NCBI RefSeq assembly: GCF_021190955.1
Contig: NZ_JAIOAO010000007.1
Coordinates: forward strand, 186,001 to 250,000
Origin: Parachryseolinea silvisoli
GTDB taxonomy: Bacteria > Bacteroidota > Bacteroidia > Cytophagales > Cyclobacteriaceae
Direction: 5' to 3'
DNA: 64,000 nt
Positions 1 to 64,000 of this stretch are shown one piece after another (within the stretch, counting starts at the first letter, position 1; each line of letters opens with the position of its first letter). A program made the translations under genes and the position numbers. The notes under the pieces are model-generated. The model was not told where the DNA came from. It ran no database searches and saw only the letters and a list, made by a program, of their open reading frames with translations.

Positions 1-118
1 TAATGGGCACCTTATCGGGGTCACCACCCGGAGGATTCGTGGGTTGAGCATAAACTATGGCGCGGTTAGCTATCAGCATAAAAACTACGACGAAGAGGGC
101 CTTTTTAACAAAATTCAT
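1..118 (-). CDS. Small secreted protein, N-terminal part only (possible exosortase substrate)
   Basis: The ATG lies at 118 on the minus strand, and the reading frame runs off the window edge, so only 39 codons are visible. They encode a clear signal peptide (MNFVKKALF, a VVVFMLIAN core, cleavage near VYAQ) followed by PTNPPGGDPDKVPI. The start lies 8 nt after the stop codon of the large T9SS protein at 127-4233, so the two are probably co-transcribed. Many Cytophagales encode very short proteins with a signal peptide, a Pro/Gly/Asp-rich linker and a C-terminal 'PID'-like motif plus a membrane helix, thought to be exosortase-type sorting signals. The visible part fits that pattern, but the diagnostic C-terminus is outside the window, so this is inference. 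It could instead be an unrelated small secreted protein. Confidence 0.6.
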   Translation of the reverse strand, partial: MNFVKKALFVVVFMLIANRAIVYAQPTNPPGGDPDKVPI

Positions 119-126
119 TTACGTGA

Positions 127-3100
127 TTATTTCTTGATCAACCGATAGCTCTTTTTAATACTGTTTTTGTCGACAACCATGAGGTATAGTCCGCTGCCCC
201 ATGCGCTCGCATCTATGGTATAGTTCGATTGGCCTGCTACCACCGGTACGGACGATATCACCTGCCCCATGGTTGTTGTCACCTGAATACTGCGTACGTC
301 GCTGTCGACGATGTGCAGCGTAAGTTGGTCGGCTACGGGGTTCGGGTAAGCGCTCACCAAAACGGCGCCTTGTTCCCCATTTATCCCCTCGCGAGCTGCC
401 TTCAATACTTCAAACGACGTTTTGAAAACCTCAGGTGAACATCCTCCCAATGAATTGATGCTCAATTCATTGGCACCATCTTGTAGTGCCTCGACGGGCA
501 ACTGGAAAGAGATCGCAGCGCCCGTGCCCTGTACAGGACCTGCAATAAGTGTTCCTGCAGCATTTACCAAAGTATAACTTACACCCGAAGTCGTGCCAGA
601 AACCTGCACGGTATGCTCAGCAGAAGCAGCATCCACGACAGCTGGGCTCTCGATCGTTATCCCTGCAAGGGCATCATCTGCAACACTCACGCTAAAGCGG
701 TGAGGGTCTTTTGAAGCCTCGTTTTCATCTATGGTGAAGGCATACGTGCCTGACTTCAGCTCCACGGTTTTACCGAGGTACTTGTCGGTCAGCATAAAGT
801 GATACCCGGTTATTACTTTGGTTGTCAGCGCGATGTTGTATGATCCGGCCTCGACGCGCGTCATTTCCAGGGGAAAGACGGTGTTACAGGTCAGCGCGCT
901 TACGGCGTTGATCGCCATGGCCCGATCGTCTGCGGCAAGAGTCGAGAAGCTGAACCCTCCGAGATTGTAAAGCTTGGGCGCATCCAGGCTATCGAGTCCG
1001 GGCTGTGCGGCGTCTTGTACTTTTACATAAGCAGCATCGGATCGCTGACCATCGGAAAGTACCACTGCGAACGAAGGAATTTCAATCGGTGCGCGCTCAC
1101 GGAAGAATTCAGCTACCGGCGTTACCTTTACCGATTCTGTTAGTCGCAATACCGGGCTTGCTCCTGTAGCCCGCACAAAAAAGGCCTGACTCGGAGCAAT
1201 CTGTCCGTTCGGAATGTCATTCGTTACACCTGCTTCGTAGTAACGCATCATACCCGTGCCATTGTCGACAATCGCGATTACAACCGACATGCGGGTGCGG
1301 GTCCAACCCGACACATCCCAGTCGATGGTCGCCGGGTACGGGTTGCCTATGAGGTTCCAGCCGTTTGCATCGACGTCAGGGGTCGCTGTGTAGGTAACAG
1401 GAAATGTGATGGTGCCCTGATTGATCGGTCCGGTAACGTCTACGACAGTAGGGACCGTACATTCACGAATGTATGCCGCATAGCCTTTGCCTGTTTCCAG
1501 GGGACTGTTAGTTGTCGACGTACCCACCAGCGGATAGCCGACGTAGCCGGCATCAACATTGCCTGTCGCGGTCTCGTCGTAGCGGTACATCGAATATGCA
1601 TTCGAGCGAATGTTGTCGCCACAGATGGTCTGTGTGGGGCTCGGGTCCTGGAACTTGCCGGTAATAGGGAAATCATCCTTCCATTGCGCTACCATGGCAT
1701 TGGTCACAGGACTCGACAAATAGCGATAGATCCGGCCTTCCGGACTCATGTAGCGCTCCACTGTTACGTCACCTGAGATCGTATTGCCACTCAGCAGTCT
1801 ATAGATAGAACCATTTGTGCCGCCTGGCGCATCTGTTGTCGATCGTACTACCAGGTTACCATTAGAGGCAACGGTAACATTGCTGGAAGGGCTGACAAAT
1901 TGCAGAAGTCCCGTCAGGTTCAGCGTCGATGTGAGCTGTACGCCAGCTCCACCCGATTTCGTTACGTTAATATTAGAGAATGTCGCTCCTCCGGCAGAGA
2001 CGGTCTGTGCGGCCGCGCCCCCGAAGGTGACAATGGTGGTTCCCATACTAAATGTGGCGTCGGGCGCGAAGGTGATATCGCCGTTGATCGTGGTATTCAC
2101 GGTCAACGTCAACGACTTGCCGGATGCCAGCTCGATGTCATTAAAGGTTGTGCTGCTGGCCCCCCCTACCGAAGTAGTACCGTTAAAGATTACAGTGCCG
2201 GTACCTGCGGCAAAGTTGCCGGTGTTGTCCACCCAGGAAGGGCCTTGCATGGTCAGTGTCTGTGCGCCAGCGTTGAGTGTGCCGCGCGTCAGCGTTACCG
2301 TTCCGTTGACGCTGGTTGCCTGAGTCAGGTTGACACTTTCCTGTATCTGGTTGGTATAGATCGTCAAGTCGCCCAACGCAGTTGCGCTGGAGGGGAGCTC
2401 CGGCCCTGCGTTGATGGACGCATACGGTCCGCCGGCTACGGTCGCCGTGCGGTAGGTTACATTATAAGTGCCTGTCGCTACCGGCGCTTCACCTGTTAGC
2501 GAGCCGGTATTGTAACGGGTGATCGTTGCATGGTTGTCCATTGTCAGGCCCGAGGTATTGGTAAACACGCCGTTATTCAGACTCAGCAACGTACCGACGT
2601 GAAGTGTGCTATTGAGCGTCACGCCGGCGTTCGCGCCGGTGCGGTTAAGTGTCAGCGTGCCTATGTGATTGGCGGACGGGTTGAAGACCAGCGTGCCAAC
2701 GCTACCGCCGGTAGTGCCGGCAATCGTCATTTTCGACAGGCTGGTGCCGCCGAATGAGCCGTTGGTTCGGCTCACTGTACCATTAAGCGTCAATAAATAC
2801 GTATCGCCCAGGTTCAGGCTGCCGCTGCGCAGGCTTAGCGCCCCATTAATCGTAACAGCCGACGCCAGCGTTACACCGGCCGAGTTGTCGATGGCCGTGG
2901 TAATGTCAGCTGTAGTGGGATGCCCGGCGCCGATGAACTGCGCGCCCGCACCACCATATACGATCGTAGAACCGGCCGCATACGTCCGATAAGTGCCTAC
3001 CGTGCGAATGTTACCGCGAGTAGACGAGTTTTGAATGGCGCCCAACGCATCAAGCGAACCCACGATCAGCGTCCCTTCCAGCACGAAGGCTGCGGGGCTT

Positions 3101-4233
3101 GCGCCGGTGATCGGCGAAGTACCGACGTTCAGCGTTGTCTGAGGGCTGATATAGGTATTGATATACCCCACTATATAACCGTTGTTGACATAGGTGCGTG
3201 TGCCATTGCCCAGGAATCGCAGACTTCCTTGTGTGGGATTGGAGCCGACCTCTTCGATGCGGCCGGTCACGAGCAGGAAGTTACCCTGGAAGTTAATGGT
3301 ACTGTTACCGGTGGTGCCCGCGTTGCCCAGCCGGATCCGGCCGTTGGCCGTAGCATTCATGGTAAAGTCTCCGGCAATGTTCAATGTACTGGTACCGGTA
3401 TGAGTCAGGTACGAACCCGCCGGGATAGATGACAGGTACGTAAAGTTCCCTTGCACATTCATCGTGGCGACGCCTGACACTGACAGATTGAAACGCGCCA
3501 AGCCGGTTGTTGTAAATTCACCTGCCACGTCCAGTGTCAGATTCTGACTGTCGCTGAACTGTACAACATTCGTCCCGGTGTTGACAATCCGCAGATCGCC
3601 CGTTATTGTTGTGAGCATACCCGCAAAGTCAACCAGGGCGGCCTGGTTCGGAGAGTTATAGGTCACATGGCCCAGCGTCTGCGACCAGCTGTTGTCGGTT
3701 GCGGTAATCGCCACGATGTTGGCAAACGTAAGCGTGACCGTAGAGGTAGCATTCCACTGTGCGGTGGGCAGCGTACCTACAGAAGTGGAGTGCTGATGGC
3801 GATATTCAGACCCGGCATTGAAGCGCAGGCGGCTGGCGACGTCCTGATTGTCGATGGTCGAGCCGTTGGTCCGGACAAAGATCCCGTTTACCACCACCAA
3901 CGAGGCGGTGACAGGCTGGATCAGGTCAGTACCCGCGCCATCGGCCACGGTAATGATGCCGTCTACTATCAGCCGGTAGTTCAACGTCAGCTGGTCGGCC
4001 GTGATTGAGACCCCGACCGGAATTGTAATAGTATGGTTGTTCCGAATGGCAATGGCCCCCGCCGTATAGGTCGGGTAGGTCGCGGCTGCGACCCAGGCCG
4101 CTCCGTCAAATCGTTGCCAGGTTGCGGCGCTGTTCCAGTCACCCGTACCTGCTGTGCGGTAATCCCCGGTGGATTGCCCTGCCGCATTCTGGTAAGACAG
4201 GGCCAGAATGGCTATAAGGAACCAAAGTCTCAT
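127..4233 (-). CDS. Large secreted beta-helix-like protein with T9SS type A sorting domain
   Basis: A 1368-residue exported protein. It has an N-terminal signal peptide (MRLWFLIAILALSYQNAAGQ). Residues about 30-800 are Gly/Thr/Asn/Ser-rich with many short repeats of the type 'LTLNGTV..' and 'INGDITF', as expected for a parallel beta-helix or adhesin-like stalk. Further globular segments follow. The C-terminal ~75 residues (AYPNPVADQLTLHI ... GLYLMVVD ... KKSYRLIKK) match the type A sorting domain. That domain targets cargo through the type IX secretion system to the cell surface, where it is cleaved and anchored or released. A perfect TAnnTTTG -7 element lies about 30 nt upstream (4263-4270). 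The ligand or function is not evident; adhesion or matrix formation is a guess. Confidence 0.9.
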   Translation of the reverse strand: MRLWFLIAILALSYQNAAGQSTGDYRTAGTGDWNSAATWQRFDGAAWVAAATYPTYTAGAIAIRNNHTITIPVGVSITADQLTLNYRLIVDGIITVADGAGTDLIQPVTASLVVVNGIFVRTNGSTIDNQDVASRLRFNAGSEYRHQHSTSVGTLPTAQWNATSTVTLTFANIVAITATDNSWSQTLGHVTYNSPNQAALVDFAGMLTTITGDLRIVNTGTNVVQFSDSQNLTLDVAGEFTTTGLARFNLSVSGVATMNVQGNFTYLSSIPAGSYLTHTGTSTLNIAGDFTMNATANGRIRLGNAGTTGNSTINFQGNFLLVTGRIEEVGSNPTQGSLRFLGNGTRTYVNNGYIVGYINTYISPQTTLNVGTSPITGASPAAFVLEGTLIVGSLDALGAIQNSSTRGNIRTVGTYRTYAAGSTIVYGGAGAQFIGAGHPTTADITTAIDNSAGVTLASAVTINGALSLRSGSLNLGDTYLLTLNGTVSRTNGSFGGTSLSKMTIAGTTGGSVGTLVFNPSANHIGTLTLNRTGANAGVTLNSTLHVGTLLSLNNGVFTNTSGLTMDNHATITRYNTGSLTGEAPVATGTYNVTYRTATVAGGPYASINAGPELPSSATALGDLTIYTNQIQESVNLTQATSVNGTVTLTRGTLNAGAQTLTMQGPSWVDNTGNFAAGTGTVIFNGTTSVGGASSTTFNDIELASGKSLTLTVNTTINGDITFAPDATFSMGTTIVTFGGAAAQTVSAGGATFSNINVTKSGGAGVQLTSTLNLTGLLQFVSPSSNVTVASNGNLVVRSTTDAPGGTNGSIYRLLSGNTISGDVTVERYMSPEGRIYRYLSSPVTNAMVAQWKDDFPITGKFQDPSPTQTICGDNIRSNAYSMYRYDETATGNVDAGYVGYPLVGTSTTNSPLETGKGYAAYIRECTVPTVVDVTGPINQGTITFPVTYTATPDVDANGWNLIGNPYPATIDWDVSGWTRTRMSVVIAIVDNGTGMMRYYEAGVTNDIPNGQIAPSQAFFVRATGASPVLRLTESVKVTPVAEFFRERAPIEIPSFAVVLSDGQRSDAAYVKVQDAAQPGLDSLDAPKLYNLGGFSFSTLAADDRAMAINAVSALTCNTVFPLEMTRVEAGSYNIALTTKVITGYHFMLTDKYLGKTVELKSGTYAFTIDENEASKDPHRFSVSVADDALAGITIESPAVVDAASAEHTVQVSGTTSGVSYTLVNAAGTLIAGPVQGTGAAISFQLPVEALQDGANELSINSLGGCSPEVFKTSFEVLKAAREGINGEQGAVLVSAYPNPVADQLTLHIVDSDVRSIQVTTTMGQVISSVPVVAGQSNYTIDASAWGSGLYLMVVDKNSIKKSYRLIKK

Positions 4234-4262
4234 GGATGTAATATTTAAAGCCGTTTAATGTA

Positions 4263-4270
4263 CAAATGTA
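4263..4270 (-). promoter_or_regulatory. Bacteroidota-type -7 promoter element (TACATTTG)
   Basis: On the minus strand the sequence reads TACATTTG, a perfect match to the Bacteroidota -7 consensus TAnnTTTG. It lies about 30 nt upstream of the T9SS gene start at 4233. No good TTTG is seen at -33 (a weak TTTCTG is near the right distance), so the call rests on one element. Confidence 0.4.
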
Positions 4271-4298
4271 CTCGAAAAATCCAGTTACAGAAAGTTTA

Positions 4299-5447
4299 TC
4301 AGCGAACGGACACGTTAGTAACCCATTGCCGTTTTATAGTATCGATAACATGCAAAAACTGCTCCTCTGTTGTGTTTGTCCCCGACGGCAGGCAAAGTCC
4401 CTGCCGAAAAAGCTCTTCCGAGACGCCATTGCTATAAGCGGGGCAGTCTTTAAAGATGGGCTGCAAATGCATAGGTTTCCACAGTGGCCTGCTTTCCGCG
4501 TTTTCGGCATCCAGCGCCAGACGTAAGGTCTCCGGTGCGAAGCCGGTAATTTTTTCATCCAGCAGGACCGTCGTCAGCCAGCGATTCGAAAATGCTCCTT
4601 CCGGCTCGGGCAGGAATTCAATTCCGGGAAAATTTTTCAGCTCGTTATTATAGTACGCATATATCTTCCGCTTTTGTTCGATCCTCGTGGGCAGAATTTC
4701 CATTTGGCCCCTGCCGATACCCGCGCAAACGTTACTCAGGCGGTAGTTAAATCCTATATGACTGTGTTCGTAGTGCGGCGCGGGGTCGCGTGCCTGGGTG
4801 GCCAGGAACTTCGCATGCTGTATCCACCCTTCGTTGCGGGCTACCAGCGCCCCCCCGCCCGATGTGGTAATAATTTTATTACCATTGAAGGAATAGATGC
4901 CCATATCGCCAAAAGTACCGAGTTTCTTACCCTGGTAAGTCGACCCTAGCGCCTCGGCGGCGTCCTCGATCACGGGGATCTCATAGCGTCGCGCAACGTT
5001 CATGATCGCCTCAATTTGGGCCGGCATACCATACAGGTGTACGGCGATAATGGCCTTGGGCTTACGCCCCGTCTTTTTCTGACGGTCTACAATGGCCTCC
5101 TCCAGTAACACAGGGTCCATGTTCCATGTCAACCGCTCTGAATCTACAAACACCGGCACGGCGCCCTGGTAGGCAATCGGGTTGCAGGAGCCCGAAAAAG
5201 TAAAGGTTGAGCAGATAACCTCATCACCTTGCTTAACCCCCAGGAGGATCAGCGCCAGGTGAATAGCGGCCGTTCCCGAACTTAGCGCCGCGCAATACGG
5301 AATATCGTTATACGTCGCAAGCGAGGTTTCAAACGCGCCAATGTGCGGGCCTACTGGCGAAATCCAATTGGTTTCAAACGCTTCCTGCACATATTTAACC
5401 TCCGCGCCGCCCATGTGCGGGGATGATAACCAAATCTTTTCCTTCAT
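4299..5447 (-). CDS. PLP-dependent sugar aminotransferase, DegT/DnrJ/EryC1/StrS family (PglE-like)
   Basis: 382 residues, full length for the family that transaminates nucleotide-linked 4-keto-6-deoxy sugars. The phosphate-binding SSGTAA is at 57-61, EDAAE at 161-165 (the Asp that contacts the pyridine nitrogen) and SFNGNK at 186-191, with Lys191 the expected Schiff-base lysine. The N-terminus IWLSSPHMGG is typical of homologues in Bacteroidota polysaccharide loci. With the PglD-like acetyltransferases and the PglC-like transferase upstream it fits a bacillosamine-type route (UDP-4-keto-6-deoxy-GlcNAc to the 4-amino sugar). The expected PglF-like 4,6-dehydratase is not in the window. It is the last gene of the long minus-strand locus. 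A -7-like element at 5515-5522 may give it its own promoter. Confidence 0.9.
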   Translation of the reverse strand: MKEKIWLSSPHMGGAEVKYVQEAFETNWISPVGPHIGAFETSLATYNDIPYCAALSSGTAAIHLALILLGVKQGDEVICSTFTFSGSCNPIAYQGAVPVFVDSERLTWNMDPVLLEEAIVDRQKKTGRKPKAIIAVHLYGMPAQIEAIMNVARRYEIPVIEDAAEALGSTYQGKKLGTFGDMGIYSFNGNKIITTSGGGALVARNEGWIQHAKFLATQARDPAPHYEHSHIGFNYRLSNVCAGIGRGQMEILPTRIEQKRKIYAYYNNELKNFPGIEFLPEPEGAFSNRWLTTVLLDEKITGFAPETLRLALDAENAESRPLWKPMHLQPIFKDCPAYSNGVSEELFRQGLCLPSGTNTTEEQFLHVIDTIKRQWVTNVSVR

Positions 5448-5514
5448 GTCTTACTGAATGATAATCTACTCGCCTTGACGGCCATCCTGAACCACAGGCT
5501 GCCTGACGGCGGCG

Positions 5515-5522
5515 CAAATATA
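5515..5522 (-). promoter_or_regulatory. Possible -7 promoter element (TATATTTG) upstream of the aminotransferase
   Basis: The minus strand reads TATATTTG, a perfect TAnnTTTG match, in the 122-nt gap between the exosortase-partner gene and the aminotransferase, about 67 nt before the ATG. A TTTG lies upstream, but only 14 nt away. The usual spacing is nearer 17-23 nt, so the -33 element is doubtful. Confidence 0.35.
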
Positions 5523-5569
5523 TACGATTCGCAGGCCAAATGTGGAGGTAATCCTACGAGAAAAAGCAA

Positions 5570-5974
5570 TTAACCCGTCCGGGTGCGCTGGTAGTAGAAG
5601 GCCGGGATCAGGAGCATGAGTAAGGTGGGGTTCAATATGAGCCGGTGCAGATACGAAATGAGCGGGCCATTGTACAGCGGAAAGTACAATTTCAGCACAA
5701 AATACGGCAGTAGAAACAGGACGGTACCGGCCACTTGCACCCATATGGCGAACAACAGGTATTTGCGTTCATAAAACAGGGCATGGATCAGGCCGATGGC
5801 CAGCAGGTCGTTAAGCAAGAACCGAACCGTGCGGTTGATCAGAAATTTGTGCAGGGGTGCGGATGCCAGGTGCCACGCACCCGCCACATCCAGCCGTTGA
5901 AAAAGGAAGACCAGCACCAGACCGGTGACGCACGCCACGCCCAACGTCCATCGCAGGGTAAGCCCCTTATGCAT
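5570..5974 (-). CDS. Exosortase F-system-associated membrane protein
   Basis: 134 residues from the ATG at 5974 (MHKGLTLRWTLG). I prefer this start to the ATG 16 codons upstream because it overlaps the xrtF stop by 8 nt, whereas the longer form would run 56 nt into xrtF. The protein is a small integral membrane protein with about four helices (near 8-22, 45-62, 70-90 and 112-128) and an arginine-containing FLINRTVRFLLNDLL stretch. Length, topology and position directly after xrtF match the small membrane protein that regularly accompanies XrtF in Bacteroidota. Its role is unknown; it is presumed to help the exosortase. The family call rests mostly on context. Confidence 0.75.
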   Translation of the reverse strand: MHKGLTLRWTLGVACVTGLVLVFLFQRLDVAGAWHLASAPLHKFLINRTVRFLLNDLLAIGLIHALFYERKYLLFAIWVQVAGTVLFLLPYFVLKLYFPLYNGPLISYLHRLILNPTLLMLLIPAFYYQRTRTG

Positions 5975-6509
5975 GCGCCGGCTTACGGGTAAATTTCCGG
6001 ATCCAGATGATCCACAGCACAAAGATCACGGCGTACAGAGACGCGGTGAACAGATATTTGTGTACGAAGTACATCGCATCGGGCATCGTGCGCGATACAA
6101 AGAATAGCAGACTGATGCGCAGCAGATTTATGAGGTGAACCACTACAATGCCCATCGGTATAAACCACAGCATCGGTTTGCGCCAGGGTCCAAAGGCCAC
6201 GATAAAGGCCAGGAACATCAGCATGGTGTTGACGCCGTTACACCCTTCATACACCGCCAGTATCTCCTGGTCTTCAAACACCAGGTTGGTGACCGGCCGG
6301 CTGTAATGGTCTTCTGTGATCACCGCCCACCCCGTCGCACGCAGCGTCGCTGCCGTTTGCACGGTGACGATGTGGGTGATGGGATCGGGCTTCGGATGAT
6401 ATGCCGTAATATAAATGCCGTACAGCATGTTCGTCAGCATATATAGCCCGACAAAACGCAACAGAAAAAAGACCGTAGGACGGAACTCAGCAAACGAAAA
6501 GTTTTTCAT
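5967..6509 (-). CDS. xrtF: Exosortase family protein XrtF
   Basis: 180-residue multi-span membrane protein with the three exosortase active-site elements: Cys90 in EGCNG, Arg131 in INLLRI and His150 in FVHKYLF. Exosortases are transpeptidase-like proteases of the cytoplasmic membrane that cut C-terminal sorting signals and are thought to pass the protein on to a glycan. They usually sit in exopolysaccharide loci, as here. The short length, the YEGCNG context and the adjacent partner gene point to the XrtF subfamily. The start overlaps the stop of the upstream acetyltransferase gene by 4 nt (ATGA), so it is translated within the polysaccharide operon. No complete substrate gene lies in the window. 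The truncated gene at 1-118 is a candidate. Confidence 0.88.
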   Translation of the reverse strand: MKNFSFAEFRPTVFFLLRFVGLYMLTNMLYGIYITAYHPKPDPITHIVTVQTAATLRATGWAVITEDHYSRPVTNLVFEDQEILAVYEGCNGVNTMLMFLAFIVAFGPWRKPMLWFIPMGIVVVHLINLLRISLLFFVSRTMPDAMYFVHKYLFTASLYAVIFVLWIIWIRKFTRKPAHA

Positions 6510-7141
6510 CGCACCAGGGGTTTAGCAGGTACACCGGCCACCGTTATGCCGGCAGGTACATCGCGTAGGACCACAGCTCCCATGCCCACCACACTGCCCT
6601 CGCCAATGACAACACTGTTACGCAGGTTGGCGCCCGAACCTATATAGGCCGACGTTCCGATCGTTACTCTTCCAGAGATATTTACTCCGGGCATGACCGA
6701 AGTGTAATGGCCGAGCGCGGTGTCGTGCCCGACGGTAACATTTAAATTCAGCAGTACATGATCCCCCAGGATGATGTCCGTCGTCAGTATACAGCCGGCG
6801 GTGATGATACAGCCGGCGCCGCACTGAATCGCCGGCCGGTTTTGTAAAATGGCTGCGGGGTGTATAATGACCGGGTACCGCACATGCTGATTAACAATCC
6901 TGCGCACGAGTGCCGCTTTACTACGCGGATCGCCAATGCCGAGCACGACATCGATCGGTTCCGGATAGGCATTCAGAAATTCCAACCCACCTTTCACGAC
7001 CAGCCCGGGCACTACCACCTGCCCGGGCGCCACGCCATCGTCGACAAAGCCTTCGACCGACCACTCCGGCAACGCCAGCAGCAGTGACATTACCTCGCGG
7101 CCCAGGCCGCCGGCCCCGTAGATGAGCAGTCGCTTTTTCAT
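6506..7141 (-). CDS. NeuD/PglD-type sugar acetyltransferase with left-handed beta-helix
   Basis: 211 residues. The N-terminal Rossmann-like domain (RLLIYGAGGLGREV, residues 4-17) binds a nucleotide sugar. The C-terminal hexapeptide repeats (about 90-205) form a left-handed beta-helix that binds acetyl-CoA, ending in the usual GVPAKPLVR. His139 in VGHDT is at the catalytic base position of PglD-like enzymes. It probably N- or O-acetylates a sugar precursor. Start and stop overlap both neighbours by 4 nt. A second, related gene lies directly upstream, so the pair may act on different amino groups or sugars. Confidence 0.85.
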   Translation of the reverse strand: MKKRLLIYGAGGLGREVMSLLLALPEWSVEGFVDDGVAPGQVVVPGLVVKGGLEFLNAYPEPIDVVLGIGDPRSKAALVRRIVNQHVRYPVIIHPAAILQNRPAIQCGAGCIITAGCILTTDIILGDHVLLNLNVTVGHDTALGHYTSVMPGVNISGRVTIGTSAYIGSGANLRNSVVIGEGSVVGMGAVVLRDVPAGITVAGVPAKPLVR

Positions 7142-7749
7142 GATACGTTTGTATACTTAATGACCCGCGCAGGGTTTCCAACCGCGACAGCATAATCTGG
7201 TATATCGCTGGTTACGACAGCGCCCGCGCCGATCGTCGCCCACACACCTATTTTCCTTCCAGGAATCACTACCGCCCCGGCGCCGATAAACGTACCCTCT
7301 CCAACCGATACCGTGCCACAGAGGACAGTACCCGGCGCGATGTGTACAAAGTCGTCGATGATACAGTCGTGGTCTACACGCACGCCCGTATTGAGAATGC
7401 AGTGATTGCCGATGCGGGCTTGCGCCTGAATGATGACGCCGTGCATCACCATGTTACCAATACCCCAAGAGGCACGCGACGAGGCGATCACCGACGGGTG
7501 TATGGCATTCGTATATTCGTGGCGCGTGATCGAGGCCACATGCTTGCGTACGGCATTGTTACCGATGGCCACAACGGCCCGGGCTTCGGGCATAAAAGCA
7601 GGATCATAGGCCCCGCGTTGCGGCACGCCCCACAGGTCGCCGGTATATTGGGGATCAAACAATGCCATGACTTGCACACCCTGCGCCTGCAGGCAATCCA
7701 GCACGACCCGTGCATGCTCACCACCGCCTTGTATGATCACTTTATTCAT
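7138..7749 (-). CDS. PglD-like UDP-amino-sugar N-acetyltransferase
   Basis: 203 residues with the PglD architecture: N-terminal nucleotide-sugar domain ([14 protein letters not shown], 3-16) and C-terminal hexapeptide-repeat helix (about 83-200). VDHDC with His127 and a second His136 in FVHIAPG match the catalytic His and its neighbour in Campylobacter PglD, which acetylates UDP-4-amino-4,6-dideoxy-GlcNAc. With the PglE-like aminotransferase and PglC-like transferase this supports formation of a 2,4-diacetamido-type sugar. Its start overlaps the sugar transferase stop by 8 nt. The exact substrate is inferred from family and neighbours. Confidence 0.87.
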
Positions 7750-8347
7750 TGCCCATAAATTTTTCCATGGTCACGGACGTGTCACTGGTGATGCCGTCGG
7801 CCTTAAACACCTTCATGACCGTTAAAAATAAGATTTTTATATCTAATGCCGCCGAGAGGTTGTCGACATACCAAATATCGTAGGTAAACTTCTGTTGCCA
7901 GGATATAGCGTTACGACCGTTCACCTGCGCCCACCCGGTAATGCCAGGTCGTACAGCGTGGCGACGCGCCTGTTCGGGGTTATAGCGCGGCAAGTACTCT
8001 ACCAGTAACGGCCGCGGTCCCACCAGCGACATATCGCCCTTCAGCACGTTGATCAACTGAGGTAACTCATCCAACGAGGTCTTGCGAATAAACTTCCCGG
8101 CTGCGGTAAGGCGATCGGCATCAGGCAATAATACACCCTGTGCGTCGCGGGCGTCAGTCATCGTCTTAAACTTGATGACCGTAAAAATCTTACCGTTCTT
8201 GCCAGGGCGCGGTTGCAGAAACCAGATTTTGCCCCGGTTTACAATCGCCAGGGCCAGCATCGATCCCAGGATAAGAGGCGAAGCCAGGATCAGGGCGACA
8301 AAGGCAACACAAAAATCAAACAGGGGCTTACAGACAGATCGATACAC
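7742..8347 (-). CDS. PglC-like initiating phosphoglycosyltransferase (sugar transferase)
   Basis: 201 residues, the minimal single-domain form of the polyprenyl-phosphate sugar-1-phosphate transferase family. A membrane-embedded re-entrant helix spans about 8-36. The catalytic Asp-Glu pair is in SLDELPQ (93-94), followed by [11 protein letters not shown] and [13 protein letters not shown] (134-146). It loads the first sugar phosphate onto undecaprenyl phosphate on the cytoplasmic face and so starts repeat-unit assembly. The short length matches PglC rather than long WbaP/WcaJ types, consistent with the PglD- and PglE-like genes next to it. Confidence 0.92.
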
Positions 8348-8372
8348 GTAACTCGGATTTTACAGCGTGAAG

Positions 8373-9563
8373 TTAAGCGGATGCACCCAACTGCGGAACC
8401 TTTCGGTCCGCAACCTGGCGATAATATTCCTCCCGCAACGACGTCCAGACATACTGCTGATCAAAATTGGCAACCACATAACTTCGGGCCGCGGCCGCAA
8501 AGGACTGTCGCAGCGCAACATCCTGCATCAGCGTGTTCATGGCCGCATGCAGTGCGTCGGCATCCTTGGGCTTTACAATCAGGCCTGTTACCCCCCGGTG
8601 GATGATCTCGTTACAGCCGTTGATATCCGAAACAACACATGGCACCTCCAGGCAGCACGCCTGCATTACCACGTTGGGAAAACCTTCACGGTAACTGGGG
8701 AACACAAACACATCGGAAGCCATAATCCAGGGCTTTACATCGCGCTGAAAGCCGGCCAGAATAACGCGGGGGTCTTGTTGCAGAAAAGCATAGTCTTCGG
8801 GTGTCAGCGGGTCGAGATCCTGTTCAAACGCGCCGATCAGCAGTAAAAATAGCCTCCCCGAAGACGCCTCCGACAACCGCCGGAAAGCCCGGATCAGTTC
8901 ACCAATACCTTTATCCTTTACAATCCGTCCTACAAAGGAAAATACCACGTCGCCCGGTTGAATACCATACCGTTGCCGGATGGCGGCGGCCTCTTCTTCT
9001 AACACCGGTGTACGTTTAAAAAGAGAAGTATCGATACCGTTAGTGCTACCGCGGCCAATGATCGTGAGCTTGCGCGGCGACACGCGCAGCGTCTGCACTA
9101 TAAATTCTTTCAACCCTTCGGCATTGGGATATACCCGGTGGGCACACAGGTACGTAATCTTCTCTACGGCTTCCAGCAGCCGGCGTGTTGCGCCGCGGGT
9201 TTCCATCAGGGGTAAACCCGCCACGGTATGCATGCGCACTGGCACGCGGCAATACCAGGCGGCCAACATACCCAGCAGGCCCGCCTTGGGTGTGTGGGTA
9301 TGGACAATATGCGGACGCACCTGCTGTATAATGCGAATGATTTTCCAGAGACACACCAGGTCTTGCAGGGGAGTGATCTTGCGTGTCATCGGCACCACGT
9401 GGTGTTGAGCACCCTCCGCCAGCACGTCGTCCGTTTCTTTGCCCGGCGCGCTCATGGTGTGCACTTCAAAGCCCTGTGCCAGCATATACCGGAACTGGCC
9501 TCGCAGCAATACATGTAACGATAAGGGAACGGTAGTAATTCTAAGCAACCTGGTCTTTTCCAT
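8373..9563 (-). CDS. Glycosyltransferase, GT4 family (PglA-like)
   Basis: 396 residues with a GT-B fold. The N-terminal acceptor domain holds the HTHTPKAGLLGMLAA segment typical of PglA/WbpX-like enzymes that add the second sugar to a lipid-linked amino sugar. The C-terminal donor domain has FVGRIVKDKG and the EGFPNVVMQACCLEVP block, with the EX7E-type glutamate partly replaced (E...C). The gene follows the polysaccharide deacetylase, with a 23-nt overlap at its ATG, and precedes the sugar transferase. A role as second transferase of the repeat unit is likely but inferred. Confidence 0.87.
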   Translation of the reverse strand: MEKTRLLRITTVPLSLHVLLRGQFRYMLAQGFEVHTMSAPGKETDDVLAEGAQHHVVPMTRKITPLQDLVCLWKIIRIIQQVRPHIVHTHTPKAGLLGMLAAWYCRVPVRMHTVAGLPLMETRGATRRLLEAVEKITYLCAHRVYPNAEGLKEFIVQTLRVSPRKLTIIGRGSTNGIDTSLFKRTPVLEEEAAAIRQRYGIQPGDVVFSFVGRIVKDKGIGELIRAFRRLSEASSGRLFLLLIGAFEQDLDPLTPEDYAFLQQDPRVILAGFQRDVKPWIMASDVFVFPSYREGFPNVVMQACCLEVPCVVSDINGCNEIIHRGVTGLIVKPKDADALHAAMNTLMQDVALRQSFAAAARSYVVANFDQQYVWTSLREEYYRQVADRKVPQLGASA

Positions 9564-10548
9564 GCATCTGGTAAATATAGTCTGCCGTCTCCCCCATCGT
9601 CAGACTGCTCATCTGATAAAGCTTACGGCAATAGTCGAAGTGTTGCAGAATCTTTTCCAATCCTTTCATGCTCTGCTCGGGATAGCTGCCGAAATTGTGC
9701 GGATGCCACCACAGGTGGTATACTTCCTGGTTTCTGGCCGCGCGTTCCATCTCCTGGCAGATACGATTGATCTTCATATCGTTCAGAAAATATTCTCCCG
9801 GGCTGTATGGCCGCAATAGTCGACTGGCCGGCAGGCAAAGTGGCATACCGGGTTGAATAACGATGCTATCGAGCGTATAGGTATTCTTTTTCCCGAGCGG
9901 TATATAGGCATCGGCACCGCGGTTGAGCCGTTTCCAGCGAGACTCGTTTCGGGTGCTGCGAATGTTCCAGAACCAGTCGCGCGGGTTGTCGCGCACCGAC
10001 GTAAAGCCCTCCTCGTAACACACCCGCAGGTAGTCTTCGTTAAACTGGTTGCGCGGAAACACCAGCGACGTCAGGCGCTTGCCGTGCAGGGCCGCAGTTT
10101 GCTGGGCTGCCCGCAGATCGCCGCGGAACTGGTCCACGGTTTGCCCGGGTTCGTTACAATAGTAATGCGAAAAGGTATGCGACCCGAGTTCCTGGTTCGG
10201 CGTATGCAGTATTTCTTTCACCAGCGACGCCGCGAAGTGAAATGGGTCGGTCGGCTCATCTTCACCGATGCCGGTATTCTCCATGTATTGATACGCCGAC
10301 AACGCTTGTTGCGCATATCCTGGCCGCTCCGTCGGGTAAAGGCGTTCCGCCTCGCGCCGGGTGTTATGCATCAGGATTCCGACAGTAGCCCAGGTTACAT
10401 GTACATCGTGTTGCTTAAATGCCCGCAACATGTTGGGAATGGTTTTGCGGGTATTCAGGAAATACTGACGGTATTGTTGCAGCGGCCACTTCTCAAAGCC
10501 GCCCCAGTGAAGCTCAAAGTCCAGGGATATCGTAAAAATTCCGTTCAT
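9541..10548 (-). CDS. Polysaccharide deacetylase family protein (NodB-type)
   Basis: 335 residues without a clear signal peptide. Motif 1 is FTISLDFELHWG, with Asp10 as the metal/base aspartate. Motif 2 is SHTFSH (His124, His128), the metal-binding HxxxH. The later WWHPHNFG motif supplies a further His. Carbohydrate esterase family 4 enzymes remove N- or O-acetyl groups from glycans. The apparently cytoplasmic location suggests it acts on a lipid-linked intermediate rather than on the exported polymer. It overlaps the polymerase-like gene upstream by 4 nt and the GT4 gene downstream by 23 nt, so it is translationally coupled to both. Confidence 0.87.
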   Translation of the reverse strand: MNGIFTISLDFELHWGGFEKWPLQQYRQYFLNTRKTIPNMLRAFKQHDVHVTWATVGILMHNTRREAERLYPTERPGYAQQALSAYQYMENTGIGEDEPTDPFHFAASLVKEILHTPNQELGSHTFSHYYCNEPGQTVDQFRGDLRAAQQTAALHGKRLTSLVFPRNQFNEDYLRVCYEEGFTSVRDNPRDWFWNIRSTRNESRWKRLNRGADAYIPLGKKNTYTLDSIVIQPGMPLCLPASRLLRPYSPGEYFLNDMKINRICQEMERAARNQEVYHLWWHPHNFGSYPEQSMKGLEKILQHFDYCRKLYQMSSLTMGETADYIYQMHGKDQVA

Positions 10549-11765
10549 GCAGCAGGGGTTGTTGATGGGGATGGAGGTTGGGGCCTTCGCACGGGGGTAC
10601 GCCGTCGTACGGCGGCAAATACCTTTCGTTTCTCCGCTTCCATGTATGACAGCACGACAAATAGCAACAGAATCATAACCTGGCTTTTTTGCCGCATGGC
10701 TAATCCCAGGTTACCGGCAATCTGCGCCAGGGCGACCGAAACGGTCAGGAAGCTAAAGAAGGCGCTCTTAGCCAGAAAGTCACCGGTAAATAAGAACTTG
10801 ATACCGCGCAGGCTTGTCAGAATCTTCAGCGTGACGGCTACATAAAAAACATTTTCGAACGATACAATGATACCGAGCACACCGGGCGCATCAACAAACA
10901 ACGGGCGGTATAAGAATGTAAACACCTGCATCGGTAAACTATACTGTGTAATATCCACTCCGGACGAAGCCTTGGTAAGCTCCTTTGCCCGCCGGGACAT
11001 ATCAAGCCCCTGTGATATAAACTGTTCCTCGTCAATGCCGACCATGGAGAGAACATCGCGATAGATAAAAAAGAATGCCACCGAGGCGCCCAGCAAAAAC
11101 AACACGCGCCAGGCAACGCTCACCCCGCGGGAAGAGAATATAAATCCGGCCGCCGACGACACCAGCAGTACCAGCATGATGTGCGGGCGTACGTGGTAAA
11201 TGATCAACCCGCCAATGGCTACTGCCAAAAGACGCTTGCGCACATTGCTGATACCAAAAAAGTATAATCCAAGGCCCAGGAAAATGATCGAGCCTTTTCC
11301 AAAAGACGACGACCAGAAGTGCAGGTTAGGTAAAAAGAATGTGAGCGTGAGCAGGTCATAGCCCATGAACTGGTGCTTAAACCGGATGTTCTCCCGGAAG
11401 AAGATATAAAAATACAGGAAGCCCAGAAACCCCAGGAAGGAGAACAACGCCATCATGGCCTCGTACGAAAATCCCAGGTACCGAATAAAGGGATAGCCAA
11501 CGAACTCAATAAAGGTTGTGCTGGTGCCATAAAACGCGCCCCACGTATCGCCGCGGAATCCGCTCTCTACCTTGTGATAATACGCACGGGAGTCCGACGG
11601 GTTAAAGGCTACATAGCCCAGGTACGCAAACGAAAGGAGGATGTGCCACCAGTACATATTGCGCATAAGCGGCGCATCCATCACAGGATGCCGACGCTTC
11701 AGGCGGCCGATGACTGCGAACGAGATCAATCCCGTCAGAACCAGTACTAATAATCCTCCTAACAT
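10545..11765 (-). CDS. Multi-span membrane protein, probable Wzy/EpsG-like polysaccharide polymerase
   Basis: 406 residues with about ten hydrophobic helices and a Pro/Arg-rich C-terminal tail (VRRRTPVRRPQPPSPS). After helix 2 there is an NPSDSRAYY motif. Large membrane proteins of this size between glycosyltransferases are usually the polymerase that joins lipid-linked repeats in the periplasm. The location of the conserved polar residues resembles EpsG-type proteins more than classical Wzy, but sequence conservation in these families is very low. It is the only polymerase candidate in the locus. A role in transport or ligation cannot be excluded. Confidence 0.65.
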   Translation of the reverse strand: MLGGLLVLVLTGLISFAVIGRLKRRHPVMDAPLMRNMYWWHILLSFAYLGYVAFNPSDSRAYYHKVESGFRGDTWGAFYGTSTTFIEFVGYPFIRYLGFSYEAMMALFSFLGFLGFLYFYIFFRENIRFKHQFMGYDLLTLTFFLPNLHFWSSSFGKGSIIFLGLGLYFFGISNVRKRLLAVAIGGLIIYHVRPHIMLVLLVSSAAGFIFSSRGVSVAWRVLFLLGASVAFFFIYRDVLSMVGIDEEQFISQGLDMSRRAKELTKASSGVDITQYSLPMQVFTFLYRPLFVDAPGVLGIIVSFENVFYVAVTLKILTSLRGIKFLFTGDFLAKSAFFSFLTVSVALAQIAGNLGLAMRQKSQVMILLLFVVLSYMEAEKRKVFAAVRRRTPVRRPQPPSPSTTPAA

Positions 11766-11768
11766 GCT

Positions 11769-12803
11769 TTAGAATAATTCAAGGTCTCCCAATGACGGAC
11801 TCCAGGCGCGAAACGCTGCCAAGTCCGCTAATTTTTCTTCCGATGCCACGGCGCGAATGGTGACACCAGGACCGATGCGCAGGCCCCGGAAGTTAAGCAA
11901 TCCACTGCCTTTATACCACGGATTGCAACCCGACACCGTAATATAGTCAGCCTTCTGACGCCGCGCTTCTGCCCTCACCCATGCGGCCAGCGCACGTTTG
12001 GAAACATCGGCGTGTACAAACATGTCAGCCACACGAAACTCCACGCCCATGCCCGAAGGTTTGAGGCGGTAAAACATCAGCGCCGCTAATTGCTCGCCAC
12101 GCATCATGCCATGCGCACCGTACTGTACCACCGGCACGTGGTAGTACCGCCACAAAAGCGATTCGCGCGTATGCGGGGTATACCAGGTCTGCCCGCGTTG
12201 CTGACGGCTACTTTCCAACACCGCCGCCACGCCTGGATGCTCCAGCCAATTTGCCACACCTGCGCTGTCGGGTGCCCGCCGCGCCGCAATGCCCGGTACA
12301 CGGTCGTCGTTTACATACTCGGCCGCGCGGCGCCGTTTCAATCTGGCCAGGACCATCGACACCGGCCGCAGCAGTTCAATGTGTATCGGCAATTTGCCAG
12401 CTTCGCGCCAGCCCATCTTCAAATAACCAGGTTTGCTGTTCTGGTTGGGTGTGTTAAAAACGACGTGTGTGCCGTGCTGCAGGCAATACTCCAACAGTGA
12501 CAGTGTGAGCTTTTTAAAGATTCCTTTGCCCTGGTAATCCGGATGCGTGGCGGTGTCGACCGCGCGCACAGCCTGTAACACCTGGCCGTCGGCGCGTTGC
12601 CATCTCCAAGGCATAAAGGCGCGTACGCCTACCAACTCATCACCGTCAAACGTCACCAGCACAGGCGACACGCCAAAGGGATTTTCCACGTGCTTCCAGC
12701 GCCAGTATAGTTCTGACTTGGGTAACAAGCTTTCGCCCAGGCTTTTCTTGAGCAATTCTACAATGCCGGGAATGTCTCGTTCCTGTGCGATCCGGATGTC
12801 CAT
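11769..12803 (-). CDS. GNAT family N-acetyltransferase
   Basis: 344 residues. The N-terminal half (DIRIAQERDIPGIVELL, VDTATHPDYQGKGIFKKL at about 85-105) has the GNAT acetyl-CoA motif Q/R-x-x-G-x-G/A as YQGKGIF. The C-terminal half is a second, less conserved domain with WRYYHVP, resembling GNAT or FemAB-like proteins in polysaccharide loci. It probably acylates an amino sugar of the repeat unit. It lies 3 nt from the polymerase-like gene and 32 nt after the next glycosyltransferase. Confidence 0.75.
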   Translation of the reverse strand: MDIRIAQERDIPGIVELLKKSLGESLLPKSELYWRWKHVENPFGVSPVLVTFDGDELVGVRAFMPWRWQRADGQVLQAVRAVDTATHPDYQGKGIFKKLTLSLLEYCLQHGTHVVFNTPNQNSKPGYLKMGWREAGKLPIHIELLRPVSMVLARLKRRRAAEYVNDDRVPGIAARRAPDSAGVANWLEHPGVAAVLESSRQQRGQTWYTPHTRESLLWRYYHVPVVQYGAHGMMRGEQLAALMFYRLKPSGMGVEFRVADMFVHADVSKRALAAWVRAEARRQKADYITVSGCNPWYKGSGLLNFRGLRIGPGVTIRAVASEEKLADLAAFRAWSPSLGDLELF

Positions 12804-12835
12804 AGTATTGATTGACCTGTAAAATTCGCCATTTC

Positions 12836-13972
12836 TTATTTCATGCGCGAGCTTTTTTGCCGCCGTTGTTCGTAAATCTGCTCCAATCCCTGCACCATCG
12901 TTTCCATGCTGAAGCGCTCTTGCACCCGTACGCGTGCCTGTGCTCCCAATGCCTTGCGTCTTGGCTCGTCTTGCAACACGCCTGCCGCCAACGCCACCAG
13001 TTTCTCTGGCTCGTCCACGCTGCAGAGCAGCCCGTCAATGTCCGGACGAACAACCTCCTTGATGCCGCCGGCGTCGGTAGTCACCACCGGACAGCCTGAA
13101 GACATAGCCTCCAACAGCGCAATGGGCAAGCCTTCAAAGATCGAGCTCATCATATACAAACTGAACGTGGCAAAGTACGGCCGCACTTCGGTTTGTAAGC
13201 CGGCAAAGTGTACACGTTCTTTTAAACCAAGCTCGGCATGGCGGGTGTATAGCGGCTCGCGCAGTGGACCGTCCCCCACGATGATGAAATGAGCCGCCGG
13301 TACCTGCTTCAATATTTCTTTCGCGGTCTCCATCCACAGATCGAGGCGCTTTTGAAAACGAAACACTGCCACGGTGCCGATCACCGGAGCATCGGCGGGA
13401 ATACCAAAGGCCTTGCGCACGGCATCACTGCCGCCATAGCCTGGGGCAAAACGCTCGGTGTTGACACCGTTCAGAATCGTCTGCAACGGAGCCTTCAATG
13501 TGGGCTTATACTTACGAATGGATTGTTCTACGTCTTCCGACACGGCCACGACTGCCGTGAGCCAATTCATGGTGGCCAGGTTCAGCAAGCGCGTCGCGAA
13601 GTGATACCGTTCCTGTTTGTTGTGTTCGGTGTAGATCACGGGCACACCCGTCATCTTGCCTACGATGCGCGCCAGTACGCCCGCCCACGGTAAGTGCGCG
13701 TGAATCAATTGAATATCATGCTTCCGCACATAGTTTGCCACGGCTTTCGCCCGCAGCAAGAGCTTGATGTTATTGCCCGCGTCAAAGCACGTGACAATAC
13801 CGCCATGCTCGCGGATCGCTCCCACCATCTGGTCCTTCCAGGGCAGGAAATATATATAATGAAATTCATACCGGGCGTGGTCGTGCAGCCGCAATGTCTC
13901 GGGCAAGAGCATCTCGGCGCCACCGCGTCCCAGGGATTTAATGATGTGCAGTATCTTGATCTTCGGTTCCAT
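12836..13972 (-). CDS. Glycosyltransferase, GT4 family
   Basis: 378 residues. The N-terminal LHIIKSLGRGGAEMLL loop (about 9-24) is the acceptor-domain signature of GT4 enzymes. The C-terminal block FEGLPIALLEAMSSGCPVV has the EX7E donor-site glutamates, followed by GGIKEVV. It is a retaining GT-B enzyme that adds one sugar to the lipid-linked repeat. It is one of three consecutive GT-B genes; donor and acceptor cannot be told from sequence. Confidence 0.87.
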   Translation of the reverse strand: MEPKIKILHIIKSLGRGGAEMLLPETLRLHDHARYEFHYIYFLPWKDQMVGAIREHGGIVTCFDAGNNIKLLLRAKAVANYVRKHDIQLIHAHLPWAGVLARIVGKMTGVPVIYTEHNKQERYHFATRLLNLATMNWLTAVVAVSEDVEQSIRKYKPTLKAPLQTILNGVNTERFAPGYGGSDAVRKAFGIPADAPVIGTVAVFRFQKRLDLWMETAKEILKQVPAAHFIIVGDGPLREPLYTRHAELGLKERVHFAGLQTEVRPYFATFSLYMMSSIFEGLPIALLEAMSSGCPVVTTDAGGIKEVVRPDIDGLLCSVDEPEKLVALAAGVLQDEPRRKALGAQARVRVQERFSMETMVQGLEQIYEQRRQKSSRMK

Positions 13973-13980
13973 AACGTTCT

Positions 13981-15078
13981 TTAGTTCCGGGTCACGACGC
14001 GTTGATAAGCATCGGCAAACCGCTGTGCGATCTGACGGTTGAGGTACGCACGCTCTACTTCCGCGCGCGCATCACGCCGTATCTGCAGCGAAGCTTCGGA
14101 AATAGTCAGTGCTTCGCGCGCCGCTGTGGTAAAGGCCGCTTCGTCGTCTTTGGCAATCAGCCAACCGGTCTTTCCAGGCATCACCACTTCGCTGATTCCA
14201 CCTACGTCGGACGCCACGACCGGCAGGTCGTAATAAAAGGCTTCCAGGATCACCCCGGGCAGTCCCTCGATCTTACTCGGCATGGCAAACGCACGGGCAT
14301 GCCGCATCAGCGCCAGCACATCCTTGCGATACCCCAACAGATATACATGCTGCTGCAGTCCCAGTGCACGAATCTGCTGCTCCAGGTCCGACCGCAGACG
14401 GCCGTCGCCCACAATCAGCGTACACACCGGTATGCCCGTATCCACCAGGGTTTTGGTTATGCGTACCAGGGCGGCCTGGTTCTTTTCCGGCACCAGGCTG
14501 CCGACGTTCAAGAGCACCGGTGTATTAAAATAGGCAGCACAGTCAGGCGGTAACGGCAAGTCGTGTGCGGTCTCTTCAATACCGATCGGCACCGTCGTCG
14601 TACGGGCAGCATCCACACCATACGTGCGCACAAAATCCTGGCGGCACAGTTCGCTGACAGAAATGACGTGGTCCACGCGGCGTGCAAAAAATCGGTTCAG
14701 CCACAACTTGGGTTTCGTGTCGATAAAGTCACTCACCTTGTTGGCATTGCGGAACACCAGCCGGCTCTTCCAGCCAAACAAAAGGCGCGAGAACACCGCG
14801 AACTTCAGCGTGTCACCCGCATTGGCTTGTACAATGTCGGGTTGGAATTCACGAATGTAGTCAGCCAGCTGTCGCCAGCCGGCAATGTCAAAAAAGCGTT
14901 TGCTCAGCGGGCGGTCAAACCGTACGACCGTGCCGGGAAAGGGCAGTTTGGCCTCGCCTGGCAGCAGGCACACCATCCGCACCTCGTGACCGGCTTCGGC
15001 CAGGTGCGCGGACAGTTGGCTCGCAAAAATCTCCGCGCCGCGCAGTTGAGGCTTTTGTATCAGTTGCAGGATTTTCAT
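13981..15078 (-). CDS. Glycosyltransferase, GT4 family
   Basis: 365 residues with a GT-B fold. It begins MKILQLIQKPQLRGAEIFAS, with the G-A-E loop of the acceptor domain. The donor domain has VGSLVPEKNQ, GDGRLRSDL and the EX7E block (EGLPGVILEAFYYDLP) followed by GGISEVV. The start overlaps the stop of the upstream glycosyltransferase by 4 nt, so the two are coupled. The sugar specificity is unknown. Confidence 0.87.
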   Translation of the reverse strand: MKILQLIQKPQLRGAEIFASQLSAHLAEAGHEVRMVCLLPGEAKLPFPGTVVRFDRPLSKRFFDIAGWRQLADYIREFQPDIVQANAGDTLKFAVFSRLLFGWKSRLVFRNANKVSDFIDTKPKLWLNRFFARRVDHVISVSELCRQDFVRTYGVDAARTTTVPIGIEETAHDLPLPPDCAAYFNTPVLLNVGSLVPEKNQAALVRITKTLVDTGIPVCTLIVGDGRLRSDLEQQIRALGLQQHVYLLGYRKDVLALMRHARAFAMPSKIEGLPGVILEAFYYDLPVVASDVGGISEVVMPGKTGWLIAKDDEAAFTTAAREALTISEASLQIRRDARAEVERAYLNRQIAQRFADAYQRVVTRN

Positions 15079-16196
15079 GCCTTCTGTATGGCGTTTAAAA
15101 TTTCAACAGCACGTTGTTCCCATGTGTAATGATCGGTAAACTCGCGGAGCGCCTGTGCCCCGAGCTTCTGCCGCAGCCCCGCGTCGTGCTGCAGGCGCGC
15201 AATGGCCGCCTGCCATTCGGCCAGCGACGCCGGATCACACAGCAGCGCCGTCTCTTCGTGTTGTACTACTTCGCGGATCACCGCCAGCGACGAGGTAATG
15301 ATGGGTTTGCCCGCAGACATATATTCAAACAGCTTGAGCGGCGACATCCACAACGCCAGGTTGTTGGCACCGCGCTTCTCACTGACAATAACCTGATCGG
15401 TATACGGTGCAATCAGCACATCAAACGAGCGGATAAAACCAGGCAAAGCCTGTTGCGTCTGAAAGCCGTGAAACGTAAGGTTCGGCAACGCCCCCACGCG
15501 ATCGTGAATCGCCTGGATCTGTTGTTTGCTGCCGCCGACCACGTGGAAATGTACTGCCGTCGATGCCTGTGCCAGGGGCACGAGAATCTCCATGCCTTTG
15601 CCGGGATATAAACTGCCCACATAGCCCACGCTGAAGCCTGCATCTTGTAACGCCGGCGCCCCCGCCGGAAACGGGTCTGCGCCGTCATGCGCCACGTGTA
15701 TGGCCGATGCCGGCAACCCGAAGTTATCCTGGTAATAACGCTTGAGCGCGGCCGAGATCACCACCAGCTTTTGCAGCTTCCGGTGACGTACAATAAAAGC
15801 AAACATCCGGCGCAGCCGTGTGCCTTTGCCTTCGAAGGGCTCATGCACCTCAAATACCACGGGCAGGTTGTACAATAACCGGAAGAACGCCGCCGTGATA
15901 GACCGCGTGTAGACAAGGTCTGCGTTCAGTCCGAGCACGCGCCACGCCATGCTGAGGTTATACCAGGCGCCCGAACCCTTAAAAGGTTTGCGCGGCTGGA
16001 TCGTCAAATCAAAATTGCGCTGCACCGCGTAGAACGCATGTATATCCTGCACATTCTGAAAACAAGCGGTTGTATTCTTGCCGATTAACGTCACCTGGTG
16101 GCCGGCCACGGCAAAGGCCTGGCACATCTTCATGACGTGCACACTGTTCGGACTGGAGGACGGAATAGCCGAGTCGGAGATATAGACAATCTTCAT
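15075..16196 (-). CDS. Glycosyltransferase, GT4-like
   Basis: 373 residues, GT-B. The N-terminus KIVYISDSAIPSSSPNSVHV resembles acceptor domains with a Ser-rich loop. The donor domain has GYVGSLYPGKGMEIL and the PLKLFEYMSAGKPIITS block, where the EX7E second glutamate lies further on (REVVQHEE). It follows the GT29-like gene by 7 nt. It adds one residue of the repeat unit; linkage and donor are unknown. Confidence 0.85.
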   Translation of the reverse strand: MKIVYISDSAIPSSSPNSVHVMKMCQAFAVAGHQVTLIGKNTTACFQNVQDIHAFYAVQRNFDLTIQPRKPFKGSGAWYNLSMAWRVLGLNADLVYTRSITAAFFRLLYNLPVVFEVHEPFEGKGTRLRRMFAFIVRHRKLQKLVVISAALKRYYQDNFGLPASAIHVAHDGADPFPAGAPALQDAGFSVGYVGSLYPGKGMEILVPLAQASTAVHFHVVGGSKQQIQAIHDRVGALPNLTFHGFQTQQALPGFIRSFDVLIAPYTDQVIVSEKRGANNLALWMSPLKLFEYMSAGKPIITSSLAVIREVVQHEETALLCDPASLAEWQAAIARLQHDAGLRQKLGAQALREFTDHYTWEQRAVEILNAIQKA

Positions 16197-16203
16197 AAGT
16201 GGC

Positions 16204-16935
16204 TTATTGAGTATCTAAAATCCCTCGCAATGTCGTATCCATCTGCACATTCTTGCCGGCGTGCCGTGCCAGGCGCTTCTTAAAGGCCTCATACTCCAAA
16301 TCCGGATTGTGCAGTCCCACTCCTTGCATAAAGTCACGCGCCTGCGTGGCTTGCTTCATGTCGTCGCGGTAGCCGTCACCATACGCCGTCTTAAAGAACG
16401 TAAAGCCCGTGATGTATAGCTCCGAAAAATCGGACTCCAGCAGCGTACACAGCGCCGAGTAGCCCGTCGTCGGACGGTAGCTTCCTAGCGATTGGTTAAT
16501 GTCGTTGTATAGCTTGCGCGACAACACATACGTGGGCTGCGCGGTTAAATACTTCTTGTAAAAGTTAAAGGTATTGCGAAGACCCGACCATTCGTTGCGC
16601 GGGTTGATAACATACTGCACGCCCTGCCGGCGGTACATATCAAAGTCCAGCGGACCACCGCCACTGTGCATGTTCTCAAGAAAACAGTGAAATAGAATAT
16701 CGGTGCGGGTACCGATGTCTGCGCTACTCTTGCCCGCCTCGATCGTCAACGCCGATTTATTCACGCGTACGACCAGGTCGAAGCCATCGATATAGGCCCC
16801 CTTGCCGGTATTAAAGGCTGACGTAGCGGGTCCGACCACGGCAATACGTTTCCCTTTGAATTTCTCCATCGGAAATACATGAATGTTGGTCGTCGCCAGC
16901 AACAGGCCACGGCAAGCATGAATCAGTTTTTTCAT
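16204..16935 (-). CDS. GT29 (sialyltransferase)-like glycosyltransferase
   Basis: 243 residues from the ATG at 16935 (MKKLIHACRG). I prefer it to the ATG 13 codons upstream, which would overlap the SGNH gene. Residues 31-60 (IAVVGPATSA ... IDGFDLVVRVN) match the L-motif of GT29 sialyltransferases, the CMP-binding region. Residues 154-180 (RPTTGYSALCTLLES, ELYITGF) match the S-motif. GT29 enzymes transfer sialic or related acids from CMP donors, which fits the cytidylyltransferase and NeuB genes of the locus. Sequence similarity to animal enzymes is confined to these motifs, so substrate and activity are inference. The protein has no obvious signal peptide and should act in the cytoplasm. Confidence 0.72.
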   Translation of the reverse strand: MKKLIHACRGLLLATTNIHVFPMEKFKGKRIAVVGPATSAFNTGKGAYIDGFDLVVRVNKSALTIEAGKSSADIGTRTDILFHCFLENMHSGGGPLDFDMYRRQGVQYVINPRNEWSGLRNTFNFYKKYLTAQPTYVLSRKLYNDINQSLGSYRPTTGYSALCTLLESDFSELYITGFTFFKTAYGDGYRDDMKQATQARDFMQGVGLHNPDLEYEAFKKRLARHAGKNVQMDTTLRGILDTQ

Positions 16936-16951
16936 AACGCTTTTTCGTGGG

Positions 16952-17803
16952 TTAATCATGAAACACCTCGGCAAATTTTTCCATAAATACCGCCGCTCCC
17001 TTTTTATTCAGGTGATCCTGGTCCACGTACCAGCTTTCGTTTTGCAGCTCCGGTGTAAAGTCGCGTACCGTTAGCCCGTTGACTTTTGCCAGCGAGTCGA
17101 CAACCATTGTCAGGTACGCACTCTCCGGGCGGTTGCGCACGAGCGAATCGTAATAGGGATGCACCGGGTAACGCACCGGTATAATATCATACCCACCCTG
17201 CCGGGCCCGGGTAATCAATGCCTGATATTCGCGCAGCAGCTTGCGGCTGACCGTGCTGTCGGGAAACTGTGCCGCCGCCCGCGAGCGAGCGCGCCCCTTG
17301 CTGAATGTATTTTTTTCCGGATCCGCCGGCTTTTTGCCAATCTGTAGCACATAGCGCTTGGTATCAAAACCCGTATTCGCATCGAAGAACAACGGCAGCC
17401 AATATACCACGTGTTTGTTCAGGTATGGATTATTGATCGTTTTGTTGACGGTGTTGTTCTGCTTTTCCTCCCGGTATACCGACACCAGATGCGGCTCGAA
17501 CGGAAGCACTACCGCTTTCTTACCTTCAAACCGGTTATGTTGAATGGCATACTCCAATTTCATCATCATGTCGGTCACGTTGTCGGAACCCTGCGCGAAG
17601 TTATAGCGGAGGGAATCGGTGTTGCCGGCCCATGACCGGTTGGCATGTGAATCGCCCAGGACTAACAACCGGAACCGCTCGGGGCAGTCCAGGTATTTCT
17701 TTTCATACGAACGCAGGTTGCCCCCGATCACCCCGACATATAGCAGGTTAACCACCAGCAGCACCCCGAGGCCCAAAAGAATGTGGCGCAGGAATTTGTT
17801 CAT
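16952..17803 (-). CDS. SGNH hydrolase-like periplasmic protein paired with MBOAT
   Basis: 283 residues with one N-terminal membrane anchor (about 7-27) and the rest extracytoplasmic. Block I is LVLGDSHANR, with Ser52 the expected nucleophile. Block V is DQDHLNKKG near residues 261-269, supplying Asp and His264. This is the DltD/AlgX-like partner arrangement: the adjacent MBOAT moves an acyl group across the membrane and the SGNH protein places it on the glycan. The gene lies 3 nt after the MBOAT gene. The acyl group, probably acetyl, is inferred. Confidence 0.75.
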   Translation of the reverse strand: MNKFLRHILLGLGVLLVVNLLYVGVIGGNLRSYEKKYLDCPERFRLLVLGDSHANRSWAGNTDSLRYNFAQGSDNVTDMMMKLEYAIQHNRFEGKKAVVLPFEPHLVSVYREEKQNNTVNKTINNPYLNKHVVYWLPLFFDANTGFDTKRYVLQIGKKPADPEKNTFSKGRARSRAAAQFPDSTVSRKLLREYQALITRARQGGYDIIPVRYPVHPYYDSLVRNRPESAYLTMVVDSLAKVNGLTVRDFTPELQNESWYVDQDHLNKKGAAVFMEKFAEVFHD

Positions 17804-17806
17804 ATC

Positions 17807-19228
17807 CTAGAACTGGAAATAGATGAATTCAATATTATTTTCTTGTCCCTTGCCAAAGAGCAACAGGATGATCGTCAGCACCAGCACATACGGCAAGGCC
17901 GGTATGAACGCATGAGGTCTCCGCTCATCACGCCGCGACAGCCAGTCCAGGACCAGCAGCAAGGCCACCAGCAGCAAGGAGTCCGCATACTTCGGCATGG
18001 TCAGCAAATGGTGGCCAATGCCCTGTATGTAGTGAAAAGCATCCCGCACGGTGTCGGCTCGGAAGAAGATCCAACCGATGGTGACCAGCACAAAGGTGAG
18101 CACCATCTGGAACGTTTCGCGCACAGAAGGGAACCAGCTATTGGCTGCCACAATCTCCCCCGTATGCTTGCGGTTGGTGTTGACCATAAACAAAGGCACG
18201 TACAGCAACGCATGGTATCCGCCCCACAGGATGTAAGTCCACTTGGCGCCATGCCAGAACCCACTCAGCAGAAAGATCACAAAGATGTTGCGTAGCGCTT
18301 GCGCTTTGCCGCCGGCAGAACCGCCTAACGGAATGTATACATAGTCGCGGAACCACGACGATAGCGAAATGTGCCACCGACGCCAGAACTCGGCAATGTC
18401 GCGCGAGAAGTACGGGAATTTGAAGTTGGTCAGCAGCTCGAAGCCCAGCAGTTTGGCAGTACCCAAGGCGATGTCGGTATAGCCACTGAAGTCGCCGTAA
18501 ATCTGGAAGGCAAAAAAAACAGCCCCCAACACCAACGTAGAGCCAGACTCATGGGAGTAGTTGCTGAAAATGTCATTGACGATCACCGCCAGGTTATCGG
18601 CAATCACAACTTTCTTAAAGAGGCCCCATACAATCAGACGCAAGCCGTCCATGGCCTGCTCATAGCGAAACACGCGGGGCTTCGCCACCTGTGGTAATAA
18701 GTGATTCGCCCGTTCGATCGGACCGGCCACCAGCAACGGGAAGAAACACACAAATACCGCATAGTCGACAAAGTTCTTAAACGGCGTCACCTTGCCGTTA
18801 TAGATGTCCAGCACGTATGACATGCCATGGAACGTATAGAATGAAATGCCGACGGGCAGCAGGATGTTGAGCACATACGGATGTGTTTCCAGTCCGAAGC
18901 CCGCCAGGAATTCCTGAAACGTTTCGGCAAAGAAATTATAGTACTTGAAGAATGCGAGAATGCCGAGGTTGTTAACGATGCTGAGCCAGAGGTAAAGCTT
19001 CTTCTTTGCCTGTGTGGTGGATTGGTGAATGATCAGACCAAAGAAATAGTCGATGAGTGTAGACAGCATCAGCAAAAACACAAACCGCCAATCCCACCAA
19101 CCATAGAACAGATAGCTGGCCAGCAGGATAAGGACATTTTGTAAGCGCATGCTGCGTCCTACCACAAACCAGTAGGCGAAGAAAAACGTGACAAAGAAGA
19201 TGAGAAAAATAACGGAATTAAAAAGCAT
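17807..19228 (-). CDS. MBOAT family O-acyltransferase (AlgI-like)
   Basis: 473 residues with about eleven membrane helices. It has the family motifs FWRRWHISLSSWFRDY (281-296) and LSGFWHGAKW (321-330). His326 in the second is the conserved active-site histidine. AlgI/DltB-type MBOAT proteins transfer acetyl or other acyl groups from the cytoplasm to a periplasmic glycan or carrier. The SGNH protein follows 3 nt downstream, giving the usual two-component O-acylation module for the exported polysaccharide. Confidence 0.93.
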   Translation of the reverse strand: MLFNSVIFLIFFVTFFFAYWFVVGRSMRLQNVLILLASYLFYGWWDWRFVFLLMLSTLIDYFFGLIIHQSTTQAKKKLYLWLSIVNNLGILAFFKYYNFFAETFQEFLAGFGLETHPYVLNILLPVGISFYTFHGMSYVLDIYNGKVTPFKNFVDYAVFVCFFPLLVAGPIERANHLLPQVAKPRVFRYEQAMDGLRLIVWGLFKKVVIADNLAVIVNDIFSNYSHESGSTLVLGAVFFAFQIYGDFSGYTDIALGTAKLLGFELLTNFKFPYFSRDIAEFWRRWHISLSSWFRDYVYIPLGGSAGGKAQALRNIFVIFLLSGFWHGAKWTYILWGGYHALLYVPLFMVNTNRKHTGEIVAANSWFPSVRETFQMVLTFVLVTIGWIFFRADTVRDAFHYIQGIGHHLLTMPKYADSLLLVALLLVLDWLSRRDERRPHAFIPALPYVLVLTIILLLFGKGQENNIEFIYFQF

Positions 19229-19242
19229 CAGCGCAGAGGTTG

Positions 19243-19875
19243 TTAGGAGACTGTAGAGAACGACTGGACATAGTGAAAACCGTTATGATCAAATTCGGGG
19301 TTGTTATAACCAATAAAGTCGATCCCGTTGGCCACCGCCGCCTGGTGATCGTTGATAGAATCTCCTATCAGCACCGTTTTCGCGGGGTCGTATTGGTGTT
19401 TGGCCAGCACTTCTGCCACCAGCTGGTTTTTGGGTGTCGGTGAGCCGTGAATCGATACAAAATAATGATCGAGCTTTAGGCTCCGGCAAATCATGTTAAG
19501 CTCGACACCATCCGATCCCGACACGATGTGCATCGGCACGTCCTGGTACTTGCGGCGAACAAAGTCCAACGAGTCCCGAATCAATAGTTGCTCGTTCAGC
19601 AGCAACCGTTTCATCACCGTCGAAAACTCGGCAGCCATGGCTTGCACCTGTTCTTCGGTAATCGATTCTTTGCGAATCACTTCGAAAAAGTAGCGGAACT
19701 TGACATACCGCGACAAACCGCCGTTGATGCGGTGGTAAACCATCAGCTGGTCAACCTGCTCTTTGGGATACTGCGCCAGCACATGTTTGAAGCCTTCGTC
19801 GCGCACCGGCATGGAGTCCATCAGCACACCGTCGAAGTCCCACAACAGGCACTTATACGTTGAAAAGTTTATCAT
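19243..19875 (-). CDS. HAD family phosphatase of the cytidylyltransferase/aldolase set
   Basis: 210 residues of HAD subfamily I. Motif I is DFDGVLMDS, with Asp13 as nucleophile and Asp15. A helical C1-type cap follows. Then come the Ser of VSGSDG, the Lys of TPKNQLV and motif IV IGDSINDH. The 3' end of the NeuA-like gene overlaps its start by 23 nt, so the two are translationally coupled. In Kdo and NeuNAc-9-P pathways a HAD phosphatase removes phosphate from the 3-deoxy-ulosonate before CMP activation; the gene order suggests the same here. It is not of the KdsC (C0, cap-less) type. Confidence 0.85.
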   Translation of the reverse strand: MINFSTYKCLLWDFDGVLMDSMPVRDEGFKHVLAQYPKEQVDQLMVYHRINGGLSRYVKFRYFFEVIRKESITEEQVQAMAAEFSTVMKRLLLNEQLLIRDSLDFVRRKYQDVPMHIVSGSDGVELNMICRSLKLDHYFVSIHGSPTPKNQLVAEVLAKHQYDPAKTVLIGDSINDHQAAVANGIDFIGYNNPEFDHNGFHYVQSFSTVS

Positions 19876-20551
19876 AGATCGCTTCAGCTATCAGAAAATC
19901 ATCTTCCCAATCAATGTCAAAAGATTTGATCTTGTCCTGTTCGTACAGGTAGGGCTTCGCGCCTACGCGGTTACTCTCGTTGCGGTAGATTTCCCGCGAT
20001 GTGATAAACATGGCGTGGTTCACCTCGTACAGCACCGGCAGGTCTTGCGTGCGCGGCCAACGGTTGGCCCCCGCGTCGTAGTTCGAGACGTTTCCCTGCG
20101 CATCGAGCAGAAAGTTCTGCAACGGCATGACGCTGATGAGCGAGTCATAGCCCGCCTTCAGCTTCTCGAAATATAGCCCGATGCCGCGGTCGTATTCGGC
20201 GGCGTCTACGAACGGCGTTGTGGTATGGCCCCAGATGATGTGTGACTCGGAGATGATCTCCGGCACGTATTTGATCAGGTCTGTCAGCACCGTGGTATCC
20301 AGGCAAAGGTGATCCGGGCGCTGAATCACTTGAATCTTCTCCCCTTGCGGATCCAGTTTGCGTGCTATTTCCATCGACAGCTCGTCGTTGGTGGAAAGTA
20401 CCACGCGGCTGATGGCGCGCGAGCGCTGGAGCTGACGCAGCTTTACTTCCAGAATGCCGCCTTCTACACCGGCAAACACGCGGGTGTTCTTCGACTTGAC
20501 CCGTTGACTTCCCTTCCGCGTAGGAAGAAAAAAACAAATATCCTGACTCAT
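19853..20551 (-). CDS. Acylneuraminate cytidylyltransferase family protein (NeuA-like)
   Basis: 232 residues. The N-terminal FLPTRKGSQRVKSKN (8-22) is a variant of the NeuA/KdsB nucleotide-binding signature I-P-A-R-x-G-S-K. The STNDE segment and the late IDWEDDFLIAEAIYD match the metal-binding Asp pair of the family. The enzyme should form CMP-ulosonate from CTP and a 2-keto-3-deoxy sugar acid. It sits between the aldolase gene (4-nt overlap) and the HAD phosphatase gene (23-nt overlap), which predicts a three-step route: aldol condensation, dephosphorylation, CMP activation. The exact acid is unknown. Confidence 0.87.
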   Translation of the reverse strand: MSQDICFFLPTRKGSQRVKSKNTRVFAGVEGGILEVKLRQLQRSRAISRVVLSTNDELSMEIARKLDPQGEKIQVIQRPDHLCLDTTVLTDLIKYVPEIISESHIIWGHTTTPFVDAAEYDRGIGLYFEKLKAGYDSLISVMPLQNFLLDAQGNVSNYDAGANRWPRTQDLPVLYEVNHAMFITSREIYRNESNRVGAKPYLYEQDKIKSFDIDWEDDFLIAEAIYDKLFNV

Positions 20552-22089
20552 ACCAGCGATGCGTAGACAGAAGTGACCGGAAGACTTTTATAGTTGGTCG
20601 GTGTGAGCGAGCTCAGCTCATTACCGGTAAATTCGCGGAACGCCCGGAACAGGTATTCGTTCTCATCCGCCAGGGTTTTCTCCAGTTGTGAAATAGTCTT
20701 CTCCTGGTAGCCGTCGTAGCCCACCAGCAATAGCTGTATCGCGCCAAGCTGATGCGCCGTTTGCAGCGCCAGCGCGGTGTGCGAATCGGTCAGCGTGGTC
20801 GTGAAATCAATATGGGGCAGCTCAAAGCTCTTGTCCTGGATGGCGTCTGGTATATACGTTCCCATCTTGCGCGGGAACGGCGGCAGCACACACTGGCCTT
20901 TGAAGTTGCTCAGGCTCAGGAATACGTTTTCCAGCCGGTGGCCTTCGTTGCCCACCAGACAGAAGTATTGATCGATGGCCAGGTGGTCGTAGTCCGCTGC
21001 GTTTTTCGAACTGGCGTGGATCAGACACGTGTCGGCTTCCTTGCCCTGGATGTATTCGCGAATGGCCTGACGGTGTAGGCGTGCATTCGGTCCGCCACCG
21101 ATGATGATGGCGCGTTTATACTTTTTAGCAGGTTGAAATACGGGCAGTTTCTGGTTGTCCTGTACCTTTTCTTTCTGATTATTCAACGCACGGATAATGC
21201 TGTTGAAGGAATAGAACCGGCGGGTCACCCACTCCATCACATCCTTCTGCGGCAGCGAGTTTGCGCCCGATACCATATAGGGCAGGTTTGTGCCCCAGCC
21301 ATGGTGTTGCTGTAGTTTCTCAAAAGCATCCACCACCGTGCTCAACGCATTGAAGTCTACCTTCAGGTTGTCTCGCGCGTTCAGCGCCGTCAACAACAAT
21401 TCGGTCTTGAGGTTGCCTGCGCCACGGCCCATACCGGTTACGGTAGCGTCGATCATCGACACACCGTTCTCCACCGCCGTCAGCGAGTTGATCAGCGCCA
21501 GCTCCAGGTTGTTGTGACCGTGGAAGCCCAGCTTCACCGAGGTGCGTTGCTTGACGATGTCGATGGTTTCTTTTACGTCTTGCGGATATACACCACCGTA
21601 CGAATCCACCATATAGAAATAATCGGCCACGGCATCCACATATTTAATCTCGTCGAGGAACGATTTGTATTGTTTCCATTTCGACATATACATGATATTG
21701 AAACCTACTTCAAAGCCCAGTTTCTTGATGGCCTCCGCCAGCTTCAGCGCGCGCGGCAGTTGCTCGGGGTCGAGCGCAATACGCACCATGGTGATGATGC
21801 CCACGCAAGGCTTCAGCAACGCCGGTACGTGCTCAGGGCGTACATCTTTTTCGTTCAGGATAATGACCAGCTTGGTCTTCGACGTCTCCCTGGCGTTCTC
21901 CAGTACATATTGCGGGCAGTAGAAGTACTCGCCCAGGTATTCCTTCATGGGGTTACTGCGGTAGCCGATCTCCAGGTAATCTACCGGCAGGTTGTTGAAG
22001 GATTGGAAATAGGTCTTCACAAGCTCCGGGCTGAAGTCCCATTCGGTATAATAGCCTCCGTCGCGGAGTGTGCAATCGAGTATTTTCAT
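20548..22089 (-). CDS. HMGL-type pyruvate aldolase fused to a Rossmann-like/MAF-type domain
   Basis: 513 residues in two domains. Residues 1-300 form a DmpG/HMG-CoA lyase-like TIM barrel: LDCTLRDGG (4-12), VDSYGG (161-166), the metal-binding HGH in GFHGHNN (His190, His192) and GMGRGAGN (219-226). Such enzymes catalyse aldol addition or cleavage with pyruvate-type nucleophiles. After a linker, residues about 325-513 start with AIIIGGGPN (328-335) and include LLLVGYDGY. This resembles the Rossmann-like domain of MAF/DUF115 or sialyltransferase-type proteins. The gene overlaps both neighbours by 4 nt. Likely product: a 2-keto-3-deoxy sugar acid for the cytidylyltransferase (inference). The second domain's role is unknown; it could bind or transfer the activated sugar. 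Confidence 0.8.
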   Translation of the reverse strand: MKILDCTLRDGGYYTEWDFSPELVKTYFQSFNNLPVDYLEIGYRSNPMKEYLGEYFYCPQYVLENARETSKTKLVIILNEKDVRPEHVPALLKPCVGIITMVRIALDPEQLPRALKLAEAIKKLGFEVGFNIMYMSKWKQYKSFLDEIKYVDAVADYFYMVDSYGGVYPQDVKETIDIVKQRTSVKLGFHGHNNLELALINSLTAVENGVSMIDATVTGMGRGAGNLKTELLLTALNARDNLKVDFNALSTVVDAFEKLQQHHGWGTNLPYMVSGANSLPQKDVMEWVTRRFYSFNSIIRALNNQKEKVQDNQKLPVFQPAKKYKRAIIIGGGPNARLHRQAIREYIQGKEADTCLIHASSKNAADYDHLAIDQYFCLVGNEGHRLENVFLSLSNFKGQCVLPPFPRKMGTYIPDAIQDKSFELPHIDFTTTLTDSHTALALQTAHQLGAIQLLLVGYDGYQEKTISQLEKTLADENEYLFRAFREFTGNELSSLTPTNYKSLPVTSVYASLV

Positions 22090-23828
22090 AGCGTCTTCCC
22101 TGTATTCGTCTTAAAATATATGTTAATGTCGCCGGCGGCCGAGGCCTCCCGGGCGAATAAGAGCTTATAAGCATTGATGGCTTCCCGCACGGGGGCCGAT
22201 TGCCACCACGCGTCGATCCGGTCCAGGTTGGTATTGATAAAATCGGCGGCGCTAAGGTAAGAAAAGTGCACCACCCCGACAGCAGCCAGCTGATCATAAA
22301 CCGGCCGGGCAATATCAGAAAATGCGGGTGTTTTGTTCTCCTCAAACACGATAACCGGCGTGTCCGTCAGGATACATTCCGGAAAAGCCGTTGAAAAGAA
22401 GTAGTCAATCACCGCCATACGAGCCGTTTTGAGCTTGTCAACCAGCTTTCCTTCCATGTAATCCACCCGAATGCCGGGGTAGCGGTAGCGCCAGACCGAT
22501 ACATTGTCTTTCTTCGTAAACCGGGTCGTAAGCAACCGCAGCACAATGTGTTGCCGCAGCGGCTCGTTCAGGCGCAGGTAAAACTGCTCTTGCACCCGAT
22601 CATAATCGAAGAATAACAAGTATTCCCACCCCGAGTTGCCAATGGAACCGCGGGTAAGCCACAACAGGTCCTTGAACTGGCCCTCTGTCGGCGCTGGCCG
22701 CTTTTGCAAGGAGCCCAGCTTGACGGCGTGGTATGGCAATTGGTTTTCCTGTTTGCGCCAGCCCCACGTCAGAAAGAGGTCAGCCACCCGCGCTTCGCTG
22801 CGCTCCCAAATGGCCATTTTAGATTCTCCGTACACCGAGCCGTGCTGCACCACGCACAGCTTCACGCCTTCCCGCATCATCTCGCGCACAAAAAAGCGCT
22901 CGTGTGTGTAGAAAAAGCGATCCGCTACGACATAGGCCGGCAGCGTAACGCTGCGTTTGTAGCGTGCCATCTGCTGGTTGGCCACGCGCAGGTAATACCG
23001 CATGCCCTCCACATACGTGCGGGGCAAACAGGCCGCCAGCGTGGCGGCAAAGGCCTGCACCAGGGTGTCGTCACCTGGCCGCTGTAATGCCTGCCTGAGG
23101 GTACCACGTAATGCCGTATCGGTGCGGAACAGAAAGATGCCGTTGAACAACGGCACCGCCATGCGGCCCATCTCCACGTGTGCAACCGAACCGTGCAGCC
23201 CTCCTTTGATGAATTGAACAGCATGAGAAGACGCACCTTCTTGTACACGTGAAAAGCGCGCTTTCAAGGCTGCATACGAATAGAGCAGCTGCGATGTCCG
23301 TTCGTCTTTGTGAATCTTCTGGCGCGAATGGTTGCTGGCATCAACAAAGTCCTGATGCCGCAGGCGCCGGGTCGCGATGCCGCGCGCTTCCAGAATCGTG
23401 GTAAAAATCTGCAGTGAAAAGAAGTCGCTGTTCTTCAGCGCGTCCGTCATCTGGTTATCGCTGTTGGGCGCCAGGAAGTCCTCCTCCGCCAGTGTGATAA
23501 ACTCTACTTGTTGCAGATCTGCCTGCTGCAGGAAGTAATAGCTCCCCAGGAACTGCCGCACCAGGAACGTGAGCGACCGGTATACGAGGAACTCCGCTTC
23601 GCGCGCCGTGACGTGCAGATCTAACGTTGTCGTGTAAAACGCTGTCAGCCGCGGGATCATTTCATCCAACAGCAGATCGGCTTTTTCAACCAGCGCCAGA
23701 AAATCCTGTTTGGTGTGCTCGCCCAGCGCCAGTCGTTGGGCCGCATCCGCCTCACCCGCCAGGTCCAGAAACGGTGTGGACGGTATATGCAGCGGCGAAG
23801 ATTTAGTTAAATGGAGAGTCTTGGCCAT
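22086..23828 (-). CDS. LIC12162-family putative transferase
   Basis: 580 residues, cytoplasmic. The N-terminal region is helical (EAEFLVYRSLTFLVRQFLG). The central CVVQHGSVYG with a following DLFLTWGW matches the QHG...LTWGW pattern of the LIC12162 family. The C-terminal block (ARMAVIDYFFSTAFPECI, PVIVFEE, and IDAWWQSAPVREA) resembles the donor site of GT-B enzymes. The family is found in Leptospira and other capsule or LPS loci and has no proven reaction. Its position directly upstream of the aldolase gene (4-nt overlap) suggests it uses the product of that set. Family recognition is from memory of its motifs, so moderately sure. Confidence 0.72.
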   Translation of the reverse strand: MAKTLHLTKSSPLHIPSTPFLDLAGEADAAQRLALGEHTKQDFLALVEKADLLLDEMIPRLTAFYTTTLDLHVTAREAEFLVYRSLTFLVRQFLGSYYFLQQADLQQVEFITLAEEDFLAPNSDNQMTDALKNSDFFSLQIFTTILEARGIATRRLRHQDFVDASNHSRQKIHKDERTSQLLYSYAALKARFSRVQEGASSHAVQFIKGGLHGSVAHVEMGRMAVPLFNGIFLFRTDTALRGTLRQALQRPGDDTLVQAFAATLAACLPRTYVEGMRYYLRVANQQMARYKRSVTLPAYVVADRFFYTHERFFVREMMREGVKLCVVQHGSVYGESKMAIWERSEARVADLFLTWGWRKQENQLPYHAVKLGSLQKRPAPTEGQFKDLLWLTRGSIGNSGWEYLLFFDYDRVQEQFYLRLNEPLRQHIVLRLLTTRFTKKDNVSVWRYRYPGIRVDYMEGKLVDKLKTARMAVIDYFFSTAFPECILTDTPVIVFEENKTPAFSDIARPVYDQLAAVGVVHFSYLSAADFINTNLDRIDAWWQSAPVREAINAYKLLFAREASAAGDINIYFKTNTGKTL

Positions 23829-23831
23829 ACG

Positions 23832-24923
23832 CTAGCGTGTAATGACCGAGTCGGTCCAGAATTGTGTAATCGTCGAAATGTCGTACAGCACCTTCTCACG
23901 GGCTACGCCCGCCTGAAGCTGCCGGTAAAAATCTTCGTCGAACGCCACGCGATTCAACACCTCCAGGAATGCCGGCTCGTTGTTGCGATCGTATAGCACC
24001 CCGTTGACGTTCTGTTTGATGATGTGCCGAGGACCAAAATCGCAGTCGTTACTGACCACGGGCACATCGCAGGCCATCGTTTCGATAAGTACGTTGCCAA
24101 AGCTTTCGTGCTTGGAGTTCAGAATAAAGAACCGCGATTTGGCAAAGAAGCGGTATGGATTGGCCTGATAGCCCAGCAGCAGCACATCCTGCTGCAAACC
24201 CTTGTCGGCAATGAGCTTTTCCAGCACACCACGCTCCGGTCCCTCTCCCAGGATCACCAACTTATAGGTGCCGTACAAGGATGATTTCACAAAGACGTTG
24301 ATGAGCGGTACAAAACCCTTGCTGGCATGCAGACGCCCCGCCGTTACAATGTAACGCCCGGGCTGCAGCGCCGGCACGTCGCTGATGTCTGCGTCTGACA
24401 GCGCTTTGACTTCGCCGATATTGATAGGGTTTGAAACCAGCACTACCTTCTCTGGAGCATAGAAATATTCCCGACACTTGTCGTACAACCCTTTCGACGG
24501 AATAACAATCTTCTTGACGTTCGGCGCCAGCGAAGCAATCTTCTGGAGGTATCGACGGTATAACTTGCGTTTATAGATAAAGATGTTCGACTCGATCCGG
24601 AAGATGATGCGGCGATAGAATGTAAAGATGATAAACAGGTTGATGCCGATGGAAAACGAGATCAGGAAATCTGGTTTCTCACGGCGCAGCAATCCCATAA
24701 GCTTAAACAATGCCAGCAACAGACGCACTGCCTTACGCTTGTTTTTATCGGGCACCAGCACAATGGAATTCGCCACGAGCTCGGGCTCGTTATAGTCGAA
24801 GATCGGGTTGATCAGAATAAACTTGACATCGTGGCCGCGTTTCAGCAGTTCCAGACCGATACGGGAAGCTGTCCGCTCCGTACCGCCCATCTTAAAAGAT
24901 CCTACAACAAAAAAAAGCTTCAT
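23832..24923 (-). CDS. Glycosyltransferase, GT4 family
   Basis: 363 residues. The acceptor domain starts FFVVGSFKMGGTERTASRIG (about 4-23), the GG-x-ER loop of GalNAc-transferase-like GT4 enzymes such as PglJ/PglH. The donor domain has VTAGRLHASKGF, LGEGPERGVLE and the SFGNVLIETMACDVPVVS block, with the EX7E glutamate in part replaced. It is encoded 3 nt before the LIC12162-type gene. It adds one repeat-unit sugar; the donor is not known. Confidence 0.87.
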   Translation of the reverse strand: MKLFFVVGSFKMGGTERTASRIGLELLKRGHDVKFILINPIFDYNEPELVANSIVLVPDKNKRKAVRLLLALFKLMGLLRREKPDFLISFSIGINLFIIFTFYRRIIFRIESNIFIYKRKLYRRYLQKIASLAPNVKKIVIPSKGLYDKCREYFYAPEKVVLVSNPINIGEVKALSDADISDVPALQPGRYIVTAGRLHASKGFVPLINVFVKSSLYGTYKLVILGEGPERGVLEKLIADKGLQQDVLLLGYQANPYRFFAKSRFFILNSKHESFGNVLIETMACDVPVVSNDCDFGPRHIIKQNVNGVLYDRNNEPAFLEVLNRVAFDEDFYRQLQAGVAREKVLYDISTITQFWTDSVITR

Positions 24924-24929
24924 ACACGT

Positions 24930-25604
24930 CTATCCTATAGCTTGTAACTGGTTTACATCGAGCGTATCCCAGAACAGGTCGCGATGCTGAACAATTTTCT
25001 CTACCGGCCACTCCCACCATTTCAACGCTTCAAGCTTATCGATGGTCGGTTGATCAAACCGGTACTTCAAGACACGGGCCGGGGCGCCGCCCACAATGGC
25101 ATATGGCGGCACATCTTTGGTCACCACGGCATTGGCCGCAATAATGGCGCCGTTGCCGATCTTTACCCCCGACAAGATCGTCGCTTTCGTGCCGATCCAC
25201 ACGTCGTGGCCGATCACCACCGCACCTTTACTGACATGCTCGCCCGAACGGCCCGTTTTAAAGATGTTGCTGCGCATGTAGTAGGTACTCATGCGGCCTA
25301 CATCGTGGTTATATTCCTGGATCGACACGTCTTTGGCAATAGAACAGAAACTGCCGATCTCGATGCCGTGAACTTTCGACGTCATGGTCGTACCCGGGCC
25401 GTTGATAACCGTATAGCGACCAATGCTGATCGTGCCGGCAATGGTGACACCTGTCAGCCGCGCGTTCGCGCCGATGGTCGCCGGCCCTTTGAGCCGTACG
25501 CCCTTGAATTTAACGGATTTGTGTATCTGCGACCCTTTCGCTGCGTGCAGGTAATTTGTATTCTGAAGGAAGGCGGCAAATTTTTCTCGGAGCAGTTGCA
25601 GCAT
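24930..25604 (-). CDS. CatB-like hexapeptide-repeat acetyltransferase
   Basis: 224 residues forming a left-handed beta-helix, with the xenobiotic-acetyltransferase style C-terminus: [19 protein letters not shown], then [15 protein letters not shown] and EALKWWEWP. These enzymes transfer acetyl from CoA to a hydroxyl; the active-site His is probably the one in EYNHDVG. In a polysaccharide locus it most likely O-acetylates a nucleotide- or lipid-linked sugar. It lies 6 nt upstream of the GT4 gene. It is one of several hexapeptide acyltransferases in the locus, so the glycan is probably heavily acylated. Confidence 0.87.
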
Positions 25605-25646
25605 AGTCTATTTCGGAATGCGGAAGTATGTGCGACGAAATGGCCG

Positions 25647-27134
25647 CTATACACTTCCTGCGGTAAAGCGTTCAAATGTATGAAATTTATCTTCCTGATC
25701 CTTTCCGGCGCGCGTGGCCTGCCCCCCATCCTGCCAGGATGTATCGTGCAGAATGGCGATCAGGCATTCACTCGTATCTTCCTCCGGTAGAATCACCTTT
25801 TCTTCTTCGACATAGTGCGCATAATAGCTCATCAGGTTGGCCGCACGCAGCAGCACAGGCTTCATGCCCATCTCCACAGCCTCGATCACCGAACCCGACG
25901 GCTTAGACAACATGCCGCGGCAATACCGCATCGATACCGGCAGCGGCACTTCGCTGGGATTTTCGATCATGGCAAAGTCTTGTATACCTCTTTCGATAAG
26001 CTGTTTCTCTAATCCTGCCTTGTGCTGATACTGGCGCGGGTGCATGCGCAGTACCCATTTACGCTGGTTGCCGAAATACTGAATGGTCTCTACGAGATAG
26101 TCGTCCAGCAACACTTCCGTCATGCCCACCAGCAAATAGTCTTTATACGCCGGTGGTGTTTTATACAGTCGTATGCTCGCATCCGTCCACGGGTTGCCGA
26201 CGGCAAACGCACGGTGAAAGCGTGTCTGCGCACCCCACTCGTTTACCAGTGCGGCGCTGTTGGCATCCCAGCTCCAGAAATACTTCGGTAGCAAGGAATA
26301 ACCCTCCGCCGGCGCTTTGCTCCAGCGGTCGTAGCAATAATGACCACGCCCCAGGCCGCCGTGCTGAATATCGGCCGTGCCGATGCCCAGCTCGTTGCAG
26401 GCCGCAATCATGGGATACATCAGCGACGAGTAATAACAAATGAAATAGGCCTGCTTGATGCCCGAACCCTTCAGGAATCGCTTCGCAAACTCTTTCCGCT
26501 CATATAGTGTGATGCCCCGTTTGGTGACATCTCTCTTAGTGAAGGTCTTCTTGATTGGCGCGGTGTGCTGAAAGGTCTTCAACGCATAGTCGAAGAACTC
26601 ATCATAACCGGGCAGCTCCACCGTGTACTTCTTTTTGCCGGGTCTAAGCTTGCGGCTCAGCTCTTGCAAGATGTAGAAGGAAGGCAAGCTGAATACACTG
26701 TTTTTGTGGGGATACTTCTTCTTATCCAGCTTCGTGCTGGTATCAAAGATCACCGACGACTCGTGTTGCTGCTCAAAGTCACCGACGGCCACGTCGAAGA
26801 ACTTGTTGAAGAACATCCCGTCCAGCTTTACGCGGTGCGTGGAAGCACCAAAGAAAAGACGATTGGACTTCTTCAGCTTCTTCTTCAGTGACAGATATTC
26901 CATCGGCAGCTTCAGCACGATCTTCAGATAGTTCTTGATCCTGTTTCGGCGCGACCGGGCTGTGTCTTTCTTTTTGCTGGTGTTCGGATTCTGATTTTGG
27001 CTATACGCCAGCGAGGTGCGTAGCACGGGCCATATCTTAAGGCCGTTTACCTGCCATGCGTTTACCGGAAAGAGCGCTTCGATCTCGTTGAGTTTCTCTA
27101 GTATGCTTTCCGGATTAAATTTCTGTGTTACCAT
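25647..27134 (-). CDS. Putative GT-B-like surface carbohydrate transferase with QHG motif
   Basis: 495 residues, soluble, Lys/Arg-rich in the first third. I do not recognise a named family. The middle has IGTADIQHGGLGRGH and FWSWDANSA. This Gln-His-Gly element followed by a Trp-rich segment recalls capsule transferases and the LIC12162-type protein encoded at 22086-23828. The C-terminal half has WVLRMHPRQYQHK and MLSKPSGSVIEAVEMGMKPVL, like the donor domain of CDP-glycerol- or polysialyl-type GT-B enzymes. It overlaps the GT2/cytidylyltransferase fusion gene by 7 nt, so it may use the CMP-sugar made by that protein. The function is inferred. Confidence 0.6.
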   Translation of the reverse strand: MVTQKFNPESILEKLNEIEALFPVNAWQVNGLKIWPVLRTSLAYSQNQNPNTSKKKDTARSRRNRIKNYLKIVLKLPMEYLSLKKKLKKSNRLFFGASTHRVKLDGMFFNKFFDVAVGDFEQQHESSVIFDTSTKLDKKKYPHKNSVFSLPSFYILQELSRKLRPGKKKYTVELPGYDEFFDYALKTFQHTAPIKKTFTKRDVTKRGITLYERKEFAKRFLKGSGIKQAYFICYYSSLMYPMIAACNELGIGTADIQHGGLGRGHYCYDRWSKAPAEGYSLLPKYFWSWDANSAALVNEWGAQTRFHRAFAVGNPWTDASIRLYKTPPAYKDYLLVGMTEVLLDDYLVETIQYFGNQRKWVLRMHPRQYQHKAGLEKQLIERGIQDFAMIENPSEVPLPVSMRYCRGMLSKPSGSVIEAVEMGMKPVLLRAANLMSYYAHYVEEEKVILPEEDTSECLIAILHDTSWQDGGQATRAGKDQEDKFHTFERFTAGSV

Positions 27135-28528
27135 ACTTCAGCCTTCGGTGCGGGTTCCAGGATCTTGCTTATCAGCAGCAAGTCAAACTCCGACTGCACA
27201 AAAAACGCCGTCTTCTGGTCCACTACAATGTGGCCCACTTTGCCAGCCACCATCTTGCCGTGCGCGCGGAAGCTATCGACCGTGGCGATCACCACTCCAC
27301 CGGCGCCCTTGTAGAGAGCTTCACGCTCCAGCTTGGTAAACTTTTCCTGATCCAGGATCGGCACCATACCGTGACCGATGTGCTGGTAGTACATGCGGTT
27401 GTCTGGACGTACACTCAACAGCGAGTCGCCTTTGAAGATTGCCAGCGTGTTAACGGCATCGTCAATCACATCCTTTGTCAGGAACGGAAACTCCACCGAC
27501 ACTTGCATGACCGCGCCGGGTTTTATACCCTGCGTTGCCAGCGTGTCCAGTACGTGGCCAAATGTTTTGGTCAGTGATTCGTTTACCCGCGCAAACTCTT
27601 CCGGACGCGGCACGATCTGCAGCTTGGGGTACCGGTTCGCACGGGTTTTGATAAACTCCAATATGTTGTCGTCGGCTGAAGTCACCACCACCCATTGTAC
27701 GCGATCAGAAGCACTTACCTTCTCAATGGTGGCCTCTAGCATGGTCTTACCGTCGTGCTCCAACAGCGGCCAGTTGGTCTTGCCGATCATCGTATTCCGC
27801 ACGGGAATGATCGCCACTGTCTGGGGTGTTTTCAACTGGTATGTTTCGACGTATAGATCTTTGATCTGTTTGCGTGTCGTCAGGATGCGCAGCTCGTTCG
27901 TGGTCAGGTTTTGTCCATGGCGACGATACGAGAACAGCGGTTGCTTGACGTTGGTCACCTTGTGGTGCATGATAAACTTGATCCACAGGTCGTAGCCATC
28001 CTGGCAGGTAAAGCTTTCGTTATAACCACCCAGGTCGCGCAGGAACTCCAGTCTGATCATCGTACAGGCGCCGTGTGCCGGCTGATCGTACAACGATACT
28101 TCCTTTTCAAAGTCGTGACGGCGTTCCTCACCGGTAATTTCGCCGTTGCCATCTACATAGTAATAGTCGGGAAAAACCAGGCCAAGCTCAGGGTCGCTCT
28201 CCAGCACGTTGCTCATCGTTTCCAGGGCGTTCGGCTCCAGGAAGTCGTCTGCATCCAACCGCATCAGATATTTACCGTGCGAGGCGCGCATGGCAATATT
28301 GTTGGTCACGTTCAGCCCTTTGTTTTGCTGGTAGATGATACTGATCCCCGGCTGATCGCGGTACTCTTCAATGATATCTTTACTGTTGTCGGTCGAGCCA
28401 TCGTCGATAATCAGCAGCTCGAAATTTTGGAGGGTCTGGTTCAACACACTTTCGATCGACGTACGGATGTACTTCGCGTAGTTGTAGTTGGTGATGTACA
28501 CACTGACCAGGGGCTGTTGCGTATTCAT
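27128..28528 (-). CDS. Fusion of GT2 glycosyltransferase and NeuA-like cytidylyltransferase domain
   Basis: 466 residues. Residues 1-230 are a GT-A family 2 domain: VSVYITNYNYAKYI, DDG at 42-44, DADD at 92-95 (the DXD-type metal site) and QDGYDLW at 176-182. Residues 237-460 resemble an acylneuraminate cytidylyltransferase: VAIIPVRNTMIGKTNWPLL stands at the I-P-A-R-G-G-S-K position, followed by VVVTSADDNIL, SVEFPFL and the C-terminal VVDQKTAFFVQSEFDLLLI. Several usual nucleotide-binding residues are changed, so CTP activation is uncertain. The start overlaps the acetyltransferase stop by 4 nt. A bifunctional enzyme that activates and transfers a ulosonic acid is possible but unproven. Confidence 0.78.
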   Translation of the reverse strand: MNTQQPLVSVYITNYNYAKYIRTSIESVLNQTLQNFELLIIDDGSTDNSKDIIEEYRDQPGISIIYQQNKGLNVTNNIAMRASHGKYLMRLDADDFLEPNALETMSNVLESDPELGLVFPDYYYVDGNGEITGEERRHDFEKEVSLYDQPAHGACTMIRLEFLRDLGGYNESFTCQDGYDLWIKFIMHHKVTNVKQPLFSYRRHGQNLTTNELRILTTRKQIKDLYVETYQLKTPQTVAIIPVRNTMIGKTNWPLLEHDGKTMLEATIEKVSASDRVQWVVVTSADDNILEFIKTRANRYPKLQIVPRPEEFARVNESLTKTFGHVLDTLATQGIKPGAVMQVSVEFPFLTKDVIDDAVNTLAIFKGDSLLSVRPDNRMYYQHIGHGMVPILDQEKFTKLEREALYKGAGGVVIATVDSFRAHGKMVAGKVGHIVVDQKTAFFVQSEFDLLLISKILEPAPKAEVW

Positions 28529-29151
28529 AGTCTTTCTTTTAGCGGTTTGGCAGGAATACCTGCCACTACCTGGTAGGCATCCACATTTTTGGTGACCACG
28601 GCGTTGCTTCCCACAACACCGCCCTGAGCAATCGTCACACCGGGCAACACCACCACGTGCGTGCCCAGCCAGGTATCGTCGGCCAACTGCACGGGCGCAT
28701 GTTCATAGCCCTGATCTTGTACAGACTGGTCACGGGCTGCATATCCATGCATGCTGGTTTGGAGATAAACAAAGCCCGAGATAAGGGCTTTTTTGCCGAC
28801 GGTGATCGAGTCACCGCCGTTCAGAACGGTGTACAACCCGATGCGAGCACCAGCCTGAATGTCGATGCGGGCTTTGTTGGCCGCCAGCAGGCGTACCCCC
28901 CGGTCGATGCGGGTCTTGTCGCCAATCAGCACCTCTGATTGACCGTGGGCGCGAATCTCGACATTGCGGCGAAATTCGACGTTGTCGCCAATTCGCACAC
29001 GGCAATTTTTATCGACAATGATGCGGGGTACAGAATCTGTGCTAAACCCTTTCCCAATAGACACACGTCCCCCCGCGTAAACGATGCGGGTCAACAGCGC
29101 GTTCCATTTAGGAACAAAATGGCGCAGATAATATTGTGAAAACACAAGCAT
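28525..29151 (-). CDS. Hexapeptide-repeat acyltransferase
   Basis: 208 residues dominated by left-handed beta-helix repeats (VRIGDNVEFRRNVEIRA ... ARIGLYTVLNGGDSITVG). It closes with TWLGTHVVVLPGVTIAQGGVVGSNAVV and the VVAGIPAKPLKER tail of the CysE/LacA/WbbJ group. It probably O-acetylates a sugar with acetyl-CoA. Its ATG shares one base with the NeuB-like stop codon (TAATG), tying its translation to the nonulosonate genes. It may modify that acid. Confidence 0.82.
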   Translation of the reverse strand: MLVFSQYYLRHFVPKWNALLTRIVYAGGRVSIGKGFSTDSVPRIIVDKNCRVRIGDNVEFRRNVEIRAHGQSEVLIGDKTRIDRGVRLLAANKARIDIQAGARIGLYTVLNGGDSITVGKKALISGFVYLQTSMHGYAARDQSVQDQGYEHAPVQLADDTWLGTHVVVLPGVTIAQGGVVGSNAVVTKNVDAYQVVAGIPAKPLKERL

Positions 29152-30173
29152 TACTCCTGTATAAAATCGTTCCAGCTTAGCTTCTGATGCATTTTCAGGT
29201 CGTGCTTGGCCTTTTTGCCAATCACCTGATCGTATTCCCGGGCATCGATGCCGTGGTTGGGCCTTAATACCGTCAGATTGTCCGGAGTAATCACCTCACC
29301 TGCCTTAATATCGCGTAGCGGATACACGGCCCTGCGGAACGAGATTTCATGTTTGTGTTCCAGTTCAATTTGTACCGGACGCTTTTCAGCTTCGCCTTGA
29401 TACTGGTAGATCAGCTTGATCTCCGCAATCAATTCCTTGATCTCGGCGGGCGTCAGTGAGACCTTATGGTCGCGGAACACCTTGCCTTCCCGGTTGTCGG
29501 TAAAGTGAAATTCCAGCACCTCCGCCCCCATGGCTACAGCATAATACAAGGCTTTGCTGCCCTCGGTGTGGTCGGAATATCCTACGGTAAGGCCCGTCAG
29601 CTCTTTCAGGCGCTTCATGACGTGCAGGTTAGAATCGCTGGGGTTAATGGGGTACATGCTGGTACACTGCAATACCGCCAGCATGTCTTTTGAAGTATAA
29701 ACAGGGTTGATCGACTGAATGTAACGAACGGTGTCCACGACCTCTTGTTCCGTCGAAAGACCGGTCGATACGATCATTGGCTTGCCCCTTTCCGCGGTCT
29801 TCGCCAATACGGGGTATGCCGTCAGGTCGCCGCTGCCAATTTTGTACAGCGTGATGTATTTATCCAGCCATTCCATGGCATCGATATCCCACACCGAAGA
29901 CGTGTAGAGTATACCCGCCTCCTTCACCATTTCGGCCAGGTATATATGCTGCTCCTTGGTCAGCTCGAATTTTTTAAAGTGCTTGTTGCGGTCCGGGCTC
30001 TCCAGGCTCGACACCAGCGTGTCGCCGGTATAGATCTGAAACTTTACGTAGTCTACGCCCGAGTCAATAGCCATCTGAGCCAGTTGCTTGGCATAGTCAA
30101 AGTTACCTTCATGATTGCCACCGATTTCAGCAATCAGCAACGGGCCGTATTTTCCTTTGAATGGATTATGCAT
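29151..30173 (-). CDS. NeuB/SpsE-family N-acetylneuraminate synthase-like enzyme
   Basis: 340 residues with the full two-domain layout. The TIM-barrel synthase domain (1-270) has LIAEIGGNHEG, VKFQIY (43-48), YKIGSGDL, IVSTGLS and YSDHTEG. The C-terminal SAF/antifreeze-like domain (about 280-340) has RAVYPLRDIKAGEVIT. His202 (SDHTEG) and His223 correspond to the metal ligands of meningococcal NeuB. The family's EKHFT is EFHFT here, with Phe222 for the usual Lys. These enzymes condense phosphoenolpyruvate with a hexosamine to give a nine-carbon acid. The SpsF-like gene overlaps it by 8 nt. No NeuC, PseB or LegB-like gene is present, so the precursor must come from elsewhere or be unusual. Confidence 0.9.
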   Translation of the reverse strand: MHNPFKGKYGPLLIAEIGGNHEGNFDYAKQLAQMAIDSGVDYVKFQIYTGDTLVSSLESPDRNKHFKKFELTKEQHIYLAEMVKEAGILYTSSVWDIDAMEWLDKYITLYKIGSGDLTAYPVLAKTAERGKPMIVSTGLSTEQEVVDTVRYIQSINPVYTSKDMLAVLQCTSMYPINPSDSNLHVMKRLKELTGLTVGYSDHTEGSKALYYAVAMGAEVLEFHFTDNREGKVFRDHKVSLTPAEIKELIAEIKLIYQYQGEAEKRPVQIELEHKHEISFRRAVYPLRDIKAGEVITPDNLTVLRPNHGIDAREYDQVIGKKAKHDLKMHQKLSWNDFIQE

Positions 30174-30864
30174 GTTTGATCTCGTTAATTATAGTCAGGA
30201 TATCTTTCATGTTGTACGTCCAGTGTGGCGCTGTGAACTGCTGCATGATCTGTAGCGTGCGGTCCCAATCCTCCTGGGTATCCAACGCCAGCTGAATACC
30301 GGAAGCCTCCGGCAGCGACTCGTTCAAGTAATAAAAGTACGTCCGGCCCACATCGTGCTCGTACAGATACAGGGTGACGTGCTCGCGGTATTGTGGCGAG
30401 GCAAAAATCGTGGACAACAACGATGCATAGTGCTTCACACGTACGATCTCCACACTCATGCCCTTGGGAAACGTTCTTCCTTTGACGTTGCTGACAAAGT
30501 CGTATTGACCAGTCTCCGCCAGCGCAATCATTTCGCGCAGCACCTCCGTGTCAACAAATATATTATCACCGTTTATGCGCGTGGCATACTCCCACCCTAG
30601 TGCGGCAGCGGCTTCGTAAAACCGCTGCGCCACATTCTCAAGCGAGCCGCGATAACACTTCATGCCAGACGCTTTTGCAAAGGTCGCGATGGGATCATCA
30701 GATGCTTCTTCCGACGTCGCCAATACAATATTTTCAGCCGGCACTACTTGCAGCAGGCGCTCCAGGATATAGGTCAGGATCACCTTTCCGAGCATGGGCC
30801 GCAGCGCCTTACCCGGAAGGCGGGAGGAATTGTAACGTGATAAAATAACAATGCCTGTACGCAT
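30166..30864 (-). CDS. SpsF-like cytidylyltransferase
   Basis: 232 residues. The N-terminal GIVILSRYNSSRLPGKAL (4-21) is the S-S-R-L-P-G-K signature of SpsF-type nucleotidyltransferases. NIVLATSEEASDDPI, CYRGSLENVAQRFYEAA and ATRINGDNIFVD complete the pattern, including the G-D metal site. In Bacillus spore-coat loci SpsF is encoded next to the NeuB-like SpsE, the same pairing as here, where the two genes overlap by 8 nt. It probably makes the CMP-activated form of the acid made by the NeuB-like enzyme. Confidence 0.88.
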   Translation of the reverse strand: MRTGIVILSRYNSSRLPGKALRPMLGKVILTYILERLLQVVPAENIVLATSEEASDDPIATFAKASGMKCYRGSLENVAQRFYEAAAALGWEYATRINGDNIFVDTEVLREMIALAETGQYDFVSNVKGRTFPKGMSVEIVRVKHYASLLSTIFASPQYREHVTLYLYEHDVGRTYFYYLNESLPEASGIQLALDTQEDWDRTLQIMQQFTAPHWTYNMKDILTIINEIKHA

Positions 30865-30888
30865 ATGTATAGCGATGGTATAAATAGG

Positions 30889-31923
30889 TTATGCAGGTCT
30901 GGCGAAGGCACGTGCCTTCTTCATAAAAAACTTCTCGAATTTCTCGTAAGAAATATAACTGAGGATCAGCGTGATGACGATCGAGCCCACCATCAGCCCA
31001 ATCCCTTTCGGCTGTTCTATAACCCTACCCAATGCCTTTCCGCAAACGTTGTATACCAGCGGATGCAACAGATAGATGGAATAGCTGGATTCTCCGAAGA
31101 CAGAGAGGGGCTTGTCGAGGATGGCTGGAACCTCTACCTGTAATTTAAAAAAGCCAAAACAGATAAAGAAGCATGCCACTGTAAACACCACCCGGTTGTA
31201 TCCCGTAACCAGCTGGATACGGTCACCCTCTACGGGGTAAAAACAAAAGAGCGCCAGCCCCGCGACAACCAGCAGTGCACAGACGATGTTTGGCACCGGG
31301 GTGTTGGAAAACAGGTAGCCAATCAGATACCCTCCCAGGAACAGAAACACCTGGTTCAACGGATTGGTGTAGTCATACCATTGGCTCGTCAACGACTGAT
31401 CTGGGGTTAATGTATAAAATGCAAAGTATATATACACCGCCAGCAACGCCGCGGAGAAGATCCAAAAGATCACGGGCCGGTGTTTGCTGAAGTAGATAAA
31501 AAACGGAAAGAACGCATAAAACACCAGTTCGTTGCCGATAGACCATACGCCTCTTCCGATAGCAGCGTCCCATTTCACGAAACCGAAAAGGCCCGTCAGA
31601 TTCAGGAAGATTTTCGATACCGCCGGAACCTTCGTGCTCAGCACGATGGTAGCAATGATCACCACCCATAGCAGGGGATAAATGCGGAAGAAACGTTTAA
31701 GATAAAAGTCTTGAATGTCATCCCGCGAGGGTCGCATCTTCTTGAAATAGACGTAGTAAAGCGTCAGACCGCTCAGTACATAGAAGATGGAGACGCCGTA
31801 AACGCCCAGCCGACCCGTGAAGGACTCCGACTCATAGTCACCAAACACCCCGGACATGTAATGGTACAGCATGATTCCGATTGCGGCAAGGCCACGCAGG
31901 TAGTCGAGGTTGTGTAATCTCAT
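30889..31923 (-). CDS. Acyltransferase family 3 membrane protein (OafA-like)
   Basis: 344 residues with about ten membrane helices. The N-terminus RLHNLDYLRGLAAIGIMLYHYM (2-23) holds the family motif R-G-x-A-x3-V-x2-H, with His21 as the essential histidine. Related proteins O-acetylate LPS O-antigen or exopolysaccharide in the membrane. Here it is the second membrane acylation system of the locus beside the MBOAT/SGNH pair. It sits 24 nt upstream of the SpsF-like gene and 26 nt after the next acyltransferase gene. Confidence 0.9.
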   Translation of the reverse strand: MRLHNLDYLRGLAAIGIMLYHYMSGVFGDYESESFTGRLGVYGVSIFYVLSGLTLYYVYFKKMRPSRDDIQDFYLKRFFRIYPLLWVVIIATIVLSTKVPAVSKIFLNLTGLFGFVKWDAAIGRGVWSIGNELVFYAFFPFFIYFSKHRPVIFWIFSAALLAVYIYFAFYTLTPDQSLTSQWYDYTNPLNQVFLFLGGYLIGYLFSNTPVPNIVCALLVVAGLALFCFYPVEGDRIQLVTGYNRVVFTVACFFICFGFFKLQVEVPAILDKPLSVFGESSYSIYLLHPLVYNVCGKALGRVIEQPKGIGLMVGSIVITLILSYISYEKFEKFFMKKARAFARPA

Positions 31924-31949
31924 TATGTGCGTATGATTGATTGGTGTTG

Positions 31950-32495
31950 TCAGGTTCTTTCGCCGATCTTTTTTGCAGGGCTTCCACCGTAAATTGCATA
32001 TGGTGCAACGTCCGCGTTTACTACCGAATTTGCCGCAATCACCGCACCGTCGCCGATAGTCACGCCCTTAAGAATCGTCACATTGCTGGCAATCCATACA
32101 TCCCGTCCGATCGTGATTGGAGCCGTTTCGTTGGGCTGCTCGTTAATGCGGCTACCACGAGCCATCTGATGGTTGCTGTCAACCAGGTATACAAATGGGG
32201 CGATGAGGCAGTCATCGCCGATAACAATTTTGGCTGACGCAAATATAAACGTGTGGTATCCTACCGTCGTCCGGTCGCCAATGCTGACGATGGCATTCGC
32301 ATTGCAGCTGCAAATGCGTGCGCCTTCCTTTACCACGACATCGTTGCCCACGGAAATGTTATGCGGATACCGCATGAACTCCACGGACTTGTCGATATGC
32401 ACACGTCGTCCAAGGTGCCCCAGACGGCGGCGCTGCCAGAAGGCCCGCCAGCGATGTCGCCAGGTAAACGTTAAGTGCTTTCTGAGCTGAGACAT
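31950..32495 (-). CDS. Hexapeptide-repeat O-acetyltransferase
   Basis: 181 residues with a basic N-terminus ([20 protein letters not shown]) and then a left-handed beta-helix. [18 protein letters not shown] includes the active-site His of the WcaF/LacA-type group. [23 protein letters not shown] and [13 protein letters not shown] close the helix. It probably acetylates a sugar hydroxyl of the repeat unit. It follows the ABC flippase gene by 9 nt. Confidence 0.86.
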
Positions 32496-32504
32496 GTTGT
32501 TCTG

Positions 32505-34316
32505 TTAAAATTCCTGCAGGGATACCATACGCTTGAACGTGCCCGAGCGCTCCGACAATTCGTCAAATGAGCCCACAGCCTCGATACGGCCTTTGCTCAG
32601 CAGAATTACTTTGTCGGCGTTCTTCACCGTAGACAACCGGTGCGCAATCATGACCATGGTATATTGTCCTTTCAGCTGATCGATGTTCTGTTGAATGGCC
32701 CGTTCCGTTTCCGAGTCGAGCGCTGAAGTCGCCTCGTCAAAGAAAAGAAAATCGACCTGTTTGTATAGTTCCCGTGCGATCGAAAGGCGTTGCTTCTGGC
32801 CACCGCTTACCATAATGCCGTTGTTGCCCAACAAAGACGCTTCCTTTTGCGGCATTTCCATCACAAACTCATAGATCGCGGCCTGTTTGAGAACGGCATA
32901 AAAACGGGCGATATGCTCCGGCGTGGGCGAAGCCCACAACGTTACGTTATTGAAAACAGTGTCGTTAAAGATCACAGGATCCTGCGTAATATAGCCGATG
33001 CGCCGCTGAAAAGTACCCCGGTCAAGCGATGCCATCATGTGATCATCCAGCTTGATTTGTCCGCCGTCCGGTAGCATCAGCCCTGCGAGCAAATTCATAA
33101 GCGTGGTTTTGCCCGAGCCGCTCTCTCCTACGAGCGCCACCGTTTCGTTTCGGTTTATCTCGAACGACACATCCCGTAAAATCGGCGTATTGCCATAGTA
33201 GAAATCAACATGCTGCACGCTTACCTTGTTGGCAAAACGGCCGAATTTATCTTTGCCTTGTTTGTCCTGGTCCCGTTTCAGCTCACGAGCAAATTCGTTC
33301 ATATTTTCCAGCGATCCCGATACACCCAGGAATGTATTCCAATGATTCTGTACGGCCATCAGGAAGGAAAGCGAGCGATAGAAGAACAATAAGCTCAGCA
33401 CGATCTGACCGAGAGGTTGGTGCATAACATTTACCTGCAGCATAATAACGGAAATCACGACGGCGATGACCACGGGTTCCCGCAGTGACTGGAGCGCTGA
33501 TGACAACATTCCCATCTTGCGGGCGTGTTGCTCGATCTGCAGAATGGTTAGTTTCAGTTTCTTGCCGTACAACGGCAGGTATCCGGTCGCCTTCAGGTAT
33601 TTAAAGAACGCCACCTTCTGGATCAACAGCCCCTGAAAGCCGTGGTTCTTTTTCGTTAGCTCACGCGAAAGTTTTTTGGTTGTCGCGTAAATGCGTTTGT
33701 AAATAAAGTTTGTCAGGCCTCCACCGACCGCTACCATCAGGGTAAACTGCGGGTTGGCCATAAACGCCATGACTATGTATACAAACACCAGCACACCAAA
33801 TTGTATGGACGAAAAATACGACCGGTAAGCCGTCACCACCCGTTCCACCTCGGCGCTAAAGGTATTCTGAATACGACCGGAGTCCGCCAACACAAAAGCC
33901 TTGTAACTATACCCTGACAAGAGGTCGATGTTGGAAAAGCGCAAACGCTTGATAAAATACCGCTGGTTCATCACACGGTTGTATCCCTCGAGAAAGCGAA
34001 AGAAACCTTTTAACATAAAGAAGACCAGCATCATCACCAATACGCCGGTGAGCGTAAACGGCAAGCCAATCTTTTCCATTCCGGTGACAATAAAGGACAA
34101 TCCCCCCATGCCCTCGGCCTCGTATGTTGCGTCGGCAGCGCCTCCATCTACCTTCTGCATCAGCGGTAGAAACATTGCCAGACCAAAACCATCAAGCACC
34201 CCCACCAGCAAGCTGAAGAGCAGCGCAAAAAATATCCTGTACCGTAGGAATTGATAAAAGAAGAAAAACGAACTGAAGTTACGTTTAAGGACTGATTTTA
34301 CGCCCGCCAAATTCAT
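32505..34316 (-). CDS. ABC transporter, fused permease and ATPase (MsbA/PglK-like flippase)
   Basis: 603 residues. The membrane domain (1-330) has six helices. The ATPase domain (about 365-603) has Walker A GESGSGKT (397-404), the signature VSGGQKQRLS, Walker B FLFFDEATSAL and the H-loop MIAHRLSTV, all intact. PglK-type proteins flip lipid-linked oligosaccharides made by PglC/PglA-like enzymes. The presence of those relatives and the absence of a Wzx gene in the locus make this the best flippase candidate. Lipid A export (MsbA) is less likely in this context. It lies between the Wzc-like gene and an acetyltransferase gene. Confidence 0.88.
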   Translation of the reverse strand: MNLAGVKSVLKRNFSSFFFFYQFLRYRIFFALLFSLLVGVLDGFGLAMFLPLMQKVDGGAADATYEAEGMGGLSFIVTGMEKIGLPFTLTGVLVMMLVFFMLKGFFRFLEGYNRVMNQRYFIKRLRFSNIDLLSGYSYKAFVLADSGRIQNTFSAEVERVVTAYRSYFSSIQFGVLVFVYIVMAFMANPQFTLMVAVGGGLTNFIYKRIYATTKKLSRELTKKNHGFQGLLIQKVAFFKYLKATGYLPLYGKKLKLTILQIEQHARKMGMLSSALQSLREPVVIAVVISVIMLQVNVMHQPLGQIVLSLLFFYRSLSFLMAVQNHWNTFLGVSGSLENMNEFARELKRDQDKQGKDKFGRFANKVSVQHVDFYYGNTPILRDVSFEINRNETVALVGESGSGKTTLMNLLAGLMLPDGGQIKLDDHMMASLDRGTFQRRIGYITQDPVIFNDTVFNNVTLWASPTPEHIARFYAVLKQAAIYEFVMEMPQKEASLLGNNGIMVSGGQKQRLSIARELYKQVDFLFFDEATSALDSETERAIQQNIDQLKGQYTMVMIAHRLSTVKNADKVILLSKGRIEAVGSFDELSERSGTFKRMVSLQEF

Positions 34317-34340
34317 GTGCCTCTAGTTGTAGTCGCTTAA

Positions 34341-36770
34341 TTAGTCTTCGCTATAATATCCGCCACCGTTCTTTTTCTTACGGTTTCCATAGCCGTAGCC
34401 ATAGCTGTACCCATAGCCGTATCCGTAGCCATAGCCATACCCGTAGCCACCATAACCGTAACCCAGACCCGATTTGCGTAAGTCGTTGAACAGCACACTG
34501 ACGTTGGCCAGCTTGCCAGTAGCATAAAATTCATCCAGCGCACGCAGTGCCTCGTTGGGTGTATAGTTCTGGCGTACGACGAAAATCGTATGGTCAGCGT
34601 ACTTTGCCAGTACAAATGCATCCGTGACATAGCTCAGCGGCGGTGTGTCGACAATGATATAGTCATACTCCTGGCGAAGCTTTTGGATCAGGTCTTCTAC
34701 CAGCGGCCGTAACAGCAGCTCACTGGGGTTGGGTGGCATCGGGCCGCCTGAGATCAGGTGCAGATGGTCGATGGCGGTCTTCTGAATCACCTCTTCCATC
34801 GACACCATACCCGAAAGGTATTGGCTCAAGCCGATAGCGTTGTGCATTCCCAACTCGTCGTATAGCTTAGGCTTGCGTAAATCAGCGCCGATCACAATGG
34901 TTTTCTTTCCCGCCAGCGCATAGACCGACGCCAGGTTCAGCGCCGTAAAAGACTTACCCTCACCAGGTATAGACGATGTTACCATAAACACCTGATGGTC
35001 GCGGTTGCCGGTAAAGTAATTCAAGTTCGAACGCAGCGCGCGGAAAGACTCCGCCATGGCCGACCGGGGTTTATTGATCACGATCAAACGGTCTTGCTGC
35101 GGGTTATGCCCGACGCCACCAATAACCGGCACGGTAGTGATGCGTTCAATATCTTCTTTTGATTGCACGCGGTTGTTGAGCAGTTCCAGCAACACGAAAA
35201 TCAACAGCGGTATAATCAGGCCGCCGGCAATCGCGAAAATAAAATTTTCCGATGGCTTCGGTGAGATCGCTCCACCCGCCATGGGATGGTTCACTACCAC
35301 GATGTCAGAGGTCGTAGACGCCATCGATAACCCCGCTTCCGTACGCTTTTGCATCAGGAACACATACAGGTTTTCACGCAGCGAATAGTTACGCTGAATA
35401 CCCACCAGCTCACGCTCGGAGCCGGGAAGCTTGGAGAGTTGATCTTGCACAACTTTGATTTGCGTGTTGATAAATTGAATGTTGATCTGCTGCGTCTTCC
35501 GCGTATTCTCGATCGTCTTTAGAATGTCCGTCTTGATCTGATCGATCCTCCGAACGGCTACTTTATAATCAGGGGTTTCCTGGTAGCGCGTAGCGCCACG
35601 CTGAGCCGCCGTGCCCAATACACTCAGCGCCGTACGTTCCTCAATCAGTTTGGTCACCAATTCCGTAATGATCGGATCCTGGATGCCTACACTCGATGGA
35701 GTAAAGATACCTTCATATTGGTCGTTCTTTAAGTTCTCCGTTATGTAGGCATAGTAGTTTTCCAGCAATCGGTATTGAAATTTCTGATCTTCAAATCCTG
35801 TCATTTTCTCATACAGGCGCATGGTCTCTTCGTCCAGACCTGTAATGATGTTACGGTGTTTGAAGTCTTCTACCTGGTCTTCAAAATGCGACAGCGAGTC
35901 GCCAATGCGAATCAGTTGTTCGTCCAGGAATTTGATTGCCCGTGACGCCATCTTGTTCTTCTTTTCAATGTCGTAATCCTGGTACCGCTCGATAAACCTG
36001 GCCAGGAAATCTATCTCTTTCTGGACAATCGGGCCGGTTATCTCCAGGTTCACCACCGATGCACCCTGCGTGGCCCAGTTCACTTTCAGTCGGGTTGAAT
36101 ACTGCTTGGCCAGGTGCAGCGGATCGTTAAAACGCACCACGAACGTCTTGTTCCGAATATCCTCCACATTGCCGCGGCGTTTTACCACGACCTTGGCACC
36201 GTATACTTTTACCGTGTCGTTAAACAACAGGCGCGACGAAGTCGTAGGGCCGTCACTCTTCTCGCCCGGATAACGCAACGAGTAGGTATTATTATCCAAC
36301 ACCTCGAAATATACCGATCTGCCGTAAGCGCTCTTTGACTCGGGAGCGATCTTAAACTCCACCGGTAACGAAGGGCTGTAATATTCTGAAGTCTTGATCT
36401 CACCCTCGCGATAAAAGGAAATATTAAATCCGAGGCTCTCCACCACTTCTTGCAGTAGTGGATACGATCGCATGATATAGATCTCGTTGAAGAAATTCCG
36501 GTATGGCGATAGCAACTCATTGTTATACAAGAATTTTGCGCCTGCATTCTCGTCGCTTTCGCGGATGATGATGGCAGCCTTCACCGGGTAGATGCGGGTG
36601 CTGTACCGGTTAATAATCGACGCCACCGTAAACGCGGCCACCAGGCAGATCACCACCAGGTACCAATATCGCAGAATACGGTCGGCGACACGTTTAAAAT
36701 TGATCTGCACACCGCCCGCGTTCCGGGGGGTACGTTCTTCCGTAAATTCGGGTATTACTGGAGAATTCAA
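34341..36770 (-). CDS. Wzc-like polysaccharide co-polymerase with tyrosine autokinase domain
   Basis: 809 residues. Helix 1 is near 35-52, a Wzz periplasmic domain with coiled coils follows, and helix 2 is near 510-532. The cytoplasmic BY-kinase (about 560-765) has Walker A SSIPGEGKS, Walker A' VIGADLRKP and Walker B IIVDTPP. The C-terminus is a Tyr cluster: 12 tyrosines alternating with Gly in about 28 residues, then NRKKKNGGGYYSED. In this family tail phosphorylation drives assembly and disassembly of the octamer and so sets polymer export and length. It lies 3 nt after the Wza-like gene. Confidence 0.95.
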   Translation of the reverse strand: MNSPVIPEFTEERTPRNAGGVQINFKRVADRILRYWYLVVICLVAAFTVASIINRYSTRIYPVKAAIIIRESDENAGAKFLYNNELLSPYRNFFNEIYIMRSYPLLQEVVESLGFNISFYREGEIKTSEYYSPSLPVEFKIAPESKSAYGRSVYFEVLDNNTYSLRYPGEKSDGPTTSSRLLFNDTVKVYGAKVVVKRRGNVEDIRNKTFVVRFNDPLHLAKQYSTRLKVNWATQGASVVNLEITGPIVQKEIDFLARFIERYQDYDIEKKNKMASRAIKFLDEQLIRIGDSLSHFEDQVEDFKHRNIITGLDEETMRLYEKMTGFEDQKFQYRLLENYYAYITENLKNDQYEGIFTPSSVGIQDPIITELVTKLIEERTALSVLGTAAQRGATRYQETPDYKVAVRRIDQIKTDILKTIENTRKTQQINIQFINTQIKVVQDQLSKLPGSERELVGIQRNYSLRENLYVFLMQKRTEAGLSMASTTSDIVVVNHPMAGGAISPKPSENFIFAIAGGLIIPLLIFVLLELLNNRVQSKEDIERITTVPVIGGVGHNPQQDRLIVINKPRSAMAESFRALRSNLNYFTGNRDHQVFMVTSSIPGEGKSFTALNLASVYALAGKKTIVIGADLRKPKLYDELGMHNAIGLSQYLSGMVSMEEVIQKTAIDHLHLISGGPMPPNPSELLLRPLVEDLIQKLRQEYDYIIVDTPPLSYVTDAFVLAKYADHTIFVVRQNYTPNEALRALDEFYATGKLANVSVLFNDLRKSGLGYGYGGYGYGYGYGYGYGYSYGYGYGNRKKKNGGGYYSED
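34387..34462 (-). repeat. Hexanucleotide-type repeat encoding the Gly-Tyr tail of the Wzc-like kinase
   Basis: The coding strand is a run of degenerate GGN-TAY units with one AGC-TAY interruption. It encodes alternating Gly and Tyr near the C-terminus. The units differ in third positions, so the run is selected at protein level more than freshly expanded. It could still vary in length between strains by slippage in multiples of six. Confidence 0.75.
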
Positions 36771-36773
36771 GGT

Positions 36774-37574
36774 TTAGCGGTTATTGAGGGTAGCGATGAG
36801 CAAAACAAAAGAGAGGGCTGCGGAAATAACCCCCAGGTTACCCACAAAGTACTTCCTGAAGGGACGTTGCTTCAGCGGAGGTACGATGATCACGTCGTTT
36901 TGTTGCACGTAATAGTAAGGAGACTCGATGTACTCCTCTTTTAACAGGTCGACGTAAAAAATATCCGCCTGAGCACCGTTCTGACGCACGATCTTTACGT
37001 GACTACGGTCCGCCAGTTCTGATAAACCACCCGCCAGGCCAATGGCCTCCATCATCGTAAGCCGGGTGTTGCTCGACGAGGTCGTGCCTTCACCGTTCAC
37101 TTCTCCCAACACAGTAAACCTGAAGTTCAACATTCTTACGCGAACGACCACGTCGGGCACGAACTGAGACGTAATCTTGCGGAGGGTGTCCTGCGCCTGA
37201 AAAAGGGTCATCCCCACTACATGAATCTTGCCGAGTATCGCATATTCGATATCGCCGTTGACGTCTACTATCACTCCGTTCAACATCGTGCCGGATCCAC
37301 TGGAGGAACCGCTACCGCTGCTACGTGTCGATAGTCGCGAGATAAAGCTCTGATGATCATCATCTTTCTCCAGCGTCTCAAAATTGATGTTCAACACATC
37401 CAGGGGCTGGATATGGTATTCCCGGATATTCAGCGGGTGAGATCGTAGGACCGTATCCTTAGGAATCTCTTTCCTCCGCTTTAAATCGTCTTTTTGAAGA
37501 TAAACAATCTTTCTGTTTGGAACACAGGCGCCAAAAGTCAACAGGAGCACGCCCAATAACAGCCATATCCGCAT
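36774..37574 (-). CDS. Wza-like polysaccharide export lipoprotein
   Basis: 266 residues. A lipoprotein signal peptide ends in LLLTFGAC, with Cys17 the lipid-modified residue. The polysaccharide export (PES) domain (about 50-150) includes YHIQPLDVLNINF. An SLBB-type domain (about 155-240) has FTVLGEVNGEGT and QNDVIIVPPLKQ. The C-terminus has a hydrophobic helix (ISAALSFVLLIATLN), as in many Bacteroidota homologues. It forms the outer-membrane/periplasmic export channel with the Wzc-like protein. It is the first gene of the 33-kb locus. A weak -7-like TATATTTA lies about 31 nt upstream. Confidence 0.93.
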   Translation of the reverse strand: MRIWLLLGVLLLTFGACVPNRKIVYLQKDDLKRRKEIPKDTVLRSHPLNIREYHIQPLDVLNINFETLEKDDDHQSFISRLSTRSSGSGSSSGSGTMLNGVIVDVNGDIEYAILGKIHVVGMTLFQAQDTLRKITSQFVPDVVVRVRMLNFRFTVLGEVNGEGTTSSSNTRLTMMEAIGLAGGLSELADRSHVKIVRQNGAQADIFYVDLLKEEYIESPYYYVQQNDVIIVPPLKQRPFRKYFVGNLGVISAALSFVLLIATLNNR

Positions 37575-37773
37575 AATTCGTAAAGGTCGCTTTTTTAGAA
37601 GCGGTAAATATACGCGAAACGGGCAGATTTTTTAGTGTTTGGGGTAAAGTGTGCACGTTCGATTCGGTTTGTTTCCGCTCATTCAACCACATTCCACCCC
37701 GCGTGTAAAAAATCACGCCCTCGGCCACAAACGATTGATATCAGACCTGTTTTGTGCGATAAGCCCGCTCCAG

Positions 37774-37798
37774 CACCACAATTCCCCATATTGTGGTG
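37774..37798 (-). terminator. Stem-loop after the MacB-like permease gene
   Basis: A perfect 9-bp inverted repeat (CACCACAAT / ATTGTGGTG) with a 7-nt loop lies 20 nt past the permease stop and about 200 nt before the wza-like start. There is no U-run, so it may be a terminator, an mRNA-stabilising hairpin or an operator for the polysaccharide locus. Confidence 0.45.
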
Positions 37799-37817
37799 TC
37801 TAAACATACAGGGAGAA

Positions 37818-39062
37818 CTACTCAAATCTCAATGACTCAATCGGATCCAGCCTCGAAGCTTTCCGGGCGGGATAGTATCCCGATACCAATCCCACCAGCA
37901 CACAGACTACAAACCCCACAATCATCCAAAGCCATGGAATGATGAATGTATCATTACCCAATAGCTTGGAGCCCAGGTTTCCCAGAACGATCCCCAGAAT
38001 CACCCCGGCTATACCCCCCAACATACAAACAACAATGGCTTCGATTACAAACTGTTGCTTAATGCGCAACGGCGTTGCGCCGAGCGCTTTCCGCACTCCG
38101 ATCTCGCGTGTGCGCTCAGTCACCGACACCAGCATGATATTCATCAGGGCAATGGAAGCCCCCAGTAGCGTTACCGTGCCGACGATAAACCCAAACACCT
38201 GCGCCATGGCCGTTAGATCTCCGAGCTCATCCAGCGCTTCGCTGCGCTCCAGTTCGAATGAATCCTCCCGCCCCACCCGGTCGCCGCGAATCTGGCGCAT
38301 GAGGCCGGTGGCCTCGCCCATGGCATATTCCATTTGGCTTTTGTCGCGTACCGACACTGTCAGGTTGTAGTTGAGGACCCGGTCACCGGCCAACTGGTTG
38401 GCTTTGACGATGGAAATGAACACCATGTTATCGACATTGGAAGACGGGTCACTAAAGCCACCCTTTTCCTTCAGCGCGCCAATCACACGAAACTGCGTGC
38501 CCTTAAAAGTCACATACGTGCCCGTTACTTGTTCGTTGGCGTTTGCATCGTACAGGCTCGTGTAGATCTTATGTCCCACGATGGCAACGGGGGCACCCGT
38601 GCGCACTTCCAGGGAGGAAAGGGACCTCCCTTGCTCAAATTCCAGGTTCTTGACGGCATAATATTCCTCGTTTGTTCCCATGACGGTCACGTTCGGATTG
38701 GTCTTCTTCGACAGGCGCTTTACCTCGGCAGTGCGCGTCGCCCACGCCGACAAACTGATCGCCGATGATGCCCGGAATTCGTCCATAAACGCAAACGCTT
38801 CTGTCATACGTATTTCCGGATAGGCTTTTTCGGCCCGGCCATTGGCGCTGCTGCCGCGGTTTGTCTTCGAGGAGATATCAAACGTATTGGCGCCCAATGA
38901 CGACAGGCTCTGCAGGATGGACTGCTCGATGCCATCCACGGCGGTCAGTACCCCCACCAGGGCGGTAATGCCAAGCATCACGATCATGGCGGTGATAATG
39001 GAACGCAAAAGGTTGGCCCGTACCGACCGTAACCCTTCCCGTATGTTTTCAAGGAGATTCAT
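37818..39062 (-). CDS. MacB/FtsX-type ABC transporter permease
   Basis: 414 residues. Helix 1 follows the N-terminus (LLRSIITAMIVMLGITALVGV), then a large periplasmic MacB-PCD domain (about 45-280). Three C-terminal helices form the FtsX domain, with the signature TERTREIGVRKALGATPLRIKQ split by the loop. Such permeases work with a separate ATPase in export, lipoprotein release or mechanotransmission. No ATPase gene is adjacent, so it must pair with one encoded elsewhere. A hairpin follows the gene, separating it from the polysaccharide locus. Confidence 0.9.
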   Translation of the reverse strand: MNLLENIREGLRSVRANLLRSIITAMIVMLGITALVGVLTAVDGIEQSILQSLSSLGANTFDISSKTNRGSSANGRAEKAYPEIRMTEAFAFMDEFRASSAISLSAWATRTAEVKRLSKKTNPNVTVMGTNEEYYAVKNLEFEQGRSLSSLEVRTGAPVAIVGHKIYTSLYDANANEQVTGTYVTFKGTQFRVIGALKEKGGFSDPSSNVDNMVFISIVKANQLAGDRVLNYNLTVSVRDKSQMEYAMGEATGLMRQIRGDRVGREDSFELERSEALDELGDLTAMAQVFGFIVGTVTLLGASIALMNIMLVSVTERTREIGVRKALGATPLRIKQQFVIEAIVVCMLGGIAGVILGIVLGNLGSKLLGNDTFIIPWLWMIVGFVVCVLVGLVSGYYPARKASRLDPIESLRFE

Positions 39063-39165
39063 GCTTGTTTCAACGTTTGCTGATAATGATATGTTGATGC
39101 CGCGGCCAAAATGTTACACCCGTCCGCCACAAAATTTATCCGCCCGGCCCTGCCGCGCGCCAAAA

Positions 39166-39182
39166 TGCTACCAAAGGTAGCA
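39166..39182. promoter_or_regulatory. Perfect dyad in the divergent promoter region
   Basis: TGCTACC-AAA-GGTAGCA is a perfect 7-bp inverted repeat with a 3-nt centre. It lies between the permease gene (minus) and the secreted amidotransferase-like gene (plus). The minus strand of its centre reads TACCTTTG, a perfect -7 element. The site could therefore be a promoter overlapped by an operator. Confidence 0.4.
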
Positions 39183-39236
39183 CGAAAGTCTGCCGGTATT
39201 GGTAACTTTAGAGCACTCTAATGAATGGCTCCGTGT

Positions 39237-40499
39237 ATGAAGAAATGTGCGACGTTGCTGGCCCTCTTTGTGCTGACCATCTCCCTGGCAGCCGCGAACT
39301 CGATCTTTATTCCCATGGACGGGAAACAGGCCAACCACCTGAAGGCTTATGGTATTGCCTACTGGGTGCTGAAAAGCGAACGGGAAGTTGACTGGTTGTT
39401 GAACTACCGCGGCGGAAGCTTTATGTGCCAGTATCACCCCGCCATCCAGAACGAATTGGTGGTGCGCGGTGTCTCGTTTGAGATCATTTCCGATGCACAG
39501 GCCAACCAGCTTATTACGGAGATTGCCAGCCCGGCACTCAATTACGACATCATGAAGTTGGAAAAATACCCGCGCATAGCGGTGTATTCACCGAAGTCCA
39601 AACAGCCGTGGGACGATGCCGTTACGCTCGTGCTGACCTATGCCGAGATCCCCTACGATGTTATCTTCGACGATGAGGTCATGAACGGCGCACTACCGAA
39701 GTATGATTGGATCCACCTGCACCACGAAGATTTTACGGGTCAGTACGGTAAGTTCTATGCGCAGTTCAACAACTACCCCTGGTATATCGAGCAACAAAAA
39801 GAAGCCGAAGACCTCGCCCGCAAGCATGGCTTTCACAAAGTATCGCAGCTCAAGCTTGCTGTCGTAAAAAAGATCAAAGAGTTTATCACTGGCGGCGGCT
39901 TTCTCTTCGCTATGTGCTCGGCTACCGATACCTATGACATTGCTCTCGCCGCCGACGGCATCGACATCTGCGAACGCATGTACGACGGCGACCCGGCCGA
40001 CCCGCAGGCGCAAAGCAAACTGAACTACGAGAACACACTGGCCTTTACCGACTTCAAACTCGTGCGCGACCCCTATCAATACGAGTTCTCCGACATTGAC
40101 AACCAACCGGCTGAGCGCGGACTGCGGCAAGATAATGACTACTTCGCATTGTTTGAATTCTCTGCCAAGTGGGATCCCATCCCTACCATGCTGACACAAA
40201 ATCATACGCAGGTGATTCAGGGATTCTTTGGCCAGACCACGGGCTTTAAGCGCGACCTGATCAAACCCGACGTCGTGGTCATGGCCGAGAACAAAGAGAT
40301 TAAAGAGGCCAAGTATATCCACGGTATCATGGGCAAGGGATTCTGGACGTTCTATGGTGGTCACGACCCAGAAGATTATCAACACCAGGTGGGCGAAGAA
40401 CCTACCGACCTGAACCAGCATCCCAACTCACCGGGCTACCGCCTGATCCTGAACAACATACTTTTCCCGGCAGCCAAGAAGAAAAAACAAAAGACATAA
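39237..40499 (+). CDS. Secreted protein of the type often annotated 'asparagine synthetase B'
   Basis: 420 residues from the ATG at 39237 (MKKCATLLALFVLTISLAAA), which gives a clean signal peptide. An ATG 4 codons earlier is also possible. The body has ANSIFIPMDGKQANHLKAYG and DDAVTLVLTYAEIPYDVIFDDE. A GGGFLFAMCSATDTYDIAL segment resembles the Cys nucleophile elbow of class I amidotransferase-like folds. The C-terminus has GFWTFYGGHDPEDYQHQ. Bacteroidota homologues often carry the name asparagine synthetase B, but the protein is exported and I see no glutaminase N-terminal Cys or ATP-pyrophosphatase motif. I would not assign that reaction. It may be a ThuA/GATase-like periplasmic enzyme. The gene converges on miaE. 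Confidence 0.6.
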   Translation: MKKCATLLALFVLTISLAAANSIFIPMDGKQANHLKAYGIAYWVLKSEREVDWLLNYRGGSFMCQYHPAIQNELVVRGVSFEIISDAQANQLITEIASPALNYDIMKLEKYPRIAVYSPKSKQPWDDAVTLVLTYAEIPYDVIFDDEVMNGALPKYDWIHLHHEDFTGQYGKFYAQFNNYPWYIEQQKEAEDLARKHGFHKVSQLKLAVVKKIKEFITGGGFLFAMCSATDTYDIALAADGIDICERMYDGDPADPQAQSKLNYENTLAFTDFKLVRDPYQYEFSDIDNQPAERGLRQDNDYFALFEFSAKWDPIPTMLTQNHTQVIQGFFGQTTGFKRDLIKPDVVVMAENKEIKEAKYIHGIMGKGFWTFYGGHDPEDYQHQVGEEPTDLNQHPNSPGYRLILNNILFPAAKKKKQKT

Positions 40500-40544
40500 A
40501 AACAGTGGCAGTATTTCGCACCCGCGCTCACACTCACACTGTTT
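40500..40544. terminator. Possible bidirectional terminator between convergent genes
   Basis: AAACAGTG at 40500-40507 pairs with CACTGTTT at 40537-40544 (8 bp, 29-nt loop) in the 44-nt gap between the secreted-protein gene and miaE. An A-run precedes it on the plus strand. The long loop makes this a weak prediction. Confidence 0.3.
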
Positions 40545-41146
40545 CAGTGCATGCGGTCGTCACGCACGTCCAGCTGTTGCATGATCAGGGCCTCTTCCTG
40601 TAACAATTCCCGCCAGCGTTGCATCACGTCGTCCGCTGGTATATATTCTTTGGCAAGCTGCAGGAAGTTTCGATAGTGTCCGGCTTCCGATACCATCAGC
40701 TCGTAATAAAACTCGGACAGCTCGGGGTCTGGTATATGCTTCCACAACAACTTAAACCGCTCGCAGCTCCGCGCTTCGATCAAGGCGTTCATCAATAATT
40801 TTTCCAACAGCTGTTCCGTACGGCTGCCGCCCTTACGCGACACCTGGAAGAGCCTCTCCACATAGACATCTTTGCGCGGACGGTCAAGGCTATAGCCACG
40901 CTTTCGAAGCGCTTGCATCACGCGTTCGAAGTGGCTCCATTCTTCGGCTACCACAGGCGTTAATACTTCGACAAGTTTATCCTTCTCGGGATATGCCACG
41001 ATCAACGATATGCACGACGAGGCGGCCTTCTGCTCGCAATAGGCATGATCGACCAGAATGGCCCGGATATTCTTCTCGGCAATATTTACCCAGCGGGGGT
41101 CTGTGGGTAGCTCCAGGCCCAGGGTAAACTTATCTCTTGCGTCCAC
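40544..41146 (-). CDS. miaE: tRNA-(ms2io6A)-hydroxylase
   Basis: 200 residues, the usual length for MiaE, a ferritin-like di-iron enzyme that hydroxylates the isopentenyl group of 2-methylthio-N6-isopentenyladenosine at tRNA position 37. Iron ligands are visible as EEWSHFERV (an ExxH element) in the first half, and EARSCERF plus SEAGHYRNF (a second ExxH) in the second half. All four helices of the bundle are present. The gene is monocistronic, divergent from the sigma factor and convergent with the secreted-protein gene. Confidence 0.9.
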   Translation of the reverse strand: MDARDKFTLGLELPTDPRWVNIAEKNIRAILVDHAYCEQKAASSCISLIVAYPEKDKLVEVLTPVVAEEWSHFERVMQALRKRGYSLDRPRKDVYVERLFQVSRKGGSRTEQLLEKLLMNALIEARSCERFKLLWKHIPDPELSEFYYELMVSEAGHYRNFLQLAKEYIPADDVMQRWRELLQEEALIMQQLDVRDDRMH

Positions 41147-41298
41147 GGATGCTCACGTTGATGACTTACAGCAGTAAAGGTAAGACGTAAGTTTTTATTC
41201 CAAATAGTACTTCGCCAATAAAAAACCCTGCTTATTTTTAAGAAGCCAAGCCACCAGGCTTTAGCGTTAGATTTCACATGTTTTAACCGTTATGTATC

Positions 41299-41838
41299 AT
41301 GCAACAACACGTTGACGACAGAATTTTGGAAATGCTCCGCGCGAACGATCAGCAAGTAATCCAACTCCTGTATGCCACCTACTATACCCCCTTGCGAAAG
41401 GTTCTCCGCCGCCGCGTAGCCGACGAGCAAACCGCGAACGATATTGTGGTCGAGCTCATTCTCAGCCTTTGGGAGAAGCGTCACCATCTTGCGTTGCGTA
41501 AACCACTCATAGGTTACCTCACTACCGCGGCACGCAACAATGCCATCAACTTTCAACGGCGTCAGGCGACCGATAAGTTTCCTGATGTACCCTACTCCTC
41601 CGCGCACGCAGAGCCCGCCGACACGGCCTTGCTGAACGAAGACCTCGAACGGATCATTCAACAAAGCATCGACGTGCTTGACGTCAAGACCCGCACGATC
41701 TTTATCTTAAGCCGCCAGGAAGAATATACATATAAAGAAATTGCTGCCGAGATGAAACTGTCGCAAAAGGCAATCGAGAAACACATGTCGAAAGCGATCC
41801 GTCTTTTATCCGATCGCTTCAGGGAGTACCTTTCGTGA
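41299..41838 (+). CDS. ECF-type RNA polymerase sigma factor (Bacteroidota expansion family)
   Basis: 179 residues. Region 2 (about 20-90) includes IQLLYATYYTPLRKVLRRRV, ANDIVVELILSLWEK and the core-binding/-10 segment. Region 4 (about 115-170) has the helix-turn-helix TYKEIAAEMKLSQKAIEKHMSKA. In Bacteroidota such genes often pair with anti-sigma FecR and SusC/D genes. None is here; the gene instead converges with, and overlaps by 20 bp, a T9SS-targeted GEVED protein gene. A link in regulation is possible but not shown. Confidence 0.93.
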   Translation: MQQHVDDRILEMLRANDQQVIQLLYATYYTPLRKVLRRRVADEQTANDIVVELILSLWEKRHHLALRKPLIGYLTTAARNNAINFQRRQATDKFPDVPYSSAHAEPADTALLNEDLERIIQQSIDVLDVKTRTIFILSRQEEYTYKEIAAEMKLSQKAIEKHMSKAIRLLSDRFREYLS

Positions 41839-44800
41839 TAATTATTTTGCGTACCAGGCTGTGGGTACCTTGCTGCAGCGCCACGTAATATACACCACCG
41901 GGTATGTCGCGCAGGTCCAGCAGATGATCTCCTGCCACAGTTGTAATCGCTTGCCGTATCCTCCTACCCCAGGCATCGGTCACCTGCAGCGTCACGGCAC
42001 CCACGCCGGCTGTACCGCGTTGTAGCGTAACCAATCCGTTGCTGGGAACCGGGTATACCGTCCAGGCCTGGTCTGACGGATCGTCTATACCCGTCACGTT
42101 CAAAGTGAGCTGGTACGACACCTCTTCCGGCGATAGACAGCCATACACCGTGACACCCCGCGCCCGGTATAATCCACCCGTTGTAACCAGAATCTCAGCG
42201 TCATGAATCTCCAGCGGCACACCGTCCAGCTCCCAGGCATAATATGGCGATGCCCCGATCACCTGCAACCGGTCAGGTGCTATCCAGACAATCGCTTCGG
42301 GCGACGGCGGTGCAGGCAATACATCCACCGCTACCGGAATGGACGCGGGGCTTTTGCAGGCCTCGCCGACAACCACCGTATAGGAACCGCTTGCCATAAC
42401 ATCGATCGACTGGGTTGTTTCACCATTCGACCATTGATATCGGCTATACCCCGTGGGAGCCGACAGACGCACGACGCCGCCTTCACAAAACATACGGTCA
42501 CCATCGGCTTGAACGACCGGCCGCCCGGGCAACGCCTCTACACGAACCGGTATCGCGTCCGAAACATCACTCTCACACTCACCCTCCCGCTGCACCCGCA
42601 CCCGATAGTCTCCTGACGTGCCTACCACTCGTTGCGACAGGGTGGGGCCATCAGACCAACGGTAATGATCAAACCCCGCGGGCGCGGTCAATGTAATGCT
42701 CTGCCCTGTACAAAAGGAGGTCTCCCCGGATACAGTAATGACCGGGCGGGCAGGTTTAGGTCGGACCGCCGTAACAACGGCATCGGACGCCGGGCTTTTA
42801 CAGCCCTCTGCGTGCCATGCCTGCACCGTGAAGGCACCACTGCCCTGTACGGCCAGCATGCGTGTCGTGCTGCCATCTGACCACTTATACCCGGCATACC
42901 CTGTGGGAGCCTCCAGTACCAGACTTTGATCAGCACAAAATGTGGTACTGCCGGTATAGGCGATGACGGGCTTCGGCGGCGTGGGAGTGATGTTGAGGAT
43001 ATACGGTATCAGCGCACTGCGGCATCCTTGCTTATAGTTAGCCAGGTAATAGGTTGTGGGTTCGTTCAGTATGGGCGTGTGGAATACAACCGCGGTATCC
43101 AACGGCACTTCCCCCACGGCATCAGCATACCAAACGAAGTTCATCCCGGGTATGTAGCCGCCATACTGTACGTCGACCGGCGCACCGCCACAATGTTCTT
43201 CATAGCCCCACGCGGCGTCTAACTCCTGGAGCGGTTCCACCACGACAGACACGAATTCGGCTTGACATCCCGCGTCGTCATAGGCAATGACAGAATACCA
43301 GCCGGGTTCCAGGTTCGTAAACCGAAAGCCGCGGTCGTCTTCTTCAAAGGTGGCAGGAACAGGAACACCACTGTTATCGACAAAGAGCTCATACCGGTAG
43401 GGTGATTTACCCTGTGCGGTAACCCAGACCTCCCCGGTATCGCTGCCGTTGCCATTGCAATTCGGCGGTACCGCCGCAGCTGTTGCGGTAAAGATATACG
43501 GCGCATTCACGCGAATATTCGATAGCGTTGTGCTACATCCTGCGGCATCCGTTACCGTCACCGCATATGCGCCCCGTGCGGCCGGCATAATCCAATAGTT
43601 GAACTCGATGGGATATCCGGTATTCAGGTCTCTCCAGGCATAGTCATAAGGTGCTTGTCCACCGTGTACGGTGAGTGAAATCTCGCCGCTGGCTCCGAGC
43701 GAACACCTGGCATCGGTTACCGTCGGCGTCACGCTGAACGTCTCCAGCGTCATGGCCGGCGACACAACAGTCGCACCACGGCTATCGGTAATGGTTGCCT
43801 GATAAGTACCGGCCGCTAGGTTGTCTACAAATAAATTTCCCGGCAAGCTACCACTCCACTGCACGGAATACGGCCCCACCCCACCCTGTACATCGACGCG
43901 CACAGTACCGCCCTCCTGACATCCAGGATGTGTATATGCCACACCCGCTATTTCCAGCGGCGGCACCTGCAGTACATAGATCGGCGCCAGGGTGAACAGA
44001 CATCCTGCCTGATCACGTACCGTCGGTATATAAACACCCCCTTCCAGGCCAGTGGGTTGAAAACCGACGGCAGAACTTGCGCTGCTGGCCCAGGTGATAG
44101 TATAGGGTGCCGTGCCCCCCGTGGGCGTCACGATGATCGAGCCATTTGCAACGCCCGACGATGCCGTATTGTCTTGTTTGGTAAACGACGCGGTAAGGTT
44201 GCTACACGCCGCCGCCGGTTGGATCGTCACGGTATAGTCTTCCGTCTCCCCTTTCTCTACTGCGGTACATGCATCGCCGGCAGTCCACGGCGTGTAAAAG
44301 CTCGCACGCACGCGCATACGGGTAGCGCCCGTTACGGCGCCGGCCGGTATTGCGATCGAAACCGATGGTGGGTTTCCGACACAATTTCCTCCCATCACTT
44401 CGTCACTATCCGTTGTTTGCAGGCTCAGGGGAAAAAACTCACCGGCGTCATCAAAGCTGCCATTGTGGTTAAAGTCAAACCACGCCGCCAGGTATCCAAT
44501 GCTGCAACCACCATATTGCGGAAAGCTTGTCGAGCCAGAAATTGATTCGGCAAAAGTGCGCGAGTCAAGGGTATAGGACTGGCCCTTCGTCAGTGTCGTA
44601 GTCGGGCCGGCAAACTGCGTATACGCTCCGGGTATGCCGGGGCAACTGGAGGTTTGATTTAAGGTGTTCAGCGCAATCGACTTGATATAATAATAATCCA
44701 CAGCCTCGTTAAACCGTGGGCTACACGTCGCTGTCGGCTTGCAATAGTATACATTTGACGTGGCCGCGGTGGTAAAGGTCTGTACCGTACAACCCGCATT

Positions 44801-45649
44801 CGGGCCATTTTCATTACGAGGCTGAATACGGTAGTAATAGGCGCTGCCTTGATTCAAAAAACCGGTATAGTCGAAGCTCCCGGCAAAACCATCTTCTGCC
44901 GTCACATCATTGGCAATCGCCGTCAGCGCGGCCGGGCTCGAGCCCAGGTACACATCATACCGGGTGTTGCTGCCACCACTGGCGCCGGTCCACGCGAAGT
45001 GATAGTCGGGCGATCGCACCACATTGGCCGCGTTCGGCGCAGGCGTATAGGTCGTGGGGCAAGAAGGTGTACCGGTATTGCGCGGAGCAATGGTAATGGT
45101 ATAGTCTTCTGTATCATAAGCCTTGTCGGAAGAGTTTGCTTCGTTGATACAGGCTGTAAAGCGATTATTGTCCGCATCCGACATACGCTGCCGCACGCGC
45201 AGACGCGTTTTGCCCAGGCGCGCATCGGCCGGTATCGTGATGCTGGCCTCGATCGGCCGCACCTGACTACCCTGCCCGGCAACGATCGTTTCTCCAGCGT
45301 CGTCAAAATCGCCATCGCCGTTAAAGTCGATAAAGATCCGCACGTGGTGCCACCAGTACGACGTCTCATTGAATAACGGATTGAAGAACGAGCCAAATAC
45401 ACCGACTGTGATGCCGTAGGTTGCGGTACGCTCGACCGTCGTGGTGGAAGTGCCCGATTCAGGAAAAAGTGTATAGCCGCTACAGGTGCTGGCGGTTTGC
45501 AGGGAGCTAAATTTTACAGAAGCGATATAGACAGCATCGCCCGAGGGGCAACCCGCTGTTGGTACGCAATACGACGGTTGGCTAAAAGCCTCGCAACAAT
45601 AAAATAAAATAACAAACAATGCACTTAAGCCTATCGCACGCTTTTTCAT
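41819..45649 (-). CDS. Large secreted GEVED-domain protein with T9SS type A sorting domain
   Basis: 1276 residues with a signal peptide (MKKRAIGLSALFVILFYCC, cleavage near AFSQ). Two GEVED domains end in YDTEDYTITI (about 185) and KGETEDYTVTI (about 475), each preceded by an acidic FNGDGDFDDAGE-type Ca2+-like loop. Then come SprB-type segments (GGTAPYTITW, GGVGPYSVQW, GGQAPYDYAW) and four tandem Ig-like repeats with FC..G....L.AP.GY..Y.WS. The C-terminus (YPVPSNGLVTLQ ... GGVYYVALQQ ... VRKIII) is the sorting domain. It is a surface-exposed adhesin-like or matrix protein; the ligand is unknown. The 3' end overlaps the sigma factor gene. Confidence 0.92.
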   Translation of the reverse strand: MKKRAIGLSALFVILFYCCEAFSQPSYCVPTAGCPSGDAVYIASVKFSSLQTASTCSGYTLFPESGTSTTTVERTATYGITVGVFGSFFNPLFNETSYWWHHVRIFIDFNGDGDFDDAGETIVAGQGSQVRPIEASITIPADARLGKTRLRVRQRMSDADNNRFTACINEANSSDKAYDTEDYTITIAPRNTGTPSCPTTYTPAPNAANVVRSPDYHFAWTGASGGSNTRYDVYLGSSPAALTAIANDVTAEDGFAGSFDYTGFLNQGSAYYYRIQPRNENGPNAGCTVQTFTTAATSNVYYCKPTATCSPRFNEAVDYYYIKSIALNTLNQTSSCPGIPGAYTQFAGPTTTLTKGQSYTLDSRTFAESISGSTSFPQYGGCSIGYLAAWFDFNHNGSFDDAGEFFPLSLQTTDSDEVMGGNCVGNPPSVSIAIPAGAVTGATRMRVRASFYTPWTAGDACTAVEKGETEDYTVTIQPAAACSNLTASFTKQDNTASSGVANGSIIVTPTGGTAPYTITWASSASSAVGFQPTGLEGGVYIPTVRDQAGCLFTLAPIYVLQVPPLEIAGVAYTHPGCQEGGTVRVDVQGGVGPYSVQWSGSLPGNLFVDNLAAGTYQATITDSRGATVVSPAMTLETFSVTPTVTDARCSLGASGEISLTVHGGQAPYDYAWRDLNTGYPIEFNYWIMPAARGAYAVTVTDAAGCSTTLSNIRVNAPYIFTATAAAVPPNCNGNGSDTGEVWVTAQGKSPYRYELFVDNSGVPVPATFEEDDRGFRFTNLEPGWYSVIAYDDAGCQAEFVSVVVEPLQELDAAWGYEEHCGGAPVDVQYGGYIPGMNFVWYADAVGEVPLDTAVVFHTPILNEPTTYYLANYKQGCRSALIPYILNITPTPPKPVIAYTGSTTFCADQSLVLEAPTGYAGYKWSDGSTTRMLAVQGSGAFTVQAWHAEGCKSPASDAVVTAVRPKPARPVITVSGETSFCTGQSITLTAPAGFDHYRWSDGPTLSQRVVGTSGDYRVRVQREGECESDVSDAIPVRVEALPGRPVVQADGDRMFCEGGVVRLSAPTGYSRYQWSNGETTQSIDVMASGSYTVVVGEACKSPASIPVAVDVLPAPPSPEAIVWIAPDRLQVIGASPYYAWELDGVPLEIHDAEILVTTGGLYRARGVTVYGCLSPEEVSYQLTLNVTGIDDPSDQAWTVYPVPSNGLVTLQRGTAGVGAVTLQVTDAWGRRIRQAITTVAGDHLLDLRDIPGGVYYVALQQGTHSLVRKIIITKGTP

Positions 45650-45693
45650 TTTCTTAACGGTTTACGCCTGCGATGTAGGTATACTAAATAGCA

Positions 45694-45727
45694 GGCAGCG
45701 GGTATGTAAATGTACATGCCCGCTGCC
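45694..45727 (-). terminator. Strong stem-loop between two T9SS genes
   Basis: GGCAGCGGGTATGT / ACATGCCCGCTGCC forms a 14-bp stem with one G-U pair and a 6-nt loop (AAATGT), 22 nt after the stop of the gene at 45750-47468. No U-run follows on the minus strand (TGCTATTTAG). It fits a terminator or an mRNA 3'-end-protecting hairpin, and it lies within the leader of the next T9SS gene. Confidence 0.6.
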
Positions 45728-45749
45728 ATTCTAAACCCGTAGTGTAAGG

Positions 45750-47468
45750 TTATCGCTCGATAAGCAGCTTTTTAACAAGCTTTTCTTTACCGGAGAAAAC
45801 CGTTACAACGTACACACCTTCCGGCAACGCACTGATATCTACTGTGTGCGATGATTCGATGGTATTAAAGCGTCTCCGCTCACGACCCTGTTGATCGGTG
45901 ATGGTTACATTTTTTACCTGATCGTTTTCAGGCAAAGTAATGGTTACCTGTGTGTCACCCGGGTTCGGGAAGAATGCTAATACACCTTCTTTACCGGTGG
46001 CAGACCTTGCGGCGCTAGAGGCTAGCAAGCCCGGGCAGTTATACGCCCAGTTGGTCAGGGTAGCCGTAGCATCCAGACAGCTCGGTGCTAATTTGGTAAT
46101 CCGCACGCTGACGGTTGTCGAACCTGTCCACGGGTTGAAGGTAAACGAGTTCGCGTTACCGGTTGTTGTACCTGTCTGACCAGCCGCGCTCCAGGTGTAG
46201 GTCGCGCCGGTGCGTACAAATCCGGGTGCCGACACGCGGAAAAGACCGCACTCCAGGTCTTCGAGCGTAAAGGTCAAACCCTGATTGTTAGAAACGATCG
46301 GTGTGAAGGTGATCACGCCCGACTGGCACTGGCTGCTTTTCACGGTAACGTTGCCTGGTTGAGCGGCGGCACCTGGTGTAAATGTGGCCGATGTTCCGCC
46401 CGTGATGGTACTTGGTGTCCATCCGGGAGGAGCCGTCCAAATATATGTACCGTTGTTTGTCGGTGTGGCCGTGGTCGCAGCCAACGAGAACGTATACGCG
46501 GTGTTTACGGTAAAGCAAGACGGGTTACCCGCGACGGTGATGGTGTTAAACCCTGACACAAGCTCGCGATAGAACGTCATGCTGTTGACGGAGGATTCGC
46601 AGCTGGCATCTGACGCCGAAGCCCGTACCGTTACATCACCACCGGAATTATTCGGTGTTACGGTTACTTGATTAAATCCGCCCGCAGTTGTCGGCGGGCT
46701 GATGCTCCAGCCCGTTGGACCCGTCCAGGAATAGCTCACGCCCGGCTCGGCAATAACTTTCATAGTAAAGCTGGCGGTGCTGTTTGCGGGGCGACAAGTC
46801 GCGGGCGCATCAACAAACACTGGCACATTGGCTTTGGTACTGAGCGACAACGAAGAAGTTGATGCTTCGTTACACTGCCCCACGGCAACCGTTAGAATTT
46901 GCGGACCACTCAGGTCCGCCGGTGCCAACACCGTGATGGAGCTACTATCCCCCGAAGTATAGGTCACATCCCATCCGTTGGGCTCTTGCATCAGGTCCAG
47001 GCCATTGATCTTCCAGAAGTATTGATCCACGCCAACCTCCGACTGAATCTGGCTGGCCGAACTCACGATCGGTTTAATGGAGAAGGTAGCGCTCTCTCCC
47101 GGACGCACGCATGAGGGGCCGATGATCTGGTCCTGTGCCGGGAAAGTTTTGTATACATCTTTGGAGGCGCTATTTCCTCCACAGATCGTGCTCTGGTTGT
47201 AGACCAGGACCACGCGACCTTTCCCGAAGCCGGTAGACCGCACCGTGACCGTCAGCGGCGACGTAGTTTGTGAAACAATTTGAATTTCGCCCCGTGTGCT
47301 CCACACGGGTGTACCTTGTACATGCGAGCCTGTGGCCGTAAAGGTATAGGTCGGTTGCGTACCACTGGTCACGTGTGTTATACATTGCGGACCCGAAATG
47401 GTGTACTGGGCTTGCACATGCGACGACAGTAGCAGGCAAGCAAATAAAATAAGGGTATATAGTCTCAT
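45750..47468 (-). CDS. Secreted PKD/Ig-like protein with T9SS type A sorting domain
   Basis: 572 residues with a signal peptide (MRLYTLILFACLLLSSHVQA). The body is a row of PKD/Ig-like beta-sandwich repeats with patterns such as YTWSAAGQTG, YSWTGPTGW and YIWTAPPGW. The C-terminus (FFPNPGDTQVTITLPEND ... GVYVVTVFSGKEKLVKKLLI) is a type A sorting domain for T9SS export. It is probably a surface or extracellular-matrix protein. Two palindromic sites lie upstream (47541-47558 and 47649-47660). A strong hairpin follows the gene. Confidence 0.9.
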   Translation of the reverse strand: MRLYTLILFACLLLSSHVQAQYTISGPQCITHVTSGTQPTYTFTATGSHVQGTPVWSTRGEIQIVSQTTSPLTVTVRSTGFGKGRVVLVYNQSTICGGNSASKDVYKTFPAQDQIIGPSCVRPGESATFSIKPIVSSASQIQSEVGVDQYFWKINGLDLMQEPNGWDVTYTSGDSSSITVLAPADLSGPQILTVAVGQCNEASTSSLSLSTKANVPVFVDAPATCRPANSTASFTMKVIAEPGVSYSWTGPTGWSISPPTTAGGFNQVTVTPNNSGGDVTVRASASDASCESSVNSMTFYRELVSGFNTITVAGNPSCFTVNTAYTFSLAATTATPTNNGTYIWTAPPGWTPSTITGGTSATFTPGAAAQPGNVTVKSSQCQSGVITFTPIVSNNQGLTFTLEDLECGLFRVSAPGFVRTGATYTWSAAGQTGTTTGNANSFTFNPWTGSTTVSVRITKLAPSCLDATATLTNWAYNCPGLLASSAARSATGKEGVLAFFPNPGDTQVTITLPENDQVKNVTITDQQGRERRRFNTIESSHTVDISALPEGVYVVTVFSGKEKLVKKLLIER

Positions 47469-47540
47469 GATAGAATAGAGATTGGTTTACATAAAACGAA
47501 TAAATAGCAGTTAACCCCTATGCGTCCAGGCATAAGGATG

Positions 47541-47558
47541 TACCGGAATTATCCGGTA
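47541..47558. promoter_or_regulatory. Perfect inverted repeat upstream of a T9SS gene
   Basis: TACCGGA-ATTA-TCCGGTA is a perfect 7-bp dyad with a 4-nt centre, 73 nt upstream of the start at 47468. It could be an operator or a small hairpin in the leader. No regulator gene is adjacent. Confidence 0.35.
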
Positions 47559-47648
47559 TAAAATCGGTTAATCTCTGTTGCAACGAAAGCTTACCCGGAA
47601 AAAGAAATCCGATAGAATTCCCTTCCTGCTGCTATTACGCAAAAGCAT

Positions 47649-47660
47649 AGGGTATACCCT
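47649..47660. promoter_or_regulatory. 12-bp perfect palindrome between porin and T9SS genes
   Basis: AGGGTATACCCT is self-complementary over 12 bp. It lies 43 nt past the porin stop and about 180 nt before the T9SS gene start. A protein-binding site is possible; chance cannot be excluded. Confidence 0.25.
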
Positions 47661-47702
47661 ACCTGAGAAAAGATATAAATTTTGGGGAAATGCTAATTGA
47701 TC

Positions 47703-49670
47703 CTAGTCGTAGAAGGACCAGTCAAAACCAAAATCCAGGATACTCCCCTGCCCGCGATAATACGGTGTAGGCATATACCCTTGTTTGGTAATCACCTGCA
47801 CAAGGTTGTGATACTTCAGGAAAATACGCCCCCGTTTGATGCGGGTGGCAAAGAAAACCTCCACCAACGGAAACGACGGAACTTTATAGTCTTTTTGTAC
47901 ATAAAACTGCTGCGTCGGCACGTCATACCCCATGGCGTAATACGACGAGTGCCAGTGTACATTCACCCCCGCCTGCATATCCAGGTTCCCGTTAAAGAAA
48001 ATATTTTCGTATGACAGCTCGCCATTCACAAAGAGCTCAGGCACCTGTATGGCATCGACCTCATCTTTTAATATACTGGTATAGATTGCCCGCCCACGCA
48101 GGTACACATGTCTGAGCATCGTCAGCGACAGACGGACCTCCGGCGCGACCATGGTCTGTCCGCTGCCGTGTTGCTCGGGCATGACCAATTGCTCCACCGC
48201 GTTCCGGTCGGTGGTCTTTTTAAAGAAGGCATAATTGCCCAGGCGTGTAAACGTCAGACCCGGCGACAAAGAAAACACCCGGCTGTTATAATGCAGGAAC
48301 CCCGAAAACTCGGTAACGTTTACATCCGAGAACGATGGATTGTTCCACTCGTCGTGCGTCCCGCGATAGCCCAGTAAAATATTGGCCGGCGCATATTGCA
48401 TCTGCTTCACCGACGCTTCAAACCACCGGCTTTTGATCTGCCCCTCCACCCGGTAGTTACCGGTCTGCAAGACCTCTACCCATCCCGATACTTCACCGAT
48501 CGAGTCCAGCCGCAGCGCCATACGCCCCCCCAGGTAATGCTCGGCACCCGACCTTCTGTGTCCCTCGTCGAGGCGATAATACTGCGAGTAGTTACGAATA
48601 GCGTAATAGCCGTTGTAAAAAAGTTTGGACAAATTTCCCTTCAACCCTAACTCGTTTCGAACCGTCTTAAACTTCGAGCGGTCCTCCACCTGCACACTGT
48701 CCACGGTCTCATAATCGTAATAATCCCGGGTAAAGGTGTTGGGAATATCCACGAATACATTGCCCTGCCGAAAGCGATCGAAGATGTGATAGAGCTGCAG
48801 AGCCTTGCCGATTTCGTACTGTTGGAACAGGTGCGCATTGATCCTTACTTCCGTGCTCGCGGCATCGGTCAGGTACGTCCGCACGTTCTGTAAAAAGAAG
48901 CCTTCATACTGGGTCGACTCCGTATGCACAATGCCACCATTCTCATCTGTCTGGTGGCGGTTACGCTGGAAGTTTGCAAAAATTCGGTATGTACTGTCTT
49001 TCGACTGATAGGTCGTATACAAATCGTAATACACGCCGCGCACCTGGCGATCGCCCTTCCCTTGCTTCTGGATCTGTTTGTCGATGAACAGACCGCGATA
49101 GTCAAAGCCGAAGTTCCAGCGCGGATTGATGTTGCGGCTGTACGAGGCCTTTGTGAGCGACCGGCCGCCACCCCCCAGCATCACCCACATGTTGGAATAA
49201 GGTGACTTGGTATCAAAATACCGGATCTTCTCGGTGTCCCACACCAGGTCATACTGTGTAAAGCCGGAGCTGACACCAATGCTGGCAGGCGTCTGGTAAT
49301 AAATGGGGTGCATGGCCGTACCGATGTTGCCCAGGTCCTGATACAGATTCTCGTTCTTCTGAAGATAGGTGTAGCGATAGAATCCGCGAATAGCGGTATC
49401 GATCAAATGGTACGTTTGTTTATTGAGGAATACGTCCTCTTCATAGTAATAGCGGGAGCTTTTCGGACCGTACACCTGCCGGGTGGTGTCGTCAATGATA
49501 CGCGACCCGCGCCGGGGACCTGCGTCCTCATCTTGTCCCGCGGCCGCCAGGGCGAGGACAAGAAAGCCTGAAAAGAGTATATACCGCCAGAATTGCACGC
49601 GCAAAAATAGGTTTTTAAATGATTTGTGAGGTTTAATGCGATTAATTCTGCTGGCCACGAGCGATAACAT
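47703..49670 (-). CDS. Putative porin, Bacteroidota outer-membrane beta-barrel
   Basis: 655 residues. A membrane-targeting segment (WRYILFSGFLVLALAAAG) follows about 28 basic residues, and the mature part begins near QDEDAGPRRG. The body alternates short aromatic-rich strands (SGFTQYDLVWDTEKIRYFD, RSLTKASYSRNINPRWNFG), ending in DFGFDWSFYD with an aromatic next to the last residue, typical of beta-barrels. The pattern matches the family usually called 'putative porin' in Bacteroidota. The only ATG overlaps lpxK by 29 nt. A GTG or TTG start just before the hydrophobic stretch is an alternative. Confidence 0.8.
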   Translation of the reverse strand: MLSLVASRINRIKPHKSFKNLFLRVQFWRYILFSGFLVLALAAAGQDEDAGPRRGSRIIDDTTRQVYGPKSSRYYYEEDVFLNKQTYHLIDTAIRGFYRYTYLQKNENLYQDLGNIGTAMHPIYYQTPASIGVSSGFTQYDLVWDTEKIRYFDTKSPYSNMWVMLGGGGRSLTKASYSRNINPRWNFGFDYRGLFIDKQIQKQGKGDRQVRGVYYDLYTTYQSKDSTYRIFANFQRNRHQTDENGGIVHTESTQYEGFFLQNVRTYLTDAASTEVRINAHLFQQYEIGKALQLYHIFDRFRQGNVFVDIPNTFTRDYYDYETVDSVQVEDRSKFKTVRNELGLKGNLSKLFYNGYYAIRNYSQYYRLDEGHRRSGAEHYLGGRMALRLDSIGEVSGWVEVLQTGNYRVEGQIKSRWFEASVKQMQYAPANILLGYRGTHDEWNNPSFSDVNVTEFSGFLHYNSRVFSLSPGLTFTRLGNYAFFKKTTDRNAVEQLVMPEQHGSGQTMVAPEVRLSLTMLRHVYLRGRAIYTSILKDEVDAIQVPELFVNGELSYENIFFNGNLDMQAGVNVHWHSSYYAMGYDVPTQQFYVQKDYKVPSFPLVEVFFATRIKRGRIFLKYHNLVQVITKQGYMPTPYYRGQGSILDFGFDWSFYD

Positions 49671-50688
49671 TTTGGATCATAGCATCAAAATCCTCACCAT
49701 TTTTAACAAACTCCACCTCGATCGGCAAAAAAAAGAACGGCAACCCGGTACGGGCCTCCGCCAATTCCGCGTCTACCAGCTTGACCATATCTTTTTCCGT
49801 CGTCAGGATGCTGGCGTGCGGATACTGCTGGGCGAGCCGGCGCAGCGTATCCAGGTCGGTGGTTGTATACGCATGGTGATCGGCGAATGCCAGGTGGGCC
49901 ACTATCGTATAGCTCGAGGCCACATACTTCTTTAAGGGCCCCGCCTGGGCAATGCCCGTCAGCAAGATCGCCTCTGTCGCCGGCGTCGTCTGCCGGTGCT
50001 CGCCAAACGGTGTGGGCGCACCGTAGCGCACGGTGGTAAAAAAAACGGGCGTCCGCGCATAGCGTCGCACATGTTTTTCAATCTCGATACACTCCTCCTC
50101 CTGAATCTCCGGCGGGCACTTGGTAATCACGACCACATCGGCCCGCGCGGCGCCCCCACGCGACTCGCGCAGCCGGCCCGCGGGCAGTAACAGGTCGGTG
50201 TAAAAAGGACGGTTGTAGTCCGACAACAGAATGGTAAACGCAGGCTTTACCCGTCGGTGCTGATAGGCATCGTCGAGCAGCAAGACCGCAGTATCTTCAC
50301 GTTCTTGTAGAATGTAGGGAATAGCAAATGCGCGGTCTTCGCCTACCGCGACCGTCGCCAAAGCACCAAACTTACGATAGAACTGCGCAGGTTCGTCGCC
50401 AAGAGTACGGGCCGTATCACCCGGACCAGCCAGGCGAAACCCTTTGGTCTCCCGGCCATAGCCGCGGCTGAGCGTAGCCACCCGGTGGTTGCCTTGTAAT
50501 AACCGGATCAGGTGCTCGATCATCGGCGTCTTGCCGGTGCCACCCACCGTGAGGTTACCAACGGTAATTACCGGCACGTCAAAGGATGCCACGGGGCGCA
50601 GGCCCCGGTCGTACGCGTAATTCCGCAGGCCGGTAAGAATGCGGTATAAGAGGGCAAAGGGTAATAACAAGATGCGGAGCAGGATCAT
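49642..50688 (-). CDS. lpxK: Tetraacyldisaccharide 4'-kinase
   Basis: 348 residues, the normal length. An N-terminal membrane-associated helix (ILLRILLLPFALLYRIL) is followed by Walker A VGNLTVGGTGKTP (about 43-55). The later RGYGRET, DDAYQHRR and LLTGIA elements are typical of LpxK. The enzyme phosphorylates the 4' position of the lipid A precursor at the inner face of the cytoplasmic membrane. Its 3' end overlaps the porin gene. It is divergent from the Nif3-like gene with a 26-nt gap. Confidence 0.95.
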   Translation of the reverse strand: MILLRILLLPFALLYRILTGLRNYAYDRGLRPVASFDVPVITVGNLTVGGTGKTPMIEHLIRLLQGNHRVATLSRGYGRETKGFRLAGPGDTARTLGDEPAQFYRKFGALATVAVGEDRAFAIPYILQEREDTAVLLLDDAYQHRRVKPAFTILLSDYNRPFYTDLLLPAGRLRESRGGAARADVVVITKCPPEIQEEECIEIEKHVRRYARTPVFFTTVRYGAPTPFGEHRQTTPATEAILLTGIAQAGPLKKYVASSYTIVAHLAFADHHAYTTTDLDTLRRLAQQYPHASILTTEKDMVKLVDAELAEARTGLPFFFLPIEVEFVKNGEDFDAMIQNVIARGQQN

Positions 50689-50714
50689 GCCTTTTTGTAT
50701 ATATTCGCAGGTAT

Positions 50715-51815
50715 ATGGCCGTAAAGATAAAAGATGTTACCAATTACCTTGAATCCATTGCACCCCGGGCCTACCAGGAATCATATGACAACAGCGGCCT
50801 GTTGGTGGGAGACGCGCAAGCTGAGGTAACGGGCATCCTCATTACGCTCGACTGCACCGAGGCAGTGGTCCAGGAAGCGATTGACAGCGGCTGTAACCTG
50901 GTGGTGGCGCACCACCCCATTGTTTTCAAAGGCCTGAAGAAATTCACCGGCAGCAACTACGTCGAGCGTACCATCATGCTGGCCATCCGTCACGACATCG
51001 CCCTGTATGCCATCCACACCAACCTCGACAACGTACACACCGGTGTAAACCGCATGATTGCCGGCAAGATCGGTCTGACCGGCCTTCGCATTCTGGCCCC
51101 ACGCCCGGACACCTTGCAAAAACTGGTGACGTTTATTCCCGAGGCCGATACCGAAAAGGTGCTGGCCGCATTGCACGAAGCCGGGGCAGGCCAGATCGGC
51201 GAGTATAAAAATTGTAGCTTCCGGGTAGACGGCACCGGCACCTTTCAGCCCACAGAAGCCGCCAATCCGCACATTGGCCAGGCCCACCGGCAGGAGTATG
51301 TGCGCGAGACACGGGCCGAAATGATCTTTCCGGCGCACCGGCGCGGCGATTTGCTGGCGGCGCTGCGAAAAAACCATCCATATGAAGAAGTAGCGTATTA
51401 TATTACGCCCTTAGTCAATGAAAATCAGGAGGTCGGTGCGGGTATGATCGGAGAGCTTGCGACCCCTATTGAACCATTGGCGTTCTTACAGGGTTTAAAG
51501 AGTAGTATGAACCTGAAAATGCTCCGGCATACAGCAATCCTTCCAAAAAACATTCAGAAAGTCGCTATTTGCGGCGGCGCGGGCAGCTTTCTGCTCCAGG
51601 ATGCCATCCGGGCCGGGGCTGACGTTCTGGTTACCGCAGACTTCAAATACCACGAATTTTTCGATGCCGACGGCCGCATTATCATTGCCGACATCGGGCA
51701 CTACGAAAGTGAAGTCTTCACCAAAGAACTTTTGCAAGAGGTTTTAATGAAAAAATTTCATACTTTTGCGAACATTTTTTCAAAAACTGTCACGAATCCC
51801 ATAAGCTATTTATAA
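50715..51815 (+). CDS. Nif3-like dinuclear metal-centre protein (GTP cyclohydrolase I type 2 homologue)
   Basis: 366 residues. This is the long form of the family, with a PII/CutA-like domain (about 125-230) inserted between two Nif3 halves. Metal-ligand motifs are VVAHHPIVF (about 64-72) and, near the end, TADFKYHEFF and DIGHYESE. The protein forms a ring-shaped hexamer with a two-metal site; its cellular role is unsettled. The stop codon is directly followed by the ATG of the coiled-coil gene, with no gap. In Bacteroidota this pair is commonly neighbouring. Confidence 0.93.
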   Translation: MAVKIKDVTNYLESIAPRAYQESYDNSGLLVGDAQAEVTGILITLDCTEAVVQEAIDSGCNLVVAHHPIVFKGLKKFTGSNYVERTIMLAIRHDIALYAIHTNLDNVHTGVNRMIAGKIGLTGLRILAPRPDTLQKLVTFIPEADTEKVLAALHEAGAGQIGEYKNCSFRVDGTGTFQPTEAANPHIGQAHRQEYVRETRAEMIFPAHRRGDLLAALRKNHPYEEVAYYITPLVNENQEVGAGMIGELATPIEPLAFLQGLKSSMNLKMLRHTAILPKNIQKVAICGGAGSFLLQDAIRAGADVLVTADFKYHEFFDADGRIIIADIGHYESEVFTKELLQEVLMKKFHTFANIFSKTVTNPISYL

Positions 51816-52619
51816 ATGGAAAATCAATCAGTAGCACAAAAGCTAGAAGCGCTTGTAAAACTTCAATCCATTGACAGTAAATTAGATGAACTTAAGAAAC
51901 TCCGCGGCGACCTGCCCGATGAAGTTCAAGACCTGGAGGATGAGATAGAAGGCTACAAAACCCGCCAGACCCGTTACGAGGCTGAGCTGAAGGATATCGA
52001 AGAAGGCAACAAAAAACACAAAGAAGGTATTAAAGAAGCCGAAAAGCTTATCAAAAAATACACCGAACAGCAGAAAAACGTTAGAAACAACCGCGAATTC
52101 GACGCCATCACCAAAGAAATTGAGCTTCAGGAGCTGGAAATCCAGATCTGCGAGAAAAAGATCAAAGAAGGAAAAGAGAGCGTTACCGACAAGAAAGACG
52201 AAGTAGAAAAGACCAATACCTTGGTGGCGGAGCGTGGCGAGCACCTCGACAACAAGAAGAAAGAACTGAACGATATTCTGGCGGAAAGCCAGGAAGAAGA
52301 AAAACGTCTGATGGCGGAACGTGAAAAGGCCGCCAAAAAGATTGATGATAAACTGCTGAAATACTACGAGCGTCTCCGCACCAGCCTGTCAAACGGCCTG
52401 GCCGTGGTACGGGTAGTACGCGGTGCGGCAGAAGGATGTAACATCGTCATCCCACCCCAGAAGATCGCTGAAATTCGCGAGAAGAAGAAAATTGTGATCG
52501 ATGAGCACTCCGGTCGTATCTTAGCAGATGTCGACATGGACTCACTCGATGAAGGAGATAAACCTAAAAGCGCAAAAACACCGGTTATCGTTCCCAACCG
52601 CAGAAAGAAAGTTGAATAA
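51816..52619 (+). CDS. Coiled-coil protein of the C4 zinc-ribbon family with degenerate ribbon
   Basis: 267 residues. Residues about 5-190 are a long charged coiled coil, rich in Lys/Glu heptads. Residues about 200-240 align with the zf-RING_7/C4-type zinc ribbon, but the Cys pairs are lost: GAAEGCNIVIPP keeps one Cys and IDEHSGRILAD has none. Zinc binding by the usual four Cys is therefore not possible here. Homologues are thought to bind nucleic acid or help flagellar and other assembly in other phyla; no function is established in Bacteroidota. It lies immediately after the Nif3-like gene. Confidence 0.85.
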   Translation: MENQSVAQKLEALVKLQSIDSKLDELKKLRGDLPDEVQDLEDEIEGYKTRQTRYEAELKDIEEGNKKHKEGIKEAEKLIKKYTEQQKNVRNNREFDAITKEIELQELEIQICEKKIKEGKESVTDKKDEVEKTNTLVAERGEHLDNKKKELNDILAESQEEEKRLMAEREKAAKKIDDKLLKYYERLRTSLSNGLAVVRVVRGAAEGCNIVIPPQKIAEIREKKKIVIDEHSGRILADVDMDSLDEGDKPKSAKTPVIVPNRRKKVE

Positions 52620-54090
52620 CCCGGTTTACAATATTTTTGGGAAGGCAGGCCTGCTGGCTTGCCTTTTTTTTATGCCCGGCTGGAGCACAGCCCAGGACTT
52701 TACGTTGTCGGAGCACGAGCGCCGCGCCTATGCGCTTGCCCTGAACCTGCAGACGACCGAGGCCCATGCGCTCATTCCAAATCCCAGGACGGTTTCCGAG
52801 CATTATGTCATAGCCCTGGCCGAAGCACTCGAGCTATTGGTGACGGAAGACCCGGAGAAATTTTCCGAATATGAAGACCGCTTTGAGAAACGCCTGGCCC
52901 GCAAGACGAAAGTCTCGTCGGTAGACGAATTGTTCCTGCAGGCGGAGATCGGCCTGCAATGGGCCTTTGTACACCTCAAGTTCGGACATGAGTTCGACGG
53001 CGCCCTCAACCTGCGCCAGGCCTATCAGGCCACCCAGGAAATCAAAAAGCGCTATCCCAAATTTACCGCCATCCACAAGACCGAGGGCCTGCTCAATGTT
53101 ATCATTGGCTCAGTGCCCGAAAAATATAACTGGCTGTTGGGGCTGCTCAACATGGAGGGCTCCGTGGGGCAGGGCATGGCTACGCTGGAATCATTCCGCC
53201 ATTCCAACCATGTACTGGCCTTTGAAGCCGACGTGCTCTACGCATTGACCCAGGGCTTTGTACTGCAACAGACCGGGTCCGCGATGCAGGAGGCCCGGAT
53301 TCTCCTGGAGAAGAACCCCGGCAACCGGCTGGTACTTTTCCTGGCCGCCTCGCTGGCAATGAAGAACGCTCAAAGCGAAGACGCTTTGGCCATGCTCCTC
53401 AAGATCAATGAGCCCAAACTGGGCCCGCCCCTCTCCTACGCCGAATACCTGAAAGGCGAGGTATATCTGCAGAAAGCCGAATACCTGCACGCCATTTCCG
53501 CCTACCGGTGGTTTATCAACAACTACAAAGGACAGAATTATATCAAAGACGCCTGGTATAAAATCGGCTTGTGTTATTGGCTGAACGGCAACACCAGCGA
53601 CGCCGATGCTACCTTCACCCTGGCGCGCTCCGCCGGCAAGGAAGTAGCGGAAGCCGACCGCTATGCCGCCCGCAGCCTGGCCGAAACAGAGCTGCCACAT
53701 GTCAAGCTGACGCGGGTGCGGTATTTCACCGACGGCGGGTATTACCCCCGTGCGCAGGAAGCACTAGCCACCATTTCCACCGACGAACTCGTCACCCAAC
53801 GCGACCAGGTGGAGTACGCGTATCGTCAGGCTCGCATCACCCACAAAACCAACAACCTGGCTGCCGCCCGCGAATTTTATCAATACACCATCGACCTGGC
53901 CGGTGACGCGCCGTGGTACTTTGCGCCCAACGCCAGCCTACAGCTCGGCTACATTGAATGGGCCGCCAATGATTTGGAAAAGGCCAAAGAATACTTCACC
54001 CGCGCCCTGACCTACAAGCGGCACGAGTATAAGAATAGCATCGATAGTAAAGCGAGGTCGGCGCTGGCTCAGCTCAACGCGCGTAAGTGA
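52612..54090 (+). CDS. Secreted tetratricopeptide-repeat protein
   Basis: About 492 residues from a TTG at 52612, which overlaps the previous stop by 8 nt and gives a short signal peptide (NNPVYNIFGKAGLLACLFFM, cleavage near STAQ). ATG starts at 52528 or 52549 would add 21-28 hydrophilic residues and a long overlap. The mature part is all-helical, with TPR-like units clear toward the C-terminus (LSYAEYLKGEVYLQKAEYLH, DAWYKIGLCYWLNGNTSDAD, NASLQLGYIEWAANDLEKAK). It probably acts as a periplasmic or surface scaffold. No partner is evident. It converges with, and overlaps by 22 nt, the histidine phosphatase gene. Confidence 0.8.
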   Translation: MNNPVYNIFGKAGLLACLFFMPGWSTAQDFTLSEHERRAYALALNLQTTEAHALIPNPRTVSEHYVIALAEALELLVTEDPEKFSEYEDRFEKRLARKTKVSSVDELFLQAEIGLQWAFVHLKFGHEFDGALNLRQAYQATQEIKKRYPKFTAIHKTEGLLNVIIGSVPEKYNWLLGLLNMEGSVGQGMATLESFRHSNHVLAFEADVLYALTQGFVLQQTGSAMQEARILLEKNPGNRLVLFLAASLAMKNAQSEDALAMLLKINEPKLGPPLSYAEYLKGEVYLQKAEYLHAISAYRWFINNYKGQNYIKDAWYKIGLCYWLNGNTSDADATFTLARSAGKEVAEADRYAARSLAETELPHVKLTRVRYFTDGGYYPRAQEALATISTDELVTQRDQVEYAYRQARITHKTNNLAAAREFYQYTIDLAGDAPWYFAPNASLQLGYIEWAANDLEKAKEYFTRALTYKRHEYKNSIDSKARSALAQLNARK

Positions 54091-54692
54091 TCGCGATCGT
54101 TATACCGCTCCACGGTAAACATCGACCCGGTGTGGTGCAGCAGATACAAGCACAGATTTTCGTGCTCGAACATATCCATGCTTTTTAGCGGATAGCGCAG
54201 CAGGTGGCACATCAGGATGCGGATAGCGCGCCCGTGCATACAAATCAGAATCGTCTTTTCGTCCGTCTGGCGCATGATGTGCTCCATCGCGGGCGCCATG
54301 CGGGCCACAACATCGTTGGGGCTCTCGCCGCCTTCAATTTTGAGTGACGTGTCCCCAAGTTGCCACTGCTTGAGCATGTAGTGGTAATACTCGTCTTCGT
54401 CGGGCGTAACCTTCTGCCCTTCCTTATTGCCCCAACTGATCTCGTTTAACCCCGGCAGGGCTTCGTACGGAAGCCCCTTGTCCAAAAACGGCTGCACCGA
54501 CTGGTGCGTACGCCGCAAACCGGACACATACATTTTGTCAAACGGAATATGTCCATAGGCTCCGAAAAACGCCTGCGCCTGGGCCCGTCCGCGATCGTTC
54601 AGGTCCGTATCCACGCCGCTGCCCTGCACAATATTTTGCAAATTGTAGTTGGTCTGCCCGTGGCGGATCAGGTAAATGGTCTTCGTGCTCAA
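54069..54692 (-). CDS. Histidine phosphatase family protein (phosphoglycerate mutase-like), TTG start
   Basis: About 207 residues from a TTG at 54692, just before TKTIYLIRHGQTNYN. The RHG motif carries the phospho-accepting His. The second catalytic His is in CMHGRAIRI, and SGLRRTHQSV supplies the conserved Arg. The frame stays open to an ATG at 54947, but that would add 85 residues unlike the family and run into the divergent thioesterase gene. The substrate is not evident; similar enzymes act on sugar phosphates or nucleotides such as alpha-ribazole phosphate. Confidence 0.85.
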   Translation of the reverse strand: MSTKTIYLIRHGQTNYNLQNIVQGSGVDTDLNDRGRAQAQAFFGAYGHIPFDKMYVSGLRRTHQSVQPFLDKGLPYEALPGLNEISWGNKEGQKVTPDEDEYYHYMLKQWQLGDTSLKIEGGESPNDVVARMAPAMEHIMRQTDEKTILICMHGRAIRILMCHLLRYPLKSMDMFEHENLCLYLLHHTGSMFTVERYNDRDHLRALS

Positions 54693-54803
54693 ATTCTCCG
54701 GTTTTCGGGCGCAAGTATAGCTAATCGCAGCCAGTAATGCGTTATGCGAAAGGGAGTTCGGGCCGGTGGATTTTGGGTAACGATTATTAAATTGCCCGCC
54801 ATT

Positions 54804-55232
54804 ATGGGAATTTTCAGAGATGATATCACCGTGGAGTCCCTCAACCAATGGGGACCGAATACCCTGGCGGAAGTATTGGGCATCCAATTCACCGCCGTGG
54901 GCGAAGACTACCTGGAAGCAACAATGCCGGTAGATAAACGAACCCATCAGCCCATGGGATTGTTACACGGGGGGGCTTCCGTGGCCCTGGCCGAGACGAT
55001 GGGAAGCGTGGCCGCGATCAGTTGTATTGATGTCAGCCGACAGTATTGTGTAGGACTCGATATCAATGCCAATCACATCCGCGGGGTACGCTCAGGATTT
55101 GTAAAGGGTGTAACCCGCCCTTTGCACATTGGTGGAAAGACCCACGTCTGGGAAATACGGATCACCAACGAAGCCGGCGACCTGGTATGCATCAGCCGCA
55201 TCACCATGGCCGTACTGGACAAAAAAGATTAA
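54804..55232 (+). CDS. menI: Hotdog-fold acyl-CoA thioesterase, probably 1,4-dihydroxy-2-naphthoyl-CoA hydrolase
   Basis: 142 residues from the ATG at 54804 (MGIFRDDITVE). The ATG 20 codons upstream adds an atypical tail. The core has THQPMGLLHGGASVALAETMGSVAA, the PaaI/EntH-type hotdog active-site helix with the His-Gly-Gly and the Glu. The next gene encodes isochorismate synthase and menD lies further on, so DHNA-CoA hydrolysis in menaquinone synthesis is the most likely role. Another thioesterase function is possible, so the symbol is tentative. Confidence 0.82.
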   Translation: MGIFRDDITVESLNQWGPNTLAEVLGIQFTAVGEDYLEATMPVDKRTHQPMGLLHGGASVALAETMGSVAAISCIDVSRQYCVGLDINANHIRGVRSGFVKGVTRPLHIGGKTHVWEIRITNEAGDLVCISRITMAVLDKKD

Positions 55233-55254
55233 TTTAGCGCCGACGCACGACCGC

Positions 55255-56469
55255 ATGAATACGATTTCTTCCGTCTCCCCGCACACCGCTTCACTCACCG
55301 GAACTGAATACATCGCTTATCTCCTTCGGCATGCTGTCGAAAATCAATACGCTGTAGCGGTATGGCGTCTTCCCAACGACTCCGTTTGTCATCTCATTCT
55401 ATCGCGCAAACTGCAACGACTTTCGCAGGATGCAGCCCTCGAGGAGCTTGCTACGGGTTTTCTGTTTGCTCCCTTTCAGAAAAGCCGCGAGCGCATTTTC
55501 CTGCCCGCTGATTTTAAGTTCACCTTCACCGGCGACAACCTTCAGCCGGCCGCTACGCCGGCCGAAATTCAGTCGCACACCTGGCTGCAAGAGCAGCTGA
55601 AACAGGTGCCCTATACACCGCATACACCCACCTGTTATACCGTACCGCCTACAGGGCAGGAAACGGAAACGTCGTATGCTGAGCTGGTGCGCATGGCCGT
55701 GGCGGAGATCGAGAAAGGCTCCTTCGAAAAGGTGGTGCCGTCGCGTCGTAAGATCGTGGACTTGCCCGAGGGCTTCGACGTGGTGCAGGCATTTCAGACC
55801 TTGTCCAACGCGTATCCCCATGCCTTGGTGTCGTTCGTCAGCACGCCCGAGACCGGCAGCTGGCTCGGTGCTACACCCGAAACGTTGGCGCATGTACACG
55901 ACAACACCTTGTTCAAAACGGTAGCCCTGGCGGGCACGCAGCGGTTTGTGCCCGGCATAGACCTCAGAACGGTAGCATGGACGCAAAAGGAAATTGAAGA
56001 GCAGGCGCTGGTGGAGCGATACGTGATCAGCTGCTTTAAAAAGATCCGCGTGCGTGAATATGATGAATACGGGCCCAAGACCGTTGTCGCGGGCAACTTG
56101 CTTCACCTGCGGTCGGATTTTACGGTCAACATGAAAGAGATCAACTTTTCGCAGTTGGGATCGGTCATGTTGCAACTGCTGCACCCCACGTCGGCCGTCT
56201 GTGGCATGCCGTTGGAGCCGGCGTCGGCTTTTTTGCAGCAGTATGAAGGCTACGACCGCGAATTTTATGCGGGTTTTCTGGGACCCGTGAACGTCGGCAA
56301 CGACATTCATATCTTCGTCAATCTGCGGTGCCTCAAGCTACACGACGGCAAGGCTACACTTTATGCCGGCGCAGGCGTTACCGTAGATTCTACGCCCGAA
56401 AACGAGGTGGCCGAAACAGAGATCAAGTTCCAAACGTTACGCAAACCGTTGTTTGACCAGCCGGTCTAA
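55255..56469 (+). CDS. menF: Isochorismate synthase
   Basis: 404 residues from the ATG at 55255, 22 nt after the thioesterase stop; the upstream in-frame ATG lies inside that gene. The C-terminal chorismate-binding domain (about 150-395) has FEKVVPSRRKIV, SWLGATPETLAHV, ALAGTQRF, Glu-rich KEIEEQALVERYV and the late TLYAGAGVTVDSTPENEV signature. The enzyme converts chorismate to isochorismate, the first committed step to menaquinone (or a siderophore). The nearby menD and thioesterase genes favour menaquinone. Confidence 0.92.
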   Translation: MNTISSVSPHTASLTGTEYIAYLLRHAVENQYAVAVWRLPNDSVCHLILSRKLQRLSQDAALEELATGFLFAPFQKSRERIFLPADFKFTFTGDNLQPAATPAEIQSHTWLQEQLKQVPYTPHTPTCYTVPPTGQETETSYAELVRMAVAEIEKGSFEKVVPSRRKIVDLPEGFDVVQAFQTLSNAYPHALVSFVSTPETGSWLGATPETLAHVHDNTLFKTVALAGTQRFVPGIDLRTVAWTQKEIEEQALVERYVISCFKKIRVREYDEYGPKTVVAGNLLHLRSDFTVNMKEINFSQLGSVMLQLLHPTSAVCGMPLEPASAFLQQYEGYDREFYAGFLGPVNVGNDIHIFVNLRCLKLHDGKATLYAGAGVTVDSTPENEVAETEIKFQTLRKPLFDQPV

Positions 56470-56587
56470 ACGTCTCATAATAGCTTGATCATGAATATTT
56501 TGATCGTGATCGATTAATCTACAACTCCAATTTCTTACATTGTAGGCTGTTTTCATACACCAAAGGCTACCGCACGCGGGATTTGCC

Positions 56588-56595
56588 TATTTTTG
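56588..56595 (+). promoter_or_regulatory. -7 promoter element (TATTTTTG) upstream of the CARDB protein gene
   Basis: A perfect TAnnTTTG match, 18 nt before the ATG at 56614. No TTTG is seen at the usual -33 distance, so it is only a partial promoter. Confidence 0.35.
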
Positions 56596-56613
56596 ATTTG
56601 GACCAACTGAAAC

Positions 56614-59508
56614 ATGCCTATGAAACGCTCCCTCTGCGTTATTTTTTTGCTGTTGCTACAGGTTTCCACCTACGCACAAGACCTCATCACCGAGGGCGTC
56701 ACTGCACCCACTTCGGTAGACCGGTACCAGACGTTTAACGTCTCCACCACGGTGAAAAATAATAGCGCCACGCCTACCGGCGGATCTACCCTGTTGAAGG
56801 TGAAGTTATCATTCGATGCCGTGCTGAGCCCCGACGATCCGGAGATCGGAAACAGTAACGCGATTCCCGCCATTGGCGCCAACGGCACGCAGGCCGTCAC
56901 CGTAAGCTGCTACACCGGCGGTATCGCTGCCGGCAATTACTATCTCATTCTACAAATCGATCCCAATAACACGGTTACCGAAACCGACGACAACAATAAC
57001 GTGGCAATCTTCAGCGGCTATACCGTGAACATGCAAAATGTGGATCTTCTTTTTACCACCCTCACACCGACCGTCACCACGATACCGGCAGGCGACCGGC
57101 TCACGGTGGACTACACGCTACAGAATACCGGCACGACCGACCTGGGCCAATCGACGAGTAGCAGCTTTTATCTGAGTACAGACAACACCCTCGATGCGGG
57201 CGACAGATTTATTTACGCGCACGAAATTCCCCTGGCGGGACCCGACGTCTTCAATGAAACGGTCACGATAAACATCCCCCCCGTTCCGCTGGGCAACTAC
57301 TTTCTGATCGCCAAAGCCGACGACGATCACGGTGTGGGCAGTGTCGAGGAATTCGACGAGGCAAACAATACAATAGCCACCGCCCTTACGATCGGTGCCA
57401 GCAACATCGACCTCGATGTAACCAATAATGCCCCCCCCGCGCCCGGATTTTCGGACGATGGCGGTTCAGGCCTGATTGAGTTGGAGTATGACTTGGTCAA
57501 CAACGGCTCGACCGGCGTCGGCGGCTACGACGTGCATGTCTATATTTCCGAAGATCAGACGCTGGACGCCGGGGACTACGACCTGACGGCAGACCTGGAG
57601 CCCGAGCTGGTAGCACCCGACTACATCGGCGCAGGCGAATGGAAGGTGGCCTATGTAACGCAACGGGTGCCAAACATTAATACACTGGTCGGCACCCACT
57701 ACGTCATCTGGAAAATAAATGCCACCAATGCCATTCCGGAAACTGACTATACCAACAACATCCTGGTCAGTGCTACTACTTTTACCGTAACCCCGGTGCA
57801 GCCTGCCATACACATCAACAGCGTTACCCTCACGTCTGCTCCATACGACAACACCGATGTCACGTTCGACTTCTCGTTGAGTATTACGAATACCGGTCAG
57901 ATCAACTCCTTTACGCAGTCGTTTGAGATTCTAATCCGCGACGACGATAACAACATTGTATACACCGGTTCCCGCCCGAACGAACCATTTGCCTTTGCAT
58001 TACCCGGTGCGACCATCACCAAAAATTGGAGTATAACACTACCAGCACCACTCGCCGCCGGCGACTATACCCTGGTGGTGCAGTGCGATCCGGACGAAGA
58101 CTGTTACAGCAACAACACACAAAATACACCGCTTGAAATCGAGCTTGCACCCCATGTTATCTCCGGCACGATCATCGGCAGCGATGGTACGAACATCTCG
58201 AGTGGCACTTTATACCTGTATCGCAAAGCCATGGACGGAACAATAACGCGCGAACAAACGGTGCCCATCACAAGCACCAATACGTTTAGCCTGACCGTAA
58301 CAGACACAGACCCGCGCGCCCTGTACTTCTTCCCGAACACGGTCACCTATGGAGCCTTCGCACCCACCCTATCAGGAAATTATACCTATCTGCGGGACGA
58401 AGCCTTCTTCATCCCTACCCTCAACACGGTGTCCAACCTGACGCCGCCCCGCGCAACGTCTCCTCCTGCAGGCAGCCGGAATATCTCCGGGACGGCAAAA
58501 TTACCCGGCGAAATAGACGCCCCCGACATTCCGCTATTGCTCTATGACGGCGCCACGCTCGTGCAGCTCCTGTATACGGATGCCGCCGGCAACTACAGCT
58601 TTACAAACCTGGCCGCGAAAACGTACACGCTGATCCCCGCCGTGGCGCAGGACAATTTCATTGTCGACCAGGCGTATAGCCTTGACGTCAGCGCTATGAA
58701 TATCGAGGCAAATATCCTGATCGACATCGGCGACATCGATGTAACGATCATTTTCATACAGCTTTCACAAACCATAACCTTTAATGCCCTTAGCGACAAG
58801 GTCTATACCGATGCTCCATTCGATCCGCTGGCCTCGGCCAGCTCGGGGCTGCCCGTAACCTATGAAAGCTCAGACACCGACATAGCGGAAATCAATGGCA
58901 GCCTGATTGTCATCCGCGGCGTTGGCACCGTAACTATCACGGCATCCCAGGAAGGCAATAGCGCTTACGAGCCTGCTCCTCCCGTAAGCCAGTCACTAAC
59001 GGTAAACAAAGCTCCTCAAATCATCACCTTTGGAAATCTGGCAACGAAAAAGCCAGACGATGTTGACTTCGCGCTAACGGCGACGGCAAGCTCATCACTC
59101 CCCGTAACCTTCACCTCGTCCAATCCTGCAGTAGCTACCGTCGAAGACAACATGGTGAGCCTGCACGGTGAAGGAGAAACCGACATCACCGCCTCCCAGG
59201 AAGGTGACGAACACTTCCTGGCCGCCACACCCGTAACGCGTACCCTGCGCGTCAGCAGCGTCGTCACCGGCATCGACAACAACCCGCTCGCGGGTGTAAG
59301 AATTTATCCGAACCCCACATCCGGCCTGCTCACCCTGGAAACTGCGGTACCTGTACAACAGGTCACCATCACCGACCTCGCAGGCCGCGCGCAGTCCTTC
59401 GGCGTAGCCGATGACGTCCTGGATATTCGACACCTTCCGTCCGGTATATACCTGGTCACACTCCAGGACAAGAAGAACACAAAGATTGTTAAGGTCATCA
59501 AGAAATAG
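56614..59508 (+). CDS. Secreted CARDB/Ig-like repeat protein with T9SS type A sorting domain
   Basis: 964 residues; the ATG two codons later gives the same signal peptide (MKRSLCVIFLLLLQVSTYAQ). Residues about 25-520 hold four CARDB repeats with the pattern 'V..T..NNTV.E.DD.NN' and 'AGDYTLV'. A carboxypeptidase-regulatory-like fold (ISGTIIGSDGTNISSGTLYL) and a second one near GTAKLPGEIDAPDIPLLLYD follow. Two Ig-like Big domains (SGLPVTYESSDTDIA, SSLPVTFTSSNPAVA) precede the sorting domain (IYPNPTSGLLTLETAV ... GIYLVTLQD). It is a surface or matrix protein. It converges with the ATPase gene, 1 nt apart. Confidence 0.92.
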   Translation: MPMKRSLCVIFLLLLQVSTYAQDLITEGVTAPTSVDRYQTFNVSTTVKNNSATPTGGSTLLKVKLSFDAVLSPDDPEIGNSNAIPAIGANGTQAVTVSCYTGGIAAGNYYLILQIDPNNTVTETDDNNNVAIFSGYTVNMQNVDLLFTTLTPTVTTIPAGDRLTVDYTLQNTGTTDLGQSTSSSFYLSTDNTLDAGDRFIYAHEIPLAGPDVFNETVTINIPPVPLGNYFLIAKADDDHGVGSVEEFDEANNTIATALTIGASNIDLDVTNNAPPAPGFSDDGGSGLIELEYDLVNNGSTGVGGYDVHVYISEDQTLDAGDYDLTADLEPELVAPDYIGAGEWKVAYVTQRVPNINTLVGTHYVIWKINATNAIPETDYTNNILVSATTFTVTPVQPAIHINSVTLTSAPYDNTDVTFDFSLSITNTGQINSFTQSFEILIRDDDNNIVYTGSRPNEPFAFALPGATITKNWSITLPAPLAAGDYTLVVQCDPDEDCYSNNTQNTPLEIELAPHVISGTIIGSDGTNISSGTLYLYRKAMDGTITREQTVPITSTNTFSLTVTDTDPRALYFFPNTVTYGAFAPTLSGNYTYLRDEAFFIPTLNTVSNLTPPRATSPPAGSRNISGTAKLPGEIDAPDIPLLLYDGATLVQLLYTDAAGNYSFTNLAAKTYTLIPAVAQDNFIVDQAYSLDVSAMNIEANILIDIGDIDVTIIFIQLSQTITFNALSDKVYTDAPFDPLASASSGLPVTYESSDTDIAEINGSLIVIRGVGTVTITASQEGNSAYEPAPPVSQSLTVNKAPQIITFGNLATKKPDDVDFALTATASSSLPVTFTSSNPAVATVEDNMVSLHGEGETDITASQEGDEHFLAATPVTRTLRVSSVVTGIDNNPLAGVRIYPNPTSGLLTLETAVPVQQVTITDLAGRAQSFGVADDVLDIRHLPSGIYLVTLQDKKNTKIVKVIKK

Positions 59509-59509
59509 T

Positions 59510-62161
59510 TTACTCCACGACCTTCAGCACGCGCTTCAGCACCTGCACAATCATCACCGGCACGATACTGGCGACAACTACTACGATCAACCCCTGCGGA
59601 TGTATCGACACCAACCCCAGCACCGAACGCAGCGGCGGCACGAGGTAGGTCACGACGGTCACCGCGATGCAGAACACTAGCGCATACCAAACATACCGGT
59701 TGCGCGTAACAGGGTTCTGAAAAAACGAAACCTCGCGCGTGGGCATATTAAATACATTCCACAACTGCGCCAGGATCAATGTATAAAACGTAATGTTGTT
59801 GACCACCCCTTCCTCACCCCCCATATAGAACACAGCATATAACTCCGCACCGATTACACCCGTCGTCAGGCTTAACGCATAGGTGACCACCGAAACCCAA
59901 TTGGACTTCGACACCAGCGGATCCGACGACTTGCGCGGTTTCCGTTTCATAACCCCCTCCTCGCCCTCACTCATGCCAATCGCCAGTGCCGGAAAAACAT
60001 CCGTGATCATATTTAGAAAAAGAATTTGCAACGGCTGCAAGGGCAACGGTAAGTTGGCAAAGGAAGCGATCGCCACGATCATGATCTCACTCATGTTACA
60101 CGACAAGAGGTAGATAATGAACGTGCGGATGTTTTCAAAGATCACGCGGCCGTACTGCACCGCCGTAACGATCGAGGGAAAAGCGTCGTCGCGTAAGATC
60201 AGGTCGGCAGCTTCTTTGGCAGCTTCCGTGCCGCGTATGCCCATGGCGATGCCGATGTCGGCTTTCTTCAACGCAGGCGCGTCGTTCACGCCGTCGCCAG
60301 TCATGCCGACCACCATCTGACGGTCCTGGTATAATGATACAAGCCTTAGTTTTTGCGCAGGATCTACGCGTGAGAATACGACGGCATCCGCAATCTTCTG
60401 CTGCAGGTCTGCAGGCAGGTCGCCTTCCGGTATATCTTTTCCCTCGACCGTCACGACATTTTCACCTTCGGCCAGGCCCACTTGTAGGGCAATGGCATGG
60501 GCCGTGCCGGGGTGGTCGCCCGTCACCATGGCCACCTTGATGCCCGCCGCATGACAGGCCGCCAGCGCGTCTTTCACGTCGGCGCGGGGCGGATCGATAA
60601 AGCCTGCCAGCCCGAGAAATACCAGCCCCTCGGGCACCTCGTCATCCGCGGGTACCCGGTCCGTACGCCGGTACGCAAATCCAAGCATGCGCAAGCCCTG
60701 GCCGGCCAGGTCGTCGGCTTTCCTTTTCCACCCATCCGGGTCGTTCAACGGCGTCTCATTTCCATCGCGTAGCACGGCCTGACACTTTTCGAGCACTGCC
60801 TCGGGCGCACCCTTTACATAGATATAATGTTCATTCCCTTGTTTGTGGGTGGATGCCATCATTTTGATATCGGCGTCAAAGGGCAGCTCCGCCAAACGCG
60901 GTTGTTCCTGACGAAGCTTGTCGACATCTTCGCCGAGCTCGGAAGCCATCCGCAGCAGCGCTACCTCCACCGGGTCGCCCACTGCCTTCTCATCTTTTCC
61001 TCCTTCCGGCAACGCGCTGTTGTTACAAAGCACCGCCACGTATAGAAACATTTTATAGGCAGATTCCTCTTTCAATCCATCGCGGTTATGTTGCTCACCC
61101 GTCACCGTCTCGATCCGATCGCCCAATGCCACAACTTGCACATGCATTTCGTTCTCTGTCAGTGTACCGGTCTTATCGGTAAAGATTACCTCGGTCTCTC
61201 CCAGGGTTTGGACCGCCTCCAGCGTCTTCACGACAACCTGTTTATCCGCCAGCCGCAGCATGCCGCGGGCCAGGGCCATAGTCGAAATAACGGGTAGCCC
61301 TTCCGGGATAGACGCGATGGCCAGCGCAATGGCCGTCTCGATCATAAACAACCAGTCTTCACCCCGCAGTACACCGGCGCCAAAGATCAGTACGGACAAA
61401 ATCAGCGTCAGCCAGATCAGGCGCTGACTAAGCGCGTGTAATTTTTTATTCAGGGGCGTAGCGTCTTTATCGGCCTCTTCGGTCATGCGGGCAATCTTGC
61501 CCAGTTCGGTAGTACCACCCGTAGCGACGACAACAGCCTGCCCGTTGCCCCGTCCGACGACGGTGCCTTTGAAGATAGAATTTACGCGGTCCGCGGTCCG
61601 TGTATCGGCACCGAGCGGCTCCGTGTTCTTTTCGACATCCAGCGATTCGCCCGTCAGCGCGGCCTCTTTCACGGCCAGGCTATGTTCGGAAATGATACGC
61701 GCATCGGCAGTCACCACATCACCGGCCTCTACAAACAGAATGTCACCGGGCACAAGCTCGGATGAATCGATCTCAGTCTTTTTTCCCTGGCGCAGTACCT
61801 GGGCCTTGGTACGGGCCATGCTGCTGAGCTTCTCCATTGACCTCACCGCCTGTCGTTCCATAAAAAAACCGATGAGCGTATTGATCAACACCACGATCAT
61901 AACAGCGATGCCCTCCAGCAGGTGGGCAAACGCAAAGGCTATGGCCGCCGCAGCAATTAGAATCCACACGATGGGGTTGGCAAACTGGCTTGCCAGCATC
62001 CTCCACACGCTCGCCTTCTTTTTCTCCTCCAGGGTATTTTTTCCATATTGCTCTTGCCGGCGACGGACCTCGTCGGCAGAAAGCCCCTGCGACACATCCG
62101 TCTTCAAGGCCTGTAGCACCTCCTCGGCAGATCGTACAAAATACTCGCGCTGAATCTCCAT
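59510..62161 (-). CDS. Cation-translocating P-type ATPase, P2 (Ca2+-type)
   Basis: 883 residues from the ATG at 62161 (MEIQREYFVRSAEEV). The upstream ATG adds 26 unusual residues. The N-terminal cation-ATPase domain and ALTGES actuator motif are followed by SIPEGLPV in helix M4 (the Ca2+-site Glu of SERCA/PMCA types), the phosphorylation motif FTDKTGTLTE with Asp329, the KGAPEAV nucleotide site, and the hinge GDGVNDAPALKKADIG. Ten membrane helices are expected. It probably exports Ca2+ or Mn2+; Na+ is possible. It has no operon partner and is divergent from menD. Confidence 0.92.
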   Translation of the reverse strand: MEIQREYFVRSAEEVLQALKTDVSQGLSADEVRRRQEQYGKNTLEEKKKASVWRMLASQFANPIVWILIAAAAIAFAFAHLLEGIAVMIVVLINTLIGFFMERQAVRSMEKLSSMARTKAQVLRQGKKTEIDSSELVPGDILFVEAGDVVTADARIISEHSLAVKEAALTGESLDVEKNTEPLGADTRTADRVNSIFKGTVVGRGNGQAVVVATGGTTELGKIARMTEEADKDATPLNKKLHALSQRLIWLTLILSVLIFGAGVLRGEDWLFMIETAIALAIASIPEGLPVISTMALARGMLRLADKQVVVKTLEAVQTLGETEVIFTDKTGTLTENEMHVQVVALGDRIETVTGEQHNRDGLKEESAYKMFLYVAVLCNNSALPEGGKDEKAVGDPVEVALLRMASELGEDVDKLRQEQPRLAELPFDADIKMMASTHKQGNEHYIYVKGAPEAVLEKCQAVLRDGNETPLNDPDGWKRKADDLAGQGLRMLGFAYRRTDRVPADDEVPEGLVFLGLAGFIDPPRADVKDALAACHAAGIKVAMVTGDHPGTAHAIALQVGLAEGENVVTVEGKDIPEGDLPADLQQKIADAVVFSRVDPAQKLRLVSLYQDRQMVVGMTGDGVNDAPALKKADIGIAMGIRGTEAAKEAADLILRDDAFPSIVTAVQYGRVIFENIRTFIIYLLSCNMSEIMIVAIASFANLPLPLQPLQILFLNMITDVFPALAIGMSEGEEGVMKRKPRKSSDPLVSKSNWVSVVTYALSLTTGVIGAELYAVFYMGGEEGVVNNITFYTLILAQLWNVFNMPTREVSFFQNPVTRNRYVWYALVFCIAVTVVTYLVPPLRSVLGLVSIHPQGLIVVVVASIVPVMIVQVLKRVLKVVE

Positions 62162-62331
62162 TACCCAAAATATAATAAATAACTGTTCCCCTCCACCACC
62201 AATGCTTAACCGCATACGGTGTTGCCACTTAAAAATCAATGTTTTTTCGTGCGGCCGTTAAACAGCAACAGTGTTTTACCAGGCATTTGAAAATTCCCCG
62301 CCCCCTCCCCATATTCGCACACGAATTACGC

Positions 62332-64000
62332 ATGACCCGCTTCCAACCGATCTACGACATTGCCGAGCTGTGTGCACGCAAAGGGGTCACCCAAGCTGTG
62401 CTTTGCCCTGGCTCCCGTTGCGCCCCCCTCACCCTGGCCTTTGCCCGCCATCCCGCGATTGCCACACGCACCTTTGGCGACGAGCGTAGCGCAGGGTTTG
62501 TCGCGCTGGGCATCGCCCAGCAGAAAAAGGCGCCGGCAATCCTTGTTTGTACATCAGGATCAGCCGCTTACAACTTTGCCCCCGCCGTAGCCGAAGCGTG
62601 GTTTAGCGAAACGCCGCTGGTGGTGTTTACCGCCGACCGGCCTGCCGAATGGGTCGGTCAGCACGACGGCCAGACCATCTACCAGCCCGGCATCTTTGGC
62701 CGCCATGTCAAGCAATCGTTCCAGCTGCCTGCCGACTACCAACACCCCGACAGTGCCTGGGCGGTCAACCGCATTGTCAACGAGGCCATTAACCTCTCCT
62801 TCCAGGAGCCCAAAGGCCCCGTGCACATCAACGCTCCCTTTCGCGAGCCTCTGTACCCCGCAGCCGGCGAAAGCATTGAATTCAGCACCGAAGTACGCGT
62901 GATGGACGAATTCTCGTCTACCTTCACACTCACCGAGGAGCAAAAGAAAGTCATCGCCGCCGAGTGGAGTCAATATCACAACATCCTCATCGTGACAGGC
63001 CAGCAAGAGTACGACCGCCTGCTGACCGACACGCTGCGCAACTTCTTTAAACAACACAACGTGCCTATCGTGGGCGACATCACGTCCAACCTCCACGGTG
63101 TTGAAAAGCTGGTGCGTCACGCCGACACCTTCCTGGGACACGCCACCGAAGATGTTCGGAAAACGTTGCAGCCCGATCTGCTCATCACCTTTGGCAAGTC
63201 GGTGCTGTCGAAGCAGCTCAAACTATACTTACGCAAACACGCCCCCAAAGCACACTGGCACCTGCAGCCGGCCGGCATGGCCGCCGATGCCTTTCAGAGC
63301 ATCACGCGCGTGTTTAATGCCAACCCCGTCGATTTCTTTTTATACCTCAGCGCCCTCCCGCAAGGCCCGACCTTCGAGACACAGAAACAAAACAACTTCA
63401 ACAAATTCTGGGAGGTAGAAGAGCGTCGCGCCCTGCGCACACTGGAAGACTTCTTTCCGCAACCCGAATTTGGCGAGCTGGAATTGGTGCGCGAGGTATT
63501 GCAAGCGTTACCCGAAGACAGCAACCTGCACCTGGCCAACAGCATGAGTGTGCGGTATGCGAACTTCATCGGACTGACCGCGAAACAAAAAAGCATTCAG
63601 GTATTTGCCAACCGCGGCACGAGTGGCATTGACGGTTGCACAAGTACCGCCGCCGGCCACACGCTTTCTAATGACCGTCCCAACGTATTAATCACCGGCG
63701 ACATGGCATTCTTCTATGACCGCAATGCGTTCTGGCATAATTACCCGCTCCCAAACCTACGCGTGGTGTTGCTCAACAACCACGGCGGTGTTATCTTCAA
63801 AATGATCGATGGCCCCGGCGACCTGCCCGAGACCGCCGAATACTTTGTAACACGCCAGAAGCTCAACGCCCGTAAGCTATGCGAGGAACATGGCATCAGC
63901 CACCTGGCGCTCGACAGCAAACGCAAGCTGCGCAACCTGTTAAAAGACTTCCTGGATTTCGACGGTCAGACCAAGATTCTGGAATTGGAAACCGACACGT
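62332..64000 (+). CDS. menD: 2-succinyl-5-enolpyruvyl-6-hydroxy-3-cyclohexene-1-carboxylate synthase, 3' end missing
   Basis: 556 codons are visible from the ATG at 62332; the frame is open at the window end and is probably near complete. It is a thiamine-diphosphate enzyme that condenses isochorismate with 2-oxoglutarate in menaquinone synthesis. VLCPGSRCAPLTLAF and FGDERSAGFVALG match the N-terminal pyrimidine-binding domain with its catalytic Glu. FTADRPAEWVGQHDGQTI is a MenD hallmark. ANRGTSGIDGCTSTAAG and GDMAFFYDRNAFW ... LLNNHGG give the Mg-TPP binding part. menF is 5.9 kb upstream, with two unrelated genes between. Confidence 0.96.
   Translation, partial: MTRFQPIYDIAELCARKGVTQAVLCPGSRCAPLTLAFARHPAIATRTFGDERSAGFVALGIAQQKKAPAILVCTSGSAAYNFAPAVAEAWFSETPLVVFTADRPAEWVGQHDGQTIYQPGIFGRHVKQSFQLPADYQHPDSAWAVNRIVNEAINLSFQEPKGPVHINAPFREPLYPAAGESIEFSTEVRVMDEFSSTFTLTEEQKKVIAAEWSQYHNILIVTGQQEYDRLLTDTLRNFFKQHNVPIVGDITSNLHGVEKLVRHADTFLGHATEDVRKTLQPDLLITFGKSVLSKQLKLYLRKHAPKAHWHLQPAGMAADAFQSITRVFNANPVDFFLYLSALPQGPTFETQKQNNFNKFWEVEERRALRTLEDFFPQPEFGELELVREVLQALPEDSNLHLANSMSVRYANFIGLTAKQKSIQVFANRGTSGIDGCTSTAAGHTLSNDRPNVLITGDMAFFYDRNAFWHNYPLPNLRVVLLNNHGGVIFKMIDGPGDLPETAEYFVTRQKLNARKLCEEHGISHLALDSKRKLRNLLKDFLDFDGQTKILELETDT

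Follow-up and report, generated by a model that had tools for sequence, protein, structure and literature searches.

We analysed a 64,000-nucleotide window of the Parachryseolinea silvisoli genome, in which ORF calling found three overlapping reading frames on the minus strand (19243-22089). They encode an aldolase (ALD), a cytidylyltransferase and a HAD phosphatase; such a set had been proposed here by a sequence-only reading, and the ORFs and Pfam matches bear it out. The features of the locus are as follows.

20548..22089, minus strand: ALD, two-domain HMGL/DmpG-like aldolase (ORF, 513 aa)
19853..20551, minus strand: cytidylyltransferase of the NeuA/PseF/KdsB superfamily (ORF, 232 aa; PF02348)
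19243..19875, minus strand: HAD-superfamily phosphatase (ORF, 210 aa; PF13419)
21175..22089, minus strand: catalytic TIM-barrel domain of ALD, residues 1-305 (alignment, model, Foldseek)
22060..22062, minus strand: codon of Asp10, predicted metal ligand (84/84 aligned sequences; DmpG analogy)
21514..21522, minus strand: codons of His190 and His192, predicted metal ligands (84/84 aligned sequences; DmpG analogy)
20548..21138, minus strand: C-terminal domain of ALD, residues 318-513 (weak MptE-like resemblance)
22086..23828, minus strand: LIC12162-family-like transferase, candidate glycosyltransferase of the same operon (TIGR04331, below cut-off)
16204..16974, minus strand: relative of GT29-like sialyltransferases, candidate user of the CMP-sugar (PF00777, 34.3 bits)

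ALD overlaps the cytidylyltransferase gene by 4 bp, which in turn overlaps the HAD gene by 23 bp. The gene upstream of ALD (22086-23828) overlaps the ALD start by 4 bp as well, and its product scored 167.9 bits against TIGR04331, under the cut-off of 225. The GT29-like gene is located two genes downstream of the HAD gene. The window cytidylyltransferase passed CTP_transf_3 (PF02348) with 38.6 bits against a gathering score of 22.6, and its nearest family model was PseF (TIGR03584), at 60 bits and under the cut-off of 205.7. The HAD protein passed HAD_2 (PF13419; 60.8 bits, cut-off 23.8), and DFDGV in its translation fits DxD, the nucleophile motif of HAD phosphatases; no match to the KdsC models was found at E<=0.001. 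A NeuB gene of the window (29151-30173) adjoins a separate cytidylyltransferase gene (30166-30864), outside the trio.

The Pfam model of the HMGL-like family (PF00682) was passed by ALD with 92.8 bits against a gathering score of 29. The AlphaFold model built with 84 sequences had a pLDDT of 95.6 and superseded an earlier one built with 13 sequences, in which the catalytic loops were weak (pLDDT 80.8). A Foldseek search with the newer model gave 3dxi as the best match, followed by 4-hydroxy-2-oxovalerate aldolases. The structure 3dxi, from the N-terminal domain of Bacteroides vulgatus BVU_2661, is 57% identical to the catalytic domain of the window ALD, but it covers this domain only and its title is just 'putative aldolase'. 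The PF00682 score and the TIM-barrel fold place ALD in the HMGL-like (DRE-TIM) superfamily. The metal ligands of 4-hydroxy-2-oxovalerate aldolase are an Asp and an HxH pair, with an Arg preceding the Asp. In ALD, Arg9, Asp10, His190 and His192, also aligned with 4lrs, were invariant in all 84 aligned sequences, the window's counted (84 of 91 full-length sequences, 7 near-duplicates omitted), and the His190/His192 pair, which had been called intact from the letters of the DNA, is indeed there. By analogy with DmpG, we take Asp10, His190 and His192 to be the metal ligands.

Although ALD shares the DRE-TIM barrel and the Asp and HxH metal-site residues with DmpG and its relatives, it differs from them in several respects. 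The best NCBIfam match was 4-hydroxy-2-oxovalerate aldolase, but ALD lay under both family cut-offs (97 bits against 286 for TIGR03217, 110.6 against 229 for NF006049), and membership of that family was rejected. The partner of ALD is a cytidylyltransferase, and no acylating acetaldehyde dehydrogenase was found among the scanned gene neighbours in the window. The RDGSH motif of DmpG, the His of which is catalytic in 4-hydroxy-2-oxovalerate aldolase, reads RDGGY in ALD when aligned with 4lrs, and Tyr13 occurs in 84/84 sequences. It suggested that the chemistry of ALD may differ from that of DmpG. This change, and the acyl-CoA condensing enzymes among the DRE-TIM relatives, would fit an ALD whose nucleophile is not pyruvate but some other 2-oxo acid, or an acyl-CoA, so that the acid activated by the cytidylyltransferase would be a different one. 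We regard this as quite improbable, because isopropylmalate synthase scored 68 bits in NCBIfam against the 110.6 bits given above, and the closest characterised relatives by both sequence and fold are pyruvate aldolases. We found no ALD family member with a known reaction.

Unlike DmpG and its relatives, ALD also carries a second, C-terminal domain (residues ~318-513), which was absent from the earlier description. No Pfam model matched it, MptE-like PF01973 included, and PDB sequences gave poor matches only (best E 0.09). In hhalign its probabilities were 93% with a cluster that scores weakly as MptE-like and 77% with two MptE-like proteins, and its BFVD fold matches include MptE-like proteins.

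The three families were searched for together in other genomes. Six-frame profile hits showed that 68/73 loci across phyla have a cytidylyltransferase no more than 2.5 kb from ALD, and 48/73 a HAD gene, all 48 of them with a cytidylyltransferase as well and none with HAD alone. The 73 loci are 80 minus seven with less than 2.5 kb downstream (L025, L057, L063, L067, L069, L070, L093). The gap between the open frames of ALD and the cytidylyltransferase was 60 bp or less in 54 of the 73. Among the five loci lacking a cytidylyltransferase at this distance (L065, L073, L085, L086, L088), L073, L085 and L086 have one beyond 2.5 kb. An ORF-filtered neighbour count (75 loci having three or more genes downstream; cytidylyltransferase 66, HAD 49, both 43) overlooked genes that overlap, and the six-frame recount was used instead. 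In an even draw across phyla, two of nine full-length relatives (L009, L012) had no cytidylyltransferase in their 1.5 kb flanks. Lack of co-conservation had been named as the result that would refute the proposal, and these counts show the trio to be co-conserved. Cytidylyltransferase hits numbered 70 in the 360 kb that lie up to 2.5 kb from ALD and 14 in the 719 kb farther off (~10-fold in density), and HAD hits 49 and 3 (~30-fold); both contrasts are somewhat inflated because the profiles derive from genes of the same loci. ALD and HAD distances correlated with r 0.84 over 48 loci, a value reached by none of 2000 permutations, with species relatedness left in. The correlations of cytidylyltransferase distances were weak without a score filter (r 0.29 and 0.13) because the types were mixed, and rose to r 0.60 and 0.29 after filtering (31 loci each).

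The relation to KdsA was surveyed in one Bacillales-like order (397 genomes), with an adjacency limit of 3 kb. Twenty-eight genomes held 30 KdsB genes, of which 16 were next to KdsA, 14 next to ALD, and none next to both or neither. KdsA exceeded its cut-off in 16 of these 28 genomes, and the remaining 12, those whose sole listed KdsB adjoins ALD, all carried ALD-KdsB-HAD. A HAD gene was present at 14/14 ALD-type KdsB loci. In 8 of the 12 KdsA-free genomes the NeuB model gave only weak matches (<40 bits), which coincide in position with weak KdsA-model matches. Two genomes (G531 and G621) hold KdsA-KdsB and ALD-KdsB-HAD together, with a separate KdsB for each. Ten of the ALDs from KdsA-free genomes were 63-89% identical to an eleventh; as they are mostly so closely related, the pattern reflects few independent events.

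A similar link is seen in viruses. Of 44 viral contigs, 35 carry ALD and KdsB fused in one reading frame, as 27 distinct sequences, and the fused domains were confirmed by Pfam in five fusions and by NCBIfam in four. HAD was not detected nearby in 43/44 viral loci with the window-type HAD profile. The either-KdsA-or-ALD pattern and the fusions argue that ALD supplies the substrate of the cytidylyltransferase. The replacement of KdsA by an aldolase, as foreseen in the sequence-only reading, gains support from the 12 KdsA-free genomes and from these viral proteins. Since the window trio, like many of the fetched loci, sits in a glycan cluster with many genes for sugar nucleotides and glycosyltransferases, the three could in principle be common polysaccharide-island genes that met by chance or by hitch-hiking. 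We rejected this as extremely improbable given the density contrast, the overlapping frames, the position of 30/30 KdsB genes beside KdsA or ALD, and the viral fusions.

ALD might instead condense pyruvate with D-arabinose 5-phosphate to ordinary Kdo (8-phosphate), the trio being a second source of CMP-Kdo. KdsB-type was the nearest cytidylyltransferase in 32 of the 68 loci having one within 2.5 kb, and several ALD-linked KdsB proteins pass the subfamily cut-off of 255 bits: 3 of 14 in the survey (the other 11 at 232-253), and two of two from ALD loci scanned separately. The sub-cut-off scores overlap those of KdsA-linked KdsB, 4/16 of which also fell short (237-243 bits). On the other hand, KdsD (kpsF) exceeded its cut-off in 16/16 KdsA genomes and in only 1/12 KdsA-free ALD genomes, where the match was partial (G811). 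It suggested that the usual source of arabinose 5-phosphate is missing from these carriers and that their product is probably not ordinary Kdo. Moreover, KdsA is above cut-off in many ALD carriers (36/40 in one set, 31/39 in another), and the window cytidylyltransferase matches the PseF model only. We therefore consider ordinary Kdo an unlikely product. The window's own genome carries KdsD.

Some loci contain a further aldolase. An HpcH/HpaI aldolase adjoins intact ALD in 6/73 loci, and an HpcH/HpaI-like one is also found beside ALD in L010, L012, L018 and L093. In L027, L028, L081 and L093 it is paired with a third type of cytidylyltransferase, whose profile was built from these four and two further such loci; one of four 'third type' assignments is weak (L096, 37 bits). 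A KDG-kinase-like gene lies near the cytidylyltransferase in L032 and L033. A single addition of pyruvate does not account for the HpcH/HpaI aldolase next to ALD, and this neighbour falls outside the scheme first proposed. These neighbours would suit an ALD that makes or processes an upstream piece, with another enzyme (HpcH/HpaI in some loci, unlinked elsewhere) forming the ulosonic acid. However, 67/73 loci show no HpcH/HpaI aldolase, and both the single-polypeptide fusion of ALD with KdsB and the either-KdsA-or-ALD pattern speak for ALD as the enzyme that directly supplies the acid, so that such an upstream role seems doubtful.

Taken together, the data favour, with a probability of about 0.75, the trio as a module that, independently of KdsA and NeuB, builds a CMP-activated 3-deoxy-2-ulosonic acid from pyruvate and an aldose (phosphate). 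The donor, acceptor, product, reaction and glycan transfer are those that we infer for this pathway. ALD, as a divalent-metal DRE-TIM aldolase, would add the pyruvate enolate to an aldose, in most cases a phosphorylated one, to give a 3-deoxy-2-ulosonate (phosphate), and HAD would remove the phosphate where one is present. The cytidylyltransferase would then join the acid with CTP to the CMP-activated acid, pulling the reversible aldol step forward, and the glycosyltransferases of the cluster (GT29-like, LIC12162-like) may transfer the sugar to a surface glycan. Of the three steps, dephosphorylation is the least certain because HAD went undetected in nearly all viral loci and in 25/73 of the others, a count that HADs unlike the window's type, on which the profile is based, could escape. 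We lean slightly towards a broader form, in which this HMGL-type route, independent of KdsA and NeuB, occurs in several bacterial phyla, is fused in bacterial viruses, and makes a non-Kdo ulosonic acid from an aldose (phosphate) of central metabolism.

CMP-ulosonic acids are understood as products of PEP-dependent synthases, KdsA and NeuB. The trio resembles KdsA-KdsC-KdsB in its logic, with C-C bond formation, dephosphorylation and CTP activation in the same order. It differs in having an HMGL-type aldolase in place of KdsA, which is PEP-dependent, in a window HAD that matches no KdsC model, and in the 11/12 KdsA-free carriers without a KdsD match over cut-off. Like the NeuB-NeuA systems for sialic, legionaminic and pseudaminic acids, it would activate a 2-ulosonic acid with CMP, and the window enzyme is nearest to PseF, but the trio has no NeuB. 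That a pyruvate aldolase can feed a CMP synthetase in vitro is described in PMC7729866 for sialic acid aldolase with CMP-sialic acid synthetase in one pot. This is a laboratory cascade and not a natural operon of the trio kind. Its aldolase is of a different kind from ALD. Among the matches listed in the open-access literature none described the trio.

The trio looks like a widespread, uncharacterised route by which bacteria and some of their viruses make an acidic surface sugar and activate it, with an aldolase in place of the usual synthase. If true, it would account for the KdsB or NeuA genes of genomes that lack KdsA or NeuB, and it would imply that predictions from genomes may mistake some surface sugars in Bacteroidota, Bacillota and Pseudomonadota for Kdo or sialic acids. 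It would also give a role to the generically named 'aldolase catalytic domain-containing protein', and a single ALD-KdsB polypeptide would produce a CMP-sugar from CTP, pyruvate and an aldose (phosphate).

The public annotation of a Leisingera plasmid lists consecutively an aldolase, a 3-deoxy-manno-octulosonate cytidylyltransferase and a HAD hydrolase. Relatives of the GT29-like gene were found ~1.2-1.5 kb downstream of ALD in 8/73 loci.

The sequence-only reading took three overlapping genes at 19243-22089 on the minus strand for a possible KdsA-independent route from pyruvate and an aldose (phosphate) to a CMP-activated ulosonic acid. The gene set (the trio) was found as claimed by open reading frames and Pfam, each product scoring above the gathering score:

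20548-22089, minus strand: 513-aa aldolase (ALD), Pfam HMGL-like
19853-20551, minus strand: cytidylyltransferase, Pfam CTP_transf_3
19243-19875, minus strand: HAD phosphatase, Pfam HAD_2

The nearest NCBIfam models were 4-hydroxy-2-oxovalerate aldolase for ALD (110.6 bits, cut-off 229), PseF for the cytidylyltransferase (60 bits, cut-off 205.7) and phosphoglycolate phosphatase for the HAD (47.5 bits, cut-off 225). As none of the three reached its cut-off, their exact functions are not readable from family names.

The metal-site residues His190 and His192 of ALD, which had been described as intact, were identical in all 84 aligned sequences (the window's and 83 others), as were Arg9, Asp10, Tyr13 and Asn194. 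The AlphaFold model built from this alignment had a mean pLDDT of 95.6, and its top PDB match was 3dxi (57% identity), the N-terminal domain of a Bacteroides vulgatus 'putative aldolase', followed by 4-hydroxy-2-oxovalerate aldolases. One of the latter, 4lrs, carries RDGSH in the alignment, whereas the ALD family has RDGGY. The histidine of RDGSH is catalytic in DmpG; with Tyr13 in its place, the chemistry of ALD may differ. The second domain of ALD (residues ~318-513) had no match in a Pfam scan, and it showed a weak resemblance to MptE-like proteins in profile comparison (93% and 77% probability), with which the fold search agreed. Weak matches to the profile of this domain adjoin KdsA or KdsB clusters in five loci of the Bacillales-like order (L156, L157, L162, L163 and L165), and a protein of the same kind (L100, 588-1415) is MptE-like in Pfam. 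Such proteins beside KdsA/KdsB clusters are possibly transferases of the activated acid.

Among 395 evenly drawn genomes of the phylum, 10 had an ALD relative at E<=1e-30, the window's own included. Nine full-length relatives belong to genomes other than the window's; within their 1.5 kb flanks, a cytidylyltransferase was present in seven and a HAD in five, and two loci (L009, L012) had neither. When 84,980 species genomes were scanned, at least 576 ALD relatives turned up among at least 592 candidate stretches. The best 80 of these relatives were analysed, and they span Bacteroidota, several Pseudomonadota classes, Bacillota and Campylobacterota (Malaciobacter), with an actinobacterium (Microthrix) and an Omnitrophica bin; some of the phylum names are our assumption from the genus alone. 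After seven loci with less than 2.5 kb downstream were dropped, the gene neighbourhood in the 73 counted from these best 80 bore out co-conservation of the trio: a cytidylyltransferase lay within 2.5 kb of ALD in 68, and a HAD in 48, always together with the cytidylyltransferase (48) and never alone (0). The HAD was not found within 2.5 kb in the other 25, a point against the proposed scheme. The open frames of ALD and cytidylyltransferase were at most 60 bp apart in 54/73, and the nearest cytidylyltransferase was of the window's type in 32, of KdsB type in 32 and of a third type in 4 (one weak) of the 68 loci. Cytidylyltransferase matches numbered 70 in 360 kb near ALD against 14 in 719 kb further off, and HAD matches 49 against 3, contrasts inflated by profiles made from the same loci. 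The public annotation of a Leisingera plasmid lists, in order, aldolase, 3-deoxy-manno-octulosonate cytidylyltransferase and HAD. A GT29-like sialyltransferase relative was close downstream of ALD in 8/73 loci.

The order of Rossellomorea, which we take to be Bacillales, was represented by 397 genomes; in these, the KdsB subfamily model NF009905 (E<=1e-30) found 30 KdsB genes in 28 genomes, and 15 of the 28 genomes were over the model cut-off of 255 bits. By coordinates, 16 of the 30 genes lay within 1.6 kb of KdsA and 14 within 20 bp of ALD; none lay near both or near neither (3 kb limit). KdsA was over cut-off in 16 of the 28 genomes, and the 12 without it were those whose only listed KdsB adjoins ALD, a pattern that fits the proposed replacement of the PEP-dependent synthase by ALD. 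Residual KdsA-model matches in these 12 stayed below 135 bits and were taken for DAHP synthases. The Pfam cut-off of the NeuB model is low (22.1 bits), and 29/29 genomes searched had a match above it, but this exceeded 200 bits in only 4 of the 12; the matches of the other 8 were all below 40 bits, at positions of weak KdsA-model matches, and the same was true of G432, a Bacillus bin with ALD, HAD and cytidylyltransferase. Two genomes had both systems, with a separate KdsB for each. A HAD was present in 14/14 ALD-type KdsB loci, and in 11 of them it belongs to another HAD subfamily, as its score with the window-type model was only 22-33 bits.

A second ALD subfamily was found in 14/397 genomes, beside KdsB in 11, beside a PseF-like cytidylyltransferase in two (G563, G648) and ~1.5 kb from a cytidylyltransferase in one (G564), with a HAD in 13/14. 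Ten of the 11 KdsB-linked ALDs had 63-89% identity to the eleventh (the query), which makes them few independent events. Shorter relatives (L102-L127; ~320 aa, TIRDGGLVNNWDF-type motif, lacking the C-terminal domain) occurred in 24/397 genomes; no cytidylyltransferase was recognised by eye within 1.5 kb, and they are apparently solitary.

KdsD, the arabinose 5-phosphate isomerase, was over cut-off in 16/16 KdsA genomes and in only 1/12 KdsA-free ALD genomes (G811, a partial match with an internal stop). It suggested that the ALD acceptor is probably other than KdsD-made arabinose 5-phosphate, and the product other than ordinary Kdo; ribose 5-phosphate, erythrose 4-phosphate or glyceraldehyde 3-phosphate would be candidate acceptors. 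For sialic acid, the supply of a CMP synthetase by a pyruvate aldolase is established in vitro (PMC7729866).

Among 2.9 million viral contigs scanned, 44 ALD relatives were found. In 35 of these 44 predicted viral contigs (27 distinct sequences, among L187-L228), an aldolase domain (residues ~1-310) and a KdsB domain (~320-573) share one open frame. Pfam gave HMGL-like and CTP_transf_3 in all five fusions scanned; of four scanned with NCBIfam, three were over the KdsB subfamily cut-off of 255 and one, at 242.7, was above a second KdsB model. Some cytidylyltransferase was present in 40/44 viral loci, the HAD profile matched in 1/44 and the ALD C-terminal domain profile in 3/44, so neither of the last two seems to belong to the minimal core. 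A search of phage records matched only the KdsB part, in 5 records, and not the aldolase part. Some contigs with fusions exceed 150 kb, and an endolysin and phage Gp88 are among the neighbours in one contig (L194).

The KdsA search covered the genomes of 76/80 loci. In one set (39 loci plus the window's own genome), 36/40 genomes had KdsA over cut-off, and in the other (37 loci plus two Bacillales-like genomes) 31/39 did, with one miss falling narrowly short of the cut-off; in most carriers ALD would thus be an additional route. The window's genome has KdsA, KdsD and, elsewhere, a strong cytidylyltransferase match (201.6 bits), so the supply of Kdo to LPS need not rest on the trio. The trio's cluster also holds a second acid-sugar pathway (Pfam/NCBIfam):

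29151-30173: NeuB-type synthase
30166-30864: KdsB/NeuA-like cytidylyltransferase, beside NeuB

With this pair in the cluster and KdsA/KdsD in the genome, the trio is likely a further acid-sugar pathway. No description of it was found in searches of the open-access literature. Compared with KdsA-KdsC-KdsB, the usual CMP-Kdo pathway, the trio would keep the known three-step logic but start with an enzyme of a different kind. In the same window, the gene at 27128-28528 joins a glycosyltransferase 2 domain to a weak cytidylyltransferase domain, unlike the ALD-KdsB fusions, and adjoins a 495-aa protein (25647-27134) for which neither Pfam nor NCBIfam gave a significant match.

An HpcH/HpaI-type aldolase lies beside ALD in 6/73 loci, and the three scanned were all below NCBIfam cut-offs. 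In L027, L028, L081, L093, L010 and L018, such an aldolase comes right after ALD, and the cytidylyltransferase is of the third type. A 2-keto-3-deoxygluconate-kinase-like gene (L032, 10246-11271; below cut-offs) follows the cytidylyltransferase in the HAD's place, and L033 has a member of its sequence cluster in that position (10289-11314). These aldolases and the kinase-like gene fit a 2-keto-3-deoxy acid theme but are at odds with the addition of just one pyruvate. Of two ALD-HpcH clusters, the one in L085 contains an LdpA-like iron-sulphur protein (9624-10649) and the one in L086 a gene from its sequence cluster (11209-12222); L086 also has a gene that weakly matches ferredoxin-NADP reductase.
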